In this document: positions 1-64,000 of the stretch, in pieces | Numbering within the stretch: position 1 is the first letter of the stretch | How the letters are laid out: each line of letters opens with the position of its first letter | DNA from: Bacillota bacterium | GTDB lineage: Bacteria; Bacillota; Sulfobacillia; Sulfobacillales; Sulfobacillaceae | Length of the DNA stretch: 64,000 nucleotides | Direction: 5' to 3' | Assembly: GCA_023511625.1 (NCBI GenBank) | Contig: JAIMBD010000012.1 | Location: 1-64,000, forward strand | Notes under the pieces: generated by a model | Databases searched by the model: none | Seen by the model: only the letters and a program-made list of their open reading frames with translations | What the model was told of the DNA's origin: nothing | Translations under genes and position numbers: made by a program

Positions 1-73
1 GAGTAGCGCAGCTTGGTAGCGCGCCTGCTTCGGGAGCAGGAGGTCGCAGGTTCAAATCCTGTCTCTCCGACCA
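1..73 (+). tRNA. tRNA-Pro (anticodon CGG), 5' end missing
   Basis: The anticodon stem is cctgc/gcagg around the loop TTCGGGA, which gives anticodon CGG (proline, codon CCG). The T-loop is TTCAAAT, the 3' acceptor strand is CTCTCCG, then discriminator A and an encoded CCA ending at 73. Pairing that acceptor strand requires CGGAGAG at the 5' end and the window begins with GAG, so about four bases lie outside. A T-rich run follows at once (74-84), suggesting that the transcript ends there. Confidence 0.95.
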
Positions 74-168
74 TTTTTTGTTTTGGGCCACCTTTCGTCG
101 GCGGCAAGGGTTCTCAAAAGAGCCCCCGAAGGTCGGCCAGTCAGGTCAAGGCGTTGGAGGCATGGGGG

Positions 169-1986
169 TTGGACCTCTGGCATTGGCTGTTTGGTCGGCC
201 ACTGAAGTTTAGTCAATCGCAACAGGAAGAGATCACTACCTCAGAAGGACTGGCCGCCTTATCCCTCGATGCGCTGTCTTCCGTGGCCTACGGCCCGGAG
301 GCCATTGCCACGGTACTTATCACGGCCGGGGCCGGAGCCCTGCCTTTGTTGATGCCCATTACTTGGGCCATCGTGGGCCTGCTCGCCATCCTGGTAATTT
401 CCTACGCCCAGGTCATCGAGGCCTACCCCAACGGCGGGGGCGCGTATGTGGTTTCGCGCGAGAACCTGGGCGAAGGGGCAAGCCGTCTGGCCGCTGCGGC
501 CCTGGTTGTCGACTACGTGCTGACGGTGGCCGTCTCCATCGCCGCCGGCATCGCCGCGTTCACGGCCGCCTTCCCGCCGCTTGTGCCATACACGGTGCCG
601 CTGTGCCTGGCCCTGCTCGCCCTCATCACCTACCTCAACCTCCGCGGGGTGGGGGAATCGGCGCGCGCCTTCTTATTGCCCGCCTTGATCTTCATCTTTG
701 GCCTGGGGTGGGTCATCGTCCGCGGGGCGGTCCAAGTCGTGGCCCACCCCCTCCGTTTTGCCGCCCCGCCGATTGAGGCCCACACGGTGGGCGTCCTTCT
801 CATTCTCCGCGCCTTTGCCGCAGGCTGCAGCGCCTTGACCGGCGTCGAGGCCATCGCCAACGGGGTACCGCTCTTCCGCGAGCCGCGCGTGGTGCGGGCG
901 CGAAACACGGAGTGGCTGCTCGGCTTCATCTTAGGCGGCATGCTGGTCGGCCTCTCCTACCTCATGGTGCACTACCATTTGAGACCCCAGCCTGACACCA
1001 CCATGTTGAGCCAGGTGGCGATTTTCGCCGTGGGGCGGAGCTGGCTCTTTTACGTGGTGTCTTTGGCCACCACCGCCGTCCTGGGCCTCGCCGCCAACAC
1101 CTCGTTTGGAGGCCTTCCGCTCCTGGCCAGCATCCTCGCCCGCAACCACGAACTGCCGCACCTCTTTGCCATTCGCGGCGACCGCCTGGTCTACCAGTAC
1201 GGCATCGCCTGGTTGGCCGTGGCCTCGGCCCTGCTTCTCACCGCTTCGCGGGGCAACACCTTTGCCATGATTCCGCTCTACGCCATCGGGGTATTCACCG
1301 GCTTCACCCTCTCCCAGAGCGGGATGGTGGTGCACTGGGTGCGCCATCGCCCCCGCCACTGGGTGTGGAAGGCGGGTGTCAACGGGCTCGGAGCCGTCCT
1401 GACCGGCATCGCTACGCTGGTGTTTGTCTTCACCAAGTTTCTTGAGGGCGCATGGTTGGTGGTCGTTACCATCCCCACGCTCATCTGGATCTTTTACCGC
1501 GTGCGGCGGTACTACCACCGGGTAGGCATCCTGCTCGGGGTCGGGCAGCCGCCGCCGGTCCTGCACATCCCCTCTGCTGTTCGCGTCATCGTGCCCTTTT
1601 CCGCGCTCACCCGCGTCACGGTGCGGGCCCTCGAGCAGGCCCTGGCCATGAGCCACGACGTCGTGGCCCTGACGGTGTTGTTCGAGCCCGGAGCAGACCA
1701 GATGGAGCGCCAGTTGCAGGAGACCTGGGCGGCGTGGGCGCCACCGGCGCGGTTGGTGGTCCTGCGCTCGCAGTATCATTCGGTGGTTCGTCCCATCTTG
1801 CGGTTTGTGGAAAGTTTGGAACATCTGGGGGGCCAACGGGTGGTGGTGCTCATTCCCGAAGTCATCCCCACGCGCTTCGGCCAGGCCTGGCTGCATAACC
1901 AGATTGCCATGAACCTCCTGACGGCCCTGCGCCGACGCGCCGACGTGGTGGTAGGAATCGTGCCCATGCACCTGGATCCCGACTGA
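169..1986 (+). CDS. kimA: KimA (YdaO)-type high-affinity K+ transporter, APC superfamily
   Basis: Probable proton-coupled potassium importer in the cytoplasmic membrane. The 605-residue length matches Bacillus KimA. Recognisable segments are GRPLKFSQ near the N-terminus, SLDALSSVAYGPEAI in the first helix, YPNGGGAYVVSRENLG, GCSALTGVEAIANGVP and AANTSFGGLP, followed by the soluble C-terminal domain (about residues 450-605) seen in this family. I start it at TTG 169 because GGAGG at 156-160 sits 8 bp upstream; TTG 154 is an alternative. An open frame runs back into the tRNA but cannot be coding there. In Bacillus this gene is under a c-di-AMP riboswitch; here only about 95 bp separate it from the tRNA. 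Confidence 0.88.
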   Translation: MDLWHWLFGRPLKFSQSQQEEITTSEGLAALSLDALSSVAYGPEAIATVLITAGAGALPLLMPITWAIVGLLAILVISYAQVIEAYPNGGGAYVVSRENLGEGASRLAAAALVVDYVLTVAVSIAAGIAAFTAAFPPLVPYTVPLCLALLALITYLNLRGVGESARAFLLPALIFIFGLGWVIVRGAVQVVAHPLRFAAPPIEAHTVGVLLILRAFAAGCSALTGVEAIANGVPLFREPRVVRARNTEWLLGFILGGMLVGLSYLMVHYHLRPQPDTTMLSQVAIFAVGRSWLFYVVSLATTAVLGLAANTSFGGLPLLASILARNHELPHLFAIRGDRLVYQYGIAWLAVASALLLTASRGNTFAMIPLYAIGVFTGFTLSQSGMVVHWVRHRPRHWVWKAGVNGLGAVLTGIATLVFVFTKFLEGAWLVVVTIPTLIWIFYRVRRYYHRVGILLGVGQPPPVLHIPSAVRVIVPFSALTRVTVRALEQALAMSHDVVALTVLFEPGADQMERQLQETWAAWAPPARLVVLRSQYHSVVRPILRFVESLEHLGGQRVVVLIPEVIPTRFGQAWLHNQIAMNLLTALRRRADVVVGIVPMHLDPD

Positions 1987-1993
1987 CGACGCC

Positions 1994-2455
1994 TCAGATC
2001 CCGCCACCCTCCTGCCACAGAGGCGAGTCCGGGAGCACGATCGAATGGGGGAGAATTTGAAAGGCGTCGCGGGAGATGAGGTGTTGAAGGGTCAAGGTAG
2101 CCAAGGTTCCCGAAAAGCAGGTCTCGATGGCTCGCCACACCTCGGGCCGCACGCACTCCTGACAGTCCTCGCGGCTACACTCGCAGAGGTCGATGGGCCC
2201 CTGCAAGGCCTCTAAGATCTGGCGCACGGTGATCTTGGCAGGACTGTGCGCCAAGAGAAATCCGCCGTTCGACCCGCGGATGGAGCGCACCAACCCGGCC
2301 CGGCGCAGGATCATCAACAGCTGCTCGAGGTATTTGTCGCTCAACCCGAGTTTCGGCGCCATATCGCTGATGGGAACCGGTTGTCCGGGCTCAGTCTTGG
2401 CCAGGAGGGTCAAGATGCGCAGCCCCGATTTAAAGCCGGACGACAACTTGAACAT
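1994..2455 (-). CDS. Rrf2-family transcriptional regulator
   Basis: A 153-residue winged-helix regulator of the Rrf2/IscR/CymR family. The N-terminal HTH is visible (VPISDMAPKLGLSDKYLEQL, then a wing containing GSNGGFLLA). Four cysteines cluster at about residues 92-101 (LCECSREDCQEC), the region that binds an iron-sulfur cluster in IscR and NsrR; a cluster here is therefore possible but unproven. It converges with kimA (7 bp between stop codons). Its promoter overlaps the end of dapB. Targets cannot be inferred from the sequence. Confidence 0.85.
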   Translation of the reverse strand: MFKLSSGFKSGLRILTLLAKTEPGQPVPISDMAPKLGLSDKYLEQLLMILRRAGLVRSIRGSNGGFLLAHSPAKITVRQILEALQGPIDLCECSREDCQECVRPEVWRAIETCFSGTLATLTLQHLISRDAFQILPHSIVLPDSPLWQEGGGI

Positions 2456-2499
2456 GACCCACCAATCTCCTGCTTTTCCTATCGATTTTTTCGGATACT

Positions 2500-2508
2500 A
2501 TTATACCA
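2500..2508 (-). promoter_or_regulatory. extended -10 promoter of the Rrf2 gene
   Basis: Reading the minus strand, TGGTATAAT is a perfect TATAAT with a TG extension, 45 bp upstream of the Rrf2 start codon. A TTGGAG lies 20 bp upstream, too far for a good -35. The A/T-rich flank (ATACTATTATA) is also the likely place for autoregulatory Rrf2 binding. Confidence 0.6.
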
Positions 2509-2519
2509 CGCCTCCCCCC

Positions 2520-3269
2520 TCATCCCTCCAACACCTCGCCTAAATCGTCCACCACCCGTCCCTTCAGGGCGTGGATCTTGCGCACGGCCTGAAGCACGCC
2601 GGCGGCATACGCCGAGCGGTCGTGGACGTCGTGGCGCAAGGAGACGACTTGTCCACTGGCGCCGAAGACCACCGTTTGGTGCGCGACCAGCCCTGGCAAC
2701 CGAATGGAGTGAACAGGAATGTCTTTGGGATCCCGCCGCCAGGAATAGGCCAAGAGGTTGGCCATGCGCAGGGCCGTCCCCGAGGGGCGGTCCTTTTTGG
2801 CGGCGTGGTGCTCCTCGATGACCTCGGCACGGTCGAAGTAGCGGCTCACCTCCAGAGCGACCTTCTCGAGGACCCAGGCCCCGACCGAGAAATTGGCAAT
2901 CAAGGCGGCGCCCACGTTGCGCTCGACCACGAGCCTAGCGAGCTCGCTCCGCTGGGCCAGGGTAAAGCCGGTGGTCCCCACCACGATGTCCCATCCGCGC
3001 AACACGGCCGCCCGCAGCCGCTCGAAGCTCGACTCCGGTTCCGTGAAATCGACCAATACGGCGTAGGCCTGGGGAATTTCGTCGAGGCTTCCCACCACCT
3101 CTAGGTCCAGCCGCGGGTCGTTCCACAGTGCGCCGAGATGTTCGCCGCGATGCCGCAGGGCGATGGCCCCCACCAGCTCGATATCCGGCGCCTGCACCAG
3201 CTCGCGGCCCACCGCCATCCCGGTGCGGCCAGAGGCGCCCGCCAACACCACCGGAATCTTGTCGCTCAC
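2520..3269 (-). CDS. dapB: 4-hydroxy-tetrahydrodipicolinate reductase
   Basis: NAD(P)H-dependent reductase of the diaminopimelate/lysine pathway; in spore formers the pathway also feeds dipicolinate. The 249-residue protein has the N-terminal Rossmann motif GASGRTG, the hinge segment VGTTGF, and the substrate-binding and catalytic stretch EEHHAAKKDRPSGTA (about residues 150-164), where the paired histidines and the KKD..SGT motif match the family signature. The start is GTG at 3269, preceded by GAGGGG. It stands alone, with an acyl-CoA dehydrogenase gene 75 bp upstream on the same strand. Confidence 0.93.
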   Translation of the reverse strand: MSDKIPVVLAGASGRTGMAVGRELVQAPDIELVGAIALRHRGEHLGALWNDPRLDLEVVGSLDEIPQAYAVLVDFTEPESSFERLRAAVLRGWDIVVGTTGFTLAQRSELARLVVERNVGAALIANFSVGAWVLEKVALEVSRYFDRAEVIEEHHAAKKDRPSGTALRMANLLAYSWRRDPKDIPVHSIRLPGLVAHQTVVFGASGQVVSLRHDVHDRSAYAAGVLQAVRKIHALKGRVVDDLGEVLEG

Positions 3270-3344
3270 GCTCTTGCTCCCCTCGCCCTGCCCCGTTCGC
3301 GGGCGGTCGGTGGCGGGCCCAAGGGCCCACCACCGGGTTCGACA

Positions 3345-4490
3345 TTAAATACTGTCCCAGTTATAGCCGTTTATCAGTCGCGACGCAATCACCAGGCGTA
3401 GGATTTCCGACGTGCCCTCGTAGATCTCGGTGGCCTTGCTGTCGCGATAGAGCCGCTCCACACCCATCTCCCGCAGATACCCCCGGCCGCCGTGGATCTG
3501 CACCGCTTGGGCCGCGTGATAGACTGCGCGCTCGGAGGCAAACCACTTGGCCATGGCAAACAGCGGCCGCTCGGATTCCCCCAGCGGACGCCGCCGGGCT
3601 GCTTCATAGGTCAAAAGCCGCGCCGCGGCGAGGTCGCGCGCCATCTCTGCCAGTTTCCACTGCACGCCCTGAAACCCGGCGATGGGCCGACCAAATTGTC
3701 TGCGTTGGCGCGCGAAGGCCAAGCTCTGCCGCAAGGCCGCGGCCAGAATCCCCACCGCCTGCGCCGCCACCCCCACGCGCCCTCCATCTAAAAGGTCGAG
3801 GGCCATGGCATACCCCGCGCCCTCGGCCCCAAGCCGCGCCGTATCCGCCACCAACACCCCATCCAGTTGGAGATCGGCCACCGGCACCGACTCCAAGCCC
3901 AAGGTGGCGTGAGGGGGACCGAAGGTCACGCCGGCTTGGTCGCGCTCGACCACAAACGCCGTGGGGCCTGCCCCGGGCACCCGTGCAAACACCAGGTACT
4001 GGTCGTACAGCCCCCCGCCGGTGACAAACCGCTTGTGCCCGAAAAGCCGCCAGCCGCCGGCTTCGGGGACCGCCCGACAGGCGATGGCCTCGGCGTCGGA
4101 TCCGGCCTCCTCCTCCGTCAACGCAAAGCCTCCGAGCCGCCGGCCGGCGATGAGATCCGGCAGCCACGCCGCGCGTTGGGCATCGCTGCCGTAGCGCCAG
4201 ACGGCCTCCAGATGCAGGGCGTTGTGTACTTCGTACAACAGCGCCAGCGCGGCATCGCGTTCCGCCAAAGCCTCCACCACCAGGGTCTGCAGTAAAAAGG
4301 TCCGGCCACGGCCTCCCCATTCAGGCGGCACCACCAGCCCGTGGTATCCCTTCTCCCCCCACCATTCCAGCTGCCGGCGCAATGCCGCGGCGTCGTTGGC
4401 GAATGATGCGGATTGGACCGCGCTGGATTCGGCTACCAACCATCGTATGGTGCGGCGCGCGGCTTGTTCCTCCAAGGACAAACCAGACAT
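3345..4490 (-). CDS. acyl-CoA dehydrogenase
   Basis: A 381-residue FAD-dependent dehydrogenase. Family landmarks are PPEWGGRG, the FAD-binding ALTEEEAGSDAEA, KRFVTGG, RRQFGRPIAGFQGVQ, QIHGGRGYLREMGVERLYRDS and the terminal IYEGTSEILR, whose glutamate is the usual catalytic base. The ATG at 4490 has GGGGAGGAG 3 bp upstream, so I discard 28 upstream codons of open frame. The substrate cannot be told from sequence. No acyl-CoA synthetase or hydratase is next to it. Confidence 0.9.
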   Translation of the reverse strand: MSGLSLEEQAARRTIRWLVAESSAVQSASFANDAAALRRQLEWWGEKGYHGLVVPPEWGGRGRTFLLQTLVVEALAERDAALALLYEVHNALHLEAVWRYGSDAQRAAWLPDLIAGRRLGGFALTEEEAGSDAEAIACRAVPEAGGWRLFGHKRFVTGGGLYDQYLVFARVPGAGPTAFVVERDQAGVTFGPPHATLGLESVPVADLQLDGVLVADTARLGAEGAGYAMALDLLDGGRVGVAAQAVGILAAALRQSLAFARQRRQFGRPIAGFQGVQWKLAEMARDLAAARLLTYEAARRRPLGESERPLFAMAKWFASERAVYHAAQAVQIHGGRGYLREMGVERLYRDSKATEIYEGTSEILRLVIASRLINGYNWDSI

Positions 4491-4619
4491 CGCTCCTCCC
4501 CCTTGCCTTCCGGTCTCCCTACGCAAAGGACCCATGCCAAAAGGACCCGATCCCGCAACCGGATCCCTACCCATCTATTCCGGACGGCAAGGAGGCATGA
4601 GCGATGACGCGCCGGAAGG

Positions 4620-5285
4620 TCAGGCCGAGACCCCCACCTGTGGGCGGCGCACCACCAAGGACCATTCGTAGCCGAGGAAGATCAGGACCAGGGCGATAAG
4701 GTTGACCAACGGGAAGACCCAGAGCCCGAGGCCTTGCGAGGCCAGACTGCCGGCCGCGGAGGACAAGAGCGCCCCTGCCCCGATCACTGCAGGTCCCAGC
4801 GCGCGGCGGCGCCAGGCGCTCCAAAAGCACGACACCACCACCACGGCCCCGCCCACGCCGGCCGTGACACCGTACAGCAGAGCCCCCCAACCTTGAAGGA
4901 TGTGTTGCCCGGCATCCACTGCCAACCACGGGCCAGCCACCCGAAGCGGCGCGCGGACCACCCAAGCCAAGAGCGCCGCCGTAAGCGTGGCCATGCCGAT
5001 GGCAAAGCCGCGCGCCACCGGCGCTCGCCAGGCCAAGTACGCGCACCCTACGGCCATGGTGGCCACGAGTTCCGCCGAAGCCACGAGATAAGCTCGATAC
5101 CAGCCGACCGTCCACTGGCCCGGTCCCACCGTCACGGCCTCGGCCGTGAAGGCCACCGCATAGCCCAGCATCGACGCCATCCACCAGGCGCGGCTGGGCG
5201 ACGGGCGCCTGATTTGGCGGCGGGCCAAGGCGCCCCCCAGTCCCAGGGCCAGGGCAACGGCCCCAAAGAACAACCCGGCACTCAT
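4620..5285 (-). CDS. seven-helix membrane protein of unknown function, last gene of the ccm operon
   Basis: A 221-residue, strongly hydrophobic protein with about seven membrane segments and no motif that I recognise. It starts 17 bp after the ccmD-like gene on the same strand and so is probably co-transcribed with the cytochrome c maturation genes. Possible roles are in haem or quinone handling, but nothing in the sequence decides that. Confidence 0.65.
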   Translation of the reverse strand: MSAGLFFGAVALALGLGGALARRQIRRPSPSRAWWMASMLGYAVAFTAEAVTVGPGQWTVGWYRAYLVASAELVATMAVGCAYLAWRAPVARGFAIGMATLTAALLAWVVRAPLRVAGPWLAVDAGQHILQGWGALLYGVTAGVGGAVVVVSCFWSAWRRRALGPAVIGAGALLSSAAGSLASQGLGLWVFPLVNLIALVLIFLGYEWSLVVRRPQVGVSA

Positions 5286-5302
5286 GACGAGGTCCTCGCC
5301 CT

Positions 5303-5527
5303 TCAGGAGTGGCCGACTTCGCGCCCAGGGACGGTGGGGGTGACTGCCGGTGGCGCCTTCGGCGCGGCCCGCTCACCCAACTCTGCTTGCAACCGTTCGA
5401 CCTCCCGCTCGAGGTCGCGCCCCTTGCGTAGCATGCGGCCCATGAAGCCGAACATCACCACCATCAGGGCGGCGTAGGCCAAGAACAGAAACAGGAGGTA
5501 CATGCGTTCTACGGCAGACATGGTCAT
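5303..5527 (-). CDS. ccmD: CcmD-like small membrane protein
   Basis: A 74-residue protein with a single N-terminal membrane helix (YLLFLFLAYAALMVVMFGF) followed by a charged coiled-coil-like segment (KGRDLEREVERLQAELGER) and a proline-rich tail. CcmD is poorly conserved; the call rests on topology, size and the position directly after ccmC, whose stop codon it misses by a single base. In other bacteria CcmD helps release holo-CcmE from the CcmABC complex. Confidence 0.7.
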   Translation of the reverse strand: MTMSAVERMYLLFLFLAYAALMVVMFGFMGRMLRKGRDLEREVERLQAELGERAAPKAPPAVTPTVPGREVGHS

Positions 5528-5528
5528 C

Positions 5529-6218
5529 CTACCCTTCTAGCTCTTGCATGGCCAAAAACAGCCGGTTCTTGATGTCCGCCAACCCCGCCTCTGCGCGCAG
5601 AAGCCGCAGCCGGATCGCCATCCAGATGGCGAAGAGGTAGAGCAGCGCCGCCATGGAGACAAACATGGCCACGATCATGCGCGGGGCCATGGCAATCCCC
5701 TGACTGGTTATCACCACGGGATGGATGGAGTTCCACCACCGCACGGCCATGTAGTCGATGGGCACGTCGACGTAGGCCAAAATGGCCACCACAGCTGAAT
5801 ACAAGGCCCGCCGCTCGGGGTTGTCCGACCACTCCCGAAGCAACAGGTAGCCGGCGAAGATCACCCAGAGGATGACGGTGGTGGTCAGGCGCGGGTCCCA
5901 CGTCCACCAGACGCCCCAGGCGGCGCGCCCCCAGAGGATGCCGCTGACCAGCACCATGGCCGTGAATACCGTCCCGATCTCCGCCGAGGCGGCAGCCCAG
6001 CGGTCCCACGAGAGCCGACGCGTGACCAGGTAGGCGATGCTCGACACCAACGTGATGGTGTACGCCACCAGCACCACCGTGGCGGCGCCCATGTGGAAGT
6101 AGAAGATGCGCTGGCTCGGGCCGAGCTGGGCGTCGTCCGGACTCCACAAGAAGTTGAGGTAGCACGCGATCCACATCACCGGCAAAAAGGGCCACATCCA
6201 CCAGTCCCGCTTGGTCAT
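5529..6218 (-). CDS. ccmC: cytochrome c maturation protein CcmC (haem delivery to CcmE)
   Basis: A 229-residue membrane protein of the HMP (haem-handling) family with six predicted helices. The tryptophan-rich haem-interaction motif appears as WGVWWTWDPRLT, and conserved family segments include GPSQRIFYFHMG and VDVPIDYMAVRWWNSIHP, which carry the two expected histidines. I start it at ATG 6218 (MTKRDWW), immediately after ccmB; upstream open frame belongs to an overlapping reading of ccmB. Confidence 0.92.
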   Translation of the reverse strand: MTKRDWWMWPFLPVMWIACYLNFLWSPDDAQLGPSQRIFYFHMGAATVVLVAYTITLVSSIAYLVTRRLSWDRWAAASAEIGTVFTAMVLVSGILWGRAAWGVWWTWDPRLTTTVILWVIFAGYLLLREWSDNPERRALYSAVVAILAYVDVPIDYMAVRWWNSIHPVVITSQGIAMAPRMIVAMFVSMAALLYLFAIWMAIRLRLLRAEAGLADIKNRLFLAMQELEG

Positions 6219-6222
6219 TCCC

Positions 6223-6915
6223 TCACACCTCCCACAGGTAGTCGTACAGCACCAGGGGTAGGGCCAAAAAGATGACGTCGTAGGCCAAAAGCCCCTCCAG
6301 CCAGCCCCAGGGATTGCCCGGGGGGGTGGCGAGAATGGCCCGGGTGGCCTCGACGGCAGTGATGAGCACAGGAATTTCGAGCGGCACCAACAACAGCGGC
6401 AACAGCGCCTCCCCGCTGCGGACGTTGGCAGCCAGGGCCGACAAAAGCGTGCCCACGCCGACAAATCCCCACGCCCCGAGCGCCAAGGCGGCCAGGTACG
6501 CGGCCCATCGCCCGGTCCACGGCTGGTTGAGGAGGATAAAGAACAAAGGCGACGCCACCAGCTCGAGCCCGAACATAAAGCAAAAGGCCACGCTCATCTT
6601 CGCCACCACGATCCAGGTGCGCTCTCCCGGCGCCAGCATCAACCCCACCAACGCCTCCTCGGGCATCTCGTGATGGTACGTCCGTCCCACGCCCAGTATC
6701 CCCGCAAACAGGAACGCCAACCAAAGGATGCCAGAAAAGGTCTGCCGCACCTGGGAGCGGTCGGTGCCAAAGGCAAAGGCGAAGAGGAAGATGACCATCA
6801 CCACAAAGGCCAACATCCCGACCCAGGTGTCCTTGGTCCGAAGCTCCAGCAACAAATCCTTGCCTACGATGACCCAAAACTTGCGAATGAACCGATGCCT
6901 CCCTTGCTGAGCCAC
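6223..6915 (-). CDS. ccmB: haem exporter permease CcmB
   Basis: Six-helix permease partner of CcmA in the CcmABCD complex that loads haem onto CcmE. Family features include an N-terminal KDLLLELRTKDTW and the ANVRSGEALLPLLLVPLEIPVLI segment. The start is uncertain: no ATG exists near the expected N-terminus. GTG 6915 has a poor ribosome site; an ATT at 6888 has GGGAGG 9 bp upstream and would give the usual length of about 221 residues. The gene overlaps the 3' end of ccmA by 25-52 bp, which implies translational coupling. Confidence 0.87.
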   Translation of the reverse strand: MAQQGRHRFIRKFWVIVGKDLLLELRTKDTWVGMLAFVVMVIFLFAFAFGTDRSQVRQTFSGILWLAFLFAGILGVGRTYHHEMPEEALVGLMLAPGERTWIVVAKMSVAFCFMFGLELVASPLFFILLNQPWTGRWAAYLAALALGAWGFVGVGTLLSALAANVRSGEALLPLLLVPLEIPVLITAVEATRAILATPPGNPWGWLEGLLAYDVIFLALPLVLYDYLWEV

Positions 6916-7595
6916 TCCCGGTACCGCACGCGAAGCCCGTCCTCGTCGGCGGCATCCCTCGAGCCCCACCACACCAGCCGGCCCCGCATCAGGATGGCGA
7001 CGGCATCGCCCACCTTCAGGGCTTCCTCGACGCTGTGGGTAATGAGGAGCTGGGCGCCGCCTCGCCGGCGGTGTTCGGCCAGCCACCCGGTCAAGAGCTC
7101 TTGACCTTCGAGGTCGAGTCCGCTGAACGGCTCATCCAGCAACAGCAGCTCAGGATCGGAAAGCCACGCCCGCGCCAAGCTCAATCGCTGTTTCATGCCC
7201 CGGGAGAAGGTCTTGAGCGGCTCGTTGGCCGACCAGCGGAGGCCAAAGCGCTCCAATGCCGCTTCGGCCTTTACCTTGGGGCGGGAAAGGCCGTAAAGCC
7301 GCCCGTACACCATCAAGTTTTCCAAGGCCGTCAAGGCCGGGTAGAGGAAGCTCTGGTGGCCTACCAACCCCACGCGCGGATCAGACGCCGTGTGGTCAGG
7401 GGTGCCACGGCGGCCAAACCGGTACACCATCCCCCCCGAAGGCGACCACAGTCCCGCCGCCACCCGCAACAGGGTCGACTTTCCGGCCCCATTGGGGCCC
7501 AGCACTGCCAAGGCTCGGCCCGCTCCCAAGACTACGGAGACATCGCTCAACACCCAGCGCTCGCCGATGCGCTTTTGGACGTGTTGCAAGACCAA
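6864..7595 (-). CDS. ccmA: haem exporter ATP-binding protein CcmA
   Basis: A 243-residue ABC ATPase: Walker A GPNGAGKST (about residue 34), signature FSRGMKQRLSLAR, Walker B LLLLDEP and switch histidine ITHS. It powers release of haem-loaded CcmE by CcmBCD. The start is taken as TTG 7595, 8 bp after the stop of the upstream gene, with GAGGCGG before it. Its 3' end overlaps ccmB. Confidence 0.9.
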   Translation of the reverse strand: MVLQHVQKRIGERWVLSDVSVVLGAGRALAVLGPNGAGKSTLLRVAAGLWSPSGGMVYRFGRRGTPDHTASDPRVGLVGHQSFLYPALTALENLMVYGRLYGLSRPKVKAEAALERFGLRWSANEPLKTFSRGMKQRLSLARAWLSDPELLLLDEPFSGLDLEGQELLTGWLAEHRRRGGAQLLITHSVEEALKVGDAVAILMRGRLVWWGSRDAADEDGLRVRYREWLSKGGIGSFASFGSS

Positions 7596-7602
7596 GACCG
7601 CC

Positions 7603-8430
7603 TCATCTGCCTCTGTCGCCGTGCCCCCACACCTCCTTGAGCGCCGCGAACAACTCCGCCCGCAGGCGCCGCCAGTCGCCCTCTGCCACCTCGCCGCGCC
7701 GGTACCCGGCGTCGAGCTGCGCGAGCTCTGCCAACAACCGTTCCCGCACCATGCGCCGCCGCGACCACTGCCATGCCGGCCGCCAGTTCACGGCTGCCCA
7801 CACGCCAAACGCCGCCACCAGGAGCGCCGCCGCTTCGATGCCTCGCGACAGCCACGGGCTCGGCACTGGAAGCGCCACGGGCGCCGCCGACGCCGCCGAC
7901 AGCCCGGCCGCCTCGATGACCATCGAAAAGCGCTGGCCCTGGGCCAGGTTGGCCGTGGCAAACTCTTGGAAGACCGGGCTTTGGGGAATTCCGGGGATCT
8001 TGCCGTGTCCCGCCGATACCAAGGCCGGATTGAGGACCTGGGGCACGGCGAGACTTTCCGGCACCAAAAGGACCAAGGCTTGGGTGGGCAGGAAGGTAGG
8101 AATGGCGTAGGTGCCAGAGCGCCCGTTCCAGGGCACGAAGTAACGCAAGGCAAAGCTTCGCGGCGCCCCTTCCACTACCACCTCGTTGCCGGTGGCCTGA
8201 ACGGCCGACACCCCCACAGCGGCCACCTCGCGCGCCCCTGACAGCACCCCGATCTGAGCCGCCGGTGCGGGAGTCTTCATCACCACCTGCTGATACACCG
8301 CAAGCTCACCCTGCTCCGGCAGGAGCACCAGCATCTCCATCCCGACGGCTCCCCCGCCGGCGGCCAGGGCCACCGGCGCCGGGACGAGGCAGAGCATTCC
8401 GAACACCGCGGCCAAAAGCCACCGCTTCAT
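7603..8430 (-). CDS. secreted-domain membrane protein of unknown function inside the ccm operon
   Basis: A 275-residue protein with a signal peptide (MKRWLLAAVFGMLCLVPAPVALAAGG), an extracytoplasmic beta-rich domain (about 25-210), one membrane helix (about 212-232) and a charged cytoplasmic helical tail. The ATG overlaps the stop of the preceding zinc-ribbon gene (ATGA), so the two are coupled. It occupies the place where other operons have ccmG/ccmH but shows no CxxC or LRCxxC motif, so it is not a thioredoxin-like or CcmH protein. Function unknown. Confidence 0.75.
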   Translation of the reverse strand: MKRWLLAAVFGMLCLVPAPVALAAGGGAVGMEMLVLLPEQGELAVYQQVVMKTPAPAAQIGVLSGAREVAAVGVSAVQATGNEVVVEGAPRSFALRYFVPWNGRSGTYAIPTFLPTQALVLLVPESLAVPQVLNPALVSAGHGKIPGIPQSPVFQEFATANLAQGQRFSMVIEAAGLSAASAAPVALPVPSPWLSRGIEAAALLVAAFGVWAAVNWRPAWQWSRRRMVRERLLAELAQLDAGYRRGEVAEGDWRRLRAELFAALKEVWGHGDRGR

Positions 8431-8666
8431 GAGCCGACCTCCTCCAAGGCCTGGCCGCAGTGCGGGCAGAAGGCGAGATGACGGGCTTCGCGAGCTGCTC
8501 CGCAGTGGGGGCAATACCCCCGCCGGAGGGTCTCTTCGATGGCCGTTTCGATCTCCTCCCCGGCTTCGGCGACCGTGCTCCCGCCCACCGGCGAGGGCCC
8601 GCGCCACGGCAACACCACCAAGGCCACCACGGCCACCGTGAGCAGGACCGCGATGAGGGTGATCAC
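8427..8666 (-). CDS. small membrane-anchored zinc-ribbon protein in the ccm operon
   Basis: A 79-residue protein beginning at GTG 8666, which overlaps the ccmF stop (GTGA). An N-terminal helix (VITLIAVLLTVAVVALVVLP) is followed by a cytoplasmic double CxxC zinc ribbon (CPHCGAAREARHLAFCPHC). Similar small zinc ribbons occur next to ccm genes in some archaea and bacteria, but I know of no assigned function. The four cysteines might bind zinc or take part in thiol chemistry. Confidence 0.75.
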   Translation of the reverse strand: MITLIAVLLTVAVVALVVLPWRGPSPVGGSTVAEAGEEIETAIEETLRRGYCPHCGAAREARHLAFCPHCGQALEEVGS

Positions 8667-10696
8667 GCCTGGTCCCCCCGCTCCAACAGGGGCTGCGCTC
8701 GCCGCCAAGCCAACGGGGCCCGCGGCTCGGCTGCCGTCACCACCTCGGCCGCCGGGCCGGTACGGTGGCTCATGGCCCAAAGGCTCGCCGCTACCAGCAC
8801 GTACATCCCGATCCAGATCCACGACACCATGGGGTTCACAAACACCTCCAAGGTGGCGATCTGCCCTCCGGGGTCCCATCCCTCCAGCACCACGTACAGG
8901 TCTTGGTTTAACCCGCCCAGGATAGCCACATCTGCCACCGGCTGGGCCGTGCCGGGGAAGAACGACGCCCCGGGAGCCAGCGTCCACTGGCGGGACCCCT
9001 GGATGACCGTGAGGTTCGCCTCGGTCGTCTGGTAACCTGGATGGGTGACGACGTCAAGCCCGTTGAACCGGATGCGGTAGTCGGCCACCGATACCCAGCT
9101 CCCCGGTTGCACCGTCTGGGTCACCGTGACGTTGTTGGTGTGCGAACCAATGACTCCGAGCACGATGATGAGAAAGGCGATGTGGGCCAGATATCCGCCG
9201 TACCGGCGCCGGTTTTGGGTAGCGGCGGCCCACAGCGCCCGCGGCCACGGGCGCGTCCCCGCCCTGATCCGGGCCTGGGCCGCCCGCGCATACTCTTGGA
9301 CCATCGAGCCCAGGGCAAAGACCGTGACCACGACGCCGCCTACGGCAAGCCCGGTGCGAAACCCGTCCGCCCAGGCCAAGGCGCCTGCCGCCAGGCCCGC
9401 CGCCCACGGCCATCGCTGCCGGCGCACGGCCTCGCGCAGGCGCGCATTGTACCAGGGCACGGCTGGAGCCAGCCCCAACAGGAGCACCAAGGCCAAGAAC
9501 ATCGGCGCCGTCATGCGGTTGAAGAAATGGACCGAGAGGACCACCGTCTGTCCCCACAGCGCCTGGGAGAGGACCGGATAGAAGGTGCCGACCAAGACCA
9601 CGGCCGCGATGGCCGTAAAGAAGACGTTTAATAGCAGGTAGAGGCTTTCTTTGGAGAAGGTATCCCCAAGCTCGATGCGGTCGCGCAACAGGTCGCGCCG
9701 TAGCCACAGCACCCCCACCGCATAGGCAAATCCCGCCCCCATGAGAATCAAGAAGTAGGGGCCGACGCCGGTGCCGGTAAAGGCGTGGACCGAGTTCTTG
9801 AGTACGCCGCTGCGCGTGATATAGGTTCCGACCAGGGTCAAAAGAAAACTCGAGACCCCCAAAATCGCCGTCCACCAGCGGAACATGCCGCGCCGCTCTT
9901 CCATCTGCAGCGCGTGCAAAAAGGCCGTCGCCGTCAGCCACGGCAACAAGGCGGCGTTTTCCACCGGGTCCCATTCCCAGTAACCGCCCCAGCCGAGCTC
10001 CATGTAGGCCCACATGCCCCCCAACACCAAAGCCGCCGAGCAAAACATCCAGGCCCACAAGGTCCACCGGCGCACCACAGCGGTCCACTCGCGGCTCGGC
10101 ACCCGTACCCACAGGGCCGCCAAAAGGTAAGCCGCCGGCACAGCAAGGCCAATCAGCCCGGTGTACATCGCCGGCGGATGGATGCTCATGACCACGTTTT
10201 GCAGCAACGGGTCCAGTCCGCTGCCGTCGGTAGGATGACCAGGTACCAGGCGAAAGGGGTTGGCTACAAAATTCGAGAGCCCCGTGAAAAACAGCAAAAG
10301 CCCGCCCAACAGCGGGACCACCATCGGCGTCATCTGCCCCTCGCGGGGCCACCCCCTCCAGGCGACCCACGCCGTGTACAGCGACAAGATCCAACCCCAG
10401 AACAGCACCGATCCGGAATCGCCGCCCCACAAGGCCGCCATGCGGTAGCCGATGGGCAAAGCCCGGTTGGTGTGGTTGAAGACCGCTTGCACCGCGAAGT
10501 CGCCCGTGACCAACAGGTATTCCAGCACCAGCACGGCCGTGGTCAAGGACACGGCCACGGCCACGGCCGCTCCGCGCACACTCTCTTGGGCGCGCAGATC
10601 CCGGCGCCGATTGGCCCACCACCCAAACCCCGTCACGTACAGCGCGCCCAAGCCCGCCAAAACCAGGGCGTATCGGCCGAGCAGGGGCATGGTCAT
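8663..10696 (-). CDS. ccmF: cytochrome c haem lyase subunit CcmF
   Basis: A 677-residue polytopic membrane protein of the HMP family, about 14 helices. The haem-handling tryptophan-rich motif is WGGYWEWDPVENAALLPWL; conserved histidine-bearing segments include FNHTNRALP and MSIHPPAMYTGL, and YITRSGVLKNSVHAF matches the family. CcmF takes haem from CcmE and attaches it to apocytochrome. The extracytoplasmic C-terminal domain (about 530-620) is present. It follows ccmE on the same strand after a 37-bp gap. Confidence 0.95.
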   Translation of the reverse strand: MTMPLLGRYALVLAGLGALYVTGFGWWANRRRDLRAQESVRGAAVAVAVSLTTAVLVLEYLLVTGDFAVQAVFNHTNRALPIGYRMAALWGGDSGSVLFWGWILSLYTAWVAWRGWPREGQMTPMVVPLLGGLLLFFTGLSNFVANPFRLVPGHPTDGSGLDPLLQNVVMSIHPPAMYTGLIGLAVPAAYLLAALWVRVPSREWTAVVRRWTLWAWMFCSAALVLGGMWAYMELGWGGYWEWDPVENAALLPWLTATAFLHALQMEERRGMFRWWTAILGVSSFLLTLVGTYITRSGVLKNSVHAFTGTGVGPYFLILMGAGFAYAVGVLWLRRDLLRDRIELGDTFSKESLYLLLNVFFTAIAAVVLVGTFYPVLSQALWGQTVVLSVHFFNRMTAPMFLALVLLLGLAPAVPWYNARLREAVRRQRWPWAAGLAAGALAWADGFRTGLAVGGVVVTVFALGSMVQEYARAAQARIRAGTRPWPRALWAAATQNRRRYGGYLAHIAFLIIVLGVIGSHTNNVTVTQTVQPGSWVSVADYRIRFNGLDVVTHPGYQTTEANLTVIQGSRQWTLAPGASFFPGTAQPVADVAILGGLNQDLYVVLEGWDPGGQIATLEVFVNPMVSWIWIGMYVLVAASLWAMSHRTGPAAEVVTAAEPRAPLAWRRAQPLLERGDQA

Positions 10697-10733
10697 ATGC
10701 CGGTCCTCCTTTAGACGCCCGCCACCGGGCAGG

Positions 10734-11138
10734 TTACCCGGCCGCCGCCGATGTGGCCGGCGTGTAGTGGTCCGGGCACTTCACCATCAACTTTTGCGCC
10801 ACAAAGACGCCCTGGGCATTCATCTGGCCTTCCACGATGGCATCGGCGTTCTGGAACTGTTCTGACGGCATCGGCCCTTGGTACTCCACCGGCAGCGACT
10901 GGCCGTCGCCCATCAGGGTAAAGCGCAAGGTACTGGTGGCGGAGTTATAGTGCACCGAACTCGCCAGCATGGTCCCCTCCACCCGCAGCACCTGGCCGCG
11001 GTATTGCGCGTAGTGCGTCCGATATTGCTGGACCGAGACGAAATACTGGGTAAACCGGTTCGCGCCGTGGAGCACGATAAACGCCAACGCCCCCACGATG
11101 ACCGCTGCGCCCACCTGCAACCGCAGTTTTTTCGACAT
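10734..11138 (-). CDS. ccmE: haem chaperone CcmE, CxxxY variant
   Basis: A 134-residue membrane-anchored OB-fold protein, first gene of the ccm operon. One N-terminal helix precedes the beta-barrel (YRGQVLRVEGTML, VEYQGPMPSEQF, VEGQMNAQGVFVAQKLMVK). The haem attachment motif is CPDHY, that is CxxxY, in place of the enterobacterial HxxxY; cysteine variants are known from archaea and Desulfovibrio and go with Ccm systems lacking CcmH. No ccmG, ccmH or ccmI is found in this operon, in agreement. Confidence 0.93.
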   Translation of the reverse strand: MSKKLRLQVGAAVIVGALAFIVLHGANRFTQYFVSVQQYRTHYAQYRGQVLRVEGTMLASSVHYNSATSTLRFTLMGDGQSLPVEYQGPMPSEQFQNADAIVEGQMNAQGVFVAQKLMVKCPDHYTPATSAAAG

Positions 11139-11164
11139 GTCCGACCTCGCCCCTCTGAGGCCCG

Positions 11165-11173
11165 ATTATAGCA
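11165..11173 (-). promoter_or_regulatory. extended -10 promoter of the ccm operon
   Basis: On the minus strand TGCTATAAT (perfect -10 with TG extension) lies 27 bp upstream of the ccmE ATG; a TTGGTT is 15 bp further upstream. This is the only clear promoter for the nine-gene minus-strand operon. Confidence 0.6.
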
Positions 11174-11516
11174 CAGTGTACTCGAAACCAAGGCCTGCCA
11201 ACCCGAGCCGGCGCGAAATGGGCCAAACGAACCAGTCCCTTCGAGCCATTCGGCCCTTGTGCGGCATGGCCACCCACGTCGGTAGCGCCCGACGACCGTC
11301 GCGCAGAACCGATGCGGGGACTAGGCCTCCGGGTTTGCTCCGCGTCCGAGGGCACCCCAAGGGCCGGGTAAGGATTGTGCCGGATCCGATGGGGTCGGGC
11401 CCGCGCCCCGGCGCGATCCTGACTACAGCGCGCCTCGGCATCTGGCCGCGGCCACGGCCAGCACCGCACTGCCAAGAAGCCTTGGCCGTCGCAAGGCCTT
11501 CCCCCAGCACAATAGA
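11174..11516. other. intergenic stretch without recognisable gene
   Basis: Open frames here are short and code for nothing that I recognise. It separates the ccm promoter from the terminator of the ThDP-enzyme gene. Confidence 0.5.
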
Positions 11517-11541
11517 CCCCGGCCTTTGGCCAAGGCCGGGG
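11517..11541 (-). terminator. hairpin terminator of the ThDP enzyme gene
   Basis: A perfect 10-bp stem (ccccggcctt/aaggccgggg) with a 5-base loop lies 24 bp beyond the stop codon of the minus-strand gene at 11565-13298. The minus strand continues TCTATTGT, a weak T-rich tail. Confidence 0.6.
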
Positions 11542-11564
11542 CGTGACGCAAGCGCGGCGAGCCC

Positions 11565-13298
11565 TCAGGGTGCCTCCACGCGGACGTTGACCACAGCCGA
11601 CGTACCCGACCGCACCGCTTCCAGCCCCCGCTTGAGGGCATCGCGCAGGGCTTCCGGGCGCTCGACGCGAATGGCCAAGGCACCGCCGGCGGCGCGGGCG
11701 ATCTCGTGATACTGAGGCGGGTCCGCAAACCGGTGGAAGAACTCGCGGGTAGCCGCAGCCACGCCGGTGGGATGCTGGCGCAGGGTGGAACGGCGCACGG
11801 CGTTCCAGCCGCCGTTGTCGTAGACCACCGTGAGAAACGGGGCCTGGTAGCGCTTGGCCATCCAGTACACCGCCGTGGGGATGCCGAAGATGAAGGCGCC
11901 GTCGCCACTGAGGTGGACCACCGTGCGGTCGGGCGCGGCGAGCTTTGCGCCCAACGCGGCTCCTCCGCCCCACCCGAGCGAGCTTCCCCCGCTGGAGAAG
12001 TAGGTGCCGGGCCGGGTCCGCTGCAGGTGTTGGATGGGCGCCATCTCGTTCACGACGATGTCGTCCGGGTCCAGCAAGGCGTTGACCTCGGCCGTGACGA
12101 AGTCGGGCCGAATGGCGCCCTCGGGTCCGATGGGGTCGGCCGGCGGCGGGACGTGGATGCGGTCGTACTCGGCCGCGATCCAGCGCCGCCGTTCCTCCAG
12201 GCGCTCCCCGTCCACGGTGCGGCCAGCCAGGTAAGCCTCGAGCTGCTCCAAGGCCACGCCGGTGTCGACCCGATACGCGGCGTCGATGGGGAGATGCCAC
12301 AAGGGGAAGGCTTCTTTGATGGGGTCGACGTCGAGATAGAACACCGAGGCCCCGGGCGCCGGCTGGGCGTCCATCGGCACCCACGGCAGGTCGCAATCCA
12401 GCACCAGCACCAGGTCGGCTTGCCGCACCAGCGCCGCCGCCTCGTACCCGAGGTGATGCGGATGGTGGTCGGGAAAGTTGAGGAACCGGCGTTGCGGCTG
12501 CACCACCCCGAGGCCCAGACGCTCACTCAGGCGCACCAACGCCTCGACGGCGGCCGGCTGCCGACCCAGGTAGGAGGTCACCACCAAGGGGCGCCGGGCC
12601 CGCAACAAGGCGTCCCCGATGCGGCGCACGGCCTCCGGCGCAAGTCCCGCCGGCTCCACCCGGGCCCAGGACGCGGTGCTCCAGGCGCGATCGGCCGGCT
12701 CCTCCAACATCTCCCGGGCCGCCACCAGGTATACCGGCCCCTTGGGATCGGCATTGGCCATCTGTGCCGCCCGGCCCGCCAGCATCCCTAAGACCCGCCC
12801 GGTCTTGGCCTCGTAACTCCACTTGACGTACTCGCGCACGATCCCGCGCTGGTCGTAGACATCCTGCACGAACTGGATGAAGTCGGAACGGCTGCCGGCC
12901 ATCTCCCCGTGCAAGGTGACCGACGACGCCCCTGCGATGATGAGCACCGGCACCCGCCCGCGCGCGGCGTTGTGCACCATGCCGCCGAGGTTCTGCGTGC
13001 CCACGTCGACATGGACCACCACCGCCTGCATGCGCCCCGAGACATCGGCGTAGCCCATGGCGGCGGCCAACGCCACCGTCTCGTGGGGACTGGTGATAAT
13101 CCGCGGTAACGGCTCCCCTTCGCGGGCCCGTCGCGCCCAACTCTCGACCAAAGCCGGGTGGTCGGTTCCCAGATTGACAAAGACGTACTCCACGCCGAGG
13201 TGCAAGAGCGCATCGGTCAGGGCATCTGCCCCCGTGTAGACCGTCTCGCGCGGCACCCCGACCACGCCGGAACGGTCCTCGGCATCTGGATTGGCCAT
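11565..13298 (-). CDS. thiamine-diphosphate-dependent enzyme (acetolactate synthase/benzoylformate decarboxylase superfamily)
   Basis: A 577-residue protein with the three-domain ThDP fold: N-terminal pyrimidine-binding domain with the activating glutamate in SPHETVALAAAMGYA (about 66-80), a central domain, and a C-terminal pyrophosphate-binding domain with the GDG..N motif (GDGAFIFGIPTAVYW ... DNGGWN, about 460-490). It could be a decarboxylase or carboligase; specificity cannot be read. RBS GGGAGG precedes ATG 13298. It lies 13 bp after an MFS transporter gene and opposite a Rieske oxygenase, so a role in breakdown of an aromatic or keto acid is inferred. Confidence 0.85.
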   Translation of the reverse strand: MANPDAEDRSGVVGVPRETVYTGADALTDALLHLGVEYVFVNLGTDHPALVESWARRAREGEPLPRIITSPHETVALAAAMGYADVSGRMQAVVVHVDVGTQNLGGMVHNAARGRVPVLIIAGASSVTLHGEMAGSRSDFIQFVQDVYDQRGIVREYVKWSYEAKTGRVLGMLAGRAAQMANADPKGPVYLVAAREMLEEPADRAWSTASWARVEPAGLAPEAVRRIGDALLRARRPLVVTSYLGRQPAAVEALVRLSERLGLGVVQPQRRFLNFPDHHPHHLGYEAAALVRQADLVLVLDCDLPWVPMDAQPAPGASVFYLDVDPIKEAFPLWHLPIDAAYRVDTGVALEQLEAYLAGRTVDGERLEERRRWIAAEYDRIHVPPPADPIGPEGAIRPDFVTAEVNALLDPDDIVVNEMAPIQHLQRTRPGTYFSSGGSSLGWGGGAALGAKLAAPDRTVVHLSGDGAFIFGIPTAVYWMAKRYQAPFLTVVYDNGGWNAVRRSTLRQHPTGVAAATREFFHRFADPPQYHEIARAAGGALAIRVERPEALRDALKRGLEAVRSGTSAVVNVRVEAP

Positions 13299-13311
13299 TG
13301 CGTCGCCTCCC

Positions 13312-14616
13312 TCACGTCACCAACTCTTCCAGTTCTTTGCGGGGCGCGATGGTACGGCCCAAGATCAGCGCCAAGGCGCCGGCGATCATCACCGCGCCCG
13401 CGATCCAGGCCGCCATGGCGGGGTGGCCGGAGTTCATGAGCTCGCCGTAGATGACCGGGGCCAAGGTCCCACCGCCGAGCATCTGCAGGGCGCTGACCAG
13501 CCCCACCCCGCTGCCGCGGGCACGGGTGGGAAATGATTCCGCAAAGTATCGCAGGGCGGAACCGAGTGCGCCCCCACCCACAAACCCGTACACGGCCAAG
13601 GCCATCATAACCCAAGCCACTCCGCCGCGGTGCGTCAACAGCCAAATGGCGAGTCCTCCGGCCAACGAGCCGATCAGCAACACCGTGCGCGGCCCCACCC
13701 GGTCCGAGACCACACCGGAGACCAGCTGGCCTACCAGCGCCGCCAGCCCCTCAATGGCGAACGAACCACTCGCGACCCCGATCGGCAGGTGGTTGTAGAT
13801 GGTCAGGTAGGTGACGCCGAGGACCAGGACGAACCCGTTGCCGAAGTTGCCGAAAAACCCATAGATCGCCGTCACCACTGTCTGGCGGCGAAGGTCCGGC
13901 GCGAACAGCTGGGCCCACTCGCTTTGGGTCGCTCGGCGGCGGTCGATGGCATAGTGCGTGCGCACCTCCGACGCCTGCCGGCGGGCTGCTCGCTTGACGG
14001 CGATGGCTTCGGCCGACCGCGGCGGCTCGCGTAGGAAGAGAAGGCAGGCTCCCGCGATGAGCAGTGGCCAAAAGCTCAAGAGAAACAAGATGCGCCAATG
14101 CCCCGTGGGCAAGATGGCGGCTCCGGCCAAACTGACGATGATGGCGCCGACCGAAAACCCCGCCTGCACCACAGCCATCAGCGTGCCGCGCCACTTCGAG
14201 GGCACCTCTTCGGACACGATCACCTCGGCCGGCTGCATGACCACCAGCGAGGTGCCGGCCAAGGCCCCGATGATGGCGTACTCCCAGGCCTGGGTGACGA
14301 GCGCCGTCAAGCCGCTGAAGACGGCAGAAAAGGCCAACGAGACAATCAGTGCAGGCTTGCGTCCCCAGCGGTCGAGAATCGGGCCAATGGCCAAATTGCC
14401 AAAGAACGTCACCAAAAACGAGGCGCTAAACACCATGGAACCCTGCGCGATGTTCATGTGCAGCGACTTGATGATGAGCGGCAGGGCCACATGCCGAATA
14501 CCCGAATCAAACTCGCAGCCCAGCATGCCCAAGGTGGCCAGCACCACCACCGTCGTGGCGTATCGGCGGCTGGCTGTTTCGGTTTGGGCCACTGCCTCTT
14601 CTTGTTCCCGGGCCAT
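13312..14616 (-). CDS. MFS transporter (metabolite/H+ symporter type)
   Basis: A 434-residue, 12-helix major facilitator. Motif A appears as GPILDRWGRKPA after helix 2 and again as SDRVGPRT after helix 8; PSKWRGTLMAVVQAGFSVGAI resembles the sugar/aromatic acid symporter subfamilies. It is the first gene of a two-gene operon with the ThDP enzyme and probably imports that pathway's substrate. RBS GGGGAGGG precedes ATG 14616. Confidence 0.88.
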   Translation of the reverse strand: MAREQEEAVAQTETASRRYATTVVVLATLGMLGCEFDSGIRHVALPLIIKSLHMNIAQGSMVFSASFLVTFFGNLAIGPILDRWGRKPALIVSLAFSAVFSGLTALVTQAWEYAIIGALAGTSLVVMQPAEVIVSEEVPSKWRGTLMAVVQAGFSVGAIIVSLAGAAILPTGHWRILFLLSFWPLLIAGACLLFLREPPRSAEAIAVKRAARRQASEVRTHYAIDRRRATQSEWAQLFAPDLRRQTVVTAIYGFFGNFGNGFVLVLGVTYLTIYNHLPIGVASGSFAIEGLAALVGQLVSGVVSDRVGPRTVLLIGSLAGGLAIWLLTHRGGVAWVMMALAVYGFVGGGALGSALRYFAESFPTRARGSGVGLVSALQMLGGGTLAPVIYGELMNSGHPAMAAWIAGAVMIAGALALILGRTIAPRKELEELVT

Positions 14617-14722
14617 GTCATTCCCTCCCCATGCGCCCGTGCCATGGTTGCTCGGATCCGTTGCCGAATTCCAAGAGACAACGAATCTCTCCTTGCCGTA
14701 GCCCTCGGCTACGGTTGCCGCA

Positions 14723-14752
14723 ATATTACCGCCTGCCTTTCGCTTGCGTCAA
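14723..14752 (-). promoter_or_regulatory. sigma-A-type promoter of the MFS/ThDP operon
   Basis: On the minus strand TTGACG, an 18-bp spacer and TAATAT. It lies 107 bp upstream of the MFS start codon in the divergent region shared with the Rieske oxygenase gene. Confidence 0.6.
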
Positions 14753-14903
14753 GTCATTTCATCATCTAATCGACGTCCCTGCGTGCAAATTCTTGCAACC
14801 GCTGCTCCGGCCCACAGAGAATGGGCTATGATGACGGTGCTATCCTGGCCCTCGCTCAGATGCTGCCCAGTGGCGAGGGAATTAGGACGAGGAGGCGGTT
14901 CAC

Positions 14904-16169
14904 ATGCTGACGGCAGCCGACAATCGATTGCTCACCCGGACGGGGCCGAAGACCCCCATGGGGCAGCTCTTGCGCCGGTACTGGATTCCGATCCTGTTGA
15001 GCGAAGAGCTGGCCGAACCGGGGGGGCCTCCAGTGCGCGTGCCCTTGTTGGGCGAATCCCTGGTGGCCTTTCGCAGCCCCGATGGAACGGTGGGATTGGT
15101 CGAGGAGGCCTGTCCCCATCGCCGGGCCTCGCTCTACTACGGGCGCAATGAGCCGGGCGGCATCCGCTGTCTTTATCACGGCTGGAAGTACGACCTTGAG
15201 GGCCGCTGCGTAGAGATGCCTACCGAGCCCCCTAAGAGCGCCTTTCGCGAGAAGATTCGCCTTGCGGCTTACCCCTGCCGCGAAGAGGCCGGCGTGATCT
15301 GGGCCTACCTCGGACCTCGCGAGGAAATGCCGCCGCTGCCCCGCTTCGAATGGATGACGGTGGCCGACTCGCAAAGATTTGTCAGCCGGCGTCTTCGTGA
15401 GTGCAACTACTTCCAAATCCTTGAAGGCGGTATGGACTCCAGCCACGTCGGGATCCTGCACGCCGACACCCGCTACTGGAACCGCGTCTTCAAGGCCTCC
15501 GAGGAGGAGGTGCGGATCTTATCGGTGGTCGACGCCTCGCCGGAATACTTCGTGGAGCCGGCGCCATGGGGATTGGTGATGGCGGCCCGCCGCGAGACGC
15601 CAGACCCGGGCCGCTTATACTGGCGGCTTACGCCGTGGATCCTGCCGTGGTACATCATCGTCCCGCCGTTTTTGGTCGACGCGCCCTACCGCATGGACGC
15701 CGTCATTCCCCTCGACGACCAGCACTCGTGGCTCTGGGCTTTCAGTTGGCACCCGGAGCGTCCGCTGACTGCCTACGAGCGCTATCTCTACAGCCATGGC
15801 ATCGAGGGCCACCTGCCGGCTCAACCGGGTACCGTACGCACCCTGCCCAACGCCGACAACGAATACCTCATCGACCGCGACCTCATCCGGTTTGGCGCCT
15901 TCAGCGGAATCAAGGCCGTACAGGTCCAGGATATGGCCATGCAGGACAGTCAAGGCCGCATCCTCGACCGCACCCGCGAGCACCTTGGCACCAGCGACAT
16001 CGCCATCATCGAAGCGCGCCGCACGCTGATCGGACTCGCCCGCCAACGGCCGCCAGCCGACCAATTGCCCGGCCGCACTCCCGAAAGCCATCGCGTGCGT
16101 TCGGTCACGCGCATTGTGGATGAAGCCACCGACCTTCGCACCCTCATCGCCGCGATGGTGATTCCCTGA
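14904..16169 (+). CDS. Rieske non-haem iron oxygenase, phthalate/vanillate type
   Basis: A 421-residue oxygenase subunit. The Rieske [2Fe-2S] ligands are CPHR (about residues 72-75) and CLYHGW (about 92-97). The mononuclear iron site is the segment EGGMDSSHVGILHAD (about 177-191), giving the H-x4-H pair plus a likely distal aspartate. Such enzymes hydroxylate or demethylate aromatic and related substrates and need a reductase, which is not in this window. RBS AGGAGG sits 9 bp before ATG 14904. Divergent transcription from a transporter and ThDP enzyme suggests one catabolic pathway. Confidence 0.92.
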   Translation: MLTAADNRLLTRTGPKTPMGQLLRRYWIPILLSEELAEPGGPPVRVPLLGESLVAFRSPDGTVGLVEEACPHRRASLYYGRNEPGGIRCLYHGWKYDLEGRCVEMPTEPPKSAFREKIRLAAYPCREEAGVIWAYLGPREEMPPLPRFEWMTVADSQRFVSRRLRECNYFQILEGGMDSSHVGILHADTRYWNRVFKASEEEVRILSVVDASPEYFVEPAPWGLVMAARRETPDPGRLYWRLTPWILPWYIIVPPFLVDAPYRMDAVIPLDDQHSWLWAFSWHPERPLTAYERYLYSHGIEGHLPAQPGTVRTLPNADNEYLIDRDLIRFGAFSGIKAVQVQDMAMQDSQGRILDRTREHLGTSDIAIIEARRTLIGLARQRPPADQLPGRTPESHRVRSVTRIVDEATDLRTLIAAMVIP

Positions 16170-16292
16170 CGACGCCCCCTCACCACCCGGCCGCAACTCG
16201 GCGAACCGGCTGGTGGGGGGCCCGCAGGCTCTTTGGGGGGGATCCGCCCTCCGGGTGCCTCGGGCGATGTGCATAACCGATCGCCCCATGGG

Positions 16293-16319
16293 CGTCTCCC
16301 ACCTGGGAGACGTTGTTCT
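16293..16319 (+). terminator. rho-independent terminator after the Rieske gene
   Basis: A perfect 9-bp stem CGTCTCCCA/TGGGAGACG with a 2-base centre, followed by TTGTTCT. It lies about 120 bp past the stop codon. Confidence 0.65.
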
Positions 16320-17057
16320 GGGGTGCGATGGGCTTATCCATAGGGATCGGGCCTGGCGTTCGCCGAAAGATTTCGATAGTGGTCCGGTACCGTCACGGTC
16401 CCCGAGCCGTAGGGCGTGTCGCCCCCACCGACCGGACCAGATGGATGGACGGAAGGCCGTATCGTGGACCGTGGAAAATGGGAGCCGTGAGCTTCGGACG
16501 GGGCCCAAAACCCCCACCCGAGCACGGTGTCGACCACCGCAACGTCATGCCGGCGATTGAGGGTGGCCTTTTCGCGCCGCCCAACACGGACCACCCCCCC
16601 TCCCCGGGAGCATCCCCTCTACTGCAGGCCTGACTGACGCCGCGGCCCTCTCGCTTAAGGACGATGGAGTTCTTGAGGTGCCCATAGCGCCCGGCCGCTT
16701 CGGCGTAGGGCGGCCGCCTGCGCGCCCTGCCCTAAGGTTTCCGCGCGCTGCCCGGGTTGCGCACCCGGTCTGCCGGGACAGGCCGGACGCGGCCGGGACC
16801 CGGCATGCCGACCGGGGCCACACCTTGGCCTCCCGATGGGTCGCCGGCCCCCCGGGGTAGACCGTGGGCTTAAGACGGTGACCGATGCACCGTGGACGCC
16901 GTTTACACACCAGCGGGGAGCGGCATTGCCCGCGCACGGCCAAAGTGGCGCCATCCGCCTCACCCGGGTTCGTTTCAGCCCAGGGCCTCAGCGATCCGCG
17001 CATGGACCAGGCCACGGTGCGGAGTATGGCCCCCGTTATTGCGCCGGCCTTCCAACC
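16320..17057. other. intergenic stretch without recognisable gene
   Basis: About 740 bp of high-GC sequence between the Rieske terminator and the repeats before the SIMPL gene. Several frames are open but none shows a known motif, a ribosome site or codon bias that I trust. Confidence 0.5.
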
Positions 17058-17089
17058 TCTGGGATTTTCTGTGTCTGGGATTTTCTATG
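17058..17089 (+). repeat. 16-bp tandem repeat, two copies, in the SIMPL gene leader
   Basis: TCTGGGATTTTCTGTG is followed directly by TCTGGGATTTTCTATG, one mismatch in 16. The pair ends 1 bp before the AAGGAGG ribosome site of the next gene. It is unusually A/T-rich for this region, so it may be a binding site or the 5' UTR. Confidence 0.75.
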
Positions 17090-17106
17090 TAAGGAGGATC
17101 GAACCC

Positions 17107-17895
17107 ATGTGGATTGCCCACCGTGTGACGCTGGGAGCCTCGGCCTTGTTAGGGGCACTCCTGTTTACCGGGTCGATGGCCCCGAACACGACGACGGCGA
17201 CTCCGCCGTTGACGGTGGTAGGCTTTGGCTTGGCGCCACTGCCTGCCGGCTCGTCTTCCCCCCCACAGCTCAACCTGACGTTGCAGGTCTCCGACGCCGC
17301 TGCGACCGCGGCCCTCGCCAGCTTGGAGCAGGATGTGGCCACGGTGCGCACCGCCTTGGCCAAAGCGGGCGTGCCGGACACCGCCATCACGGCCCAACCT
17401 CCGCAGCTCAACTACGTCCCGACGACATCCTCGACCACGTGCCAACGCCTAGAGAAACTCAAAGGTGTCCCGATTGCTTGCCCCTCCCCGGGGTTCCAGG
17501 CGTCGGAAAGCGTCCAGGTGCAGTTCTCCTCCCTCACCCAACTCGCAACCACGATCACCGCCACCCAAATTTCTCAAAGCCCCGGTGTCCAGAACGTCTG
17601 GATCGATTCCGGCAACCAAATCCCAGGAAAGCCGAGCGATGCCGCGCTGACGGCTGCCTATCGGCAGGCCCTGGCCGACGCCCAGCACACCGCCACGCTG
17701 CTGGCCCAAGCCCAGGGGATTCGCCTGGGAGCGGTGACCGCGATACGCCAAGGGGCCGGGGGCAGCGCGAGTTGTGGCGGGCCTGGATGCGGCCCCCTTC
17801 CACCGCCAGGGGTCACTCCGCCTGCCATCGGGCCTAACCAAGAGCTGGTGGCCGTAACCGTAACCTATGCCACCGAGCCAGCGAGTACCCCCTAG
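17107..17895 (+). CDS. SIMPL (DUF541)-like secreted protein
   Basis: A 262-residue protein starting at ATG 17107 behind GGAGG. An N-terminal hydrophobic segment (VTLGASALLGALLFTGSMAP) looks like a signal peptide or anchor. The SIMPL-type pattern follows: TVVGFGLAP, a helical stretch of repeated Ala residues (ATVRTALAKAGVPDTAITAQPPQL), a cysteine pair (C at TTCQRL and IACPSP) and the C-terminal ALADAQHTATLLAQAQGIRLGAVTAI with a final beta strand (VAVTVTYA). SIMPL proteins are periplasmic or surface proteins without a settled role. Confidence 0.75.
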   Translation: MWIAHRVTLGASALLGALLFTGSMAPNTTTATPPLTVVGFGLAPLPAGSSSPPQLNLTLQVSDAAATAALASLEQDVATVRTALAKAGVPDTAITAQPPQLNYVPTTSSTTCQRLEKLKGVPIACPSPGFQASESVQVQFSSLTQLATTITATQISQSPGVQNVWIDSGNQIPGKPSDAALTAAYRQALADAQHTATLLAQAQGIRLGAVTAIRQGAGGSASCGGPGCGPLPPPGVTPPAIGPNQELVAVTVTYATEPASTP

Positions 17896-18624
17896 GCACG
17901 CGGCGCCCCCACCGGGCATCTCGGCCCCTCGGGCGAGGAGTGAAAGGGCTTTCAGCCACACCGGGGGCCACCGTGCCCTTCCGTTCTAGGCGCCCGCCAA
18001 GGGCCCGGCGCGGCCGTCTGGCGCAGTACCGAGCCCGCGGGAGGGCGAAGGCGCCGATCGTTAACCTGCCCCCAGACCCGGAGCGAGGCGCAGGGAGGGG
18101 GAGCGGCGTGGAGGCCAACCCGCAGGATGCCGAGATGCCCCCGGCGAACACGAAAAGACCCAACCCCACGCGTCCGCTCCTCTTCCCCATTGCCCTTGAT
18201 CACATTCCACGCGGCCCTAAAAGGCCGTTCGAGACCGCAAGGGGCCTAGGCCCCCACCGCAAGCCCGCGGATAGGGTACCCGAGGCGACGCAGGGAGGTC
18301 GAACCGGTTCGGCCTGGCGGCACCACAGGCGCTGGGGCTCGCGGTCGCCCCATGCCCTGTCCTTGACGGCATTGCCCATTTAGCCATGGTGCGAGGGTCC
18401 AGGCCCCGACCTGGGGCCGACATCCCGCCCCGTGGCTGGCGGAGCGGAAGATCCGGCGGTCCGTTATGGGGTCGCAGATCGCCGCCGCCTTGGACCATCA
18501 GCGGAAGGCGGCAGCCCACCGCCAATCGAATCGCGCGGGGACGCCCCTGGCCTTGCCCTCGCCAACTGGACAGTTTTGGCCCGCCTCCCCATATGGTTTA
18601 GGCATCGGCAGAGGAGGCGAGGGC
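17896..18624. other. intergenic stretch without recognisable gene
   Basis: About 730 bp. No motif, RNA or repeat recognised; open frames overlap on both strands as expected from high GC. Confidence 0.5.
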
Positions 18625-19770
18625 ATGCGCGGGGACCTTGTTTGGCTTACTGCCTCGCTGGGATTGCGCGGCTTGTCGTTTGGCCTTTACCTGATGTTGT
18701 GGCCGCTCTACGTCGAGCATCTCGGGGGCGGCCCCGTGGCCTTGGGGAGTTTGGCTGCCGTGGGCGGTGCCGTCTCCGCGCTGGTCCTCCTCCCGGGCGG
18801 CTGGCTCGCCGATCGCTGGGACCGGCGCCAACTGGCTATCGCGGCGGGCCTCCTCGCCGCCCCGGCCCCGCTCCTCTTCGCCTGGGCCCCAAGTTGGCGC
18901 TGGCTTATCCCCGGCATGGTGCTCTTCCACGCCGCCCAGTTCGCCCGCCCGGCGCTGCAGGCCATCGTAGCCGAGGCGGCACCCCCAAACGTTATGGCCT
19001 CTCGCTACGGGGTGGTGATGAGCGCCTTTGAGGCCGGCATGGCCGTGGGCCCCCCGGTGGGCGCTTGGATGGCCGAAGCCGCGCACGGCTTTGGGCCGGT
19101 ATTTGTCGCTGCGGCCGTCCTCTCAGGGTTGGCCGTCCTGGCCTTACTCCCCCTCCGCCCCCATCCCCAGAGGGCACGCGGTGCTCTCCGCCCTTCGCGC
19201 CCCCGGCCATGGCATCGGCCCGCGCTCCGTCGCTGGATCGGGTTCATGGCTGTCTTTGCCACCGTCCAGAGCCTGGCCTTTCCCTTCGCCGTGCCATACT
19301 GGCGCGGAGTCGGAGGCTTGGGGTTGGAGACGCTCGGGTGGATCGGGTCGGTGGGAATCGCCGCGGCCACCGTAGCCGGTCCTTTGTGGGGCTGGCTTGC
19401 AGAGCGCATCGGGTTCATCCGGGCACTGGGTTGGGGACTGGGTTTTACGGCAGTGGGATGGGCCTTGGTGGCTGGATTCCCGCGCCACGTCGGGGTGGCC
19501 CTCCTCGCTGCCACCCTGCGCGGCGCCGAAGAGGGCTGCGGCACCGTGGCCGGGGCCGCGATAGGTCGGACCGTCCCGCCCGAAGACGCCGGCACTGCCT
19601 ACGGATGGTTTAACTGGGTGGCCGAGGTCGGACGGGCTGTGGGGCCGGTGCCCGGAGGCCTCCTCTATCGGTGGTGGCCCACGGCCCCGTTTCTCTTGAC
19701 GGCTGCCATCACCGCCGCCCTGGCCTTTGCCTTCCTCGACACCCTGCCACCGGTCTGGCGCCAGCCCTGA
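18625..19770 (+). CDS. MFS transporter
   Basis: A 381-residue major facilitator with about 12 helices. The motif-A remnant is GGWLADRWDRRQLAI after helix 2. Other landmarks are ARPALQAIVAEAAPPNVMASRYGVV and a C-terminal half beginning near residue 210. ATG 18625 follows GAGGAGG by 7 bp; an open frame continues 53 codons upstream but lacks a ribosome site. Probably drug or metabolite export; substrate unknown. It converges with divIVA. Confidence 0.85.
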   Translation: MRGDLVWLTASLGLRGLSFGLYLMLWPLYVEHLGGGPVALGSLAAVGGAVSALVLLPGGWLADRWDRRQLAIAAGLLAAPAPLLFAWAPSWRWLIPGMVLFHAAQFARPALQAIVAEAAPPNVMASRYGVVMSAFEAGMAVGPPVGAWMAEAAHGFGPVFVAAAVLSGLAVLALLPLRPHPQRARGALRPSRPRPWHRPALRRWIGFMAVFATVQSLAFPFAVPYWRGVGGLGLETLGWIGSVGIAAATVAGPLWGWLAERIGFIRALGWGLGFTAVGWALVAGFPRHVGVALLAATLRGAEEGCGTVAGAAIGRTVPPEDAGTAYGWFNWVAEVGRAVGPVPGGLLYRWWPTAPFLLTAAITAALAFAFLDTLPPVWRQP

Positions 19771-19786
19771 CCCCGTAACGTCCAGG

Positions 19787-20257
19787 CTATTCCGCCACCG
19801 GCTCGGCCAACCGGACCATCGGCTCGTCTAGCAAGGCCAGTTGGGCCTGCAGCTGTCCGCGCACTACGGCCCGAAACCGCTCCATCTCGCGGCGCAAGGT
19901 CTGGTACTGCTGGTGCAACGCCGCCACTTCGGCTTCCGCTTCCGCAATCATGGCCTTGCGCTTCATCTCGGCCTCTTGCAGGATGACTTCGGCCTGACGT
20001 TGTGCGGCAGCCTTGACCTCTTCTGCCGTCGACTGCGCCACCACCAAGGTGTTTTTCAACGTCTCCTCCAGGGCCTGGTACTGGTTGAGCCGTTCCTTCA
20101 ACCCTGCCGCGGTCTCTTTCAGTTCCTCGCACTGGCGGATGACCGCCTCGTAGTCGTGCACCACCTGGTCGAGAAACTCGTTGACCTCGTCTTCGTTGTA
20201 GCCCCGGAAGCTGCGTTTGAACTCCTTGTTGTAGATGTCCAATGGCGTCAGGGGCAC
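19787..20257 (-). CDS. divIVA: DivIVA-type septum/pole-organising protein
   Basis: A 156-residue coiled-coil protein. The N-terminal membrane-binding domain is typical: LTPLDIYNKEFKRSFRGYNEDEVNEFLD, followed by long coiled coil (about 40-150). I start it at GTG 20257, behind AAGGAGGG. It marks curved membrane at the septum and poles and is last in the pgeF-yggS-sepF-yggT-divIVA order found in many Bacillota. Confidence 0.93.
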   Translation of the reverse strand: MPLTPLDIYNKEFKRSFRGYNEDEVNEFLDQVVHDYEAVIRQCEELKETAAGLKERLNQYQALEETLKNTLVVAQSTAEEVKAAAQRQAEVILQEAEMKRKAMIAEAEAEVAALHQQYQTLRREMERFRAVVRGQLQAQLALLDEPMVRLAEPVAE

Positions 20258-20303
20258 AACACTCCCTCCTTGGACCATGGCCATGACACCGTACGCCAAA
20301 CCG

Positions 20304-20594
20304 CTACAGCCCGGCCAGCGCCTTGAGCCCCGCCACCAAGAGCGCTCCCACCACGTCGACCAACAGAAGCGCCACCAAGGGGGACAGGTCCAGCATTCCC
20401 ACCGTCGGAACGCGGCGCCGAATCGGGTCCAAGATGGGCTCTGTCAACCGTTCGGCCACTTCCACCACCGAGCTCCACACCCCTGCCCTGCGCGGCGGCA
20501 GGAAGGAGGCAACCATCCGGATTACCAAGAGGATGAAAAAAACCTCCTGCAGGATGTGGACCGTCCCGACCAGGTGGAGCGCGACGACCTGCAT
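20304..20594 (-). CDS. yggT: YggT/YlmG family membrane protein
   Basis: A 96-residue protein with two membrane helices. The family signature lies between and in them: EPILDPIRRRVP preceded by VIRMVASFLPP, and LDLSPLVALLLVDV in the second helix. Its start codon abuts the sepF stop codon. Roles in division-site or membrane protein organisation have been proposed for homologues. Confidence 0.9.
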   Translation of the reverse strand: MQVVALHLVGTVHILQEVFFILLVIRMVASFLPPRRAGVWSSVVEVAERLTEPILDPIRRRVPTVGMLDLSPLVALLLVDVVGALLVAGLKALAGL

Positions 20595-21029
20595 CTAGAG
20601 CCCGCGACCCCAGTGCGCGCCGTTCTCCGACTCTTCGGCCGCCACCTCGATGTTCGACGGCGTCAACAAAAAGATGCCGTCGCCGACCTTGCGCAGGCCC
20701 CCGTCCAAGGCGTAGGCCACGCCGGAGAGAAAGTTGAGCAGGCGCTGGGCAGACCGCTCGTCGGCTTGGTCAAAATTGACGATGACGGGGCGCCGTCCCT
20801 TGACCTGATCGGCGATGACCTGGCCGTCTTCGAAGCTTCGGGGATGCGTGACCACCACCCGGAACCCCCGCGACTGCGGCAAGGGCACCAACCCTGCTCG
20901 GCGCTTGCGCGGCACCTCGTCCTGCCAGTCCATCCCTCGCTCCTCGCCGGCTTCCAGCCGGTCCTCTTCTTCCTCCTCCACCTCTTCCAAGCCCACGAAG
21001 TTCAAGATTTTGCCCATCAATCCGGCCAA
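20595..21029 (-). CDS. sepF: cell division protein SepF
   Basis: A 144-residue protein: N-terminal amphipathic membrane anchor (GLMGKILNFVGL), an acidic linker, then the SepF domain with RVVVTHPRSFEDGQVIADQVKGRRPVIVN and the dimer helix/terminal strand VAYALDGGLRKVGDGIFLLTPSN. SepF bundles FtsZ and tethers it to the membrane. The start is TTG 21029 with GGGAGG 7 bp upstream; ATG 21017 is the alternative. Confidence 0.93.
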   Translation of the reverse strand: MAGLMGKILNFVGLEEVEEEEEDRLEAGEERGMDWQDEVPRKRRAGLVPLPQSRGFRVVVTHPRSFEDGQVIADQVKGRRPVIVNFDQADERSAQRLLNFLSGVAYALDGGLRKVGDGIFLLTPSNIEVAAEESENGAHWGRGL

Positions 21030-21045
21030 AGTCGTTCCTCCCTCT

Positions 21046-21732
21046 TTATTCCCGACGGGGGCCGAAGATTCCGGTCCCGATCCGGATCATGGTGGCCCCG
21101 GCCTCCACCGCCCATTCCCAGTCGCTGCTCATCCCCATCGACAACTCTGCCAGCGGAGCCCACGGCCACCCTTCTGCACGACATGTTCGCCACAGTTCGG
21201 CCGTTTCCTGCATCAGGCGACGAATTCTTTCCGCTTCCGCCAGGCTTTGGTCGCGCGGGGCGGGAAGCATGGCCATCAAACCCACAAACTGCAGGTGCAG
21301 GTACCGCCCGGCCCCGGCCAGAAACGGCGCCACTGCCTCGGGCCAAAGGCCCGTCTTGGCCGCCTCGCGCCCGGCATTGACCTCCACCATCACCGGGAGC
21401 GGCCGGGCCAGCCGTTGGTCTAGGGCCTGGGCGATGCGGTCGCTGTCCACCGAATCGATGGCGTCAAACAGCTCGACGGCCGCTCTGGCCTTATTGGTCT
21501 GCAGGTGGCCGATCAGGTGCAGCTCCTGGTGTGGCTTTTCCGACCATTTCGCCCGCGCTTCCTGCACCCGATTTTCCCCTACCAAGTGCGCGCCGGCCGC
21601 CAGGGCGGCCTCTACCGCTTCGCGACTTTGCCCCTTGGCCGCCACCATCAACCGCACGCCGCCGTCCGGACGCAACGCCCGTAGCCGCTCGAGAATGGCC
21701 GCCACGCGGTCTTGAATCAGGGCAAGCGACAT
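21046..21732 (-). CDS. yggS: YggS-family pyridoxal-phosphate homeostasis protein
   Basis: A 228-residue PLP-binding TIM-barrel protein. VRLMVAAKGQS carries the PLP lysine; other family blocks are GENRVQEARAKW, LHLIGHLQTNKAR, VMVEVNAGREAAKTGL, LSMGMSSDWEWAVEAGATMIRIGTGIFG. It regulates PLP and amino-acid homeostasis in other bacteria. Its 5' end overlaps the pgeF gene by 16 bp, indicating coupling. Confidence 0.93.
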   Translation of the reverse strand: MSLALIQDRVAAILERLRALRPDGGVRLMVAAKGQSREAVEAALAAGAHLVGENRVQEARAKWSEKPHQELHLIGHLQTNKARAAVELFDAIDSVDSDRIAQALDQRLARPLPVMVEVNAGREAAKTGLWPEAVAPFLAGAGRYLHLQFVGLMAMLPAPRDQSLAEAERIRRLMQETAELWRTCRAEGWPWAPLAELSMGMSSDWEWAVEAGATMIRIGTGIFGPRRE

Positions 21733-22496
21733 ATGAAGCCCCCCATCCGCCCACTCCGAGCGCCGTCGCGGCGATAGGAGAAGAACCATTCCGGGTGACA
21801 GGCGGTACACCATCCCAGAAGTTCGATGTGGCCCGGCAAAATCCCTGCCGCTTCCAGCGCCATCTGGTTGGCAAGCCACAGGTCCAGCCGCCAATGGCCG
21901 GGGCGGTTCGGCACCAACATGCGGTCGGAGCCGAAGGCCGCCGTCATCGCCTCCCAGACGGGGGCGTCGACCTCGTAACAACACGGCCCGATGCTGGGCC
22001 CGATGGCGGCCCAGATGGCCGAAGCCGGCACTCCCTCGGCCACCAGCGCCTCCACTGCCCGGCGGGCGATGCCCTGGGCCGTACCCCGCCACCCGGCGTG
22101 CACTGCTGCCACCCACCCGTGGTCGGGCGCTGCCAGGAGCACCGGAACGCAGTCGGCCACGGCGACTGCCACGGCCGTCCCCGCTTCGGACGTATACAGT
22201 CCGTCCACTCCCGGTACGGGTCGTCCTCCGGCCTCGCTCGCCCCCACGCGGGCCAGCGCGGCACCGTGGACCTGGCCCGCGACGGCCAGTTGCGCCGGAT
22301 TGAGGCCCAAGGCGCCGAGGGCCCGGCGCCGGTTTTCGGCCACCCGTTCCGGGTCGTCGCCCACGGCGTAAGACCAGTTGAGGCTGGCATACGGGGACGT
22401 GCTGACGCCCCCGCGCCGCGTACTCACCCCCGCCGCGATCCGCGGGTCGATGGCCCAGCGCAGGACCGGATCTTCGTCGTGCGGCATCTGCCACAT
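21717..22496 (-). CDS. pgeF: PgeF/YlmD-type purine nucleoside phosphorylase (multicopper-oxidase-like fold)
   Basis: A 259-residue protein of the YfiH/LACC1 family. Metal-binding residues are visible in QVHGAAL (His), VADCVPVLL (Cys) and VHAGWRGTA (His); the GPSIGPCCYEV segment is also characteristic. E. coli YfiH was linked to removal of peptidoglycan mis-incorporation and homologues cleave nucleosides. Starts possible at ATG 22496 or ATG 22487. First gene of the division cluster. Confidence 0.9.
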   Translation of the reverse strand: MWQMPHDEDPVLRWAIDPRIAAGVSTRRGGVSTSPYASLNWSYAVGDDPERVAENRRRALGALGLNPAQLAVAGQVHGAALARVGASEAGGRPVPGVDGLYTSEAGTAVAVAVADCVPVLLAAPDHGWVAAVHAGWRGTAQGIARRAVEALVAEGVPASAIWAAIGPSIGPCCYEVDAPVWEAMTAAFGSDRMLVPNRPGHWRLDLWLANQMALEAAGILPGHIELLGWCTACHPEWFFSYRRDGARSGRMGGFICRLP

Positions 22497-22546
22497 CCCG
22501 CCTGTCCCCCTTCGGGTGGCCGCCTGCCCCCTCGGCCGTGCTACCC

Positions 22547-23476
22547 CTAGCTTACCACCTGGGGCGACGGCTTGCTGCTGCCAGCCACCCCTTCCGCGAG
22601 CGCCACCCCGGCCAAGATCAGGGCCACGCCCAACCACGCCATGACGCCGATCCGCTCGCCCAAGGCGAGCCAAGAGCCCACCAAGGCCACCGGCAGTTCG
22701 GAACTGGCCAGCACTCCCGTCAAGCCTCCGCCGATGCGCGGAGCCGCCCAGGCCACTAGCCACACCGGCACGGCCTGACTGAAGCAGCCGAGGGCAAAGA
22801 GCCACCCCCACGCCGACACCGTGGTAGGCACCGGCACGCCGTGCCCCCTGACGGTCACCCCGACAAGTGCCACCGTCACGCAGGCCGCGGCGGCCGCCAC
22901 CCCCGCCCGCCAAGGGGTAGGCAGGCGGGGATCCATGCGCCCGTTGGCATACAGCGACACGGCGTAGGTGGCTCCGGCCACGAGCCCCAGCACTACCCCG
23001 ACGAGGTCGGGGGGCTTGTGCGCACCCGTGCCCAACCCCACGGCGAGGCCCGTCCCCACCCACACCAAACCCACGGCCGCCAAGAGGGGAGGCGACGGCC
23101 ACCGCCGGGCGATGGCACTCTCCAAGGCCACCGTCATCCACGCAAACTGGAAGAGCAGCAACACGGCCAAACCTGGGGCGACCCGCGCCAGGGCGGCGTA
23201 ATAACACCACGAGGTAAGCCCCGCGCCGACCCCGGCCACAACCGGGGCCCCGAAGACCCGAAGCCCAAGCCCGCGCGGCATCCCGCGGGCCCATGCCGCC
23301 GCCCCCAGCACCGCGAGCGGCGTTGCGTATTGGTACAAGGCCATCTCGGCGGGGCCAATCCCGTGGAGTTCTGCCACCTTGGCCAGGGGAGTGACCACGC
23401 CGTAGGAGGCGCCGGCCAAAAAAGCTCCCAGACCGGCCCACCAACGCTCCCTCGTCCGCCTCGACGCCGGGTCCAC
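22547..23476 (-). CDS. EamA/DMT-family transporter
   Basis: A 309-residue protein with ten predicted helices arranged as two EamA repeats (about 10-145 and 160-300); GASYGVVTPLAKVAELHG opens the first and VAGATYAVSLYANGR the second. Start GTG 23476 behind GGAGAGGGG. It lies 50 bp upstream of pgeF on the same strand. Likely metabolite or amino-acid exporter; substrate unknown. Confidence 0.85.
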   Translation of the reverse strand: MDPASRRTRERWWAGLGAFLAGASYGVVTPLAKVAELHGIGPAEMALYQYATPLAVLGAAAWARGMPRGLGLRVFGAPVVAGVGAGLTSWCYYAALARVAPGLAVLLLFQFAWMTVALESAIARRWPSPPLLAAVGLVWVGTGLAVGLGTGAHKPPDLVGVVLGLVAGATYAVSLYANGRMDPRLPTPWRAGVAAAAACVTVALVGVTVRGHGVPVPTTVSAWGWLFALGCFSQAVPVWLVAWAAPRIGGGLTGVLASSELPVALVGSWLALGERIGVMAWLGVALILAGVALAEGVAGSSKPSPQVVS

Positions 23477-23565
23477 CGAGACGCCCCCTCTCCTGTCCTT
23501 TCGCCATTGTAACCCAGCAGTGGCGACCGATGGCGCACGGACGGGCAGACCGGCAGGCCTTCGAG

Positions 23566-24213
23566 CTAGTGGATCCAGCCCACCAAGAGCGAGGTGCCGA
23601 CGCCCACCCCAAAGAGCCCGCTGGCACCGGCCAGCCATGGCTCCCACCGACCGCGCGACCAAGCGCCCCCGAGTCCAAGGCTAAGCCCAAGCCCGCCCAA
23701 GGCCGCCATCATGGCCAGCCAGAATGTCCCCAAGAGGATGGATGCCGGCTTCCAGCCCGGACCGACTGCGGCCATGAGCGTAAAGATGGCGAGGTCTCCC
23801 GGAGACACGGCCAGGCCGAACAGCAGCCCGACGCCCCACGCGGCCCATCGCCGGCGCAACCACTCGCCCCATCCTCCGAGTGCCCGCTGCGCCCACCCAT
23901 TCTGCCCCCGCCGCCGGGCCACCAAGTCGCCCCAGACGGCCAGCCCCGTCAGTACCAGCCACACCGCGCAGATTTGCCCAATCCACCCGCCCACGAGGCG
24001 CTCTCCGGCCCAGTGTCCGAGCGCAAGTTGCGCTGAGGCCACGAGGCCCATGCCCACCATGTGTCCGGCCCCTACCCGCCAGGCGTACCAGAGCCCGGCC
24101 CAGCCCCGCGCCTGATTCTTCTCCACCAGCGTACAGACCGCCGCCACGTGGTCGGGAGCCGCCCCGTGGCGCAGTCCCAAGACTGCCGCCACCGCCAACG
24201 TCCACCACGACAT
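23566..24213 (-). CDS. NiCoT/UreH-like membrane transporter
   Basis: A 215-residue protein with about six helices. The first helix has GLRHGAAPDHVAAV, which fits the HxxxxDH signature of nickel/cobalt permeases; GLLFGLAVSPGDLAIFTLM stands where the second NiCoT signature is found (F-G-L/GxxT). It is shorter than classical NiCoT proteins, closer to the UreH/SulP-exporter-like group. Nickel or cobalt transport is therefore likely but not proved. Start ATG 24213. Confidence 0.72.
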   Translation of the reverse strand: MSWWTLAVAAVLGLRHGAAPDHVAAVCTLVEKNQARGWAGLWYAWRVGAGHMVGMGLVASAQLALGHWAGERLVGGWIGQICAVWLVLTGLAVWGDLVARRRGQNGWAQRALGGWGEWLRRRWAAWGVGLLFGLAVSPGDLAIFTLMAAVGPGWKPASILLGTFWLAMMAALGGLGLSLGLGGAWSRGRWEPWLAGASGLFGVGVGTSLLVGWIH

Positions 24214-24400
24214 CCGGCCACGCCCCTTTCCCAGGTTTTGCAACGGGTCTAAGGTCTCCCTTCACCCCTTCATTCCGCGTCGCCCCTCCGATTTCCTGGC
24301 TCGTTCCAAGAAAATTGCAGGAAGTCTTCCGAGTGGTGCGGGTCAGGCCGGGGAGCAACCGAAACCCAAAGACCGTGAGGGCTTTTGGGGCGTCGCCCTG

Positions 24401-24409
24401 TGCTATGAT
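24401..24409 (+). promoter_or_regulatory. extended -10 promoter for the ornithine-cyclodeaminase-like gene
   Basis: TGCTATGAT, a 5-of-6 -10 with TG extension, 64 bp before the start codon. No convincing -35. Confidence 0.4.
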
Positions 24410-24473
24410 CGGGCCGAGGACAATCGCCTGCTCACAGGCCCTGGCTTCGGACCGCGCGAAGGAGGAGACACCG

Positions 24474-25433
24474 ATGCCGCGCCTTTTGACTCCCTCTGAC
24501 CTCGATCCCTTTTTCGCCGACCCGCATGCGGTCGGCGCTGCCGCCGACGCCGTGGCCGAGGCCATGCAAGCGCTCGACCGCGGGGCCCCGCTTTTGGCCT
24601 GGCAGCACCTGCCCCTCGACCAAGGCCAGATGCGGCTTGCCCCCGGCCACCTGCCGGGGGTGGGTAGCTCGCTTCGCACCTACGGCATCGGAGGAGCCGC
24701 CCGCGGCCCCGATGCCCCCTCGCTGATGGTATTGTGGGACGGCACTGGCCGTCTGTTGGCGGTCTTGGCCGACGAGCGCGTCTCCCTCTGGCGCACGGCG
24801 GCCCCGGCGTGGTTGGCCTTGCGGCTCTTGCACCCTGACCCGGTGAGGACCATCGGCGTGTTGGGCAGCGGAAAACAGGCAGAGGGACAGCTTTGGGGCT
24901 GGATCGCCTTGACCCGCACCACGCTTCAGGCGGTGCGCATTTACAGCCCCACGCCTTTGCACCGCGAGGCCTTGGCCCGCCGCCTGACGGAAGCCACTGG
25001 GGTCGCGGTGACGGCTGTAGAAAAGGCCGAGGAAGCCGTAAGCGGCGCCGACCTCATCGGGGTGGCCAGCGGAGCCCGAGGGCCCGTGTTGGAGGCGTCG
25101 TGGGTCAAGTCGGGGGCGCTCGTGGTCAGCATCGGCGACGGACAACTGCCGCCTGACCTAATCCCGGCGTCGGCGGTGTACGTGTCCGCACGGGCGATCT
25201 TCGCCGCACCCGGCCTACAGCGGCAACCGTACGCCGCCCTCCAAGAGGTGGGGCGGTGGAATGTCGAGGCCATCGCGGGCGACGTGGCCGACCTCATCGC
25301 GGGGCGGGCGCCGGCACCCCCCAAAGACCGGCCGGTGCTGTTTGAAATGCCTGGGCTTTCGGTCTGGGACACTGCCATCGCGGCCCTGGTCTTGCGCTGG
25401 GCAGAGACTGAAGGCCGGGGGCAGACATGGTGA
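24474..25433 (+). CDS. ornithine cyclodeaminase/mu-crystallin family protein
   Basis: A 319-residue NAD(P)-dependent family member. The dinucleotide motif is IGVLGSGKQAEGQLWGW (about 123-139); other marks are LLAVLADERVSLWRTAA (substrate loop), DLIGVASGARGPVLEASWVKSGALV and a C-terminal AIAALVLRWA. ATG 24474 follows GGAGGAG by 5-6 bp. Members are ornithine cyclodeaminases, alanine or ketimine reductases; the exact reaction cannot be told. It is convergent with the next gene (4 bp). Confidence 0.85.
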   Translation: MPRLLTPSDLDPFFADPHAVGAAADAVAEAMQALDRGAPLLAWQHLPLDQGQMRLAPGHLPGVGSSLRTYGIGGAARGPDAPSLMVLWDGTGRLLAVLADERVSLWRTAAPAWLALRLLHPDPVRTIGVLGSGKQAEGQLWGWIALTRTTLQAVRIYSPTPLHREALARRLTEATGVAVTAVEKAEEAVSGADLIGVASGARGPVLEASWVKSGALVVSIGDGQLPPDLIPASAVYVSARAIFAAPGLQRQPYAALQEVGRWNVEAIAGDVADLIAGRAPAPPKDRPVLFEMPGLSVWDTAIAALVLRWAETEGRGQTW

Positions 25434-25437
25434 CCTA

Positions 25438-26367
25438 TCACGCCACGGCTGGCCGCGAGGCCCGAAAGCGCCCACTCGCCGAGCCTGACCGCGCCCAAAG
25501 CCAGGCCGGCACCATCAAGAGGGCAAGGATGGGAGGCGTGCCGGGGTCGGTGCCCATGCCGGTGAAGACCATCCCGAAGCCTTGGCCGAAGACCCAGAAC
25601 CCCAACAGCAGAAGGGCCGCCAAGGCATGGGCCCAAGGACGCGGGCGCGGGCCGAAGGCAAAGATGGCCACAGCCGCCATGCCGATGACCAGCGCGGCAT
25701 TGAACGGCACCGGGTCGCGCCCGGCCAGGGCCACCACCGGCGCCATGAGGGCAGCCAAGGGCTTGGGCTGCATGGCAGCTGCGCTTTGAAAGAGGCTTGC
25801 AAGCCCCATGGGGGTCCAATAAGCCGGCGCCATCTGTTGGAGGGCACCCCAGGCCCACACCAAGGCCGGGCCGTCGCGTACCCATCGCCCCACGGCCCCG
25901 CCTTCCCAGGCGGTTGGGGGCCAGCACAAGAGCGCTGCGGCCCACACGTAGAGCACGACCGATCCCGGCCCGCCGGACACAAGGCTCGCCCCCCCGGTCA
26001 GCACCCCGCCGAGCCCCTCGCCAAACAGCCATACCAAAAGCCCCCAGCCTATAGACACCGCCAACCCGATCCGCACCGCCCGCGGGCGCCCGCTCCACAA
26101 AAGCACCGCGATGAGGACCTGAATCCCGGCAAACCCCCAGTTCCACCAACCCACGGCAGGGGCCACCCAGTGAATGGCCCACGATTCGAGAGCAGAAAGC
26201 CACCCCGGTTGTCCGGTCAACGTGGGTTGCATGACGGTGCTGACCATGTCCATCGTAAACATGCCCGGTTGCATCTGCAGCCAGGCGTCCAAAAGCCACA
26301 GCGCCGAAAGCCCGCGCAGGAGCCAGATCCGCCCGGCCGCCGCAGCGGAACCCTCCGTCGGTGCCAT
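25438..26367 (-). CDS. polytopic membrane protein of unknown function
   Basis: A 309-residue protein with about eight membrane helices. The first extracytoplasmic loop is LDAWLQMQPGMFTMDMVSTVMQP, and the last helix is followed by GQGFGMVFTGMGTDPGTPP. Methionine is abundant near the membrane surface, which could point to copper or to a redox enzyme partner, but this is speculation. ATG 26367 has GAGGTGGGG upstream. No family recognised. Confidence 0.65.
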   Translation of the reverse strand: MAPTEGSAAAAGRIWLLRGLSALWLLDAWLQMQPGMFTMDMVSTVMQPTLTGQPGWLSALESWAIHWVAPAVGWWNWGFAGIQVLIAVLLWSGRPRAVRIGLAVSIGWGLLVWLFGEGLGGVLTGGASLVSGGPGSVVLYVWAAALLCWPPTAWEGGAVGRWVRDGPALVWAWGALQQMAPAYWTPMGLASLFQSAAAMQPKPLAALMAPVVALAGRDPVPFNAALVIGMAAVAIFAFGPRPRPWAHALAALLLLGFWVFGQGFGMVFTGMGTDPGTPPILALLMVPAWLWARSGSASGRFRASRPAVA

Positions 26368-26616
26368 CCGCCCCACCTCTTTTGTGTGCGCTCTCGCCAC
26401 ACAGTGTGCCGGAAGGCCAGGCAAGGCCCAACGTCCGCTCGGCCAAAACCCAATGGCCCGAAGGGGCCGCCCGCAGCGGTTCCATCGGCCCTGCAAAGCT
26501 CAAGGCTCCCCCGCTGCCCGGCAAAACCGCTACCATGAAAAGGCCACCACCGAGGGGGCTTAAGACCTTGGGCCGACGTCGCGGGTATCCTTTTTGCCTG
26601 GGAGAAGGAGCGTTGG

Positions 26617-26883
26617 ATGGGACGATTCATCGATGAACCGGTCACGGTGGAGTTCGACCACGCCACGGCGCAGCCGGCCGCTCTGATCTGGCGCGGCGAG
26701 CGGCTTCGGGTCCGCGAGGTGTTGAGCGATGCACGGGTGGTGGATCTCGAACACCGCTGGTGGCAGCGCCGCCACCGGCGCAAGCTCGTGGTGCGGGTGG
26801 AAGACGGCCGCTTCTTCGAGATCTGGGGTCGCCGGCCGGGGGTATGGGTCTTGTACCGCGAGGTAGACGAGCCCTGGGGATGA
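26617..26883 (+). CDS. small DUF6504-like protein
   Basis: An 88-residue basic protein: FIDEPVTVEFD at the N-terminus, WRGERLRVREVLS, then RKLVVRVEDGRFFEIWGRRPGVWVLYREVD. This pattern (FIDEP, a W-R-G strand, final beta hairpin) resembles DUF6504 proteins that accompany DNA polymerase Y genes, but none lies next to it here. ATG 26617 follows GGGAGAAGGAG. Function unknown. Confidence 0.65.
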   Translation: MGRFIDEPVTVEFDHATAQPAALIWRGERLRVREVLSDARVVDLEHRWWQRRHRRKLVVRVEDGRFFEIWGRRPGVWVLYREVDEPWG

Positions 26884-26904
26884 AACCGGTAGGCGGCCCC
26901 GCCG

Positions 26905-27147
26905 TCAGGCACCGGCTTCGAGGTGGACGAGGATGACATCCTGACCGATTTTTTGGATTTGGTCCCAAGCAATGACGATGTCCCGCTCGCGGCCGAACAA
27001 CCCGAACCAGCGGCTCCCCCCTAAGATGACAAAGGCTTTGACGCGCCCGGCTTCGAGGTCGATCTCGAGGTCCCCAATAAGTCCAAGCCGCCGTCCATCG
27101 ACGACGTTGATCACCTCTTTGGCGCGAAGCTCGGAGGTCTTGACCAT
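26905..27147 (-). CDS. ylmC: YlmC/YmxH-family PRC-barrel sporulation protein
   Basis: An 80-residue PRC-barrel protein: KTSELRAKEVINVVDGRRLGLIGDLEIDLEAGRV, then IVIAWDQIQKIGQDVILV. This family lies beside sigG/sigE clusters in spore formers; here it is 55 bp downstream of spoIIR on the same strand. Start ATG 27147. Function of the family is not established. Confidence 0.85.
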   Translation of the reverse strand: MVKTSELRAKEVINVVDGRRLGLIGDLEIDLEAGRVKAFVILGGSRWFGLFGRERDIVIAWDQIQKIGQDVILVHLEAGA

Positions 27148-27202
27148 CCCCTTCACCCCCTCCGAGGGAGTGTATGCGGGAAGGGCTCGACTCAAGAGCC
27201 CC

Positions 27203-27718
27203 TTACCACCAGCGCGATAGGGTCTGGAGGATCTTCCCAACTCCCCAACTCACCGTCATGTGGGCCGGTGGCAGCGTCCCCATCGGGGGCACCGCGACGC
27301 CATGGGCGAGGTCGATGAAGCAGAGCGCAGGATAGATCAGGCACCACCAGTTCTGCCCTTCCCCGGCGCCGAGCGTGACCACCACCGCCGCGTAGGGCCC
27401 CGCCGGAAAGATCCAGGGCCCATACGCCTTGGCCGGAAACGCGGCCGTCCCGACCGCGACCGTCGCCCCGTAGGCCAATCCCGCCTCGGCCAAGGCCGCT
27501 TGGGCCTCTTGGGCCAACCGTGGGGCCAGCCCCTTCACTGCCGTCCACGCCGCTTCGCGGCTGGCGCACGGCTCTAAGGCCGGCCGCAGCCTTGCCAGCA
27601 GCCGGTCGCGTACCGTCAGTTTGGCGGCCTGGTCGCGGGGGTGGTCGGAGTGGGCGATCACCCGCAGGCGAATCACCTCCGAGGGTCGAGGGGGTGGGGG
27701 AAAAGGATGGGTTTTCAT
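27203..27718 (-). CDS. spoIIR: stage II sporulation protein R
   Basis: A 171-residue protein with the SpoIIR pattern: IRLRVIAHSDHPRDQAAKLTVRD near the N-terminus and the C-terminal AKAYGPWIFPAGPYAAV ... GEGQNWWCLIYPALCFIDLA. SpoIIR is made in the forespore and secreted to trigger SpoIIGA-dependent cleavage of pro-sigma-E in the mother cell. No clear N-terminal signal helix is visible, unlike Bacillus SpoIIR. The ATG overlaps the sigG stop (ATGA), so sigG and spoIIR are co-translated, whereas Bacillus subtilis keeps them apart. Confidence 0.87.
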   Translation of the reverse strand: MKTHPFPPPPRPSEVIRLRVIAHSDHPRDQAAKLTVRDRLLARLRPALEPCASREAAWTAVKGLAPRLAQEAQAALAEAGLAYGATVAVGTAAFPAKAYGPWIFPAGPYAAVVVTLGAGEGQNWWCLIYPALCFIDLAHGVAVPPMGTLPPAHMTVSWGVGKILQTLSRWW

Positions 27719-28497
27719 ACGTACTTCCTCATATGGTTGAGCGCAGCCTTCTCCAGACGCGAGACCTGGGCCTGACTGATTCCGATCTCCTCGGCCACCT
27801 CCATCTGGGTCTTGCCGTCAAAAAAGCGCATGGTCAAGATCATCTTCTCCCGCTCCGACAGCCGGCGCATGGCCTCGCGGATGGCGATGCCCTCAAGCCA
27901 ATGGCGGTCCTGGTTTTTCTCGTCGCTGATCTGGTCCATCACATAGATGGGATCGCCGCCGTCGTGGTAGATGGGCTCAAACAGCGACATCGGCTCTTGA
28001 ATGGCATCGAGGGCGTAGAGTACCTCCTCGCGCGGCACCGCGAGTTCCTCGGCGATCTCGCTGATGGTCGGTTCCTTGGCGTATCGGTGCACCAGCCCAT
28101 CGCGCACCTGCAGCGCCTTGTAGGCGATGTCGCGCAGGGAGCGACTGACGCGGATGGGGTTGTTGTCGCGCAGGTAACGCCGGATCTCGCCGATGATCAT
28201 GGGCACGGCGTAGGTGGAAAACTTGACGTTCTGGCTGAGGTCGAAGTTGTCGATGGCCTTCATGAGGCCGATGCAGCCGACCTGAAAGAGGTCGTCGCTC
28301 TGCTCGCCGCGGTTTTGAAAGCGTTGGATGACGCTTAGCACCAGCCGGAGGTTGCCGTGGATCAGCTCCTCGCGGGCCTCGGGGTTTCCCGCCTGCATCG
28401 ATTGAAAGAGTTCGCGCATCTTGGCGTTGGTCAGAACCGGCAGCTTGGCTGTATTGACTCCAGGGATTTCGACTTTGTTGAGCGGCACGCCTCGCAT
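27715..28497 (-). CDS. sigG: RNA polymerase sporulation sigma factor SigG
   Basis: A 260-residue late-forespore sigma factor, nearly colinear with Bacillus SigG: NKVEIPGVNTAKLPVLTN at the N-terminus (the segment used for SpoIIAB/CsfB control), region 2 DDLFQVGCIGLMKAIDNFD, STYAVPMIIGEIRRYLRDN, region 3 around PTISEIAEELAV, region 4 GKTQMEVAEEIGISQAQVSRLEK. ATG 28497 follows GGAGG by only 4 bp; GTG 28488 is an alternative. Confidence 0.95.
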   Translation of the reverse strand: MRGVPLNKVEIPGVNTAKLPVLTNAKMRELFQSMQAGNPEAREELIHGNLRLVLSVIQRFQNRGEQSDDLFQVGCIGLMKAIDNFDLSQNVKFSTYAVPMIIGEIRRYLRDNNPIRVSRSLRDIAYKALQVRDGLVHRYAKEPTISEIAEELAVPREEVLYALDAIQEPMSLFEPIYHDGGDPIYVMDQISDEKNQDRHWLEGIAIREAMRRLSEREKMILTMRFFDGKTQMEVAEEIGISQAQVSRLEKAALNHMRKYV

Positions 28498-28529
28498 CCC
28501 TCCTCCAAGCCTCGTGGCCCGACACCTGG

Positions 28530-28559
28530 CAGTATGACCAGGGCGAAACCGGCTTATAC
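28530..28559 (-). promoter_or_regulatory. candidate sigma-G/sigma-F promoter of sigG-spoIIR
   Basis: On the minus strand GTATA (-35) is followed by an 18-bp spacer and CATACTG, close to the sigma-G consensus GHATR-N18-CATNHTA with one mismatch at the last base. It lies 33 bp upstream of the sigG ATG. Forespore control of this operon would suit both gene products. Confidence 0.45.
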
Positions 28560-28615
28560 CCCGAGGGATGCCAACTTTTTCCAAACGTGGAGGTTCCGAC
28601 CGCGGCTGGGGACCG

Positions 28616-31402
28616 TCAGAGACCGGCACCGCCGCGCAAGGGGTCGGCAGGATCTAATCGGGCCGTGCTCTGGCGCCAGGCCAGCGCGAGGCGCCCGAGG
28701 GCGGTTTCGGGCCGACCGGGACGGACGGGCCACGCCCGCCCTTGGTTCCACGCGGCTAACGCCGCCGGCGCCATGGGCCGGGCGATGGCATACCCCTGCC
28801 CGAAGTCGGCTCCGAGTTCCACCGCCATTTCCACCAGGTCCGGCGTCTCCAAGCCTTCCATCACCACCGCGAGGCCGAGGTCGTGCAGCAGGCGCACCAG
28901 GGCCCCAAGGAAGGCCACGGTCTTTTCCGGGGTGTTCGACACTTCGCGCACGAGACTCCAGTCCACCTTAGCCGCCTGAAAGGGCAGTTGGCGCAACCGG
29001 TGCAGCCCGTTGTAACCGGCACCGAGGTCGTCCATGGAAAAGCTGACGCCCATCGCTCCCAGCCGTTCCATGGCCTTGCGGTGCAGAGCGACGTCCGCCG
29101 GGTCCGACTCCAAGAGCTCTAGTTCCAACGCGCGCGGGTCGGCGCCGGTCGCGGCCAAGGCTTGATTGACCCATTCCGGGCAGTTGGGGTGCAACAACAC
29201 CGGGCCGGGCAGATTCACTCCCACCTTGACCGGCTCGCCCCGGGCCTGCCAAGCCTGCGCCTCGGTCAACCCGAACTGGAGCCCTTGCACGAACAGGCGC
29301 TCGAGCTCGTAGTACCCCAAAGCCGGCAAGAACCGGCCCGGCGGTACCTCTCGCTCGCCGTCCACCAGGCGCGCCAACACCTCTACCTTCACCAGGCGCC
29401 CGTCAGACAGCGCCACCACCGGTTGCACCAAGAACACCACCTGCCCGCCATACAGAAGTTGGCGGTAGCGCACGCGGTCCGACTGGTCGGTGGGCAAAGC
29501 CGCCGGGTATTGGGCCTGCCGATTCCAGGCCTCCCCTAAAAAGGATCCGAGCGCAATGCCGAAATTGCGCACCTCCTGCGTGGCAAACATGCCGGGGTAG
29601 GCGCCCCACACCGCCAAGATGGCCACCGGATGGCCATCCCGGTCGCCTACCGGCACCGCCATGACGGTGTGGAGGCCTGCCGCCGCCAAGGCCTCGCGCG
29701 CGGCCGGCGAACGGGCATCGCGGACCACGTCGTGGCGTACGGCCAGCCGCCCCGTGGTCCAGGCCCGAACCAGGACGTGGGAGCGGTGGGCAGTGGTGGC
29801 CGGCGGATACGGGCGCCCGCGTCGGCGCTGGTACTCCTGAAGGAAGACCTCAAATTGGAAGGTGTGAAACTCGTAGACAAACCGGCCATCGGCGTCCGGA
29901 CGGGCCACCACGGCCGCCACGATCCCCGGCAGCGACAAAAGCCGGCGAAAGACTGCCTGCACCAGATCTGGCCACAAGGCGTAGCGGTCTTTGAGGTGGC
30001 GCACGGCCGAAATGGCGTGCTGGTACTTGCCCACCACCTCGCCATGCGCCTCCAGCGCCGCCTGCAGGGCACTGGTGACCCGCTCCGTCACGACCTGAAG
30101 GAGTTGCATCTTGCGATCCGCCCGCCACGGTAGGAACAGGGTGCGGCTCACGGCACTGTGATACCACTGGATCCAGGCCTGCGTGAGGGTCGGCCCGTCC
30201 ACCCCCTTCAAGGCCATCAGCGTGCCCAGCGACTGCGCTTCCCGCCGATGGCGGTCGGGGGTCCGCGCGGGATCCAACGCCGTGCGGAAGTGCTCTTCGA
30301 GGCGTGCCAAAAGTTCCGGACCCAGTCGGGCGCGCGCACCCTCTGGGTCTACCGGCTCTGCCCACGCCGACTCGAGCTCGGCGAGGGCCTCCTTGAGGAG
30401 CCCCGCCGCCTTCGGCCCGTAGGCCGCAAAGAGCGGCGTCGGCGGCCTCGGCGCACCCCCTTCCTGGTCGTGCGCCCACCAGTACCACCAATGCAGCCGA
30501 CTTTCCCCCTGCAGCTTGACCGTCTGCCGGGCTAGGTCGGCGTGACGCAGAAGCCCATCGAGATCGGGAGCATCCGGCGGCACAGCCGTCAACCCGAGGC
30601 TCACCGCCGGTACCACCGGCGGACCTTCAGCAATCGCCACCGGTTCCTGCAGCACCTCCCCCATCTGCTGGAGATAAGCCTCCAGGCCTTGAGGGGGCTC
30701 CTCCAGGACCAAGGCAAACTGGTCGCCGCCGAGGCGAATGGCGAGGTCGGTCGACTGCAATGCCCGGCGCAACCGCTGCCCCACAGCTCGTAGCACGGCA
30801 TCACCAGCAGCATGGCCGAAGCGCTCGTTGATGGCGCGAAAGCCATCGAGGTCCAACAGCCCCACCACCACCCGACGGCCGCTCTCCTGGCTGCGCTGGA
30901 TCGCCAGCGGCAGGTAGGCCTGAAGGGCCAAGCGGTCCAGAAGGCCGGTGAGCGGGTCGCGGCGCACCGCCCGCCACTCCCCAGTCCGGTCGCTGACCAG
31001 CACGGCAAAGCCGCGAAACCGCCCCTCGCCCCCCTGGGGGAATCCCAGCACCTCCGCCCAATAGGGCTCGCGGGTACGGCGGCGGGCGGCCAGCCGCACC
31101 GAAAAGGGGAGGCGCTGGGCCATGGCCTGTGCCAACTGGTCTGCCGCCGCCTGGTCGGGATCCAGTCCCAAAGCCTCGGCCAAGGTCCGCTGGCGCAAGC
31201 TCTCCAACGTCCATCCGGTAAGCCGAGAGAACCCGGGGTTGAGCCAACTGACCAGCCCGCGGGCGTCGGTCAACACGGCCGCCACCCGTTCCGCCGGCGC
31301 CACCTCGACGAGATGGGCCAAGCGCAACGAGAGCCCTTCGGGGCCGGGGGCCTCGACCCCCGTGCGCCCGCGCCCTGATCGCGTGCCGGCGATGTGCCTC
31401 AC
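28616..31402 (-). CDS. PAS-GGDEF-(sensor)-EAL cyclic-di-GMP signalling protein
   Basis: A 928-residue cytoplasmic protein. In order: PAS (about 30-135; LVSWLNPGFSRLTGW), GGDEF domain (about 140-300; DPLTGLLDRL, and GGDQF in place of GGDEF), an alpha-helical block (about 330-470; RREAQSLGTLMALKGV ... AWIQWY, possibly a globin-like sensor), a GAF-like domain (about 480-650) and a C-terminal EAL domain (about 665-890). EAL catalytic landmarks: EVLARL for EALLR, VNLPG, ELLES, MDDLGAGY, KVDWSLV, EGLET, GQGYAIARPM. Metal ligands appear kept, so phosphodiesterase activity is plausible; cyclase activity is doubtful with GGDQF. Start GTG 31402 is uncertain. Confidence 0.88.
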   Translation of the reverse strand: MRHIAGTRSGRGRTGVEAPGPEGLSLRLAHLVEVAPAERVAAVLTDARGLVSWLNPGFSRLTGWTLESLRQRTLAEALGLDPDQAAADQLAQAMAQRLPFSVRLAARRRTREPYWAEVLGFPQGGEGRFRGFAVLVSDRTGEWRAVRRDPLTGLLDRLALQAYLPLAIQRSQESGRRVVVGLLDLDGFRAINERFGHAAGDAVLRAVGQRLRRALQSTDLAIRLGGDQFALVLEEPPQGLEAYLQQMGEVLQEPVAIAEGPPVVPAVSLGLTAVPPDAPDLDGLLRHADLARQTVKLQGESRLHWWYWWAHDQEGGAPRPPTPLFAAYGPKAAGLLKEALAELESAWAEPVDPEGARARLGPELLARLEEHFRTALDPARTPDRHRREAQSLGTLMALKGVDGPTLTQAWIQWYHSAVSRTLFLPWRADRKMQLLQVVTERVTSALQAALEAHGEVVGKYQHAISAVRHLKDRYALWPDLVQAVFRRLLSLPGIVAAVVARPDADGRFVYEFHTFQFEVFLQEYQRRRGRPYPPATTAHRSHVLVRAWTTGRLAVRHDVVRDARSPAAREALAAAGLHTVMAVPVGDRDGHPVAILAVWGAYPGMFATQEVRNFGIALGSFLGEAWNRQAQYPAALPTDQSDRVRYRQLLYGGQVVFLVQPVVALSDGRLVKVEVLARLVDGEREVPPGRFLPALGYYELERLFVQGLQFGLTEAQAWQARGEPVKVGVNLPGPVLLHPNCPEWVNQALAATGADPRALELELLESDPADVALHRKAMERLGAMGVSFSMDDLGAGYNGLHRLRQLPFQAAKVDWSLVREVSNTPEKTVAFLGALVRLLHDLGLAVVMEGLETPDLVEMAVELGADFGQGYAIARPMAPAALAAWNQGRAWPVRPGRPETALGRLALAWRQSTARLDPADPLRGGAGL

Positions 31403-31783
31403 CCCCTCCCTATGCCGCCCTCCAGGCGGCGGTGTGCCGAAATCGAATTAGGACGAAAGGGGCTGCACCGCCACCTTCAGAGCGCGCGGAGCCACGTTGC
31501 CGGCGGGACCCTTAAAACGCGCGGCGCGGCCGTGCACCCCGATCCTCGTCTCGGGTCCAGCCGCGCCGACGGGGAGTTCCACCGCCCCAAAGTCGGTTGT
31601 GCCGCACACCATCTCGACACCCCTCCTGGGCTCGCGAGGCGGCCCCTCCTGGACCGCCGCGGGACGTCATCTCGGTTTGAGCATGACACAAGCCGCCGAT
31701 AGCTGTCCAATGCTGGTGGCGATTTTTCGCGCCCAATCGCCCCCGCGGCAGCGCGGGGTCCCCCACAAGGGCCGCGCCGGCAG
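31403..31783. other. divergent intergenic stretch without recognisable gene
   Basis: About 380 bp between two divergent genes. Apart from the promoter at its right edge nothing is recognised. Confidence 0.5.
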
Positions 31784-31812
31784 TTGGCAGCGCCTACATC
31801 GCCGCCTATCCT
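31784..31812 (+). promoter_or_regulatory. sigma-A-type promoter of the NagPA-like gene
   Basis: TTGGCA, 17-bp spacer, TATCCT; the start codon is 61 bp downstream. Both hexamers match the consensus at 4 of 6 positions. Confidence 0.5.
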
Positions 31813-31873
31813 GCTGGATGGCAGGCCCTACGCCGATGCCATTTTCCGGGCACGAAGACAAGGAGGCGCAGGG

Positions 31874-34063
31874 ATGGCGCGAGGGTCCAGGGTGTTCGCC
31901 CTTTTGGCGGCGGTCTTGATGGGCCTGTTCCCCTTCGGTGGGACAGCCGTGCGCGCCGCGCCGCCCACCGTGACCGTGACGGCCGGTGTCCTATACCGCA
32001 TAAAGACGCTGACCACGTCGGCCGGTCCGGTGGTCGCGCACATCCTTTCCGTGGATCTGGCCGAGCCCAATGTGCGCCTGAGTGTGGTCGAGGCCCACAA
32101 CCGCCTCTTGGGAGGGCCCCAGACGCTTTCTTCCATGGCTCGCCGGACCGGAGCCGTGGCGGGAATCAACGGCGACGACTTTGCCATGGACGGAAACGGC
32201 AAGCCGGTGGGGATGGTGGCCATCGGCGGGACGCTGTGGCAATCGCCCAAAGATGGCATCGCCGTGTTCGGGCAGACGCCCGCCGGTCGACTCGCCATCG
32301 CCCCCGAACGCTTTGCCGGTCAGATTACCGCAGGTCACGCCAGCCTGCCGCTGTTGGCCGTCAACCGGGTACACGACTTGGGTCCTGAGGGAGCAGTGCT
32401 CTTTACGGGACGGCTCGGCGCCGCCGTCACGATGCCCGCGGCAACGGTCGCTTTCTTACAGCCGGTGTCTTCACGCGGTAAACCGGCTTACCGCGTCACG
32501 GCCCTAGACTGGTCTGCGACAACCCTGCCGGTGCTAGGACCGATGGCCGCCCTGGTGGCTCCAGCGGGTAGCTCCGCCGGCATTTGGCTCGCCCAGCACC
32601 TTAGGTCCGGGGCTTCGGTCGCCGTGACCTACCAGTTAAGTCCCATCCCCCGCTTTCGCTGGGCCTTGAGCGGCGGGCCCATCATTCTCGAGCACGGCCA
32701 TTGGGTCAACCTCCCGTCCACGGTGGCGGCCAAGACCGCCCCTGACCGCCTGAATCCCTTGACGGCCGTAGGGATCAATGCAGCGGGCACCCGGGCGTGG
32801 CTCGTGGTCTTCGACGGGCGCGATCCCGGCACCAGCGTCGGCGCCACCTACCGCGAGGCGGCCGCCTTTCTGGCCCAGGCGGGGGCCGTCACGGCGATGC
32901 TCCTCGACGGCGGCGGGTCCTCGGAGATGGTGGTGCGCATGCCGGGCGCCATCCAAGCGACGGTGGCAAACCGCCCTGCGGACGGCCACGAACGTCCCGT
33001 AGCCAACGGTCTCTTTGTGTACAGCCGCGAGGTGCACCCGGGACCTCCGGCCCGGCTGGTGGTCAACGGTGGCCGGCCGCTCGCGCTCTTGGCCGGCACT
33101 GCCGTCCACCTCCCGGCGTACGCCCTCGACCCCCTAGACAACCCGGTCCCGGTGCGCTGGACCGTGCAGGCCGAACCCGCCACGCTGGCCACGGCCCGCG
33201 GCCTTGACCTCACGGCCGGCCAACCGGGACAGGGGCGACTTTGGGCCACGGCCACGGCGGGCCGCGCCGTAGCCCCCGCCACTACCTGGATTCCGCTCGA
33301 AGTGGTCTCGCGCTTGGGACGACTTTGGCTCTCCCCGTCCCGCGCAGAACTCGAGGCGGGGAACACCGTCACCTTCGCCGTGTACGCCGCAGCACCCGAC
33401 GGCACCCCGGTGACGCTACCACCCTCCGCCGTCCACTGGCGGCTCGATCCCCCGGGGCTCGCCGCCTGGGCGGGGCCGGGAGTGGTGCGGGCCGAAGCCG
33501 GGTTCGGTACCGTGACGGTCACGGCCGAGGCGGGCGGCGCCGTGGCCACGGCCACGCTGAGGGTGGGCACGCGCGCGGTGGTGCTCGACCCCTTAGACGC
33601 CCCCTCCGCCTGGCGGCTTGTGCTCCACGGGGCGAGCGCGGTCCTTCGGCCGGTCGCGGCGCCAAGTCCCCCGCAGGGCAGCGGGGGACTGCAGCTCGCC
33701 TACCGCATCCCCGCTGCAAGCGGGGTGCACCAGCTGGTGCTGGTCCCGACCCGGGGACCGCTGGTCCTGCCCCTCGGGCCGGGGGGCGCCCGCCCCGAAG
33801 CCGTGGGGTTTTGGGTCTACGGGGATGGCCAGGGCCTCGACCTGGCCGTAGCGCTCCACGACGGGGCCGGACAGCCCCTGGTGTTCTATCCCACCTTCGT
33901 CACCTTCCACGGGTGGCGCTTCGTGCAGGCCACCCTGCCGCAGGCTGCTCCCCTGCCCTGGTCCCTCGACTATCTTGACGCCCTCGTCATCGACCCCAAG
34001 GTCCCCTTGCAGGGCGCCCTCATCCTCTCGCACCTCGACGTCTTCTACCCCCCACCGGGTTGA
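31874..34063 (+). CDS. secreted phosphodiester glycosidase (NagPA domain) with Ig-like and C-terminal binding modules
   Basis: A 729-residue exported protein. A signal peptide ends near FGGTAVRAAPP. The NagPA (DUF2233) domain spans about 30-400: AGINGDDFAMDGNGKPVGM, ALSGGPIIL, GINAAGTRAWLVVFDG, and the signature LLDGGGSSEMVV; such domains hydrolyse phosphodiester-linked sugars and act on exopolysaccharide or teichoic-type polymers. Two Ig-like stretches follow (about 415-500 and 505-585), then a beta-sandwich (about 590-729) resembling a carbohydrate-binding module. ATG 31874 follows AAGGAGG by 7 bp. Confidence 0.85.
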   Translation: MARGSRVFALLAAVLMGLFPFGGTAVRAAPPTVTVTAGVLYRIKTLTTSAGPVVAHILSVDLAEPNVRLSVVEAHNRLLGGPQTLSSMARRTGAVAGINGDDFAMDGNGKPVGMVAIGGTLWQSPKDGIAVFGQTPAGRLAIAPERFAGQITAGHASLPLLAVNRVHDLGPEGAVLFTGRLGAAVTMPAATVAFLQPVSSRGKPAYRVTALDWSATTLPVLGPMAALVAPAGSSAGIWLAQHLRSGASVAVTYQLSPIPRFRWALSGGPIILEHGHWVNLPSTVAAKTAPDRLNPLTAVGINAAGTRAWLVVFDGRDPGTSVGATYREAAAFLAQAGAVTAMLLDGGGSSEMVVRMPGAIQATVANRPADGHERPVANGLFVYSREVHPGPPARLVVNGGRPLALLAGTAVHLPAYALDPLDNPVPVRWTVQAEPATLATARGLDLTAGQPGQGRLWATATAGRAVAPATTWIPLEVVSRLGRLWLSPSRAELEAGNTVTFAVYAAAPDGTPVTLPPSAVHWRLDPPGLAAWAGPGVVRAEAGFGTVTVTAEAGGAVATATLRVGTRAVVLDPLDAPSAWRLVLHGASAVLRPVAAPSPPQGSGGLQLAYRIPAASGVHQLVLVPTRGPLVLPLGPGGARPEAVGFWVYGDGQGLDLAVALHDGAGQPLVFYPTFVTFHGWRFVQATLPQAAPLPWSLDYLDALVIDPKVPLQGALILSHLDVFYPPPG

Positions 34064-34257
34064 CCATCCTTACCAGAGCTGGGATGTGGGCCCGCCGCGG
34101 CCCCTTGCGCGAGGTCGGCGTGGGCTCGGTGCGGAGATCGGCCCCAAGTCGGCCCCTTTCGGTCACCGGGCGGTTACCCTAGGCATCCCCCCCCCTTGCC
34201 TTCGGGCAGGAAAGGCCCACCATCGACCGCACGGAGTAGGCCCCAAGGAGAAACTGC

Positions 34258-34559
34258 ATACCCACGCCGACCGATCTCGACCGCCGCTACCTCCCGAGCC
34301 TCGATGGCCTGCGCGCGCTCGCCGTGTTGGCCGTCAGCGCCTACCACCTCAACCTCCCTTAAGCCGGCGGGGGACCCCCACCGACTTCGAGCCGGACGGC
34401 GTCCACCTCTCCCCCCTCCGCGCGGCGGTCTTGACGCGATTGGTGGCGCACGCTGTCCTCGCCCCGCGGAAAGACGCCCGCCACGGCAGCGCGGGGGCTG
34501 CCTCCCCCGCCCCAAGCGCAGCGGCGTCCCCTCCGCTCCCCGCCGGGCACCAACCCTAA
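34258..34559 (+). pseudogene. acyltransferase-3 family pseudogene (N- and C-terminal remnants)
   Basis: An AAGGAG ribosome site at 34245-34250 is followed 7 bp later by ATA where ATG is expected. The frame then reads PTPTDLDRRYLPSLDGLRA, LAVLAVSAYHLNLP and stop (34362), the typical N-terminus of membrane O-acyltransferases (RYxPxLDGLRA..AV..YH). A second frame at 34380 reads DFEPDGVHLSPLRAAVLTRL, like the end of the SGNH domain often fused to these enzymes. The middle (some 500-600 codons) is gone. This is therefore an internally deleted, frameshifted gene. Confidence 0.75.
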
Positions 34560-34962
34560 GGCGAGACCGCATCCGCCTTCGCCGGGGCTGCAAGGCGGCA
34601 AGGCTTCTTCTGGCAGTGCGGAGGAGGGCCGAGCGCGCCGGAACCCGCTTGCAGTTGCACGGTGGTCAGCTTTCGGCCGCGCCGCCCAAAGCGACCGGCT
34701 AAAAGCGCCGACCAACGGGAACCCCTTGACCCGTCTTCGGTCGGACGGCCAGGTTGCCCGCGGCCCGCGGTTCCATTACAGTGATTCATGGGGATAAGAA
34801 TCATCATGCTAATTTCGCATCACACCCATTGCACCCTCGGGTGCGTCCGAATAGGCTTCCGACGCTCGCGCGGACCCGTCACGCCGGGCGAAGGCCGCTT
34901 GAGGCTTGGGTCGGCGCTGCGAGCACCCCAGGGTCGACGCGCGGTAAAATGGCGGCATGCAT
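34560..34962. other. intergenic stretch without recognisable gene
   Basis: About 400 bp after the acyltransferase remnant. It contains an A/T-richer segment from 34775 onward that leads into the next promoter; no gene recognised. Confidence 0.45.
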
Positions 34963-34991
34963 TTGTGTCCCCTTATCGCATGACTTACAAT
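34963..34991 (+). promoter_or_regulatory. sigma-A-type promoter of the zinc-ribbon gene
   Basis: TTGTGT, 17-bp spacer, TACAAT, 80 bp before the start codon, in a locally A/T-rich segment. Confidence 0.55.
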
Positions 34992-35070
34992 AAGAGATTG
35001 AATCCTCCGCATTCTTAAAGGAACCTGGATCGCAATCGCGCGTGTTTCCGAATAGGAGGGCCGCCCATCG

Positions 35071-35280
35071 ATGAATACCAAGCGACCGACCCCCGCAGGA
35101 GCGAGACCTCCGGCCGGCCACGAAAGGGACGCGATGGTTCCGTGCCCTCGGTGCCGCCGCGGCCGTCTGTTGCCGCGGGTCTTTCGCGCCACCGGAGATC
35201 CTTACTGGATCTGCGACCGCTTCCCGGAGGGCTGCAGCTACTGGACGGAGTACGACCCCACCCCGCCGCGATGGTTTTAA
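35071..35280 (+). CDS. small topoisomerase-type zinc-ribbon protein
   Basis: A 69-residue basic protein. After an unstructured N-terminus, CPRCRRGRLLPR, then YWICDRFPEGCSYW give a CxxC...CxxxxxC pattern like the C-terminal zinc fingers of topoisomerase I. ATG 35071 has AGGAGGG 10 bp upstream and a good promoter at 34963-34991. Likely nucleic-acid binding; role unknown. Confidence 0.7.
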   Translation: MNTKRPTPAGARPPAGHERDAMVPCPRCRRGRLLPRVFRATGDPYWICDRFPEGCSYWTEYDPTPPRWF

Positions 35281-35749
35281 GACGGACGCGCGCCCTTCGG
35301 CCCAAGACCGGAGCACAGACGTTCCGCCGTGACCGCAAGGAAGCGGTGGGGCCCGAAGGCTTTTGAACCGCATGGCCCCCGGTGACCGTGGCCCAAAGAC
35401 CACCTTGGGCCAAACCGATGGCCCGGCGGCCCCAGGGGGATCCCATAAGCCGGAGCAGACCGGAAAACTGCCATCGCACGGCACCGTCATTTCACGCCAG
35501 GCCAAGGCCCGGGTCCGCTTTTCGGGCGCGGGGTTGGGCCTTTTCGCACTCCTCCGTGCGATGCCCCCGCCCCCATGGCTGCGGCAATCGGGCCCAGGCT
35601 CCCTGCTTTTCCCGTAAAACCTCTCCCGCCGCCCCGCGCGAAGGCCAGGTGCCCTGGGCAGTGGGTAACCGCACGGGGGACGAAACCGGCCGCATCCGGG
35701 GAACGTTATAGCCAGTCAAAAGGGCGACGCCTTGAGGAGGATGGATGGG
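35281..35749. other. intergenic stretch without recognisable gene
   Basis: About 470 bp of high-GC sequence; no terminator hairpin, RNA or gene recognised. Confidence 0.5.
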
Positions 35750-36886
35750 ATGGTGGCATCTAGACGTAGAGGCTGGCTTGGGGTGGGACTTTTGGCGGTG
35801 GCGATGGGCGGGTGCGGCACGCCCTCCACATCGCGCCCCACACCGTCTTCGGTCGCCCCGGCGCCTGCTCCTTACGCCGCGAGTCGATCATTCGCTCCCC
35901 CCGCCCCGGCCTCGGGCTTCCCCGCACCAGGTCTTGAGCCCCTCACCGTTACGGCGCTTCACTTTCTTACGCCGCGCCAAGGGTGGCTCTTTGCGGCGTG
36001 GAAACAGAACGGGGCTCGTTACGGTGGCTTTTTCGGGACCGAAGACGGCGGGCGTCGGTGGCATTCCCTTCTGGCTTGGCGCGGCGCCCCACCCTGGCAT
36101 TTCGCCGAGTCCGGCCCGAACCTTCTCCCCATTGCCCTGACCTTCTCCGACCCCCGGCATGGCGCCGCCCTCGTGCCTCTGGGCGCCGGGGCCTGCCAGG
36201 CCGAGTTCGGCCTGCTCCGCACCGACGACGGCGGTCGGCATTGGGCCGTGGCGGGCACCGTCCTCGGCAGCGATGGGCCGGTGAGCCTCGCCTTCGCCAC
36301 GGCCGCCTCGGGCTGGATCGGCAACGGTTCGTGCGCGGGCGCGTATACCAGCGTCGCCGCCACCCGCGACGGCGGACGCCACTGGAGCCGGTGGACCGCC
36401 TATTATCCCGCGAAGCCCGACACGCCGCTTGCTCCCACTGCCACCGAGGTGGCGGCCATCTCTTCGCAAGAGGCGTTTCTCGTCAGCGCATACTGGCGCT
36501 ACAGCTCTCCGCCCGCCTTGGCGCCGGTTATCCAGGTGCTGAGCACCGCCGACGGGGGCAGGTCGTGGACGGCGCGCCTGATACCCACCCAACCCCTTCG
36601 CGGCCGCGTCATCGCCCTGGCCTTCAGCGCCCCCGGCACCGGCTGGGTGGTGGCCGAGACCGGCTCGCGCGTGAGCTTGGACGCCACCACCGATGGCGGC
36701 CGGCGTTGGATCCCCCTTTCCCTGCCCGTTCAAGCCGGAGCCTACGGCCCCGTCGACCAGGTCACACCGGCCATCGGCTATCTGGTGACCGCCTCGGCCC
36801 CCGGCGTCGCGCCCCCCACGGCGGAGCTTTGGGGCACCGACAACGGAGGGCAGTCTTGGACTCCCCTCGCCCTGCCTGCCCCCTGA
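35750..36886 (+). CDS. BNR/Ycf48-like repeat lipoprotein
   Basis: A 378-residue exported lipoprotein. The N-terminus ends in the lipobox VAMGGC (Cys about 22), followed by a Pro/Ser/Ala linker. Six Asp-box turns follow: TEDGGRRW, TDDGGRHW, TRDGGRHW, TADGGRSW, TTDGGRRW and TDNGGQSW, each closing a blade of a beta-propeller of the Ycf48/sortilin type. I choose ATG 35750 because GAGGAGG lies 9 bp upstream; ATG 35741 lies directly on that site. Surface binding or assembly factor; substrate unknown. A decayed paralogue is at 61702-62898. Confidence 0.83.
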   Translation: MVASRRRGWLGVGLLAVAMGGCGTPSTSRPTPSSVAPAPAPYAASRSFAPPAPASGFPAPGLEPLTVTALHFLTPRQGWLFAAWKQNGARYGGFFGTEDGGRRWHSLLAWRGAPPWHFAESGPNLLPIALTFSDPRHGAALVPLGAGACQAEFGLLRTDDGGRHWAVAGTVLGSDGPVSLAFATAASGWIGNGSCAGAYTSVAATRDGGRHWSRWTAYYPAKPDTPLAPTATEVAAISSQEAFLVSAYWRYSSPPALAPVIQVLSTADGGRSWTARLIPTQPLRGRVIALAFSAPGTGWVVAETGSRVSLDATTDGGRRWIPLSLPVQAGAYGPVDQVTPAIGYLVTASAPGVAPPTAELWGTDNGGQSWTPLALPAP

Positions 36887-36915
36887 CGGCCAAAGAGGAC
36901 ACCTGCGCTCCCCTC

Positions 36916-37689
36916 TTACGCCTCTAATCGGTGCATTTCCTTGCGCAGGCGCTTTAAGATGCGCTTTTCCAGGCGCGAGATGTACGACTGGCTGATGCCG
37001 AGCTGGTCGGCCACCTCTTTTTGCGTGCGTTCCCGCCCGTCGCGGAGCCCAAAGCGCAGCTCGAGGATGCGGCGCTCGCGCCCGGTCAACTTCCCCAAGG
37101 CCCGCCGCAACAGCACTTTGTCGACCTCATCCTCCAACCGCTTGTAGATGAGGTCGTTGTCCGTCCCCAAAACGTCCGACAACAAGAGCTCATTGCCGTC
37201 CCAATCGACGTTTAAGGGTTCGTCGAAGGAGACCTCGTAGCGCACGCGGGCGTTTCGCCGCAGGTACATCAGGATCTCGTTTTCGATGCACTTTGACGCG
37301 TAGGTGGCGAGCTTGATGCGCCGCTCCACGTTGAAGGTGTTGACGGCTTTGATGAGGCCGATGGTGCCGATGGAGACCAGGTCCTCGATCCCGATTCCGG
37401 TGTTCTCAAACTTGCGCGCGATGTAGACCACGAGCCTAAGGTTGCGCTCGATGAGCACTGCGCGCACGTCGTCTTGGCCGAGGCTCAGAAGGTGCAACAG
37501 GTCGTTCTCCTCGTCGGCAGTCAACGGCGGCGGCAAGGCCTCGCTGGACCCGATGTAGTGGACGACCTCCTCGACCTCCTCCGTCCACTCCCCGAGCCAC
37601 CACCGGCGAAGGTCCAGGCGAGCCCCCCACCACGCCTCCCACCACTTGTGCCAGCGACGGGAGAGTTGTTCCGCGCGGTCCTGGATCAC
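36916..37689 (-). CDS. sigE: RNA polymerase sporulation sigma factor SigE (pro-form)
   Basis: A 257-residue mother-cell sigma factor made as a precursor. From [12 protein letters not shown] onward it follows Bacillus SigE closely: [65 protein letters not shown] (not contiguous copies), and region 4 [22 protein letters not shown]. The N-terminal pro-segment is about 20 residues longer than in Bacillus and rich in Trp and Arg ([20 protein letters not shown]). Start GTG 37689 overlaps the spoIIGA stop (GTGA). Confidence 0.94.
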
Positions 37690-38561
37690 GCGCCCACCAC
37701 CCCCTGGTTCCACGTCCGGCGCCGCGCCTCCGGCGCCACCAATGCCCGGTACCCGCCGCGGGGCGAAAGGGGGCCAACGGCAAACCCGGCCATCACGGGT
37801 ACCAGCTCCTGCCAGGCCCCGGCCCCATCCCAGGCCCAGGCCCGGTCCACTGCCACCACCGGCATCTGCCCCGGACCGGCCACCGTCGCGTACCGCACCA
37901 CCCCAGCCCGCTCCCGCCACCGCTCGGGCGGAGACCCCATGCGCCCGGCCAGCACCGCCTCTGCCCACCCGCGCACCTCCTCCGGTACCCAATCCCGGAC
38001 TGCATCCCATTCCACCACCGCCACCGGCCGCCCGCTGACCGGATCGCGCAGGCGGTTTCCGCTGTCCCACAACATCGCGAGCTCCACGCGGCGGCCTCCG
38101 AGTTCCAATCGCAAAAGCCCGTAGTGGCGTATCACCGCCGCCCCGCGCGCCGACCACCGCGGCGCCCACCAGCCGACGCCCGCCACCGCCACGGCGGGGA
38201 CCCACCGGCTGGCCGCGGCGGCCCCATCGGGTCCGACCCACGCCGCCAAGGCCCAACTCAGCCCGGCAGCTCCGAGTCCCATTCCCCAAAAGGACAGCAG
38301 GGCCCGCAAGAAGCCGGGGCGCGACATCGACCCGAGCCCGATGCGCAACATCAGGCACGGCCAGACGAGTTCGAGCCAACCGGGAAACGCATAGCGGTTG
38401 CCGCGCGACAATACCCATAGGAGGGGAAGGGTTCCGGCGGCCGCCGCCGCCAGCAGCGGGCCCACCCGCACCCGCCGACCGCTCCAGCGCCCTGCCGCCC
38501 ACACCAAGGCGGCGTCCCAGCCTCCGTTGATCGCCAGCGTGGGCCATGCCCAGACCGTCAC
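37686..38561 (-). CDS. spoIIGA: sporulation sigma-E factor-processing peptidase
   Basis: A 291-residue membrane-bound aspartic protease that cleaves pro-sigma-E. The N-terminal half has five or so helices; the C-terminal domain contains [17 protein letters not shown] (about 172-188), whose DSGN is the catalytic aspartate motif. Start GTG 38561 follows GAGGGGGG by 7 bp and gives the expected beginning in a helix; an ATG nine codons upstream is possible. Forms an operon with sigE. Confidence 0.9.
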
Positions 38562-40119
38562 GGAAGAGCCCCCCTCGTGGTATCTCATGGATATGGCGCA
38601 GGCCGAGTCTGTATGTCTTCCTGCCCGTCGGCCCCGGCGCCGTCGGGTACTGATTGTAGGGACGAGGGCGTAAAAACCCTGTCACTTCGGCCAGTCCGGC
38701 CCCAAGAAGTGGACGACAAAACCCCTGGGACTCCGCCTTGCCCCCCGGCATTTGCCCATGGAACCGGTAAGCCGCGCCGCCGAGGGCTGCTTGCTCGACG
38801 GGACGCGCCGCAAAGGACGCCGGACTTTCGGGCCGGAGGGCGCCTCGTGACCAAAAATGCGGCGGCCGAAGCCCGAGATTTCAGTCCCCTCGCTTCCGCC
38901 CAAAGTGCCGAGGAAAGAACCCCGTGAAAACGTTTGCTAAAGTTGCGGTGGCCAAAAACGCGAGGCGGCGCGCTGGCAGGCCGGCTTCTGAATCGTAGGC
39001 GCTTCGCCTAAGGGCTTGGGCTCGCCATCGGGATGGGCACGTGGGCTATGGCCGGGAGGGTGCAGTAGATCGTCAGCGAATGCGTTCCCACGCAAAATGG
39101 ACCTGGCGGTTGGGGCCGTCGTGGCGGGCAAGAGCCGCCGTCGTACTCCTTATGGCCCCGTTGATAACAGAATCGCCCGACGTATTCACGCGCGGCCCGG
39201 GCGTCGCGGCGATCAGGCGCAGGCCACGGTTGACCGCGGTGCGTTGGCGCCAGGGTAAAACAGTGGCCCGTGACGGCAACCCCACCAAGGCATGGGCCGC
39301 GAGCACATCCGGGCGATGGTGTGGGGCAATTTGACCCGTCAACCCGAGCGAACGCATCCGTGCCGAGCGTGTAGCAAAGCCAATCTTTTGGAGATCGGCC
39401 GGTGGCCATCCCCCCGGCGACCCCCTCGAGCGAATCCAGGGGGAAAGCTTTTACACCGCAGCCGGAAACACCGTCCCCGTCGGCGTGGTGGAACCCGGTC
39501 TTTGCGGCCATACCGATGGGCCAGTAAACGCAGAGCCCGCGGTGTAAGCCCGAAATGGGTGTCATGGTCCGAGGTGCGGTGGCGACTTCCGTCTGCCCGC
39601 AAACCCTGCGCCGGCTTCTCGTCATGAGGCGCTCCCGCCGACTCCCTCGGGACGGAAACGGCCCGAGGTCAGGACACCCGGCTGCCGGAGCGTTCATGGG
39701 TCGTCCCCGCGCTGCCCACCTGGGCTTCGCTGGCGACCTCGGTCTTTAGCTGGCGATTTCGGTCGGCGAGTTCCGTCCACCCTGCGCTCGGCCGAAAGTT
39801 CCGAGAGACGGACTTCACGCTGCGCTTCACCCGCCCTCTTGGCCTGCGCGCAGTCGAAACGGCCCAGCGGGATGAAAAGCCCCTCCGACGGGCACCGGCG
39901 AAAAACCGGGCCTCCAAAAGCCCGGCCCACCCTCCGCCGGCTGGGCCGAGGCCGCCGACTGCCCGCTCCGCCCTCTTTGTAACGGCCACTCTCAACACGT
40001 GGCGAACGGGCTGGTCGTTGGCCTGCGAGAAGGGGTCGGGGCACAAACCCCTACGGGAACGGCCGGCAGAAGGCGTTCACGGTCCTGGCATCTCTGTCGG
40101 CGCCATCGCCACCCACGAG
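38562..40119. other. 1.6-kb intergenic stretch without recognisable gene
   Basis: No frame on either strand shows a family motif, ribosome site or consistent codon use. Fragments such as a minus-strand GHKEYDGGS segment near 39130 are faintly transposase-like but too weak to call. Probably decayed DNA. Confidence 0.45.
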
Positions 40120-40175
40120 GTGTCATCCGGATGTGATGCCCGTGTCATGAAGCTGTCACGGCTGCGCCTGATTAT
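40120..40175 (+). promoter_or_regulatory. activator-type promoter with four 11-bp-spaced heptamers
   Basis: Heptamers GTGTCAT (40120), ATGTGAT (40131), GTGTCAT (40142) and CTGTCAC (40153) are spaced exactly 11 bp. Ten bases after the last, GATTAT (40170-40175) is a -10 candidate; there is no separate -35. Such phased direct repeats bind OmpR-fold activators: PhoB boxes and SARP (AfsR/ActII-ORF4) sites. The downstream gene starts at 40381. Confidence 0.7.
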
Positions 40176-40380
40176 GGGAGGTAAGGCGCGCCTGCCACTG
40201 CGGGACGGTTGCGTGGCCATGGCCGCCGCCCGGTGGCGGCACCTCCCCCGCACACAAGCCGGGGCAGTCCCCATGGGCCACAGCACCCCGGAGCCCTGCC
40301 CCGCCCCAAGCGCGCCACATCCCGGAAGAAAGTGAAGTGAGTCACCCTATGAGATTCCCCACGAAAGAGGTGCTCTGCCC

Positions 40381-43059
40381 ATGGTTCGGCTGAGGCGGAC
40401 ACTTTTGGCATGCGGCCTTGCGATCGGATGGTTGGGCGCAGGGACGGCCCCCGCCTGGGCCGCAACCGGCCCGCCGACGGCGGTGTGGATCACGGCGCAG
40501 CAAGGAGCCGAGACGGCGGTCATCGGCCCCGAGGGCTACCAGCTGACGCCGGGGCCGTTGCAAGGCGGCTATGCGCTGTCCGGCACCTGCGGCAGCGGCG
40601 CCGCATGCACCCCCGGGGTCGCCGTGACCCTAGAGCGCGGAAGTCTCGCGCTGCTGGACGGCTGGGCCCCCGCTGCCGGGGTGCTCCCGCCCCCGCTCCC
40701 CGTCCCGGCCCCGGGGGTGGGCGTTTCGACCGGCGGCTCGTCCCTATCCAGCGCCCAGCCGCTCCTCTTGGGCGGCAGTGGCACCGGGCCACCCATCGCC
40801 GTGGCGGCGACGAACCCGGTCCCGCAGGCCGGTGAGAAGGTCTCCCAACCGCGCCAGGCCGCCCACCTTCTGCCGGCCGACGCCGGGGTGTGGCCGCCCA
40901 GCACCTCCGTTCCACCGGGCTGGACCCCGTCGGTGACGCTCACCCCCAGCACGTCCTACGCCGCGGTGGGGCAGACGGTCACCTTCACGGCGTCCTACAT
41001 CCCAGGATCCAGCGCTGCGGCCACCCAGGAGTCCTACGCCATCTTTGACGAGACCACCGGGCAACTGCTGGGCACGTGCTCCAGCAACCCCTGCACGGTG
41101 ACGGCGACGAGCACCCAAACAGGTCGGCACACCTACATGGCCGTGGTCGACGAGGAGCCCCTCTCGCTCGGGGAATATGTCACCTGGTGGCCCGGGCCCG
41201 TGCCGCCCGGGATCCCGGCGGACTGGTCGCCGCAGGTGGCGCTCACGGCAAACGCCGCCGTCGTCCCCGCGGGTCAGCCGGTGACCCTCACGGCCACATT
41301 GCTGAACCCGCAGTCCGTGGGTGGGTGGTATACGGACTATTTCATTGTGGACGGGGATACGGGGCAAGAGGTGGGGCACTGCACCGACAACCCCTGCACC
41401 GTATCCGTGACCTCAAAAACTGCCCGGCAACACGAGTACTGGGCTATAGACACGAACGGAGACCCGGTGTCCCTCGGGGTGCTCGTGAGCTGGACCGGCC
41501 AGGTGGCCTGGCTCCGGCTCCAGGCGGACCCCGCGCAGCCCATCGCCGGGCAGTCGGTGATGCTGTCCGTGGTGCCGGGCGCAGGCGCGCCACTGGGGGT
41601 CGTGGCGGACCGGGTGCAGATCGTCGACTCCGCGACCGGCCAGGCGGTCCCGCTCCAACAGTGCCAGCACGCCCAGCTCACTGCCCTCGCCGGGGAGCCC
41701 CTCTGCACCGCTACCGTGTCGCAGGCCGTGGCCAGCACGCAGACCTACCAGGCGATCGTGACCTTCACGGAGAATGGGGAGCAGCAGGCGGACGAGTCCG
41801 CCCCCCTGACGGTAACATGGGCTGCGCCCCAGGTACCGTGGCTGACGCTCACGGCCCACCCGGCGCAGCCCACGGCCGGCCAGGCGGTGACGCTGACGGC
41901 AGCGGTGGCCAACGGCCCGGCCGCCGCCAACTTGGTCCACAGCCCCTGGACCCTGCAGATCGTGGACTCCGCGACCGGCCAGGCACTCGCCAGCTGCGGG
42001 GACAGCACCCAGACCTGCACCGCCCAGGTGTCGCAGGCGGCCGCCGGATCGGCCAGCTATGCCGTCGACCTGACCACGCAGGCCGGCATCGCAGCGACGT
42101 CGGCGTCGCTCACCGTGGCCTGGGCGCCGGCGCCGGCCTCCTGGCTGACGCTGACGGCAAGCCCGGCGCAACCGACCGCCGGCCAGGCGGTGACGCTGAC
42201 CGCCGCGCCGGGGCCAGACATCCCCCAGGGCATCCAGATCTGGAGCTTGACGTCCGTGCGCTGGCAAATCGTGGACACCGCCACCGGCCACGTCGTAGGG
42301 CAGTGCTTTGAGACCGCCCGCTGCACGGCCACCGTGTCGCAGGCCTCGCCGGGGCCGCACACGTACCAAGCGGTTCTGGACCTGCCGCAGTTGTTCGTCG
42401 CCCAGGGCCTGGCGCAGACCTGGGCCTCGCCGTCGGTGACGGTGACGTGGGCCGCGCCCCAGGTGCCGTGGCTGACGCTGACCGCAAGTCCGGCCCAGCC
42501 GGCGGGCGGTGCGCCGGTGACCCTGACGGCCACCCTCAACCTCTCCCAAACCAACCCGTGGGCGTTCGCGCTCCTCTCCTGGAACCTCGCGATCACCGAC
42601 ACCACGACCGGGCAGACCGTGGCCACGTGCGACCACCAGCCGACCACATGCACCGCCCAGGTGACACCGTCGGGGACGGGGTCCCAGACCTACCAAGCGA
42701 TCGTCACCGCCTCCGGCCTGGGGTCGACGCAGACGGACGCCTCGGCGCCGGTGACCGTGACCTGGCCCGCCCCGAGCCCGTGCGACGAATGGGTGGGCGC
42801 AGGGCAGACCTTGGTGCTGGGGCTGGCACCGCTGCCGGCCTGTGACGGCGGCCCCGTCCAGGTGACCGTGGGACCGGGAGGGCTTTTACTCATCTTGGCG
42901 GCCCCGCCCAACGGAGGATCGGCCTCCAGCGCCGCAGGGGGTCTGGCGGCGGGGCCGCTGGCGCAAAGTGGCCTCCCGTTGCTGGTCGGAAACCCCGCCG
43001 CGGGCATCTCGGCGGGCGGCGCCCGGGCGTCCAGGCTCGTCCCGGTGCCGGCACGATAG
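40381..43059 (+). CDS. large secreted protein with six cysteine-paired Ig-like repeats
   Basis: An 892-residue protein with a signal peptide ending near APAWAATG. An N-terminal module (about 30-96: PPTAVWITAQQGA ... LERGSLALLDGW) and a C-terminal module (about 801-846: CDEWVGAGQTLVLGLAPLPAC) are shared with the protein at 53334-55190. Between lie six Ig-like repeats (about 183-270, 282-372, 376-481, 486-582, 587-692, 697-796), each with a T-x-GQ-x-V-T-L strand, an I-V-D-x-x-T-G-Q turn and a cysteine pair that could form a disulfide (for example GTCSSNPCTV). RBS AAGAGGTG. I know of no named family. Probably a surface or matrix protein. Confidence 0.8.
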   Translation: MVRLRRTLLACGLAIGWLGAGTAPAWAATGPPTAVWITAQQGAETAVIGPEGYQLTPGPLQGGYALSGTCGSGAACTPGVAVTLERGSLALLDGWAPAAGVLPPPLPVPAPGVGVSTGGSSLSSAQPLLLGGSGTGPPIAVAATNPVPQAGEKVSQPRQAAHLLPADAGVWPPSTSVPPGWTPSVTLTPSTSYAAVGQTVTFTASYIPGSSAAATQESYAIFDETTGQLLGTCSSNPCTVTATSTQTGRHTYMAVVDEEPLSLGEYVTWWPGPVPPGIPADWSPQVALTANAAVVPAGQPVTLTATLLNPQSVGGWYTDYFIVDGDTGQEVGHCTDNPCTVSVTSKTARQHEYWAIDTNGDPVSLGVLVSWTGQVAWLRLQADPAQPIAGQSVMLSVVPGAGAPLGVVADRVQIVDSATGQAVPLQQCQHAQLTALAGEPLCTATVSQAVASTQTYQAIVTFTENGEQQADESAPLTVTWAAPQVPWLTLTAHPAQPTAGQAVTLTAAVANGPAAANLVHSPWTLQIVDSATGQALASCGDSTQTCTAQVSQAAAGSASYAVDLTTQAGIAATSASLTVAWAPAPASWLTLTASPAQPTAGQAVTLTAAPGPDIPQGIQIWSLTSVRWQIVDTATGHVVGQCFETARCTATVSQASPGPHTYQAVLDLPQLFVAQGLAQTWASPSVTVTWAAPQVPWLTLTASPAQPAGGAPVTLTATLNLSQTNPWAFALLSWNLAITDTTTGQTVATCDHQPTTCTAQVTPSGTGSQTYQAIVTASGLGSTQTDASAPVTVTWPAPSPCDEWVGAGQTLVLGLAPLPACDGGPVQVTVGPGGLLLILAAPPNGGSASSAAGGLAAGPLAQSGLPLLVGNPAAGISAGGARASRLVPVPAR

Positions 43060-43080
43060 CGACCGCAGGCGGCGCCGTAC

Positions 43081-43118
43081 GTTAGGGGGCATGGGGCCAC
43101 GGCCCCATGCCCCCTAAC
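43081..43118. terminator. bidirectional hairpin terminator
   Basis: A perfect 17-bp stem (GTTAGGGGGCATGGGGC and its complement) closed by CACG lies between the convergent genes ending at 43059 and 43187. The + strand then reads CCCTTTCG. It can serve both directions. Confidence 0.8.
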
Positions 43119-43186
43119 CCTTTCGCGGCCGCCACGCCAGGCCGTCGCCGGCGCCGGCCGGCCCAGGCCCGCTTGCCCCGTGCGGC

Positions 43187-46100
43187 TTAGGACCACGGCA
43201 TGCCGAGCCGCCGGTACCACGCCTCCGCCGAGTCCGCCCACCGCCGCCGCTCCGCCGGATCCTGCACCACCGCGCTCAGCAGCCGCTCGCAGCGTGCCAC
43301 CTCCGGCAGGGCCCCCATGGTCATGAAGGTGGCTCGTGCAGCCTCGATACCTGCGACCGCCTCATCCTCGGACGCCGCCAACGCATGCAGGATCCGGAGG
43401 TTCATCGCGGTTCCGAAGTGGTACCCGTCCCGCTGCGCGATCCGGAGCCCGTGAGCCGCCGCCTCCCGGGCGCGGTCCGGCCGCCCCGCGTCCCGCAGCG
43501 CCTCCGCCAAGTAGGCGTAGGCTCGGTCCAGCAAGATGCGGAATCCTAGCCGCGATCCCAGCGTCACCGCGCGCTGCAGAAGGCCCACGCCGCCCTCCAC
43601 GTCCCCGAGCCGGGCCACCGGCAGGCCGAGGAAGATCAGCGCGATGTATTCCAACGCGTCGTGGTCGCCAGCGCGCAGCGCCGGAAGGAGGCGCCGGCCC
43701 ACGTCGACTGCGCGGGGCCAGGCCTCCTGCTGGGTGTACACGGTCAGGGCATGCAACTTCCCCAGCACCGGCACCATGGGATGCCGCGCGGCGTCCGCTC
43801 CGGCGTCGAGTGCCGCGAGGACCGCCTCGGCCTCGGCGAACCGGCCCAAGGTGGCCAGGGTGCTGGCCCACGTGCCTAGGCACTGGGCGTGCCAGAGCGC
43901 CACTCCGCCTTGCGCCAGCAGGGGGGCGCTGGCCTCAAACTCGACCGCCGCCCGCCGCAAGTCGCCCGCCAACGCATGCAACTGGGCAAGCCGGAGCCGC
44001 ACCATGCCCTCCACCCCGGGCTTGCCGATCCGGCCCGCCCAGGGCACGATCCGCTCCAGGACCTGGGTCGCTCGCTGGAGCTGCCCCTGGATCATCAGGC
44101 CTTCGGTGCGGCGGGTCCACCACGCCACCTGCTGCTCGCCACTAGCCTCGTCGACGGCGTCGATCTCAAGCCGCTGCACGATCTGCGCCGCCTGCCGCGG
44201 CGCCGTGTGCCAGGCAAGCAGGGCCAGCCGCAGCCGCAACTCGACCCACCGGCGGCGGCGATCCTGCGTGACGGGCAGCCGCTGCAGATAGTCCGACGCC
44301 TGCTCCAGCCAACGCATGGCCTCGGCGAACCCCCCCGCCTGCTCGGCGGCCCCGGCCGCCTGCACGGCCCACCGGGCGGCGTCGTCCCACAATCCTGCCT
44401 GTTCCGCATGGTACGCCAGGCAGGCCGCGTCCCAGGCGCCGGCGGCGACCTCGTCCAGCTCGGCGAGAATGCGCCGATGCAGCACATGCCAGGCCACCTG
44501 CGAGAGCTGCCGGCCGGCGACCTCCCGGACCAAATCGTGGCACAGACTGGTCTGAACGCCTCCCAGCCGCCCGTAGATCAGGACCCGGTCGTCGGCGTAA
44601 CGCGCCTCTTGCACGATCCCCCGCCGCAGCAACTCGTGCCAGGCCGCTAGGGCAAGCTCCTCGGACAAGCCCGCCACCCGCCGCAGCAGTTCAAAGGCCG
44701 GCGGGGCCGGGAAGGCGGCCAAGGCGTCGACCATCGCCCGGGCCGGGGCCGAGATCCGGCCGAGCCACGCCTCCACTGCAAGGCCGATGGCGTCCGCCGG
44801 CACCGCCCCCAGCGGCGGGGCGGTCGGTCCCTGCTGCGCCAGCTCCTGCAGCAGGACCGAGACAAACAGGGGATGGCCCGCCGTGCGGCGCCAGACCTCG
44901 TCGGCCTGCTCCACGCGGGCGTTGGGCGCCACCGCCGCCACCAGGCGCCGCACCTCCTCCTGCCGGAACGGCGCCAGCGGCACGCACCGCGCTACGCCAT
45001 CGCGCGCCCAGTCGCCGATCAGCCGCCGGTACTCCCCGCCGAGCTCGTCGGGCCGCACGCTGACCAGTACAGTCACCTGTGGCAGGTCCGCCGCCACCAG
45101 ATGAGTCAGCACTGCCCACGACGCGCTGTCCGCCCACTGCATGTCGTCAATCGCCAGCACGACCCGCCCGCCCTGGGCCGCCCACCCTTGCGCCATCGCC
45201 TCGCACAGCTGCCGGGTCCGGTCGGGCGCGTGGGTGTCCGGTTCCCGATCGCCGACAGCCACGCGGAACTCCGGCACCAGCCATCCCAGCGCGGCCCGGT
45301 GGGGGTCTGCCAACCGTTCCAGCACCGCCCCGTCGAGGCTCCCCCGCACGAGGGCCGCCCACGGCATGAACGGGATCCCCGAAGTCGTTTCATAGCAACA
45401 CGCCCATGCCACCCGCCCCTGCGGGATCTCGCCCCCGGCGATCGCCTCGCAGACATGCCGCAAAAACCGCGTTTTGCCCATGCCGGCCAGCCCTTCCACC
45501 ACCACCAGCCGTGGGGACGGGCCCTGGGCCGCCTGGAGGGCCTCCAGCACCGCACCACCCGCGGGATGCCGTTCCACCCAGGGCGGCTCCCATCCCCGCC
45601 GCGCCGGCAGCTGGCCCACCCGCCATCCCCCTCCGGCGGCGCCGGGCGCGGCCTGAGCGGTCGGCCGCTGGCGCCTGACCGGGCTCGCATCCCGGCGGAT
45701 GGCGTCGGCCAGGGCCACGGTCTCCTCCGTCGGATCCACCTCGAGTTCGCCCCGCAGGCGCTCCTGCCATTGCTCGAAATGCGCCAGAGCCGCCGCGCGG
45801 TCGCCTTCCCGCCAAAGTCCCAGCATCATCCAACGGTGAAAGCGCTCCTGCCAGTAGTCGACCCGGAGGGCGGCCATGGCATGCCGGCGGACGGCCGCCC
45901 AGTCGTCCTGGGCCGCCTCCATCTCGATGATTGCGTCCCAGGCATCCAGCACCCGCGCCTCCCAGTGGTGGCGCTCCTGGCGCAGCCACGCCTCATAGCC
46001 CTCCGCGCCAGCCAGATCGAACCCGCTGAGAAACGGGCCCCGCCACAAGGCCACCGCGTCCAGCAAACGCCCGTACCGGTCTGCGTCGTCGCGGCCCCCG

Positions 46101-46423
46101 ACGGGGTCCAGGAGGGCAGTGAACCGGGTCAGGTCCACCACCACCTCCGGCCCGGCCCCCCATCCCACCGCCTGGCGGTCCACGTGAATCGGCCACGTCG
46201 GAAGCCGCCGTCGCAGCCGGTACAAGGTCGTGTTCAGGCGCATGCGTCCGTCAAAATCGACGCCCCCGTCCCACAGCAGGTCGGCCAGCTCCTCGCGCGT
46301 GAACCGCCGCTGCGGCTGCGCCGCCAAAAACCACAGCAGTGCCGCCGCGCGAGGGGAGCCGATGGCCACCGGCGCCCCCCCATACGTCACCCGCGGCGGC
46401 CCCAATAGGTCGATCCGCAGCAT
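43187..46423 (-). CDS. SARP/BTAD-type transcriptional activator with AAA ATPase and TPR domains
   Basis: A 1078-residue regulator. Residues 1-95 form an OmpR-type winged helix (LRIDLLGPPRVTYGG, then REELADLLWDGG and NTTLYRLRRRL); 96-245 the bacterial transcriptional activation (BTAD) domain (ending FEQWQERLRGELEVDPTEET). An AAA/NACHT-like ATPase follows with Walker A GLAGMGKT (311-318) and Walker B VVLAIDD (421-427), then TPR-like helical repeats (about 600-1060). AfsR-family proteins have this layout and bind 11-bp-phased heptamers. RBS GGAGG 11 bp before ATG 46423. Neighbouring promoters carry such repeats, so it is a prime candidate regulator of this island. Confidence 0.88.
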   Translation of the reverse strand: MLRIDLLGPPRVTYGGAPVAIGSPRAAALLWFLAAQPQRRFTREELADLLWDGGVDFDGRMRLNTTLYRLRRRLPTWPIHVDRQAVGWGAGPEVVVDLTRFTALLDPVGGRDDADRYGRLLDAVALWRGPFLSGFDLAGAEGYEAWLRQERHHWEARVLDAWDAIIEMEAAQDDWAAVRRHAMAALRVDYWQERFHRWMMLGLWREGDRAAALAHFEQWQERLRGELEVDPTEETVALADAIRRDASPVRRQRPTAQAAPGAAGGGWRVGQLPARRGWEPPWVERHPAGGAVLEALQAAQGPSPRLVVVEGLAGMGKTRFLRHVCEAIAGGEIPQGRVAWACCYETTSGIPFMPWAALVRGSLDGAVLERLADPHRAALGWLVPEFRVAVGDREPDTHAPDRTRQLCEAMAQGWAAQGGRVVLAIDDMQWADSASWAVLTHLVAADLPQVTVLVSVRPDELGGEYRRLIGDWARDGVARCVPLAPFRQEEVRRLVAAVAPNARVEQADEVWRRTAGHPLFVSVLLQELAQQGPTAPPLGAVPADAIGLAVEAWLGRISAPARAMVDALAAFPAPPAFELLRRVAGLSEELALAAWHELLRRGIVQEARYADDRVLIYGRLGGVQTSLCHDLVREVAGRQLSQVAWHVLHRRILAELDEVAAGAWDAACLAYHAEQAGLWDDAARWAVQAAGAAEQAGGFAEAMRWLEQASDYLQRLPVTQDRRRRWVELRLRLALLAWHTAPRQAAQIVQRLEIDAVDEASGEQQVAWWTRRTEGLMIQGQLQRATQVLERIVPWAGRIGKPGVEGMVRLRLAQLHALAGDLRRAAVEFEASAPLLAQGGVALWHAQCLGTWASTLATLGRFAEAEAVLAALDAGADAARHPMVPVLGKLHALTVYTQQEAWPRAVDVGRRLLPALRAGDHDALEYIALIFLGLPVARLGDVEGGVGLLQRAVTLGSRLGFRILLDRAYAYLAEALRDAGRPDRAREAAAHGLRIAQRDGYHFGTAMNLRILHALAASEDEAVAGIEAARATFMTMGALPEVARCERLLSAVVQDPAERRRWADSAEAWYRRLGMPWS

Positions 46424-46542
46424 GTCGATCCCCGCCTCCGCTTCCCGCTACCGCCTCCATCCCCCATCCCGTCTCGCAGGGACGTATCGGCCACCCTCGT
46501 GCGGCCGGTCTCACCGACCGCGTCCGACACCCCTTGCCTGCC

Positions 46543-46551
46543 ATTGTATCA
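46543..46551 (-). promoter_or_regulatory. extended -10 promoter of the SARP gene
   Basis: On the minus strand TGATACAAT (TACAAT with TG extension), 120 bp upstream of the start codon; GAGACA 18 bp upstream is a weak -35. No 11-bp repeat array is seen here, so the gene may be expressed constitutively. Confidence 0.5.
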
Positions 46552-46694
46552 AAATGATGGCAAGTCTGTCTCCAATTCCCACCCCTCGTGCGCCAGGTCC
46601 CGCGCGAAGCCCCGGCATGCCCGGTATGCATGGCCCCCAGCACCGGCAGCCATTTATCCGCAGGGGGCGGAGCAGGGCCGCGGCCCCCGAATGC

Positions 46695-46727
46695 GACGCG
46701 CGGCGGGCCTTTCGTCCGCCGCGCGTC
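46695..46727 (-). terminator. hairpin after the S53 peptidase gene
   Basis: A perfect 12-bp stem (GACGCGCGGCGG/CCGCCGCGCGTC) with a 9-base loop, 39 bp past the stop codon of the minus-strand peptidase gene. There is no T tract, so termination is likely but not certain. Confidence 0.55.
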
Positions 46728-46765
46728 CGCCGAGCCCGAACCCGGTGCAGATCGGGAGCCCCGGC

Positions 46766-49700
46766 TTACGGGATGCCGGCTGTCTGCTGCAGCTCCCCGG
46801 CCACGCCGCTGGCGACCGCATCGAGGCCACCCATCACCCAGCCCGCGTGCCAAGGCCCGTGCTGGGCCAGATAGGACGCCGTCGCTGCGGGGAGCGCCTG
46901 GGGTCCGGTCAATAGGATCGGTAGCTGGTACTCCCCCGCGAACGGGCCGGCGCTCAGCGCGTCGACAAAGGTGCCGCCGCCGCGGCCGTCCGCCGCCACC
47001 ACAAAGCCCTGCGCCTTGGGGAAGTAGGCGGCCGCAATCGCCGCGGCCGTCCCGTCGCGCGTCGCCCCGGCAATCCGGGTGACGGTCACCCCGGGCAGAG
47101 CCTGCAGCGCCGCCTGCAGAGCGCTGGAGACCGCGTCAGGCCCGCCGAGCACCACGATCTGGCGGATGTGCGCCGCCTGGATGAGGCTCCGCACGGCTGG
47201 CGGCACCGCGGCCGTGGCACCGGTCACCAGCGCCAGCGGTGCAGCCTGCATGTCCAACACCGGGCTCGCTGCCAGGGCGTCCACCATCGTCACGCCGTTG
47301 GCCACAAACAGCGTGGTCGCATCCGTCAGCCCATGCTGCGCAAGGTACTGGTCCACCAGGGCCGCCGTTTGGAACCGGTCCGCCCCCTCGAACTGGCGCA
47401 CCACCGTCAGGCCCTCCTGCTGGAGGGCGAAGACCACGGCATCCGAGATGGCGGCCGGCCCTCCGATCACGTACACCGTCGAGGCGTGCAGGGCGCGGAT
47501 CGCCGCCAGCACCGCCGGGCTCAGGCTGCCGGCCTCGGTCAGGAGGATCGGAGCATGTAGGGCCCCGGCCAAGCCGGCCGCCGACAGCGCGTCCGGGCTC
47601 GGACCGCCCTGGCCGGCGTTCGCCAGTACCACCGCGGAAGCGCCGTCGGGGAACGCCGCCTCGGCCGCCAAGATGGCGGTGCCGATCCGGTCGTTCCCGG
47701 CGATCCGCGGGACGCCGACCACGTCGGCGGCCGGGACGACCGCGAACAGGGTAAAGTGGGGCGTGGTGAACGCCAACGTCGTTCCGTTTAGCGTCCACGT
47801 CGGCAGCAGCTGCCAGGCGTCGGTCAGCGGGTTCCAGAACACCACGGCCGGCGGCGACGGCAGGGCGGCGTCCGTGACCGTCACCGTGGCGGGGGCGGCG
47901 AGCGGGCCGACGGGGTCGCCGGTCTGCGGGTCCGTGGCCGTGATCGCGAAGAGCAGCGCACCGGGGGGTGCCGCGGAGACCGATTGCGGCAGCGCCACCG
48001 TCGTCGACACGGTCAGCAAGACCAATCCGGAGACCGCTCCGGCCGGCACCGACACCTGCAGGGTGCCGCCGTTCGAGAGGCTCGCCGAGACTGTCCCGCC
48101 GCGCTGCCCGGAGATGGTGGCCGTGACCGTGCCGGTCCCACTCGGTGGCGGAGCCGGGGCACTGGACCCACCGCCACCACCGCCGCCCCCGCCGACGATG
48201 GGCGCGCCGCCACCACCGCCGCCACCACCGCCCCCCGTCTTGGGGTAGCCGATGGTCAGCGGGACCGAGGGGGAGCACACGGCGCCGCTGGCACCGGCAT
48301 TGCACACCGCCACGGTGGCGGTTCCCTCCTGGAGCGCGCCCGGCAACCCAAGGACGATCTGGGACGCCGTCCAGTCCACCGCCGGGTCGGCCCCGTACAC
48401 CGCGTAGACCGCCGCAGTGGTGGCACCAGCCGGCAGTTGGGCGAACTGGACCCACCCCGTTGGCGGGCCGAACGCGGACCCCGCGATGGTCAGCGTCCCG
48501 CCCGGCGGCACCGGCTGGGGTGTGACCTGGGCAATGGAGGGGACCACCGGGGTCAGCGCGTAGGGCCCCGCAGAAAGCGCGGCGTAGAGCTTGCCAACGT
48601 CCACGGCGCCGAGGCCGGTGACGGGGTTCCACTCGCCCGGGGTCACCGCGTAGGCACCGTTCCACCCCGCGGAGGCCTGGAAGAAGTCACCAGGATCCGC
48701 CTTGGCGAGGGCGTACAGGACCGGGTTGAGCGATCCCAGCCGCTGGCCGCCCAGCAGGGTGAAGAGATCCCCCACGTACCCCGCCCAGGTGGGCGCGGCA
48801 GCGCTGGTCCCCCCGGAGGAGCCCGTGCTGCCGTCCACGACGGTAGCCCAAAAGGGCGTCGTCGCATCCAAGGCGAGGTCGGGCACGCCGCGGTAGACGG
48901 CGTTGGGCACCAGGCCCTGCTGGTAGGCGGGCACCGGGAAGAGGCCGAAGCCCCCGCCCGAGGCCGCCTCCATCGGCGCGGGCGCCGTGACCATGTCCCC
49001 GTCGGGCGACCAGCCCCACTCCGACGACAGCGTGGCAGTGGCCCCAGCCCCGTACACGGCCGACTCCGTGCCGCCGACCGCCGTGACCGTAGGCAGCGCC
49101 GCGGGGAGCGTGACCTGCGGCTGCGTCGGGCTACTGGGGAAGGCGAACGCCCCCATGTCGCCCGACGACGCGACGACCGTCACGCCCTCGATCGCCAGCT
49201 GGTCTGCGACCTGCTGATATGCGGCCACGACCGCAGCCGACGGCGGAGTGGCAAAGCCCCAGGAGTTCGACAACACGTCCGGAGCCACCTCGGCCGCCGC
49301 CTCCCACGCGGACAGGAAGGTCCCGTTGGGATTCTCGGCGATTACGACGATGCGCGCGCCGGGATCGGTGGCCATGACCCGCTCGATGTCGAGCTCTAGC
49401 TCCTCCGTCCAGTTGGGCACGTACCCGCTGGGGACCAGGCCCGCAGACGAGGGCTCGTCATGTTCCTCGATGAGCGGCATGGGCAATCCGTATTGCGTGG
49501 CATAGGCCTGGATGTCCGACGAAAGGGATTGGCCCGATAAGGTGCTTCCCTGGGTGTAGCTCGCCCCGGCGATGATCGCCACCGTCGCCGGCGGACCCGC
49601 CTGGGTGGCCTGGCTGACCACCCCCGTCGCGTCGTACAGCGCGTTCCCGGTGGCGGGGTCCAAGGGGTCAAGATTCACCGTAGGGCCGGTGACCGTCACC

Positions 49701-51112
49701 GACACCTGGGCCAGGTACACGAAGCCCGTGGGCCCGTTGACCGGCTGGAGGGCCACCCACATGGGGCCGCTGTACGGTGCGCCGAGGACCGTGGCGAGGC
49801 GCGGTGCGTCGGCGTTGTTGAGGAAGTAGCTCGGCACCGTCAGCGTGATCCCTGTGGTCTCGATCCAAAGCGGCGGCACACCCGTCGGTAGCCCGCCCTG
49901 CGGGACCGAGACCGTGGCCGCCAGCGAGGCCGGCAACGAGGGCAGGGTGTCCAGGACCTCCTGGCCCGTGGGTACCGTCGCCGGCAGGTGCGCGTCGGGC
50001 TGGGCCGCCACCGGCTGCCCGAAGGTGATGGGGAACCCCACAACAGATCCGTCTGCGGAAAGGTAGAGCAAAATCTCTACCGATTCCGACACCGAATCGG
50101 CCACCTCAAGGATTGCGCGCCCTTGGGCATTGGTAGTCGCGAACGCCACAGGACTGGGACTGGCGGTTAATATATCGGCAGGGATGTATCCCCCACCCAC
50201 ACTGATGGACGCACTCGGAAGCGTATTCGGTCCCTGGTATCCGGCGGGGTAGGCTTCGGAGACCCCCACCTTTTGGTTGGCCACCGGCTGCCCGTTGTAC
50301 ACCACCTGGATCGTCACCGCGTCCCCTTGGGGGTTCGACGCGGGTGACGTGGGATAGAGGTATTGATAAGGCGCGGAGGGGTCGGTGGCGTTGAGGACCT
50401 CGACCGCGTACCCCGAGGATCCGGAGGCCCCCGCCGTCTGCAACCGGGCCGCCTGCAAAGGGGCCTGCATGGTGACCACCTGCGCCGGCCGGGGGCTAGC
50501 GCTCCCCGCAGGCGCGACGGTGGGGCGGTCGGAGAGCCCGCGGATGGCCGTCACGTACGGCGCGAACGCGGCGTCGAACGAGACCGGCCCGTCGGGGGCG
50601 AAGAACGGCGTGCCATCCGGTGCGACGTAGTTGCGGATCTGCGTCCCGAAGGTCGCGTCCACCGTCGCCACCGGCGCCGTGGCCTGCACCGCGAAGCCGT
50701 TGTCGGCCGTGCCGACCGCGGTGAATCCCCGGCCCGCGAGGTACTGCTCTACGCCCATGACCACCGGGGGCGGCGGGCCGAACTCTTGCGCCACCTGCTG
50801 CGGGGTCAGGAACTGCCGGTAGTCTGGGGATCCGGGCGTGCTCACCGCCTGGGCGTAGGCGTGAAAGCCGGGGCCCGGCTTGAGCAGGATCGTCACCCGC
50901 ATCGACTGGGTCGCCGGCGCCGCCGCCCCGGCGGTCGCCGCCGCCATGGCGCTCGGCGCCGCCTGCACGACGACACTGTACCCAGCCGGCGCCAGGGGCG
51001 CTGGGTCCGCCCCGGCGGCGCGGACGGGCGCGCCTGCGACCGCCAGGATCCAGGTTACGAGACTGAGCCAGGCCCCCCGCCAGGCCCAACGCCGCCAGCC
51101 GCTCAGTTGCAC
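46766..51112 (-). CDS. secreted S53 (sedolisin/kumamolisin) peptidase with three cell-wall-binding type 2 repeats
   Basis: A 1448-residue exported serine-carboxyl peptidase. Signal peptide about 1-34; pro-kumamolisin domain about 55-195 (SPDYRQFLTPQQVAQEFGP); an insert of about 300 residues with Ig-like character; catalytic domain about 500-845 with Glu571/Asp575 (EELELD), Asp652 (SSGDMGA) and Ser770 (GGTSAAAPTW), plus calcium-site WNPVTGLGAVD; an IPT/TIG-like domain (about 858-930); glycine-rich linkers; and three CWB2 repeats (last 310 residues). The tetrad is complete. Such enzymes work at acid pH. Start GTG 51112 behind GGAGAG; ATG 51148 is possible. Confidence 0.87.
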   Translation of the reverse strand: MQLSGWRRWAWRGAWLSLVTWILAVAGAPVRAAGADPAPLAPAGYSVVVQAAPSAMAAATAGAAAPATQSMRVTILLKPGPGFHAYAQAVSTPGSPDYRQFLTPQQVAQEFGPPPPVVMGVEQYLAGRGFTAVGTADNGFAVQATAPVATVDATFGTQIRNYVAPDGTPFFAPDGPVSFDAAFAPYVTAIRGLSDRPTVAPAGSASPRPAQVVTMQAPLQAARLQTAGASGSSGYAVEVLNATDPSAPYQYLYPTSPASNPQGDAVTIQVVYNGQPVANQKVGVSEAYPAGYQGPNTLPSASISVGGGYIPADILTASPSPVAFATTNAQGRAILEVADSVSESVEILLYLSADGSVVGFPITFGQPVAAQPDAHLPATVPTGQEVLDTLPSLPASLAATVSVPQGGLPTGVPPLWIETTGITLTVPSYFLNNADAPRLATVLGAPYSGPMWVALQPVNGPTGFVYLAQVSVTVTGPTVNLDPLDPATGNALYDATGVVSQATQAGPPATVAIIAGASYTQGSTLSGQSLSSDIQAYATQYGLPMPLIEEHDEPSSAGLVPSGYVPNWTEELELDIERVMATDPGARIVVIAENPNGTFLSAWEAAAEVAPDVLSNSWGFATPPSAAVVAAYQQVADQLAIEGVTVVASSGDMGAFAFPSSPTQPQVTLPAALPTVTAVGGTESAVYGAGATATLSSEWGWSPDGDMVTAPAPMEAASGGGFGLFPVPAYQQGLVPNAVYRGVPDLALDATTPFWATVVDGSTGSSGGTSAAAPTWAGYVGDLFTLLGGQRLGSLNPVLYALAKADPGDFFQASAGWNGAYAVTPGEWNPVTGLGAVDVGKLYAALSAGPYALTPVVPSIAQVTPQPVPPGGTLTIAGSAFGPPTGWVQFAQLPAGATTAAVYAVYGADPAVDWTASQIVLGLPGALQEGTATVAVCNAGASGAVCSPSVPLTIGYPKTGGGGGGGGGGAPIVGGGGGGGGGSSAPAPPPSGTGTVTATISGQRGGTVSASLSNGGTLQVSVPAGAVSGLVLLTVSTTVALPQSVSAAPPGALLFAITATDPQTGDPVGPLAAPATVTVTDAALPSPPAVVFWNPLTDAWQLLPTWTLNGTTLAFTTPHFTLFAVVPAADVVGVPRIAGNDRIGTAILAAEAAFPDGASAVVLANAGQGGPSPDALSAAGLAGALHAPILLTEAGSLSPAVLAAIRALHASTVYVIGGPAAISDAVVFALQQEGLTVVRQFEGADRFQTAALVDQYLAQHGLTDATTLFVANGVTMVDALAASPVLDMQAAPLALVTGATAAVPPAVRSLIQAAHIRQIVVLGGPDAVSSALQAALQALPGVTVTRIAGATRDGTAAAIAAAYFPKAQGFVVAADGRGGGTFVDALSAGPFAGEYQLPILLTGPQALPAATASYLAQHGPWHAGWVMGGLDAVASGVAGELQQTAGIP

Positions 51113-51311
51113 GATAGGACTCTCTCCTCCTTTGTCATGGTTCGTCATGGATACCTCGGCATCGCACGGGGCCCCGGAGGCCCGGCCGGGGCGGCGCGGG
51201 GGCGGCGCATCCGCCGAATCCCCGCCCTGCCTGCTCCGCCTTGGAAGCCACGAGCCGCCACGCGCCACACGGCATCGTCACACCGGGCGACCCCGCCCGA
51301 CACCGCCGTAG

Positions 51312-52949
51312 CTAGGACCCCACCCAGTACACGGCCTGCGGCGTCGTGAGCGTATTTGGCACGGGCTGCCCGCTGGGGTCCAGGACCTGAGCTTGGAACA
51401 GTTCGGTCACAACCTGAACCGGGGGAAGGTACACGACGTCCACCGTGGTCTGGTAGACGGCCTGGTAGGTCGCCGTGGTGATAGGACCGATGGTCTGTGA
51501 GTAGGGGAAGCCCCCGCTCCCGGTGATCTGCAGCGAGTCCCCCCCAAGCAGGTCGGTCGCCGTCACCGTCAGGGTGGTCGTGCCCGTCGGGTCGTTGTCC
51601 CCGACTATGGTCGGGTTCGCGCTCAACGACAGGGTCGGTAACGGAATCCACTGCACGTTGACGGGCGTCGCCTCGGCCACGGGGCTACCGGAGCCGGTTA
51701 CGATCTCCGCTGAGTAGGTCACCGTGCCACCGCTGGCCGGGCCGCTGTCGGTGATGGCGAAGGACACCGACTGGGTGTAGGTGGTCACCGTCTCATCCTG
51801 GTGCACCCCGTCGGAGCCCGTGATCTGCACCACATCGCCCGCCGGCACATCGGTGGCGGTGGCGGTCACGGTGGTGGGGGAGCCCACCCACAGAGTTTGC
51901 GGGTTGGCTTTCAACGCGATGCTAGGACTCGGCGGAGGGCTCGGCGAGCCACCGCCGCCACCCTGGAATGCCTCCGAGACCCACTCCACGGACACCGGCG
52001 CCGAGACCGCCACCACGCCCGGGGCGTTGGGCATCGCGCCCGGCGGCCCGATGTCGGCCTCGAACGTCTGGCTGGTGGCGATCGGCTCACTGACCTGCAC
52101 CACGCAGGGGGCAGTGGACAGGCAGCTCGTCACCAGGCTGTTGCTGGTCGTATCGACGATGTTCACGGCCCAGCTGGGGTTCGCCGCCGGCACGGCCGTG
52201 GCCGTCAGCTGGCTGGCTTGACCGACCGGCAGGATGGTGGGGTTGGCCGTCAGCGTCACCCCAGTCGGCGGAGGACCGGACGGAGGCGCGCCGGACTGGG
52301 TCGGGCCCGACGGCGGGCCACCGGGTGACGACGGCCCGGTAGGCGACAGCGGGCCGGACGGCGCTGTCGGTTGCGATGGCGCGCTGGGCAGCACCAGCGC
52401 CACACTGACCCCGTCGATCTTCTGCCCGTCGGTGTAGGCCTGCCCCTGCCCCGCGTAGGGGTCGGCGCTCGGCCCCCACGCCCGGTGCACCGGCGGGGCG
52501 TTCGCCAGCGACGTCAGGGCGCCCAAGGGCTCACCCGCCAGGAACGCCCGGAACATGGCCGCCGTCTGCAGGTAGGTAGCGCCCCCGAGTTGGACGACCA
52601 CGTCCCCCTCGCCGGCCAAGTCCTGACTCAACGCCGGGTCGGTCGCCGCCGTCCCGCCGAGCACCACCACTCCCGACCCCGGAGGCACCGCGCGCCACTG
52701 GTCGGCAAACACGACATGGGCGGCCGGGATGCCTGCCGCCAGTGCCGTGTGGTAGTCCTCCAAGTCAAACGCGCGCGTCACCACGACCTCAAGACTCTGC
52801 GGATTGAGCCCGAGGCTGGTGATCGTCTGGGAAGCCCACCCGCCTGCCGCGAGCACCGGCGCAGACACAGGGGCTCCGATTTCCAACGCCACCCCTAGCG
52901 CCACCCCCGCCAGCAGGGCCGCCGGGCGGCTTCGTGTGCGTCTTCTCAT
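51312..52949 (-). CDS. secreted protein with CWB2-like N-terminal domain and Ig-like repeats
   Basis: A 545-residue exported protein. A signal peptide (about 1-35) is followed by a domain (about 40-170; LEVVVTRAFDLEDYHTALAAG ... VVVLGG ... FRAFLAGE) that resembles a single cell-wall-binding type 2 fold, a 45-residue Pro/Ser/Gly linker, and three Ig-like repeats (about 230-330, 345-430, 435-545). The first Ig repeat has NIVDTTSNSLVTSC and a second cysteine, like the large Ig-like proteins beside it. Transcribed from the promoter at 53025-53081 and probably continuing into the S53 gene 199 bp downstream. Confidence 0.75.
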   Translation of the reverse strand: MRRRTRSRPAALLAGVALGVALEIGAPVSAPVLAAGGWASQTITSLGLNPQSLEVVVTRAFDLEDYHTALAAGIPAAHVVFADQWRAVPPGSGVVVLGGTAATDPALSQDLAGEGDVVVQLGGATYLQTAAMFRAFLAGEPLGALTSLANAPPVHRAWGPSADPYAGQGQAYTDGQKIDGVSVALVLPSAPSQPTAPSGPLSPTGPSSPGGPPSGPTQSGAPPSGPPPTGVTLTANPTILPVGQASQLTATAVPAANPSWAVNIVDTTSNSLVTSCLSTAPCVVQVSEPIATSQTFEADIGPPGAMPNAPGVVAVSAPVSVEWVSEAFQGGGGGSPSPPPSPSIALKANPQTLWVGSPTTVTATATDVPAGDVVQITGSDGVHQDETVTTYTQSVSFAITDSGPASGGTVTYSAEIVTGSGSPVAEATPVNVQWIPLPTLSLSANPTIVGDNDPTGTTTLTVTATDLLGGDSLQITGSGGFPYSQTIGPITTATYQAVYQTTVDVVYLPPVQVVTELFQAQVLDPSGQPVPNTLTTPQAVYWVGS

Positions 52950-53024
52950 AGGTGTTTCGCCTTTCTTCGCCTCGCTTCTGCGTTTCTCCGTGAAGGCGGC
53001 GCCGCGGGGCAGCCGCCCGGCGTC

Positions 53025-53081
53025 ACCGTAGCACCCCTCCGTGACACCCGCATGACACCCACTCTGGCAGCATCGTGACAG
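53025..53081 (-). promoter_or_regulatory. activator-type promoter with phased heptamers, minus direction
   Basis: Reading the minus strand: CTGTCAC (53081-53075), CTGCCAG (53070-53064), GTGTCAT (53058-53052), GTGTCAC (53047-53041). Within each pair the spacing is 11 bp and between pairs 12 bp. Ten bases after the last heptamer comes TACGGT (53030-53025), a -10 candidate. Same layout as the sites at 40120 and 53128. The gene starts at 52949. Confidence 0.65.
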
Positions 53082-53127
53082 CGCCGTCCTCTCGCACAGC
53101 GCCGGAGCCGCGGAGCACCCCCCCGCA

Positions 53128-53183
53128 ATGTCATGGGAGCGTCATGGACGTGTCATCGTGCGGTCAGGGTGGGGCGCTACGAT
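53128..53183 (+). promoter_or_regulatory. activator-type promoter with four 11-bp-spaced heptamers
   Basis: Heptamers ATGTCAT (53128), GCGTCAT (53139), GTGTCAT (53150) and CGGTCAG (53161) are spaced exactly 11 bp; ten bases later stands TACGAT (53178-53183). It drives the + gene at 53334 and is back-to-back with the minus promoter at 53025-53081. Confidence 0.7.
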
Positions 53184-53333
53184 GGCCCCGGGGCGGCGCG
53201 AACCCGGCGCGCCGCCCCAGCACGCGCCGACCCGTCCGCCCGGGCTGGTCCGCTGGCCCGTGGCGGGACCCCGGAAGCGGCGCATCGTCATGAGGCATCG
53301 CGAATCACGTCGAGAAGGAGGCGCATCCATGCC

Positions 53334-55190
53334 ATGACCGTGACCGGTTTGCGACACCCCCGCAGGTGGTGGGCCGCTGCGGGCGCCGCAGGGCTCCTGG
53401 GCCTCATCGCCGCGCCGCCCGTGCGGGCGGCGGGGCCCGCCCCGCCCACTGCCGTGCTGATCACCGCCCAGCCGGGCGCCGCTCTGTGGACGGTCGGGTC
53501 CACCGGAATCCAGGAATTCAACGGCGAGTTCACGGAAGGCTATGAGGCCCCGGGCGCATGCACAGCAACCTGCGCGATCGACGCCCAGGTTGACCTCCAT
53601 AGCGGGGCATTGGCCTTCGTGGATGGGTGGACAGGGAGTGGGTCGGTACCGGGGACCGATAGCGCGGCCGGGTCCTCCACCCCCATCGGTACAGTGACCC
53701 CGCCCACCTCGGTGGCGGCGGCCGGCCTGGCATCATCCGCGGCCGTGGCGCCCCGCCCTGCGGACGCCACCACCTCCTACCAGTACACGCTCCAAGCCAG
53801 CGCCTCGGCCGCGCTCGTAGGACAGTCCGTGACCCTGACTACCCAGGTCACGTCGCCCAACGCCTTTAGCCTCTGGACCGGCGCACCGTACACCATCGTG
53901 GACACCACCACCGGCCAGACCGTGGCCCAGTGCAGTGCAGGGGCCTGTTCGGCAACGGTGACCGCCACCACCCCGGGCGCGCAGACCTACCAGGCGTTCG
54001 GCGGCCAGCTCGCCCTGTCGGCGCCGGTGACCGTCACGTGGTACCCGCTCCCCTACACCCTCCAGGCCACGACGTCACAGACGGTCGTGGGCCAGTCGGT
54101 GACGCTGTCCACCAGCGTCTCGTCCCAGAGCTACCTGGCCGCGTGGACCCTGGGCCCCTACGCGATCGTGGACACCACCACCGGTCAAACCGTGGCCCAA
54201 TGCTCGCCGGGCCCGTGCTCGGCCACCGTCACCGCCAGCACCCCGGGGGCCCAGACGTATGTAGCCGAGACGGGCAAGACGCAGCTGTCGCCCCCGGTGA
54301 CCGTCACATGGGTTGCCGCCGCCGTGCCCGTTTCGCCACCCCCAGGCATCGGCCCGGTGACGGCGGGCCAACCCGTGTCCTGGCTGACGTTGACCGCGAG
54401 TCCCTCCCACCCGATGCTGGGGCAGCCTGTCTACCTGGCCGCCGCAGCCGACCCGGTGCAGTTGGACAACCAGCTGCTGCTCAAAGGGCAGTACGGGTCG
54501 TTCCGCCTGCAGATCGTCAACACGTCGACGGGCCAGGTGCTCGCAACCTGTTCCGATAGCGTCACGTGCGACGCGTACGCGATGCAGCCAGGAGGGACCG
54601 CGACCTTCATAGCCGAGCTCTCCGCCGAGGCGGTGCAGGGGGGCGCGGTCGCCACCGTCACCTCCTCCCCGGTATCGGTCAGCTGGTCCCTGCCGGAGCT
54701 GCTTCCCGCCCCAGGGTCCGGCACGCAATCGGGCCCCCAGACCAACGCAAGCTCGCCGACCCAACCGCAGAGCTCCGGGGCATCGGGTGCGTCGGGGTGC
54801 GATCTCACGGTGGGGCCGGGACAGGTGCTGGTGATCGGCCTGACCCCACTCCCCGCCTGCCCGGGCGGCACCCCCACCATCACCGTTGAAGCCGGCGGTG
54901 TGGTGTGGATCCTGTCCGCCCTCCCGGATGGGGTGCCTGCCAGTTCCGGTGCACAAGGCGGCGGCGCAGATATAGTCGGAACGCCCAACGCTGTCTGTGG
55001 CCCATCCGGCGGAGGGCCGGCCTGCCAGGCCTGCCTATCCGCAGGCACGGCCGGTAGCGGGGGTGAAGGGTTGCTGAAAGAATCCGGTGGCTGTGAGGCT
55101 ACCTTCTCGACGAACGCGGCCGGCGGAGGCGGCGGTGCAGGGATCGCACTCGGCGGCGCGGGAGGCAAAGTAGCCGGCCCCACGGGCTGA
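53334..55190 (+). CDS. secreted protein with three cysteine-paired Ig-like repeats (paralogue of 40381-43059)
   Basis: A 618-residue exported protein. Signal peptide ends near APPVRAAG. The N-terminal module (about 36-99: PPTAVLITAQPGA ... LHSGALAFVDGW) and C-terminal module (about 489-533: CDLTVGPGQVLVIGLTPLPAC) match the protein at 40381-43059. Ig-like repeats at about 149-236, 239-326 and 349-451; the first two are nearly identical around IVDTTTGQTVAQC. The tail (550-618) is rich in Cys and Gly. ATG 53334 follows AAGGAGG by 12 bp. Function unknown; a cell-surface or matrix component is inferred. Confidence 0.8.
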   Translation: MTVTGLRHPRRWWAAAGAAGLLGLIAAPPVRAAGPAPPTAVLITAQPGAALWTVGSTGIQEFNGEFTEGYEAPGACTATCAIDAQVDLHSGALAFVDGWTGSGSVPGTDSAAGSSTPIGTVTPPTSVAAAGLASSAAVAPRPADATTSYQYTLQASASAALVGQSVTLTTQVTSPNAFSLWTGAPYTIVDTTTGQTVAQCSAGACSATVTATTPGAQTYQAFGGQLALSAPVTVTWYPLPYTLQATTSQTVVGQSVTLSTSVSSQSYLAAWTLGPYAIVDTTTGQTVAQCSPGPCSATVTASTPGAQTYVAETGKTQLSPPVTVTWVAAAVPVSPPPGIGPVTAGQPVSWLTLTASPSHPMLGQPVYLAAAADPVQLDNQLLLKGQYGSFRLQIVNTSTGQVLATCSDSVTCDAYAMQPGGTATFIAELSAEAVQGGAVATVTSSPVSVSWSLPELLPAPGSGTQSGPQTNASSPTQPQSSGASGASGCDLTVGPGQVLVIGLTPLPACPGGTPTITVEAGGVVWILSALPDGVPASSGAQGGGADIVGTPNAVCGPSGGGPACQACLSAGTAGSGGEGLLKESGGCEATFSTNAAGGGGGAGIALGGAGGKVAGPTG

Positions 55191-55269
55191 TCCCTATCCG
55201 GCGGTGCCCTGGCCCCACCGCGCAGCACGGGCCGGGGGAGCGGCGGAGGCCGCAACCCTATTCATCCCC

Positions 55270-56065
55270 CGGCCCGGTGGCGGCCAGGCAATGGAAGAAG
55301 CGCCGGGCCTGGTTGCCGGACCAGGAGAATAGTCACCCATCCGCTCGCCCACCGAGGCGTAAGCCTCCCGTGCGGCGGCCCTTGCCTGCGCGTCCCGCCA
55401 CTCGACCATTCAGTCGGCACTCAGCCGAGAACGCTACGCAAATGCGGCGGCCCCGGAAACTGGACCAAGTCGCCGCACTCGGGTGCCCTCGTGGCGGCGA
55501 TGACCCACAACACGCCTCGGAGCGCTTGCCGGGCCGTCATGCGCCGCTTATCGGGTGCGTCGCCATCGCCTCTAAGATGGTTCGGTTGAAGATGGTTCGG
55601 TCGAAGCGGGCAATCCGCCCGCCGCATACCTCGAGCTACGTCAGCAGTTCCTACCACACGAGGGCCCGGGGAACCGGCGTCGGCGTGACCGCGCGCAGCC
55701 ATGGGCGAGGGCGCGAGAACCACGCCCAGCACCGGGCCGGGCGCGCAATCCCCCCACTGGAGGAGCGTCGACTGGGTGCGCGGTTCGAGATGCTCCACGG
55801 CGCACGCCTGCGCCCGCACGAGGTCGCGAAAGACTTCCTCGGTGGCCGTGGGCACCCGAATCGGGGTCCAAAAGGCCGGCCGCGCAGGTTCAGAGCCAGC
55901 TGCCGCGCATTCTGGCGGTTCGTCTTCACCCGGTCGGTAGGCCGCCGCGGGAGCGCTCCCAGCGTCACGGCGAGGCAGGTCACCCTCCGCTCGGCGCACC
56001 AGCGAGCCAACCCCAAGCCGGTGAGATCGGCCTCGTAGACGACGCACAGCGTATGCGATCGGGTT
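55270..56065 (-). mobile_element. degenerate IS110/IS1111-family transposase
   Basis: On the minus strand, spread over several frames: CVVYEADLTGLGLARWCAER, LPRRPTDRVKTNRQNARQL, TPIRVPTATEEVFRDLVRAQ, ARQALRGVLWVIAATRAPEC (the HhH segment) and VPTEWSSGGTRRQG, then GNQARRFF. These follow the order of an IS110-type DEDD transposase from the RuvC-like domain to the C-terminus. Frameshifts and stops make it inactive; the ends of the element were not found. Confidence 0.75.
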
Positions 56066-56723
56066 GCCGCTAGATCCCCGGCGCACGGCCTTCGGCGTAT
56101 GCGGGCAGGTGCCGAGGTCCTGCGCGGGGCTGCGCCTTGGCGAGGCTTCGGCGATCACACCCGTCCCGGCACGCACCCCTCCCAGCCCAAACACCGCATA
56201 TCCTCCATGGGCGCAAGCCTGCTCTCTCCATGTTTTGTGGAGATCTGGCCCATTTCTCAGCGTTTCCCGGGGTAGCGTGCCGACAGCCCCTGGGCGGGTC
56301 CCCATTGGTCAACCCAGGCGCACCCCATCAGGCCTCTCAGGGTCTAAGCCCGACCATTCCTGGGTTCAACTCGACGTCAACCAAATCGGGTGGCGGAACG
56401 GCGCCTTTGGGTTGGCCACCGTCGCTGCCCCTTTGGAGTTGCCATCGTGGGCGAGTGCCCCATTACCTGATCTCGTCACCGCGGACGTCATCGCCCCACA
56501 GGGTCACCGGGAACAAGGGGCGCTCTTCGCCGTCATGGTCTCATGGGGAATCGTGTCCTGTCACATGGTGTGGGAACGAGGGGTGTCAATCCCCCACCGG
56601 CGAGGTTTCGGTTCCATAATCCGCGCATCCCCCTGTGCATTACCTACCCTCGTGCTCCCGCCAGGACCTCCTTCGTGAGCGCGTCTGTCCAAAGCCGGGA
56701 TGAGTTCCCGCTCCCTAGCCAGG
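56066..56723. other. intergenic stretch without recognisable gene
   Basis: About 660 bp between the IS110 remnant and the PhnD-like gene; may include the lost 5' part of the transposase. Nothing else recognised. Confidence 0.45.
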
Positions 56724-57536
56724 TCATCCCAGCCCATCCCTGCCGGAACCGGACATCGCTGCAATCAGGTCGCCGTATCCCGACAACTCGGTGGGCACCC
56801 ACGCCCGGAGTCCTTCCAAGTCCATCATGCGCCGCACCCGCGGATCCGCCGGGTCCATGTGCACAAAGGTTTCGACGAACGTCTGTGCCGCCGCCTCCGA
56901 CAGGGTCGATAGAGCCGTGAAGGTGCAGTGCGAATACGGCGGCGACGTCCATACCGCTTCCAGCTCCCGTTCATCGACCGTGCCCGTCGCAAGCGCCCGA
57001 AGCCAGAACGGATCGCCGACAAACCCGACATCGGCGGTTCCCTTCCGCACGGCGTCCAGCACAGCGCCCTCGCTGGCTCCAGTGTCGCCATGCTTCCCCA
57101 CATCCAGGTCAAACGGGACTGCGCGGTAATCTCGCCCCGCCTCCAGTCCGGCTTGCCTCAAATAGTACGCCGGCAGAATGGCCGCATGGCCGGAATCCCG
57201 GCTGCCAAACGCCACCCGTTTGCCGCGAAGGTCCTCCAAGCGGGCAATGCCGCTGTCCACAGGCGCGATCAGTTTGCTGGTGTAGCCGCGGTCGGTGTCG
57301 CGCATCACCAAACCGCGACATCGCCCCTGCGTCCGCAGGTACGTTCGGACAAACGCGGTGTTGGTGTTCCAAGCCAGGTCCACCGCTCCGGCCAACAGCG
57401 CCTCCACCAGGGCCTCGTAGGTGGAATACAAGACGTAGTCGATGTGGGCGGGCGCCCCCGCCGTCACGTCCCGAATCAGCTCCCAAATGGTGACGACCTT
57501 GGGATCATAGGCGACAGCTCCGACCGTCAATTCCAT
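56724..57536 (-). CDS. PhnD/SsuA-like substrate-binding protein without signal peptide
   Basis: A 270-residue protein of the periplasmic-binding type II fold: MELTVGAVAYDPKVVTIWE, YVLYSTYEALVEALLAGAVDLAWNTN, RLEDLRGKRVAFGSRDSGHA, VRKGTADVGFVGDPFW. This is the pattern of phosphonate/sulfonate binding proteins (PhnD, NMT1). It begins directly with the first beta strand, with no signal peptide or lipobox, so it may act in the cytoplasm as a sensor or enzyme. Third gene of a minus operon. Alternative starts 57542 and 57545. Confidence 0.75.
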   Translation of the reverse strand: MELTVGAVAYDPKVVTIWELIRDVTAGAPAHIDYVLYSTYEALVEALLAGAVDLAWNTNTAFVRTYLRTQGRCRGLVMRDTDRGYTSKLIAPVDSGIARLEDLRGKRVAFGSRDSGHAAILPAYYLRQAGLEAGRDYRAVPFDLDVGKHGDTGASEGAVLDAVRKGTADVGFVGDPFWLRALATGTVDERELEAVWTSPPYSHCTFTALSTLSEAAAQTFVETFVHMDPADPRVRRMMDLEGLRAWVPTELSGYGDLIAAMSGSGRDGLG

Positions 57537-57709
57537 GCCCATCACGCCCCCTGCCTGGGTATATTTGCGCCGGCGGGCTCTCGGGCCCCCGGCTTAACCG
57601 CGTTCCTCCACCGTGCCCTGGTAGGCGGACCATCGCCCCCCGCTCCGGCGCGCTCGCCCAACCAACGCCGGTGACCTGGTAAACTTGGAAACCCTGGCAC
57701 ATCCCCGAC

Positions 57710-59005
57710 CTACATGAAATTGGGGGTGTGCAGCCGCGAGAGGTGCTCCGCGACGGACTCCGGCAGACCCACTTGCTGCAGCCGTCCGACCCGCCGTCGA
57801 TGCATCTCGGCGTACAGGGCATGGACCGTCGGCAAGCCCGCATCCACCGCCGCGGGAGTGCCGCCGCCGCCGGCCAGCATGGCCAACGCCAAGGTCATCA
57901 TCGGCTGACCGCCGCTCACTGCCTGCAGGTAAGCTTGACGGGCCTCAGCGGCCGCCACCAAGTCCTCCACCCGCTGGGAAGCTTCGCGGAGGACCCGGCG
58001 GACGTGGGCGATCCCGTAGGCCACATGCCGCTGCTCGTCCGACCGAGCCCGCCGCACCACCTCCGCAGTCACGGGATCCGGCGCCCACTCCGCCACGAAG
58101 CTCAGGAGATCCAAGAATGTCCCCTCCCCGAGGACGTGGAGCAGGAAACTCGCGGTGAAGTAATCCTCTTGGACAAACAGGCTGTGGAGGGACCAGGCGC
58201 TAAGGGCGCTGCTGTACTGCAATCCGCCGCCGTTGGCGAGCGCCCGCTTCGTAAACACCTCGACATGCCGGGCTTCGTCGTAGACGACGGATGCGAGAAA
58301 AAGGACCGGCTCGAGGTAATGGGGGTGGATCTGAGCCAGAAATTTCGCGGGCACATACAGGGCCACCAACTCGTTCTCCACGAGAAAGGTCATGATCTGG
58401 CACACCGCCCACTCCAAGTCGTCGGGAAGAGCCGGAAGGGAGTCCCACGCGATGTCTGTCGTCGCATTCCACTGTCGGCGAGTGGCGTCTTCCAGCAACC
58501 CCGCCGTTTCGCCGTCCCAGACCGCCTCCCGCCGCGCCAAGGTGAACGGCCACAGAGGTCCGCCCGCCTCAGCCACGGCACCGCGGGGAACCAGGCCCCA
58601 CCAAGCCTCTGCCCGTTCGGCGACCTGCCCCGCCTGTCCCACCAACCAGTCCCGGAGGTCGACGCCGCCGGCCCTCCGAGGCAGCCGAACTCCCCAATCT
58701 GGGCGGCCCCTCACGTCCGGCCCCGGTAACACCCGGAGCAGCCACCGATGATGCGTCTGATCATCCCCGAACGCCACCACCTCGGCGCTGTGCAGCCGGG
58801 CCCATGACGGCATTTCGGCCACCCACCGCGCATGGCGGGTAACCACCTCCAGCAATCCGCTTGCCCCAGCATCGCGTCGCGCCCGCTCCAGCAGCAACAG
58901 ACCCGCCTGCCCAGGGGGCAGCGTCCCGAGATCGCATCGAGCATCGGGCACGGCTTGTACGATGTCAAAAGCCCCCGGAGCTCCTTCCGGTGGCTGGCTC
59001 ATCAT
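57710..59005 (-). CDS. TusA-like domain fused to ferritin-like diiron protein
   Basis: A 431-residue protein. Residues about 15-95 resemble a TusA/SirA-like or DUF2249 domain (DARCDLGTLPPGQAGLLLLERARRD and MPSWARLHSAEVV). From about 170 a ferritin-like four-helix bundle carries diiron-type ligands: ENELVALY, YDEARHVEVF (ExxH), GEGTFLDLL and SDEQRHVAYG (ExxH), as in ribonucleotide reductase R2 or AurF-like oxygenases. It could be an oxygenase acting on a sulfur or acyl compound. Starts ATG 59005 or 59002 behind GGGGGTGG. Middle gene of the operon, 30 bp after the flavoprotein gene. Confidence 0.75.
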   Translation of the reverse strand: MMSQPPEGAPGAFDIVQAVPDARCDLGTLPPGQAGLLLLERARRDAGASGLLEVVTRHARWVAEMPSWARLHSAEVVAFGDDQTHHRWLLRVLPGPDVRGRPDWGVRLPRRAGGVDLRDWLVGQAGQVAERAEAWWGLVPRGAVAEAGGPLWPFTLARREAVWDGETAGLLEDATRRQWNATTDIAWDSLPALPDDLEWAVCQIMTFLVENELVALYVPAKFLAQIHPHYLEPVLFLASVVYDEARHVEVFTKRALANGGGLQYSSALSAWSLHSLFVQEDYFTASFLLHVLGEGTFLDLLSFVAEWAPDPVTAEVVRRARSDEQRHVAYGIAHVRRVLREASQRVEDLVAAAEARQAYLQAVSGGQPMMTLALAMLAGGGGTPAAVDAGLPTVHALYAEMHRRRVGRLQQVGLPESVAEHLSRLHTPNFM

Positions 59006-59035
59006 CGCCACCCCCTGTTCCGCATGGCGCCGGCG

Positions 59036-60163
59036 TCAAGCGAACAGCGGAAGGCCCAGTCGTGTCCGCCCGATCCATTCCAGCAACGTCGCGTTGGTAG
59101 GAGCCATAATGCGCCCGGCGTGGCCATCCCGCCAGTGTCGCTCCAATGGGGATCGCCGGGCATATGCGCGGCCGCCTCCAAGCCCCAGAGCGGCATCGCT
59201 CACCCGCGCCGCCGTATCTGTGGCATGCACCTTGGCGGCCATCACCCACAACAGCGCATCCTCCGCGCCGGATGCCGCCCGCTGCGCCGCCTCGCGCACG
59301 ACCGCTTGGCCTGAGCGCACGGCCACGTCCAACTCGGCCACCGCCGTTTGGAGAGTCGGATATTCTGCCAACGCCTGATGCGTATGAGAATGCTGGCGGC
59401 CTTGCATGTGGGCGCGGGCCGCCTCGACTGCGGCCTTGGCGATGCCCACGTTCACCGCCGCAACGCCCAACAGGAAGTACGGCGCCACCACCTCAAACAC
59501 GATCCCTTCTCCAGCGCCCTCTCCTCCTACGCGTTGGTCAGGCCGAACCGGCACCCGGTCGAGCCGCATCTCCACACTGGCGTTGCCCGCCATCCCGATC
59601 CCCGTCCATTCGCCTCCGAAGCTCACGCCGGGGGCAGTGCGCGGCACCACCCATACGTCGAGGCCCGACGAGGGATTGGCGGACCGCGTCAGCACCACGT
59701 AGTCGTCCGCAAAGGCCCCGCTGGTGACGAACGACTTGGTGCCCTGCAGCACCCAGCCGCCGTCGGCCGCCTCCGGCTGCATCTCCGCGCGGTAAAAGTG
59801 GGCGCCGGTGCCGGGCTCGCTGAAGGCCAGCGTAGCCCAGCGTCGGCCGGTTGCCCACGAGGGGGCCCAGTCACGCACTTGCGCCTCTGACGCCTTGGCC
59901 GCGACCGAAGCCACTGCTACGAGGTGCATGAGATAGCACATCGCCGTAGATGCGCAGGCTGCGCCCACCTGCTCCAGCACCTCCACCATCGTGGGCAACG
60001 ACGCCCCCTGGCCCCCCACCGCTTCGGGCAGCGTCAACCCGGCTACCCCGGCATCTGCTAACGCTTGTAATCCTCGCCGGGGCCAGACCCGCGCGCGGTC
60101 GACTTCCTCGGCCTGCGCCGCAATGACAGTCAAGGCCTCCTGCAACGTCATTGGCCAATCCAT
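59036..60163 (-). CDS. acyl-CoA-dehydrogenase-like flavoprotein
   Basis: A 375-residue acyl-CoA dehydrogenase fold protein: LPEAVGGQGASLPTMVEVLEQ, LAFSEPGTGAHFY, GTKSFVTSGAFADDYVV, MAGNASVEMRLDRV, and a C-terminal LGLGGGRAYARRSPLERHWRDG then APTNATLLEWIGR. The usual IYEGTSE with the catalytic glutamate is replaced by APTNAT, as in the DszC/SfnB-like monooxygenase side of the superfamily. This may be an FMN or FAD monooxygenase or an atypical dehydrogenase. First gene of the operon; ATG 60163 behind GGGGGACGG. Confidence 0.82.
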   Translation of the reverse strand: MDWPMTLQEALTVIAAQAEEVDRARVWPRRGLQALADAGVAGLTLPEAVGGQGASLPTMVEVLEQVGAACASTAMCYLMHLVAVASVAAKASEAQVRDWAPSWATGRRWATLAFSEPGTGAHFYRAEMQPEAADGGWVLQGTKSFVTSGAFADDYVVLTRSANPSSGLDVWVVPRTAPGVSFGGEWTGIGMAGNASVEMRLDRVPVRPDQRVGGEGAGEGIVFEVVAPYFLLGVAAVNVGIAKAAVEAARAHMQGRQHSHTHQALAEYPTLQTAVAELDVAVRSGQAVVREAAQRAASGAEDALLWVMAAKVHATDTAARVSDAALGLGGGRAYARRSPLERHWRDGHAGRIMAPTNATLLEWIGRTRLGLPLFA

Positions 60164-60196
60164 CGCCGTCCCCCCGTTTCCTGGCGGTTCACGGCC

Positions 60197-60253
60197 ATTG
60201 TAGGTGTGACGACGCACCCTAAACAATCTTTTATGCGGATTTTGCATCCTAAA
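60197..60253 (-). promoter_or_regulatory. promoter and possible operator of the flavoprotein-diiron-PhnD operon
   Basis: On the minus strand TTGTTT, 18-bp spacer, TACAAT (60226-60197), 34 bp before the start codon. A direct repeat TTTAGGRTGC occurs at 60223-60214 and 60253-60244, exactly 30 bp apart (three helical turns), one copy overlapping the -35. This looks like an operator. Confidence 0.5.
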
Positions 60254-61039
60254 TGCCATGACTATGCTCGTACAGACGCCTCAGGTTCTTTGGAGTGCGG
60301 CGGAGGTAGAAACGGGAGAGCGTCAAGGAGCGCCACGGCCCTACACGCGGCTTGCGGCGCCTCGGCGGTCTCCGGTGTGAGAAGAAAGAAGAGCCGTTCC
60401 CCATCCACACACGCGCCGCAACGCCGCGTCGCGCCATGGCGAGCACCCTCCTCGCTGCCGGCGCTTGACCCCATCGGGTCAGGGTGGGTGCGAGCCTTCA
60501 AGGCCGAAAGCGTTAGCGCGGGAGGGGCGTCGATGGCATTGGGGGTGGGCGCGCAGGCCGTCGCGCGCCACATCCATGCGTGTCTGACCCCGCCGGCGGA
60601 ACCTGTGCGCCGGGCGTCGGCCCACATCGCAGAGCAGTTGGCGAGGCCTCCGAGTCTATGCCGTTACCGCAGATTACATGTTGGGCTCACAAGACCTAGG
60701 CGATCCGGGAGGCGGACCGGGGGAATGACCGCGCGCTGCTCGCCCCCCTGGGCATTCCCTCGGCGGAAGAAGCGAGGGCGGTGGTGGAGCGGTACCTCCC
60801 GTCCCGATATGTTGGACCCAAGTATCGCGATTTCATCACCCGCCGGGAGGGGATGCCCGTGCCCGGCTGGGCGTTCGACCGCTGGACGCTCGACAAGCCG
60901 ACCGTGCTCACCGGTCGGGTGTGACGCAGCAGACCATGGCCCCGTCCGCCGGCACCGCGCCGGACTCGTCGACCGCCGCGGGGGGCATGCGGGCGTCAGG
61001 TGGGTCACGGCACAGCGGCAGGCCCTTTCGACCGCGGCC
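60254..61039. other. stretch without recognisable intact gene
   Basis: A 74-codon open run at 60700-60924 (+) reads like coding sequence (GIPSAEEARAVVERYLPS, MPVPGWAFDRWTLDKPTVLT) but begins after a stop codon and has no start or ribosome site; it may be the tail of a lost gene. Nothing else recognised. Confidence 0.35.
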
Positions 61040-61430
61040 AGATTGGCCGCAATCCAGGCCAGGCTCGCGATTGCGCTGCACCCCAATCCCCTGGAGCCTG
61101 CCCCGGGCTCGGTCTCAAAATGGGCGGGCCGCCGAGCGACGTCGCCGCCGATGGGGGGCACCGAAGCCCAGCGGCGCGACACGCTGCCCGGATAGCCGCG
61201 GGCCCGCAGCTCACGCAGCAGACCTATGCCGTAGTCGACCTCTTCGCCTACCCGCTGGAGAACATCCTCGTCACAAGGATCGAGCTTCGCGGGCCAGCGC
61301 GGCCGGGGCGCCGGCCGGCACCTCCGGCGCCCGGAGATACTTCCAGACGGTGTTCGGAGCGATCCCGAGTTCTCGGGCAATGGCCCGAATGGGGCGACCC
61401 GCCCCGTGAGAGCTCAGGGAGCGTTTTCAC
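61040..61430 (-). mobile_element. degenerate IS21 (IstA)-like transposase fragment
   Basis: On the minus strand: a helix-turn-helix RPIRAIARELGIAPNTVWKY, LRAPEVPAG, then in another frame KLDPCDEDVLQR and YGIGLLRELRARGYPGSVSR, then FETEPG and GQAPGDWG in two frames. This is the N-terminal order of IstA (HTH, linker, start of the DDE domain with a Q-x-D-W-G motif), broken by at least two frameshifts and truncated after the first catalytic aspartate. Confidence 0.65.
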
Positions 61431-61701
61431 CCTCCCACTTCAGCGCAGGGACTCGACCTCCTCCGATGCCGGGCCACATCTCGCTGGAGGAACTCACGGG
61501 GAGTGGATCACTGCCGTTTCGGCCGGGTTCGGTAATTGTGGGGGTATCGTAAAACTGGTGCCGACAGCCTTCCGATACGGAGGACCGGCCGGCGCTTGCC
61601 CGCTTGGCCGACGCCCAGCTGCCTGACGACATTCCTCGCAGGCGGTCGGCGTTTTGAGGGAGCACCAAAGCGGTGACGCACCGTAAACCGCAGAAATAAA
61701 G

Positions 61702-62898
61702 ATGACCTGGGCGTTCGGTCTTCTCGGCACCGGCCTCGCCGTAACCGGCTGCCACGCCGGAGCCCCCGCAAGCTTTCCGGCACCGGCCGGGCCCTCTTCC
61801 GCTGTCAAAAGGTCGCACCGGCCCCACGCGCACCCCTGTACCTTATGGTCCCAGATCCGCGAGCGCCTCCCCCGCCGCGTCGCCGCTTGCGGTCATTGCC
61901 GTGCCATGGCGATCCCCCGCGACGGGTGGGCACCGACGGGATCTGGTATCTCTGGCGCACCCAGGACGGGGGAACCCGCTGGGTGCCGGGCCTCGCTGCG
62001 GCCGTCATGGCCAACGCGCCCGGCGCCTTTCCAGGCGCTCAGTTTCCCAGCGCACAGGAGACCCTGGGGGCCGTCCCCCGATGGCCGGGGGGCGGACACC
62101 GTGGAGGTCTGGGCCATTCGCGACGGCCGGACCACCTGGACCCGCCCCCTCTGTGCCGGCGCAGGGAGCCCCCGGCGTGCCCTTGAGCATGCCCAATGCC
62201 CGCCAGGGATGGCTCAAGACGCGCCTCGCCGGTGCCGCGGGGAGCAAGGCGGTCAATATTTACCGGACCTTAGGACGCCGGCCAGACGTGGGCGCTCGCG
62301 GGCGGTGCCAAACGGGATCGGTCGGGTCCCGGCACTCTGCCCTTCGGAGGAGATACGATCGGGATTCGCCTGGGGCAGCCCCACCGACGGCGTCGCCGTC
62401 AGCGGGCAGGCGGCCCCGGGCGCCGGGGCATAGCATACCGAAGACGGCGGCCAGACCCGGCAGCCGGCGGTGGTCCCGTCCGGCGGCCGCAACCCGGTGG
62501 CGTGCGAGATCCCGCAGTTCTTCGGCCCATCCCAGGCGGTGATGGCTGCGGAACTGACGCCGCTTGGAGACGGAGCGCCGTTCCCGGTGGGATCTCGCAC
62601 GACCGACGGCGGCGCTCGCTGGACCGAGGGGGCTCCCCTGCCGGGACGGGCCACGGCCGTCGACTTTGTGACGCCGTCGGTGGGATGGGCGTAGGACCGG
62701 AGGCTCTACGCGACGGAAAACAGAGGAGCCACCTGGACTGTCCTGCCGAACCACATGGAACCGGACGGGTCAAGGGGTTTCGTGACCTCGGCGGCCGGTG
62801 GGCGCGTTTCGGCGCCAGGGGAACCGGACGGGCTCGAGTGGACCCGGGATGTCGGAAAGACCTGGCGAGCCGTCACGCCCGAGGTGGTCCCCCGATAG
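61702..62898 (+). pseudogene. decayed BNR/Ycf48-like lipoprotein gene
   Basis: A lipobox-type N-terminus (WAFGLLGTGLAVTGC) starts at 61702. Asp-box repeats follow in changing frames: TQDGGTRW (near 61965), a DAGQTW (near 62275), TEDGGQT (62438), TTDGGAR (62600), TENRGATW (62715), TRDVGKTW (62845), ending at a stop at 62898. In-frame stops at 62431-62433 and 62692-62694 and at least three frameshifts inactivate it. It is a relative of the intact lipoprotein at 35750-36886. Confidence 0.75.
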
Positions 62899-63072
62899 CG
62901 CCGCGGAATGCCAGGCCCGTGCCGAAGAACGCCGGAGACGGGGCCAAGCGCGACCATGCCGGGGACAAAGCCGCCGCCGACCTTCGGCCCCCGTTCTTCT
63001 TCCGGGGAAGGACTTTTGCAGGAGGGTGGCGAATGGGAGCCGAAGCGACATGGCGCGAGGAGGCATCCCGCA

Positions 63073-64000
63073 ATGGTTGAAAAAGCCCCGCCGGTTTGGG
63101 ACTCGTTGGGCGTTCCGGCCTATCGGACCCTTTGGCTGGCCGTGACGGCCGGAAACTCCGGACGGTGGGCCGCCACCATGGCCGTCGGCTGGCTCGTGCA
63201 CACCTGGACCCACTCCGCGTTCTGGGTGGGCGCAGCCATGTTCGCCATGCAAGGGCCCATCCTGGTCTTTGCTCCCGTCGCCGGAGTGCTGCTCGACCGG
63301 TTCCACCGCGCGCGTCTTTTGAGCGCCGCCTTTGCCCTGGGGGCCTTGGCCACGTTCGCCATGGCGCTTGCGGCCCGCTTTGACCTCGGGCTCGGATGGC
63401 TTTTGGCAGCCGCTTTAGGCTTTGGCATCGCCTTCAGCTTTCAGTCGACCACCTGGACCACCCTGGTGGCTCCGCTCGTGCCCAAGGCGAAGCTCTCCAA
63501 CGCCATCGCCCTCATCTCGGCCGCGCGCCAAGGCACCGAATTCGTGGGGCCGGCCCTGGCCACGCCCATCCTCTTGCGCTGGGGGTCGCCGGCGGTGTTC
63601 GTCACCGCGACCGTCCTCTTGATTCTGGCCACGGCCCTGGCGTTGACCTTGGGCGGCGTTCGCGCCGCCGGGGCCGTGGGCCAGGCCGGCGCGCGCGCCC
63701 CCGAAGGCTCGGCCCTCGCCGAGGGCATCCGCTACGTGCGCCGCCACGCCGCGCTCGACTTCTTGATCTTCTTCATCGGGGTGCACTGCGTGCTGACCAT
63801 GGCCTACCAGGGCGTCTTGCCGAGCGTGGTGGCCCGCGACCTCGGGGCGGCCGCCGGAGCCTACGGGGCCGTGATGACCGCCATTGGGGTGGGGGCCTTG
63901 GTGGGCTCGCTCGCCCTCGCCCGCATCCGCGCCCCCGAGACGATGGGCCGCGCACTCGGCGTGACCACGCTGTTGAGTGGCCTGTCCGTCGTGCTCTTGG
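63073..64000 (+). CDS. MFS transporter (EntS/MFS_3 type), 3' end beyond the window
   Basis: At least 309 residues of a major facilitator. AYRTLWLAVTAGNSGRWAATMAVGWLVHTW in helix 1, GVLLDRFHRARLL after helix 2 (motif A) and ISAARQGTEFVGPALATPIL in helix 5 fit the MFS_3 exporters. ATG 63073 follows GAGGAGG by 9 bp. The reading frame is open to the end of the window. Confidence 0.87.
   Translation, partial: MVEKAPPVWDSLGVPAYRTLWLAVTAGNSGRWAATMAVGWLVHTWTHSAFWVGAAMFAMQGPILVFAPVAGVLLDRFHRARLLSAAFALGALATFAMALAARFDLGLGWLLAAALGFGIAFSFQSTTWTTLVAPLVPKAKLSNAIALISAARQGTEFVGPALATPILLRWGSPAVFVTATVLLILATALALTLGGVRAAGAVGQAGARAPEGSALAEGIRYVRRHAALDFLIFFIGVHCVLTMAYQGVLPSVVARDLGAAAGAYGAVMTAIGVGALVGSLALARIRAPETMGRALGVTTLLSGLSVVLL

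Follow-up and report, generated by a model that had tools for sequence, protein, structure and literature searches.

Heptamer arrays upstream of secreted protein genes in a Bacillota lineage, most likely operated by a locally encoded SARP activator

The island described here lies in a window of 64,000 nucleotides (the whole stretch of DNA that was analysed) from a Bacillota lineage. It is a real and small regulon, encoded at one locus, whose operator is most likely a SARP. Three of its promoters carry arrays of heptamers in front of a -10-like hexamer (Table 1). These arrays are very probably the operators of the large SARP encoded between them, which would activate gene A, gene E and genes D-C.

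Table 1. Features of the island, with positions in the window
Feature	Position	Strand	Description
Array A	40120..40159	+	GTGTCAT CCGG ATGTGAT GCCC GTGTCAT GAAG CTGTCAC, 11-bp steps, followed by GGCTGCGCCT and GATTAT (to 40175); proposed SARP operator; conserved in G001
-10-like hexamer GATTAT, promoter A (predicted)	40170..40175	+	CATAAT at the equivalent place in G001
Gene A	40381..43059	+	892 aa, secreted, repeated Ig-like domains
SARP gene	43187..46423	-	1078-aa activator of the large SARP type, with Trans_reg_C, BTAD, AAA_16 and TPR; proposed array reader
Conserved ATTTTGATACAATG upstream of SARP gene	46542..46555	-	Extended -10 (TGATACAAT), no array
Gene C	46766..51268	-	S53-type (kumamolisin-like) protease, three CWB2 cell-wall-binding repeats
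Gene D	51312..52949	-	545 aa, secreted, beta-rich; first gene behind array D
-10-like hexamer TACGGT, promoter D (predicted)	53025..53030	-	
Array D	53041..53081	-	From 53081: CTGTCAC GATG CTGCCAG AGTGG GTGTCAT GCGG GTGTCAC, steps 11, 12, 11 bp, followed by GGAGGGGTGC and TACGGT
Array E	53128..53167	+	ATGTCAT GGGA GCGTCAT GGAC GTGTCAT CGTG CGGTCAG, 11-bp steps, followed by GGTGGGGCGC and TACGAT (to 53183)
-10-like hexamer TACGAT, promoter E (predicted)	53178..53183	+	
Gene E	53334..55190	+	Homologue of A, secreted and Ig-like

The host is a member of the family that includes Sulfobacillus (Bacillota). No rRNA gene was found in the assembly by a 16S search; the family was assigned through a relative of the same family (G005), which carries the plasmid of S. 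acidophilus DSM 10332 at 100%. The window encodes the sporulation sigma factor SigE (36916-38751, minus strand; TIGR02835 above cut-off) in the C-terminal part of a 611-aa ORF. Reading this ORF as a fusion was rejected, since no family matches outside the C-terminal part and the first ~390 residues are probably not coding (a spurious frame).

The gap between the last heptamer and the hexamer is 10 bp in arrays A, D and E alike, with the -10 hexamers of all three promoters being predictions. According to the original prediction, each promoter had four heptamers at 11-bp steps, then 10 bp and a hexamer. Arrays A and E are as described, and for array D the 10 bp and TACGGT are correct but the spacing is not 11/11/11: its TGTCA cores lie 11, 12 and 11 bp apart, which puts the upstream two units one base off phase relative to the downstream two. 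When the whole window was scanned for four TGTCA-like cores at strict 11 bp, only the plus-strand arrays A and E matched, and array D was the sole addition after the spacing was relaxed to 10-12 bp.

Proteins A and E are homologous, with protein A showing a Pfam Big_3_5 match below cut-off only. The model of protein E contains tandem Ig/FnIII-like beta-sandwich domains (mean pLDDT 62, domains mostly 80-93), and Foldseek matched it to Ig/FnIII chains. The listed ORF start of gene E (53133) falls within the array; the start given in Table 1 has a ribosome-binding site 5' of it and fits the promoter. Protein C has a pro-kumamolisin domain and its three CWB2 repeats in Pfam, and its translation contains S53-like motifs ending in GGTSAAAP. 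Genes D and C are separated by 43 bp and look like one operon behind array D. The claim that all three arrays precede genes for secreted Ig-like proteins is best borne out for A and E; protein D has a signal-peptide-like N-terminus and a second half that is beta-rich in a low-confidence model. No biosynthetic genes were found under the arrays, the neighbours being the protease and Ig-like proteins. A PAS-GGDEF-EAL protein, a cyclic-di-GMP enzyme (28616-31402, minus strand), shares the window with this surface-protein island.

The N-terminus of the SARP matched Trans_reg_C with 26.9 bits (cut-off 26.2) and BTAD with 71.5 bits (cut-off 22.1), and an AAA_16 match plus a weak TPR match were also found in Pfam. 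At E<=0.001, AfsR was the only PDB sequence match, and R69 and T65 of the SARP align with the recognition-helix DNA contacts R92 and T88 of AfsR. Upstream of the SARP gene, ATTTTGATACAATG is a perfect 14-mer common to this genome and a same-genus genome, G001, and this upstream region has no array in either species, suggesting that the SARP is probably made independently and that its activity would be set by the NTPase/TPR half. An inverted repeat, TGCCAT...ATGGCA (46540-46567), overlaps the SARP extended -10; it is not kept in G001 and is a possible operator for another regulator.

In the structure of AfsR with RNA polymerase, each of the 11-bp repeats, at -40 to -30 and -29 to -19, is occupied by a single SARP protomer; the upstream one lies on the -35 element, and R92 contacts T-38/T-27 (PMC10936776). 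When the afsS -10 is taken as -12 to -7, as inferred from the construct in PMC10936776, the distance from the start of the last repeat to the -10 is 17 nt, which equals the 7+10 of the arrays here; the usual figure of 8 bp is a count from a differently framed heptamer. AfsR also shares the ODB-BTAD-NTPase-TPR architecture, the 11-bp direct repeats, the lack of a good -35 and the two contact residues. The afsS promoter of Streptomyces coelicolor, a target of the large SARP AfsR, differs in having two repeats instead of four or five, and here the heptamer is GTGTCAT, the targets are secreted surface proteins and the host is in Bacillota. PimR and further regulators of the SARP-LAL type likewise use several tandem heptamers with 4-bp spacers near their own gene (three CGGCAAG for PimR), but the heptamer, the C-terminal half and the antibiotic-cluster targets are different, and the principal operator of PimR lies clear of the -35 box (PMC5930380). 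The island shows the features by which the SARP family is recognised, namely an OmpR-type DNA-binding domain with BTAD, 11-bp repeats in the -35 region, a fixed distance to the predicted -10 and the contact residues; the usual role in secondary-metabolite control, which is not strictly defining, does not apply here.

The SARP ortholog in G001 is 77% identical (contig C90). Upstream of the G001 ortholog of A (82%) lies CTGTCAT/GTGTGAT/CTGTCAT/CTGCCAC, followed by 10 bp and CATAAT, and upstream of the ortholog of D (53%) lies an array of five heptamers that ends in AGGTGAT, followed by 10 bp and TATCGT. The heptamers and the 10-bp step are conserved between the two genomes, and the spacers and flanks have changed. 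Gene C is missing from G001, where an E/A-like gene occupies its place.

Both this genome (G000) and G001 encode another SARP, with 44% identity to the first, which adjoins a gene for a 2.5-kaa secreted cell-wall protein with CWB2, TIG and Big_1 domains. Upstream of this gene, a different array word, C(C/T)GTA(A/T)G, is repeated at 11-bp steps and ends 10 bp before TAGCGT (CCGTTTG/CTGTATG/CCGTAAG/CCGTATG in G000; AAGTTTG/CTGTAGG/CTGTAGG/CGGTAAG in G001). The paralog-type motif was found nowhere else in G000 or G001. The letters of the arrays and the SARPs thus diverge together, which makes the island SARP the likely reader of the island arrays. This genome encodes one more BTAD protein, its third (796 aa; G000:C3, L182:3636-6026, minus strand), and no TGTCA array lies beside it.

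OmpR-family regulators bind similar tandem sites, and another response regulator of this family, encoded elsewhere, might read the arrays with the SARP as a bystander. Three relatives indeed have TGTCAT direct repeats between a sensor-kinase gene and a small secreted ORF downstream (L022, L023 and L028, near position 1501), where they look like the box of a two-component system separate from the SARP arrays. It is therefore location and covariation, and not the letters alone, that identify the reader. Such a foreign reader is improbable, given that G000 and G001 have both the site and the SARP ortholog, a combination seen in 0 of the 59 other relatives, and that the arrays of the paralogous SARPs keep this geometry but differ in their letters.

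Less probable still is that the arrays are Pho boxes, read by a PhoB/PhoP-type response regulator, and that the genes behind them answer phosphate limitation. PhoB boxes are of like form, with 7-bp repeats (CTGTCAT), 4-bp spacers and thus 11-bp steps, their readers are OmpR-fold winged-helix proteins as well, and a gene for a phosphonate-binding protein lies near the island (56724-57545). However, this genome encodes a pstBSCA operon and phoU, and the pstBSCA promoter carries CTTAACC-N4-CTTCACC-N4-CTTAACC at 11-bp steps instead (L183:2008-2050, G000:C3), which, judged by its letters, is the probable PhoP box of this genome, of the form CTT(A/C)ACC. No TGTCA array was found at pst, at phoU or anywhere else in the genome, and this, together with the different pst box, makes phosphate control of the arrays unlikely. 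In addition, a receiver domain is absent from the Pfam matches of the island's own regulator. Covariation with the paralog and the AfsR-type geometry favour the island SARP over PhoB/PhoP as the putative reader.

The arrays exceed chance expectation. With heptamer profiles trained on the other arrays, every held-out array scored 32.2 to 41.6 bits, compared with a best control score of 17.1 bits over ~832,000 positions on the two strands of 417 kb sampled from this genome. Besides 60 relatives, the searches covered the 2.59-Mb assembly, which is 97% complete. A model built from five arrays on sequence alone recovered the three window sites in the whole assembly with E-values of 8e-12 to 3e-9, which are not independent because the model was built including these sites; the absence of any further match at E<=1 elsewhere in the assembly is informative. 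In G001 the matches of this model were confined to the orthologous locus, and the remaining 59 relatives gave nothing better than E 0.04. Mismatch searches concurred that the arrays are confined to these two loci. Occurrence of the same motif at random genome positions, which the original prediction had set against itself, was looked for with the array model and the mismatch search and was not found; the restriction of the sites to this locus and its ortholog in the sister species supports its proposal that a few genes for extracellular proteins form a dedicated regulon. That the arrays are chance or structural repeats with no regulatory meaning is hardly credible: the irregular spacing of array D is all that speaks for it, and against it stand the held-out scores relative to the controls and the heptamers kept between species while the spacers diverge.

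The wider class was approached with a letter-free scan for four heptamers at 11 bp, then 10 bp, then TANNNT. In most SARP loci of the class the best hit was an array near the SARP gene or near the gene next to it, and seven loci scored 34.6-42.3 against a control maximum of 33.6 (417 kb). G016, G057 and G001:C260 fell below the control maximum and are weaker cases. Two examples belong to more distant SARPs: GTGTAAC/ATGTAAG/GGGAAAG/GTGCAAG, 10 bp and TATAGT before a LysM protein in G041, and TTGTAAC/CTGTAAG/ATGAAAG/GAGTGAT, 10 bp and TAGGTT in G001:C260. At residue 68 of the recognition helix, both GTGTCAT SARPs have Tyr whereas the four TGTA-type SARPs have Thr, and on these few sequences we hypothesise that it is linked to the letters of the heptamer.

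A tree was built of 35 SARPs; the 12 from this class that were usable grouped together in a single clade (99/100), distinct from the main actinobacterial group, with the G112 row ignored as partly out of frame. It could equally well prove right or wrong that the SARPs of the Sulfobacillus class, as a clade of their own, act as dedicated local switches of surface-protein islands, in which each paralog has its own heptamer in a fixed frame (11-bp steps and 10 bp to the -10) and residue 68 (Tyr with GTGTCAT, Thr with TGTA-type heptamers) can be matched to the letters of the repeat. A universal SARP rule was rejected, as SARP genes from other phyla show no more than a mild enrichment of the 11-bp period upstream (9 of 42 loci) and G112, G099 and G106, which are distant SARP loci of the class, have 11-bp periodicity but no exact 10-bp step. 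In G112:C50 (L131:3386-3425), four TTGGGAT units at 11-bp steps lie between the SARP gene and a divergent gene for a giant Ig/TIG-type secreted protein, at a distance to a -10 that does not fit 10 bp. In G099:C93 (L130 8355-8316, minus strand), TTTGTCA/CCTGTCG/ACTGTTG/TCTGTCG lies upstream of the SARP gene with no clear -10.

According to a recent review, SARPs are found exclusively in actinobacteria and activate antibiotic clusters (PMC10972967); another paper places them mainly in actinomycetes (PMC10936776). A scan of genome contigs found SARP-like proteins in other phyla as well, in this case distant SARPs only, and the novelty here therefore lies in the geometry, the pairing and the targets and not in the mere presence of a SARP.

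In the proposed mechanism, each 11-bp repeat would hold one SARP protomer next to its neighbour, which makes four here and five at one promoter of G001, and those nearest the -10 would replace the -35 element and recruit RNA polymerase with the main sigma factor, like AfsR at afsS. The SARP would in this way turn on gene A, gene E and the putative D-C operon, and hence the Ig-like proteins and the S53 protease with its cell-wall-binding repeats. It would itself be produced from its array-free promoter, and the switch would probably be set by the NTPase/TPR half sensing a signal.

If this is true, a clade of Bacillota uses SARP geometry to drive a secreted protease and Ig-like proteins, and the mechanism would have a wider distribution and a broader range of uses. 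Because their heptamers differ, the paired paralogs would offer a small direct test of how the recognition helix chooses DNA and predict orthogonal activator-promoter pairs, and the SARP paralogs would be a natural set for reading the SARP-DNA specificity code. For the target proteins, which are otherwise uncharacterised, the regulon would give a handle on the timing of their production.
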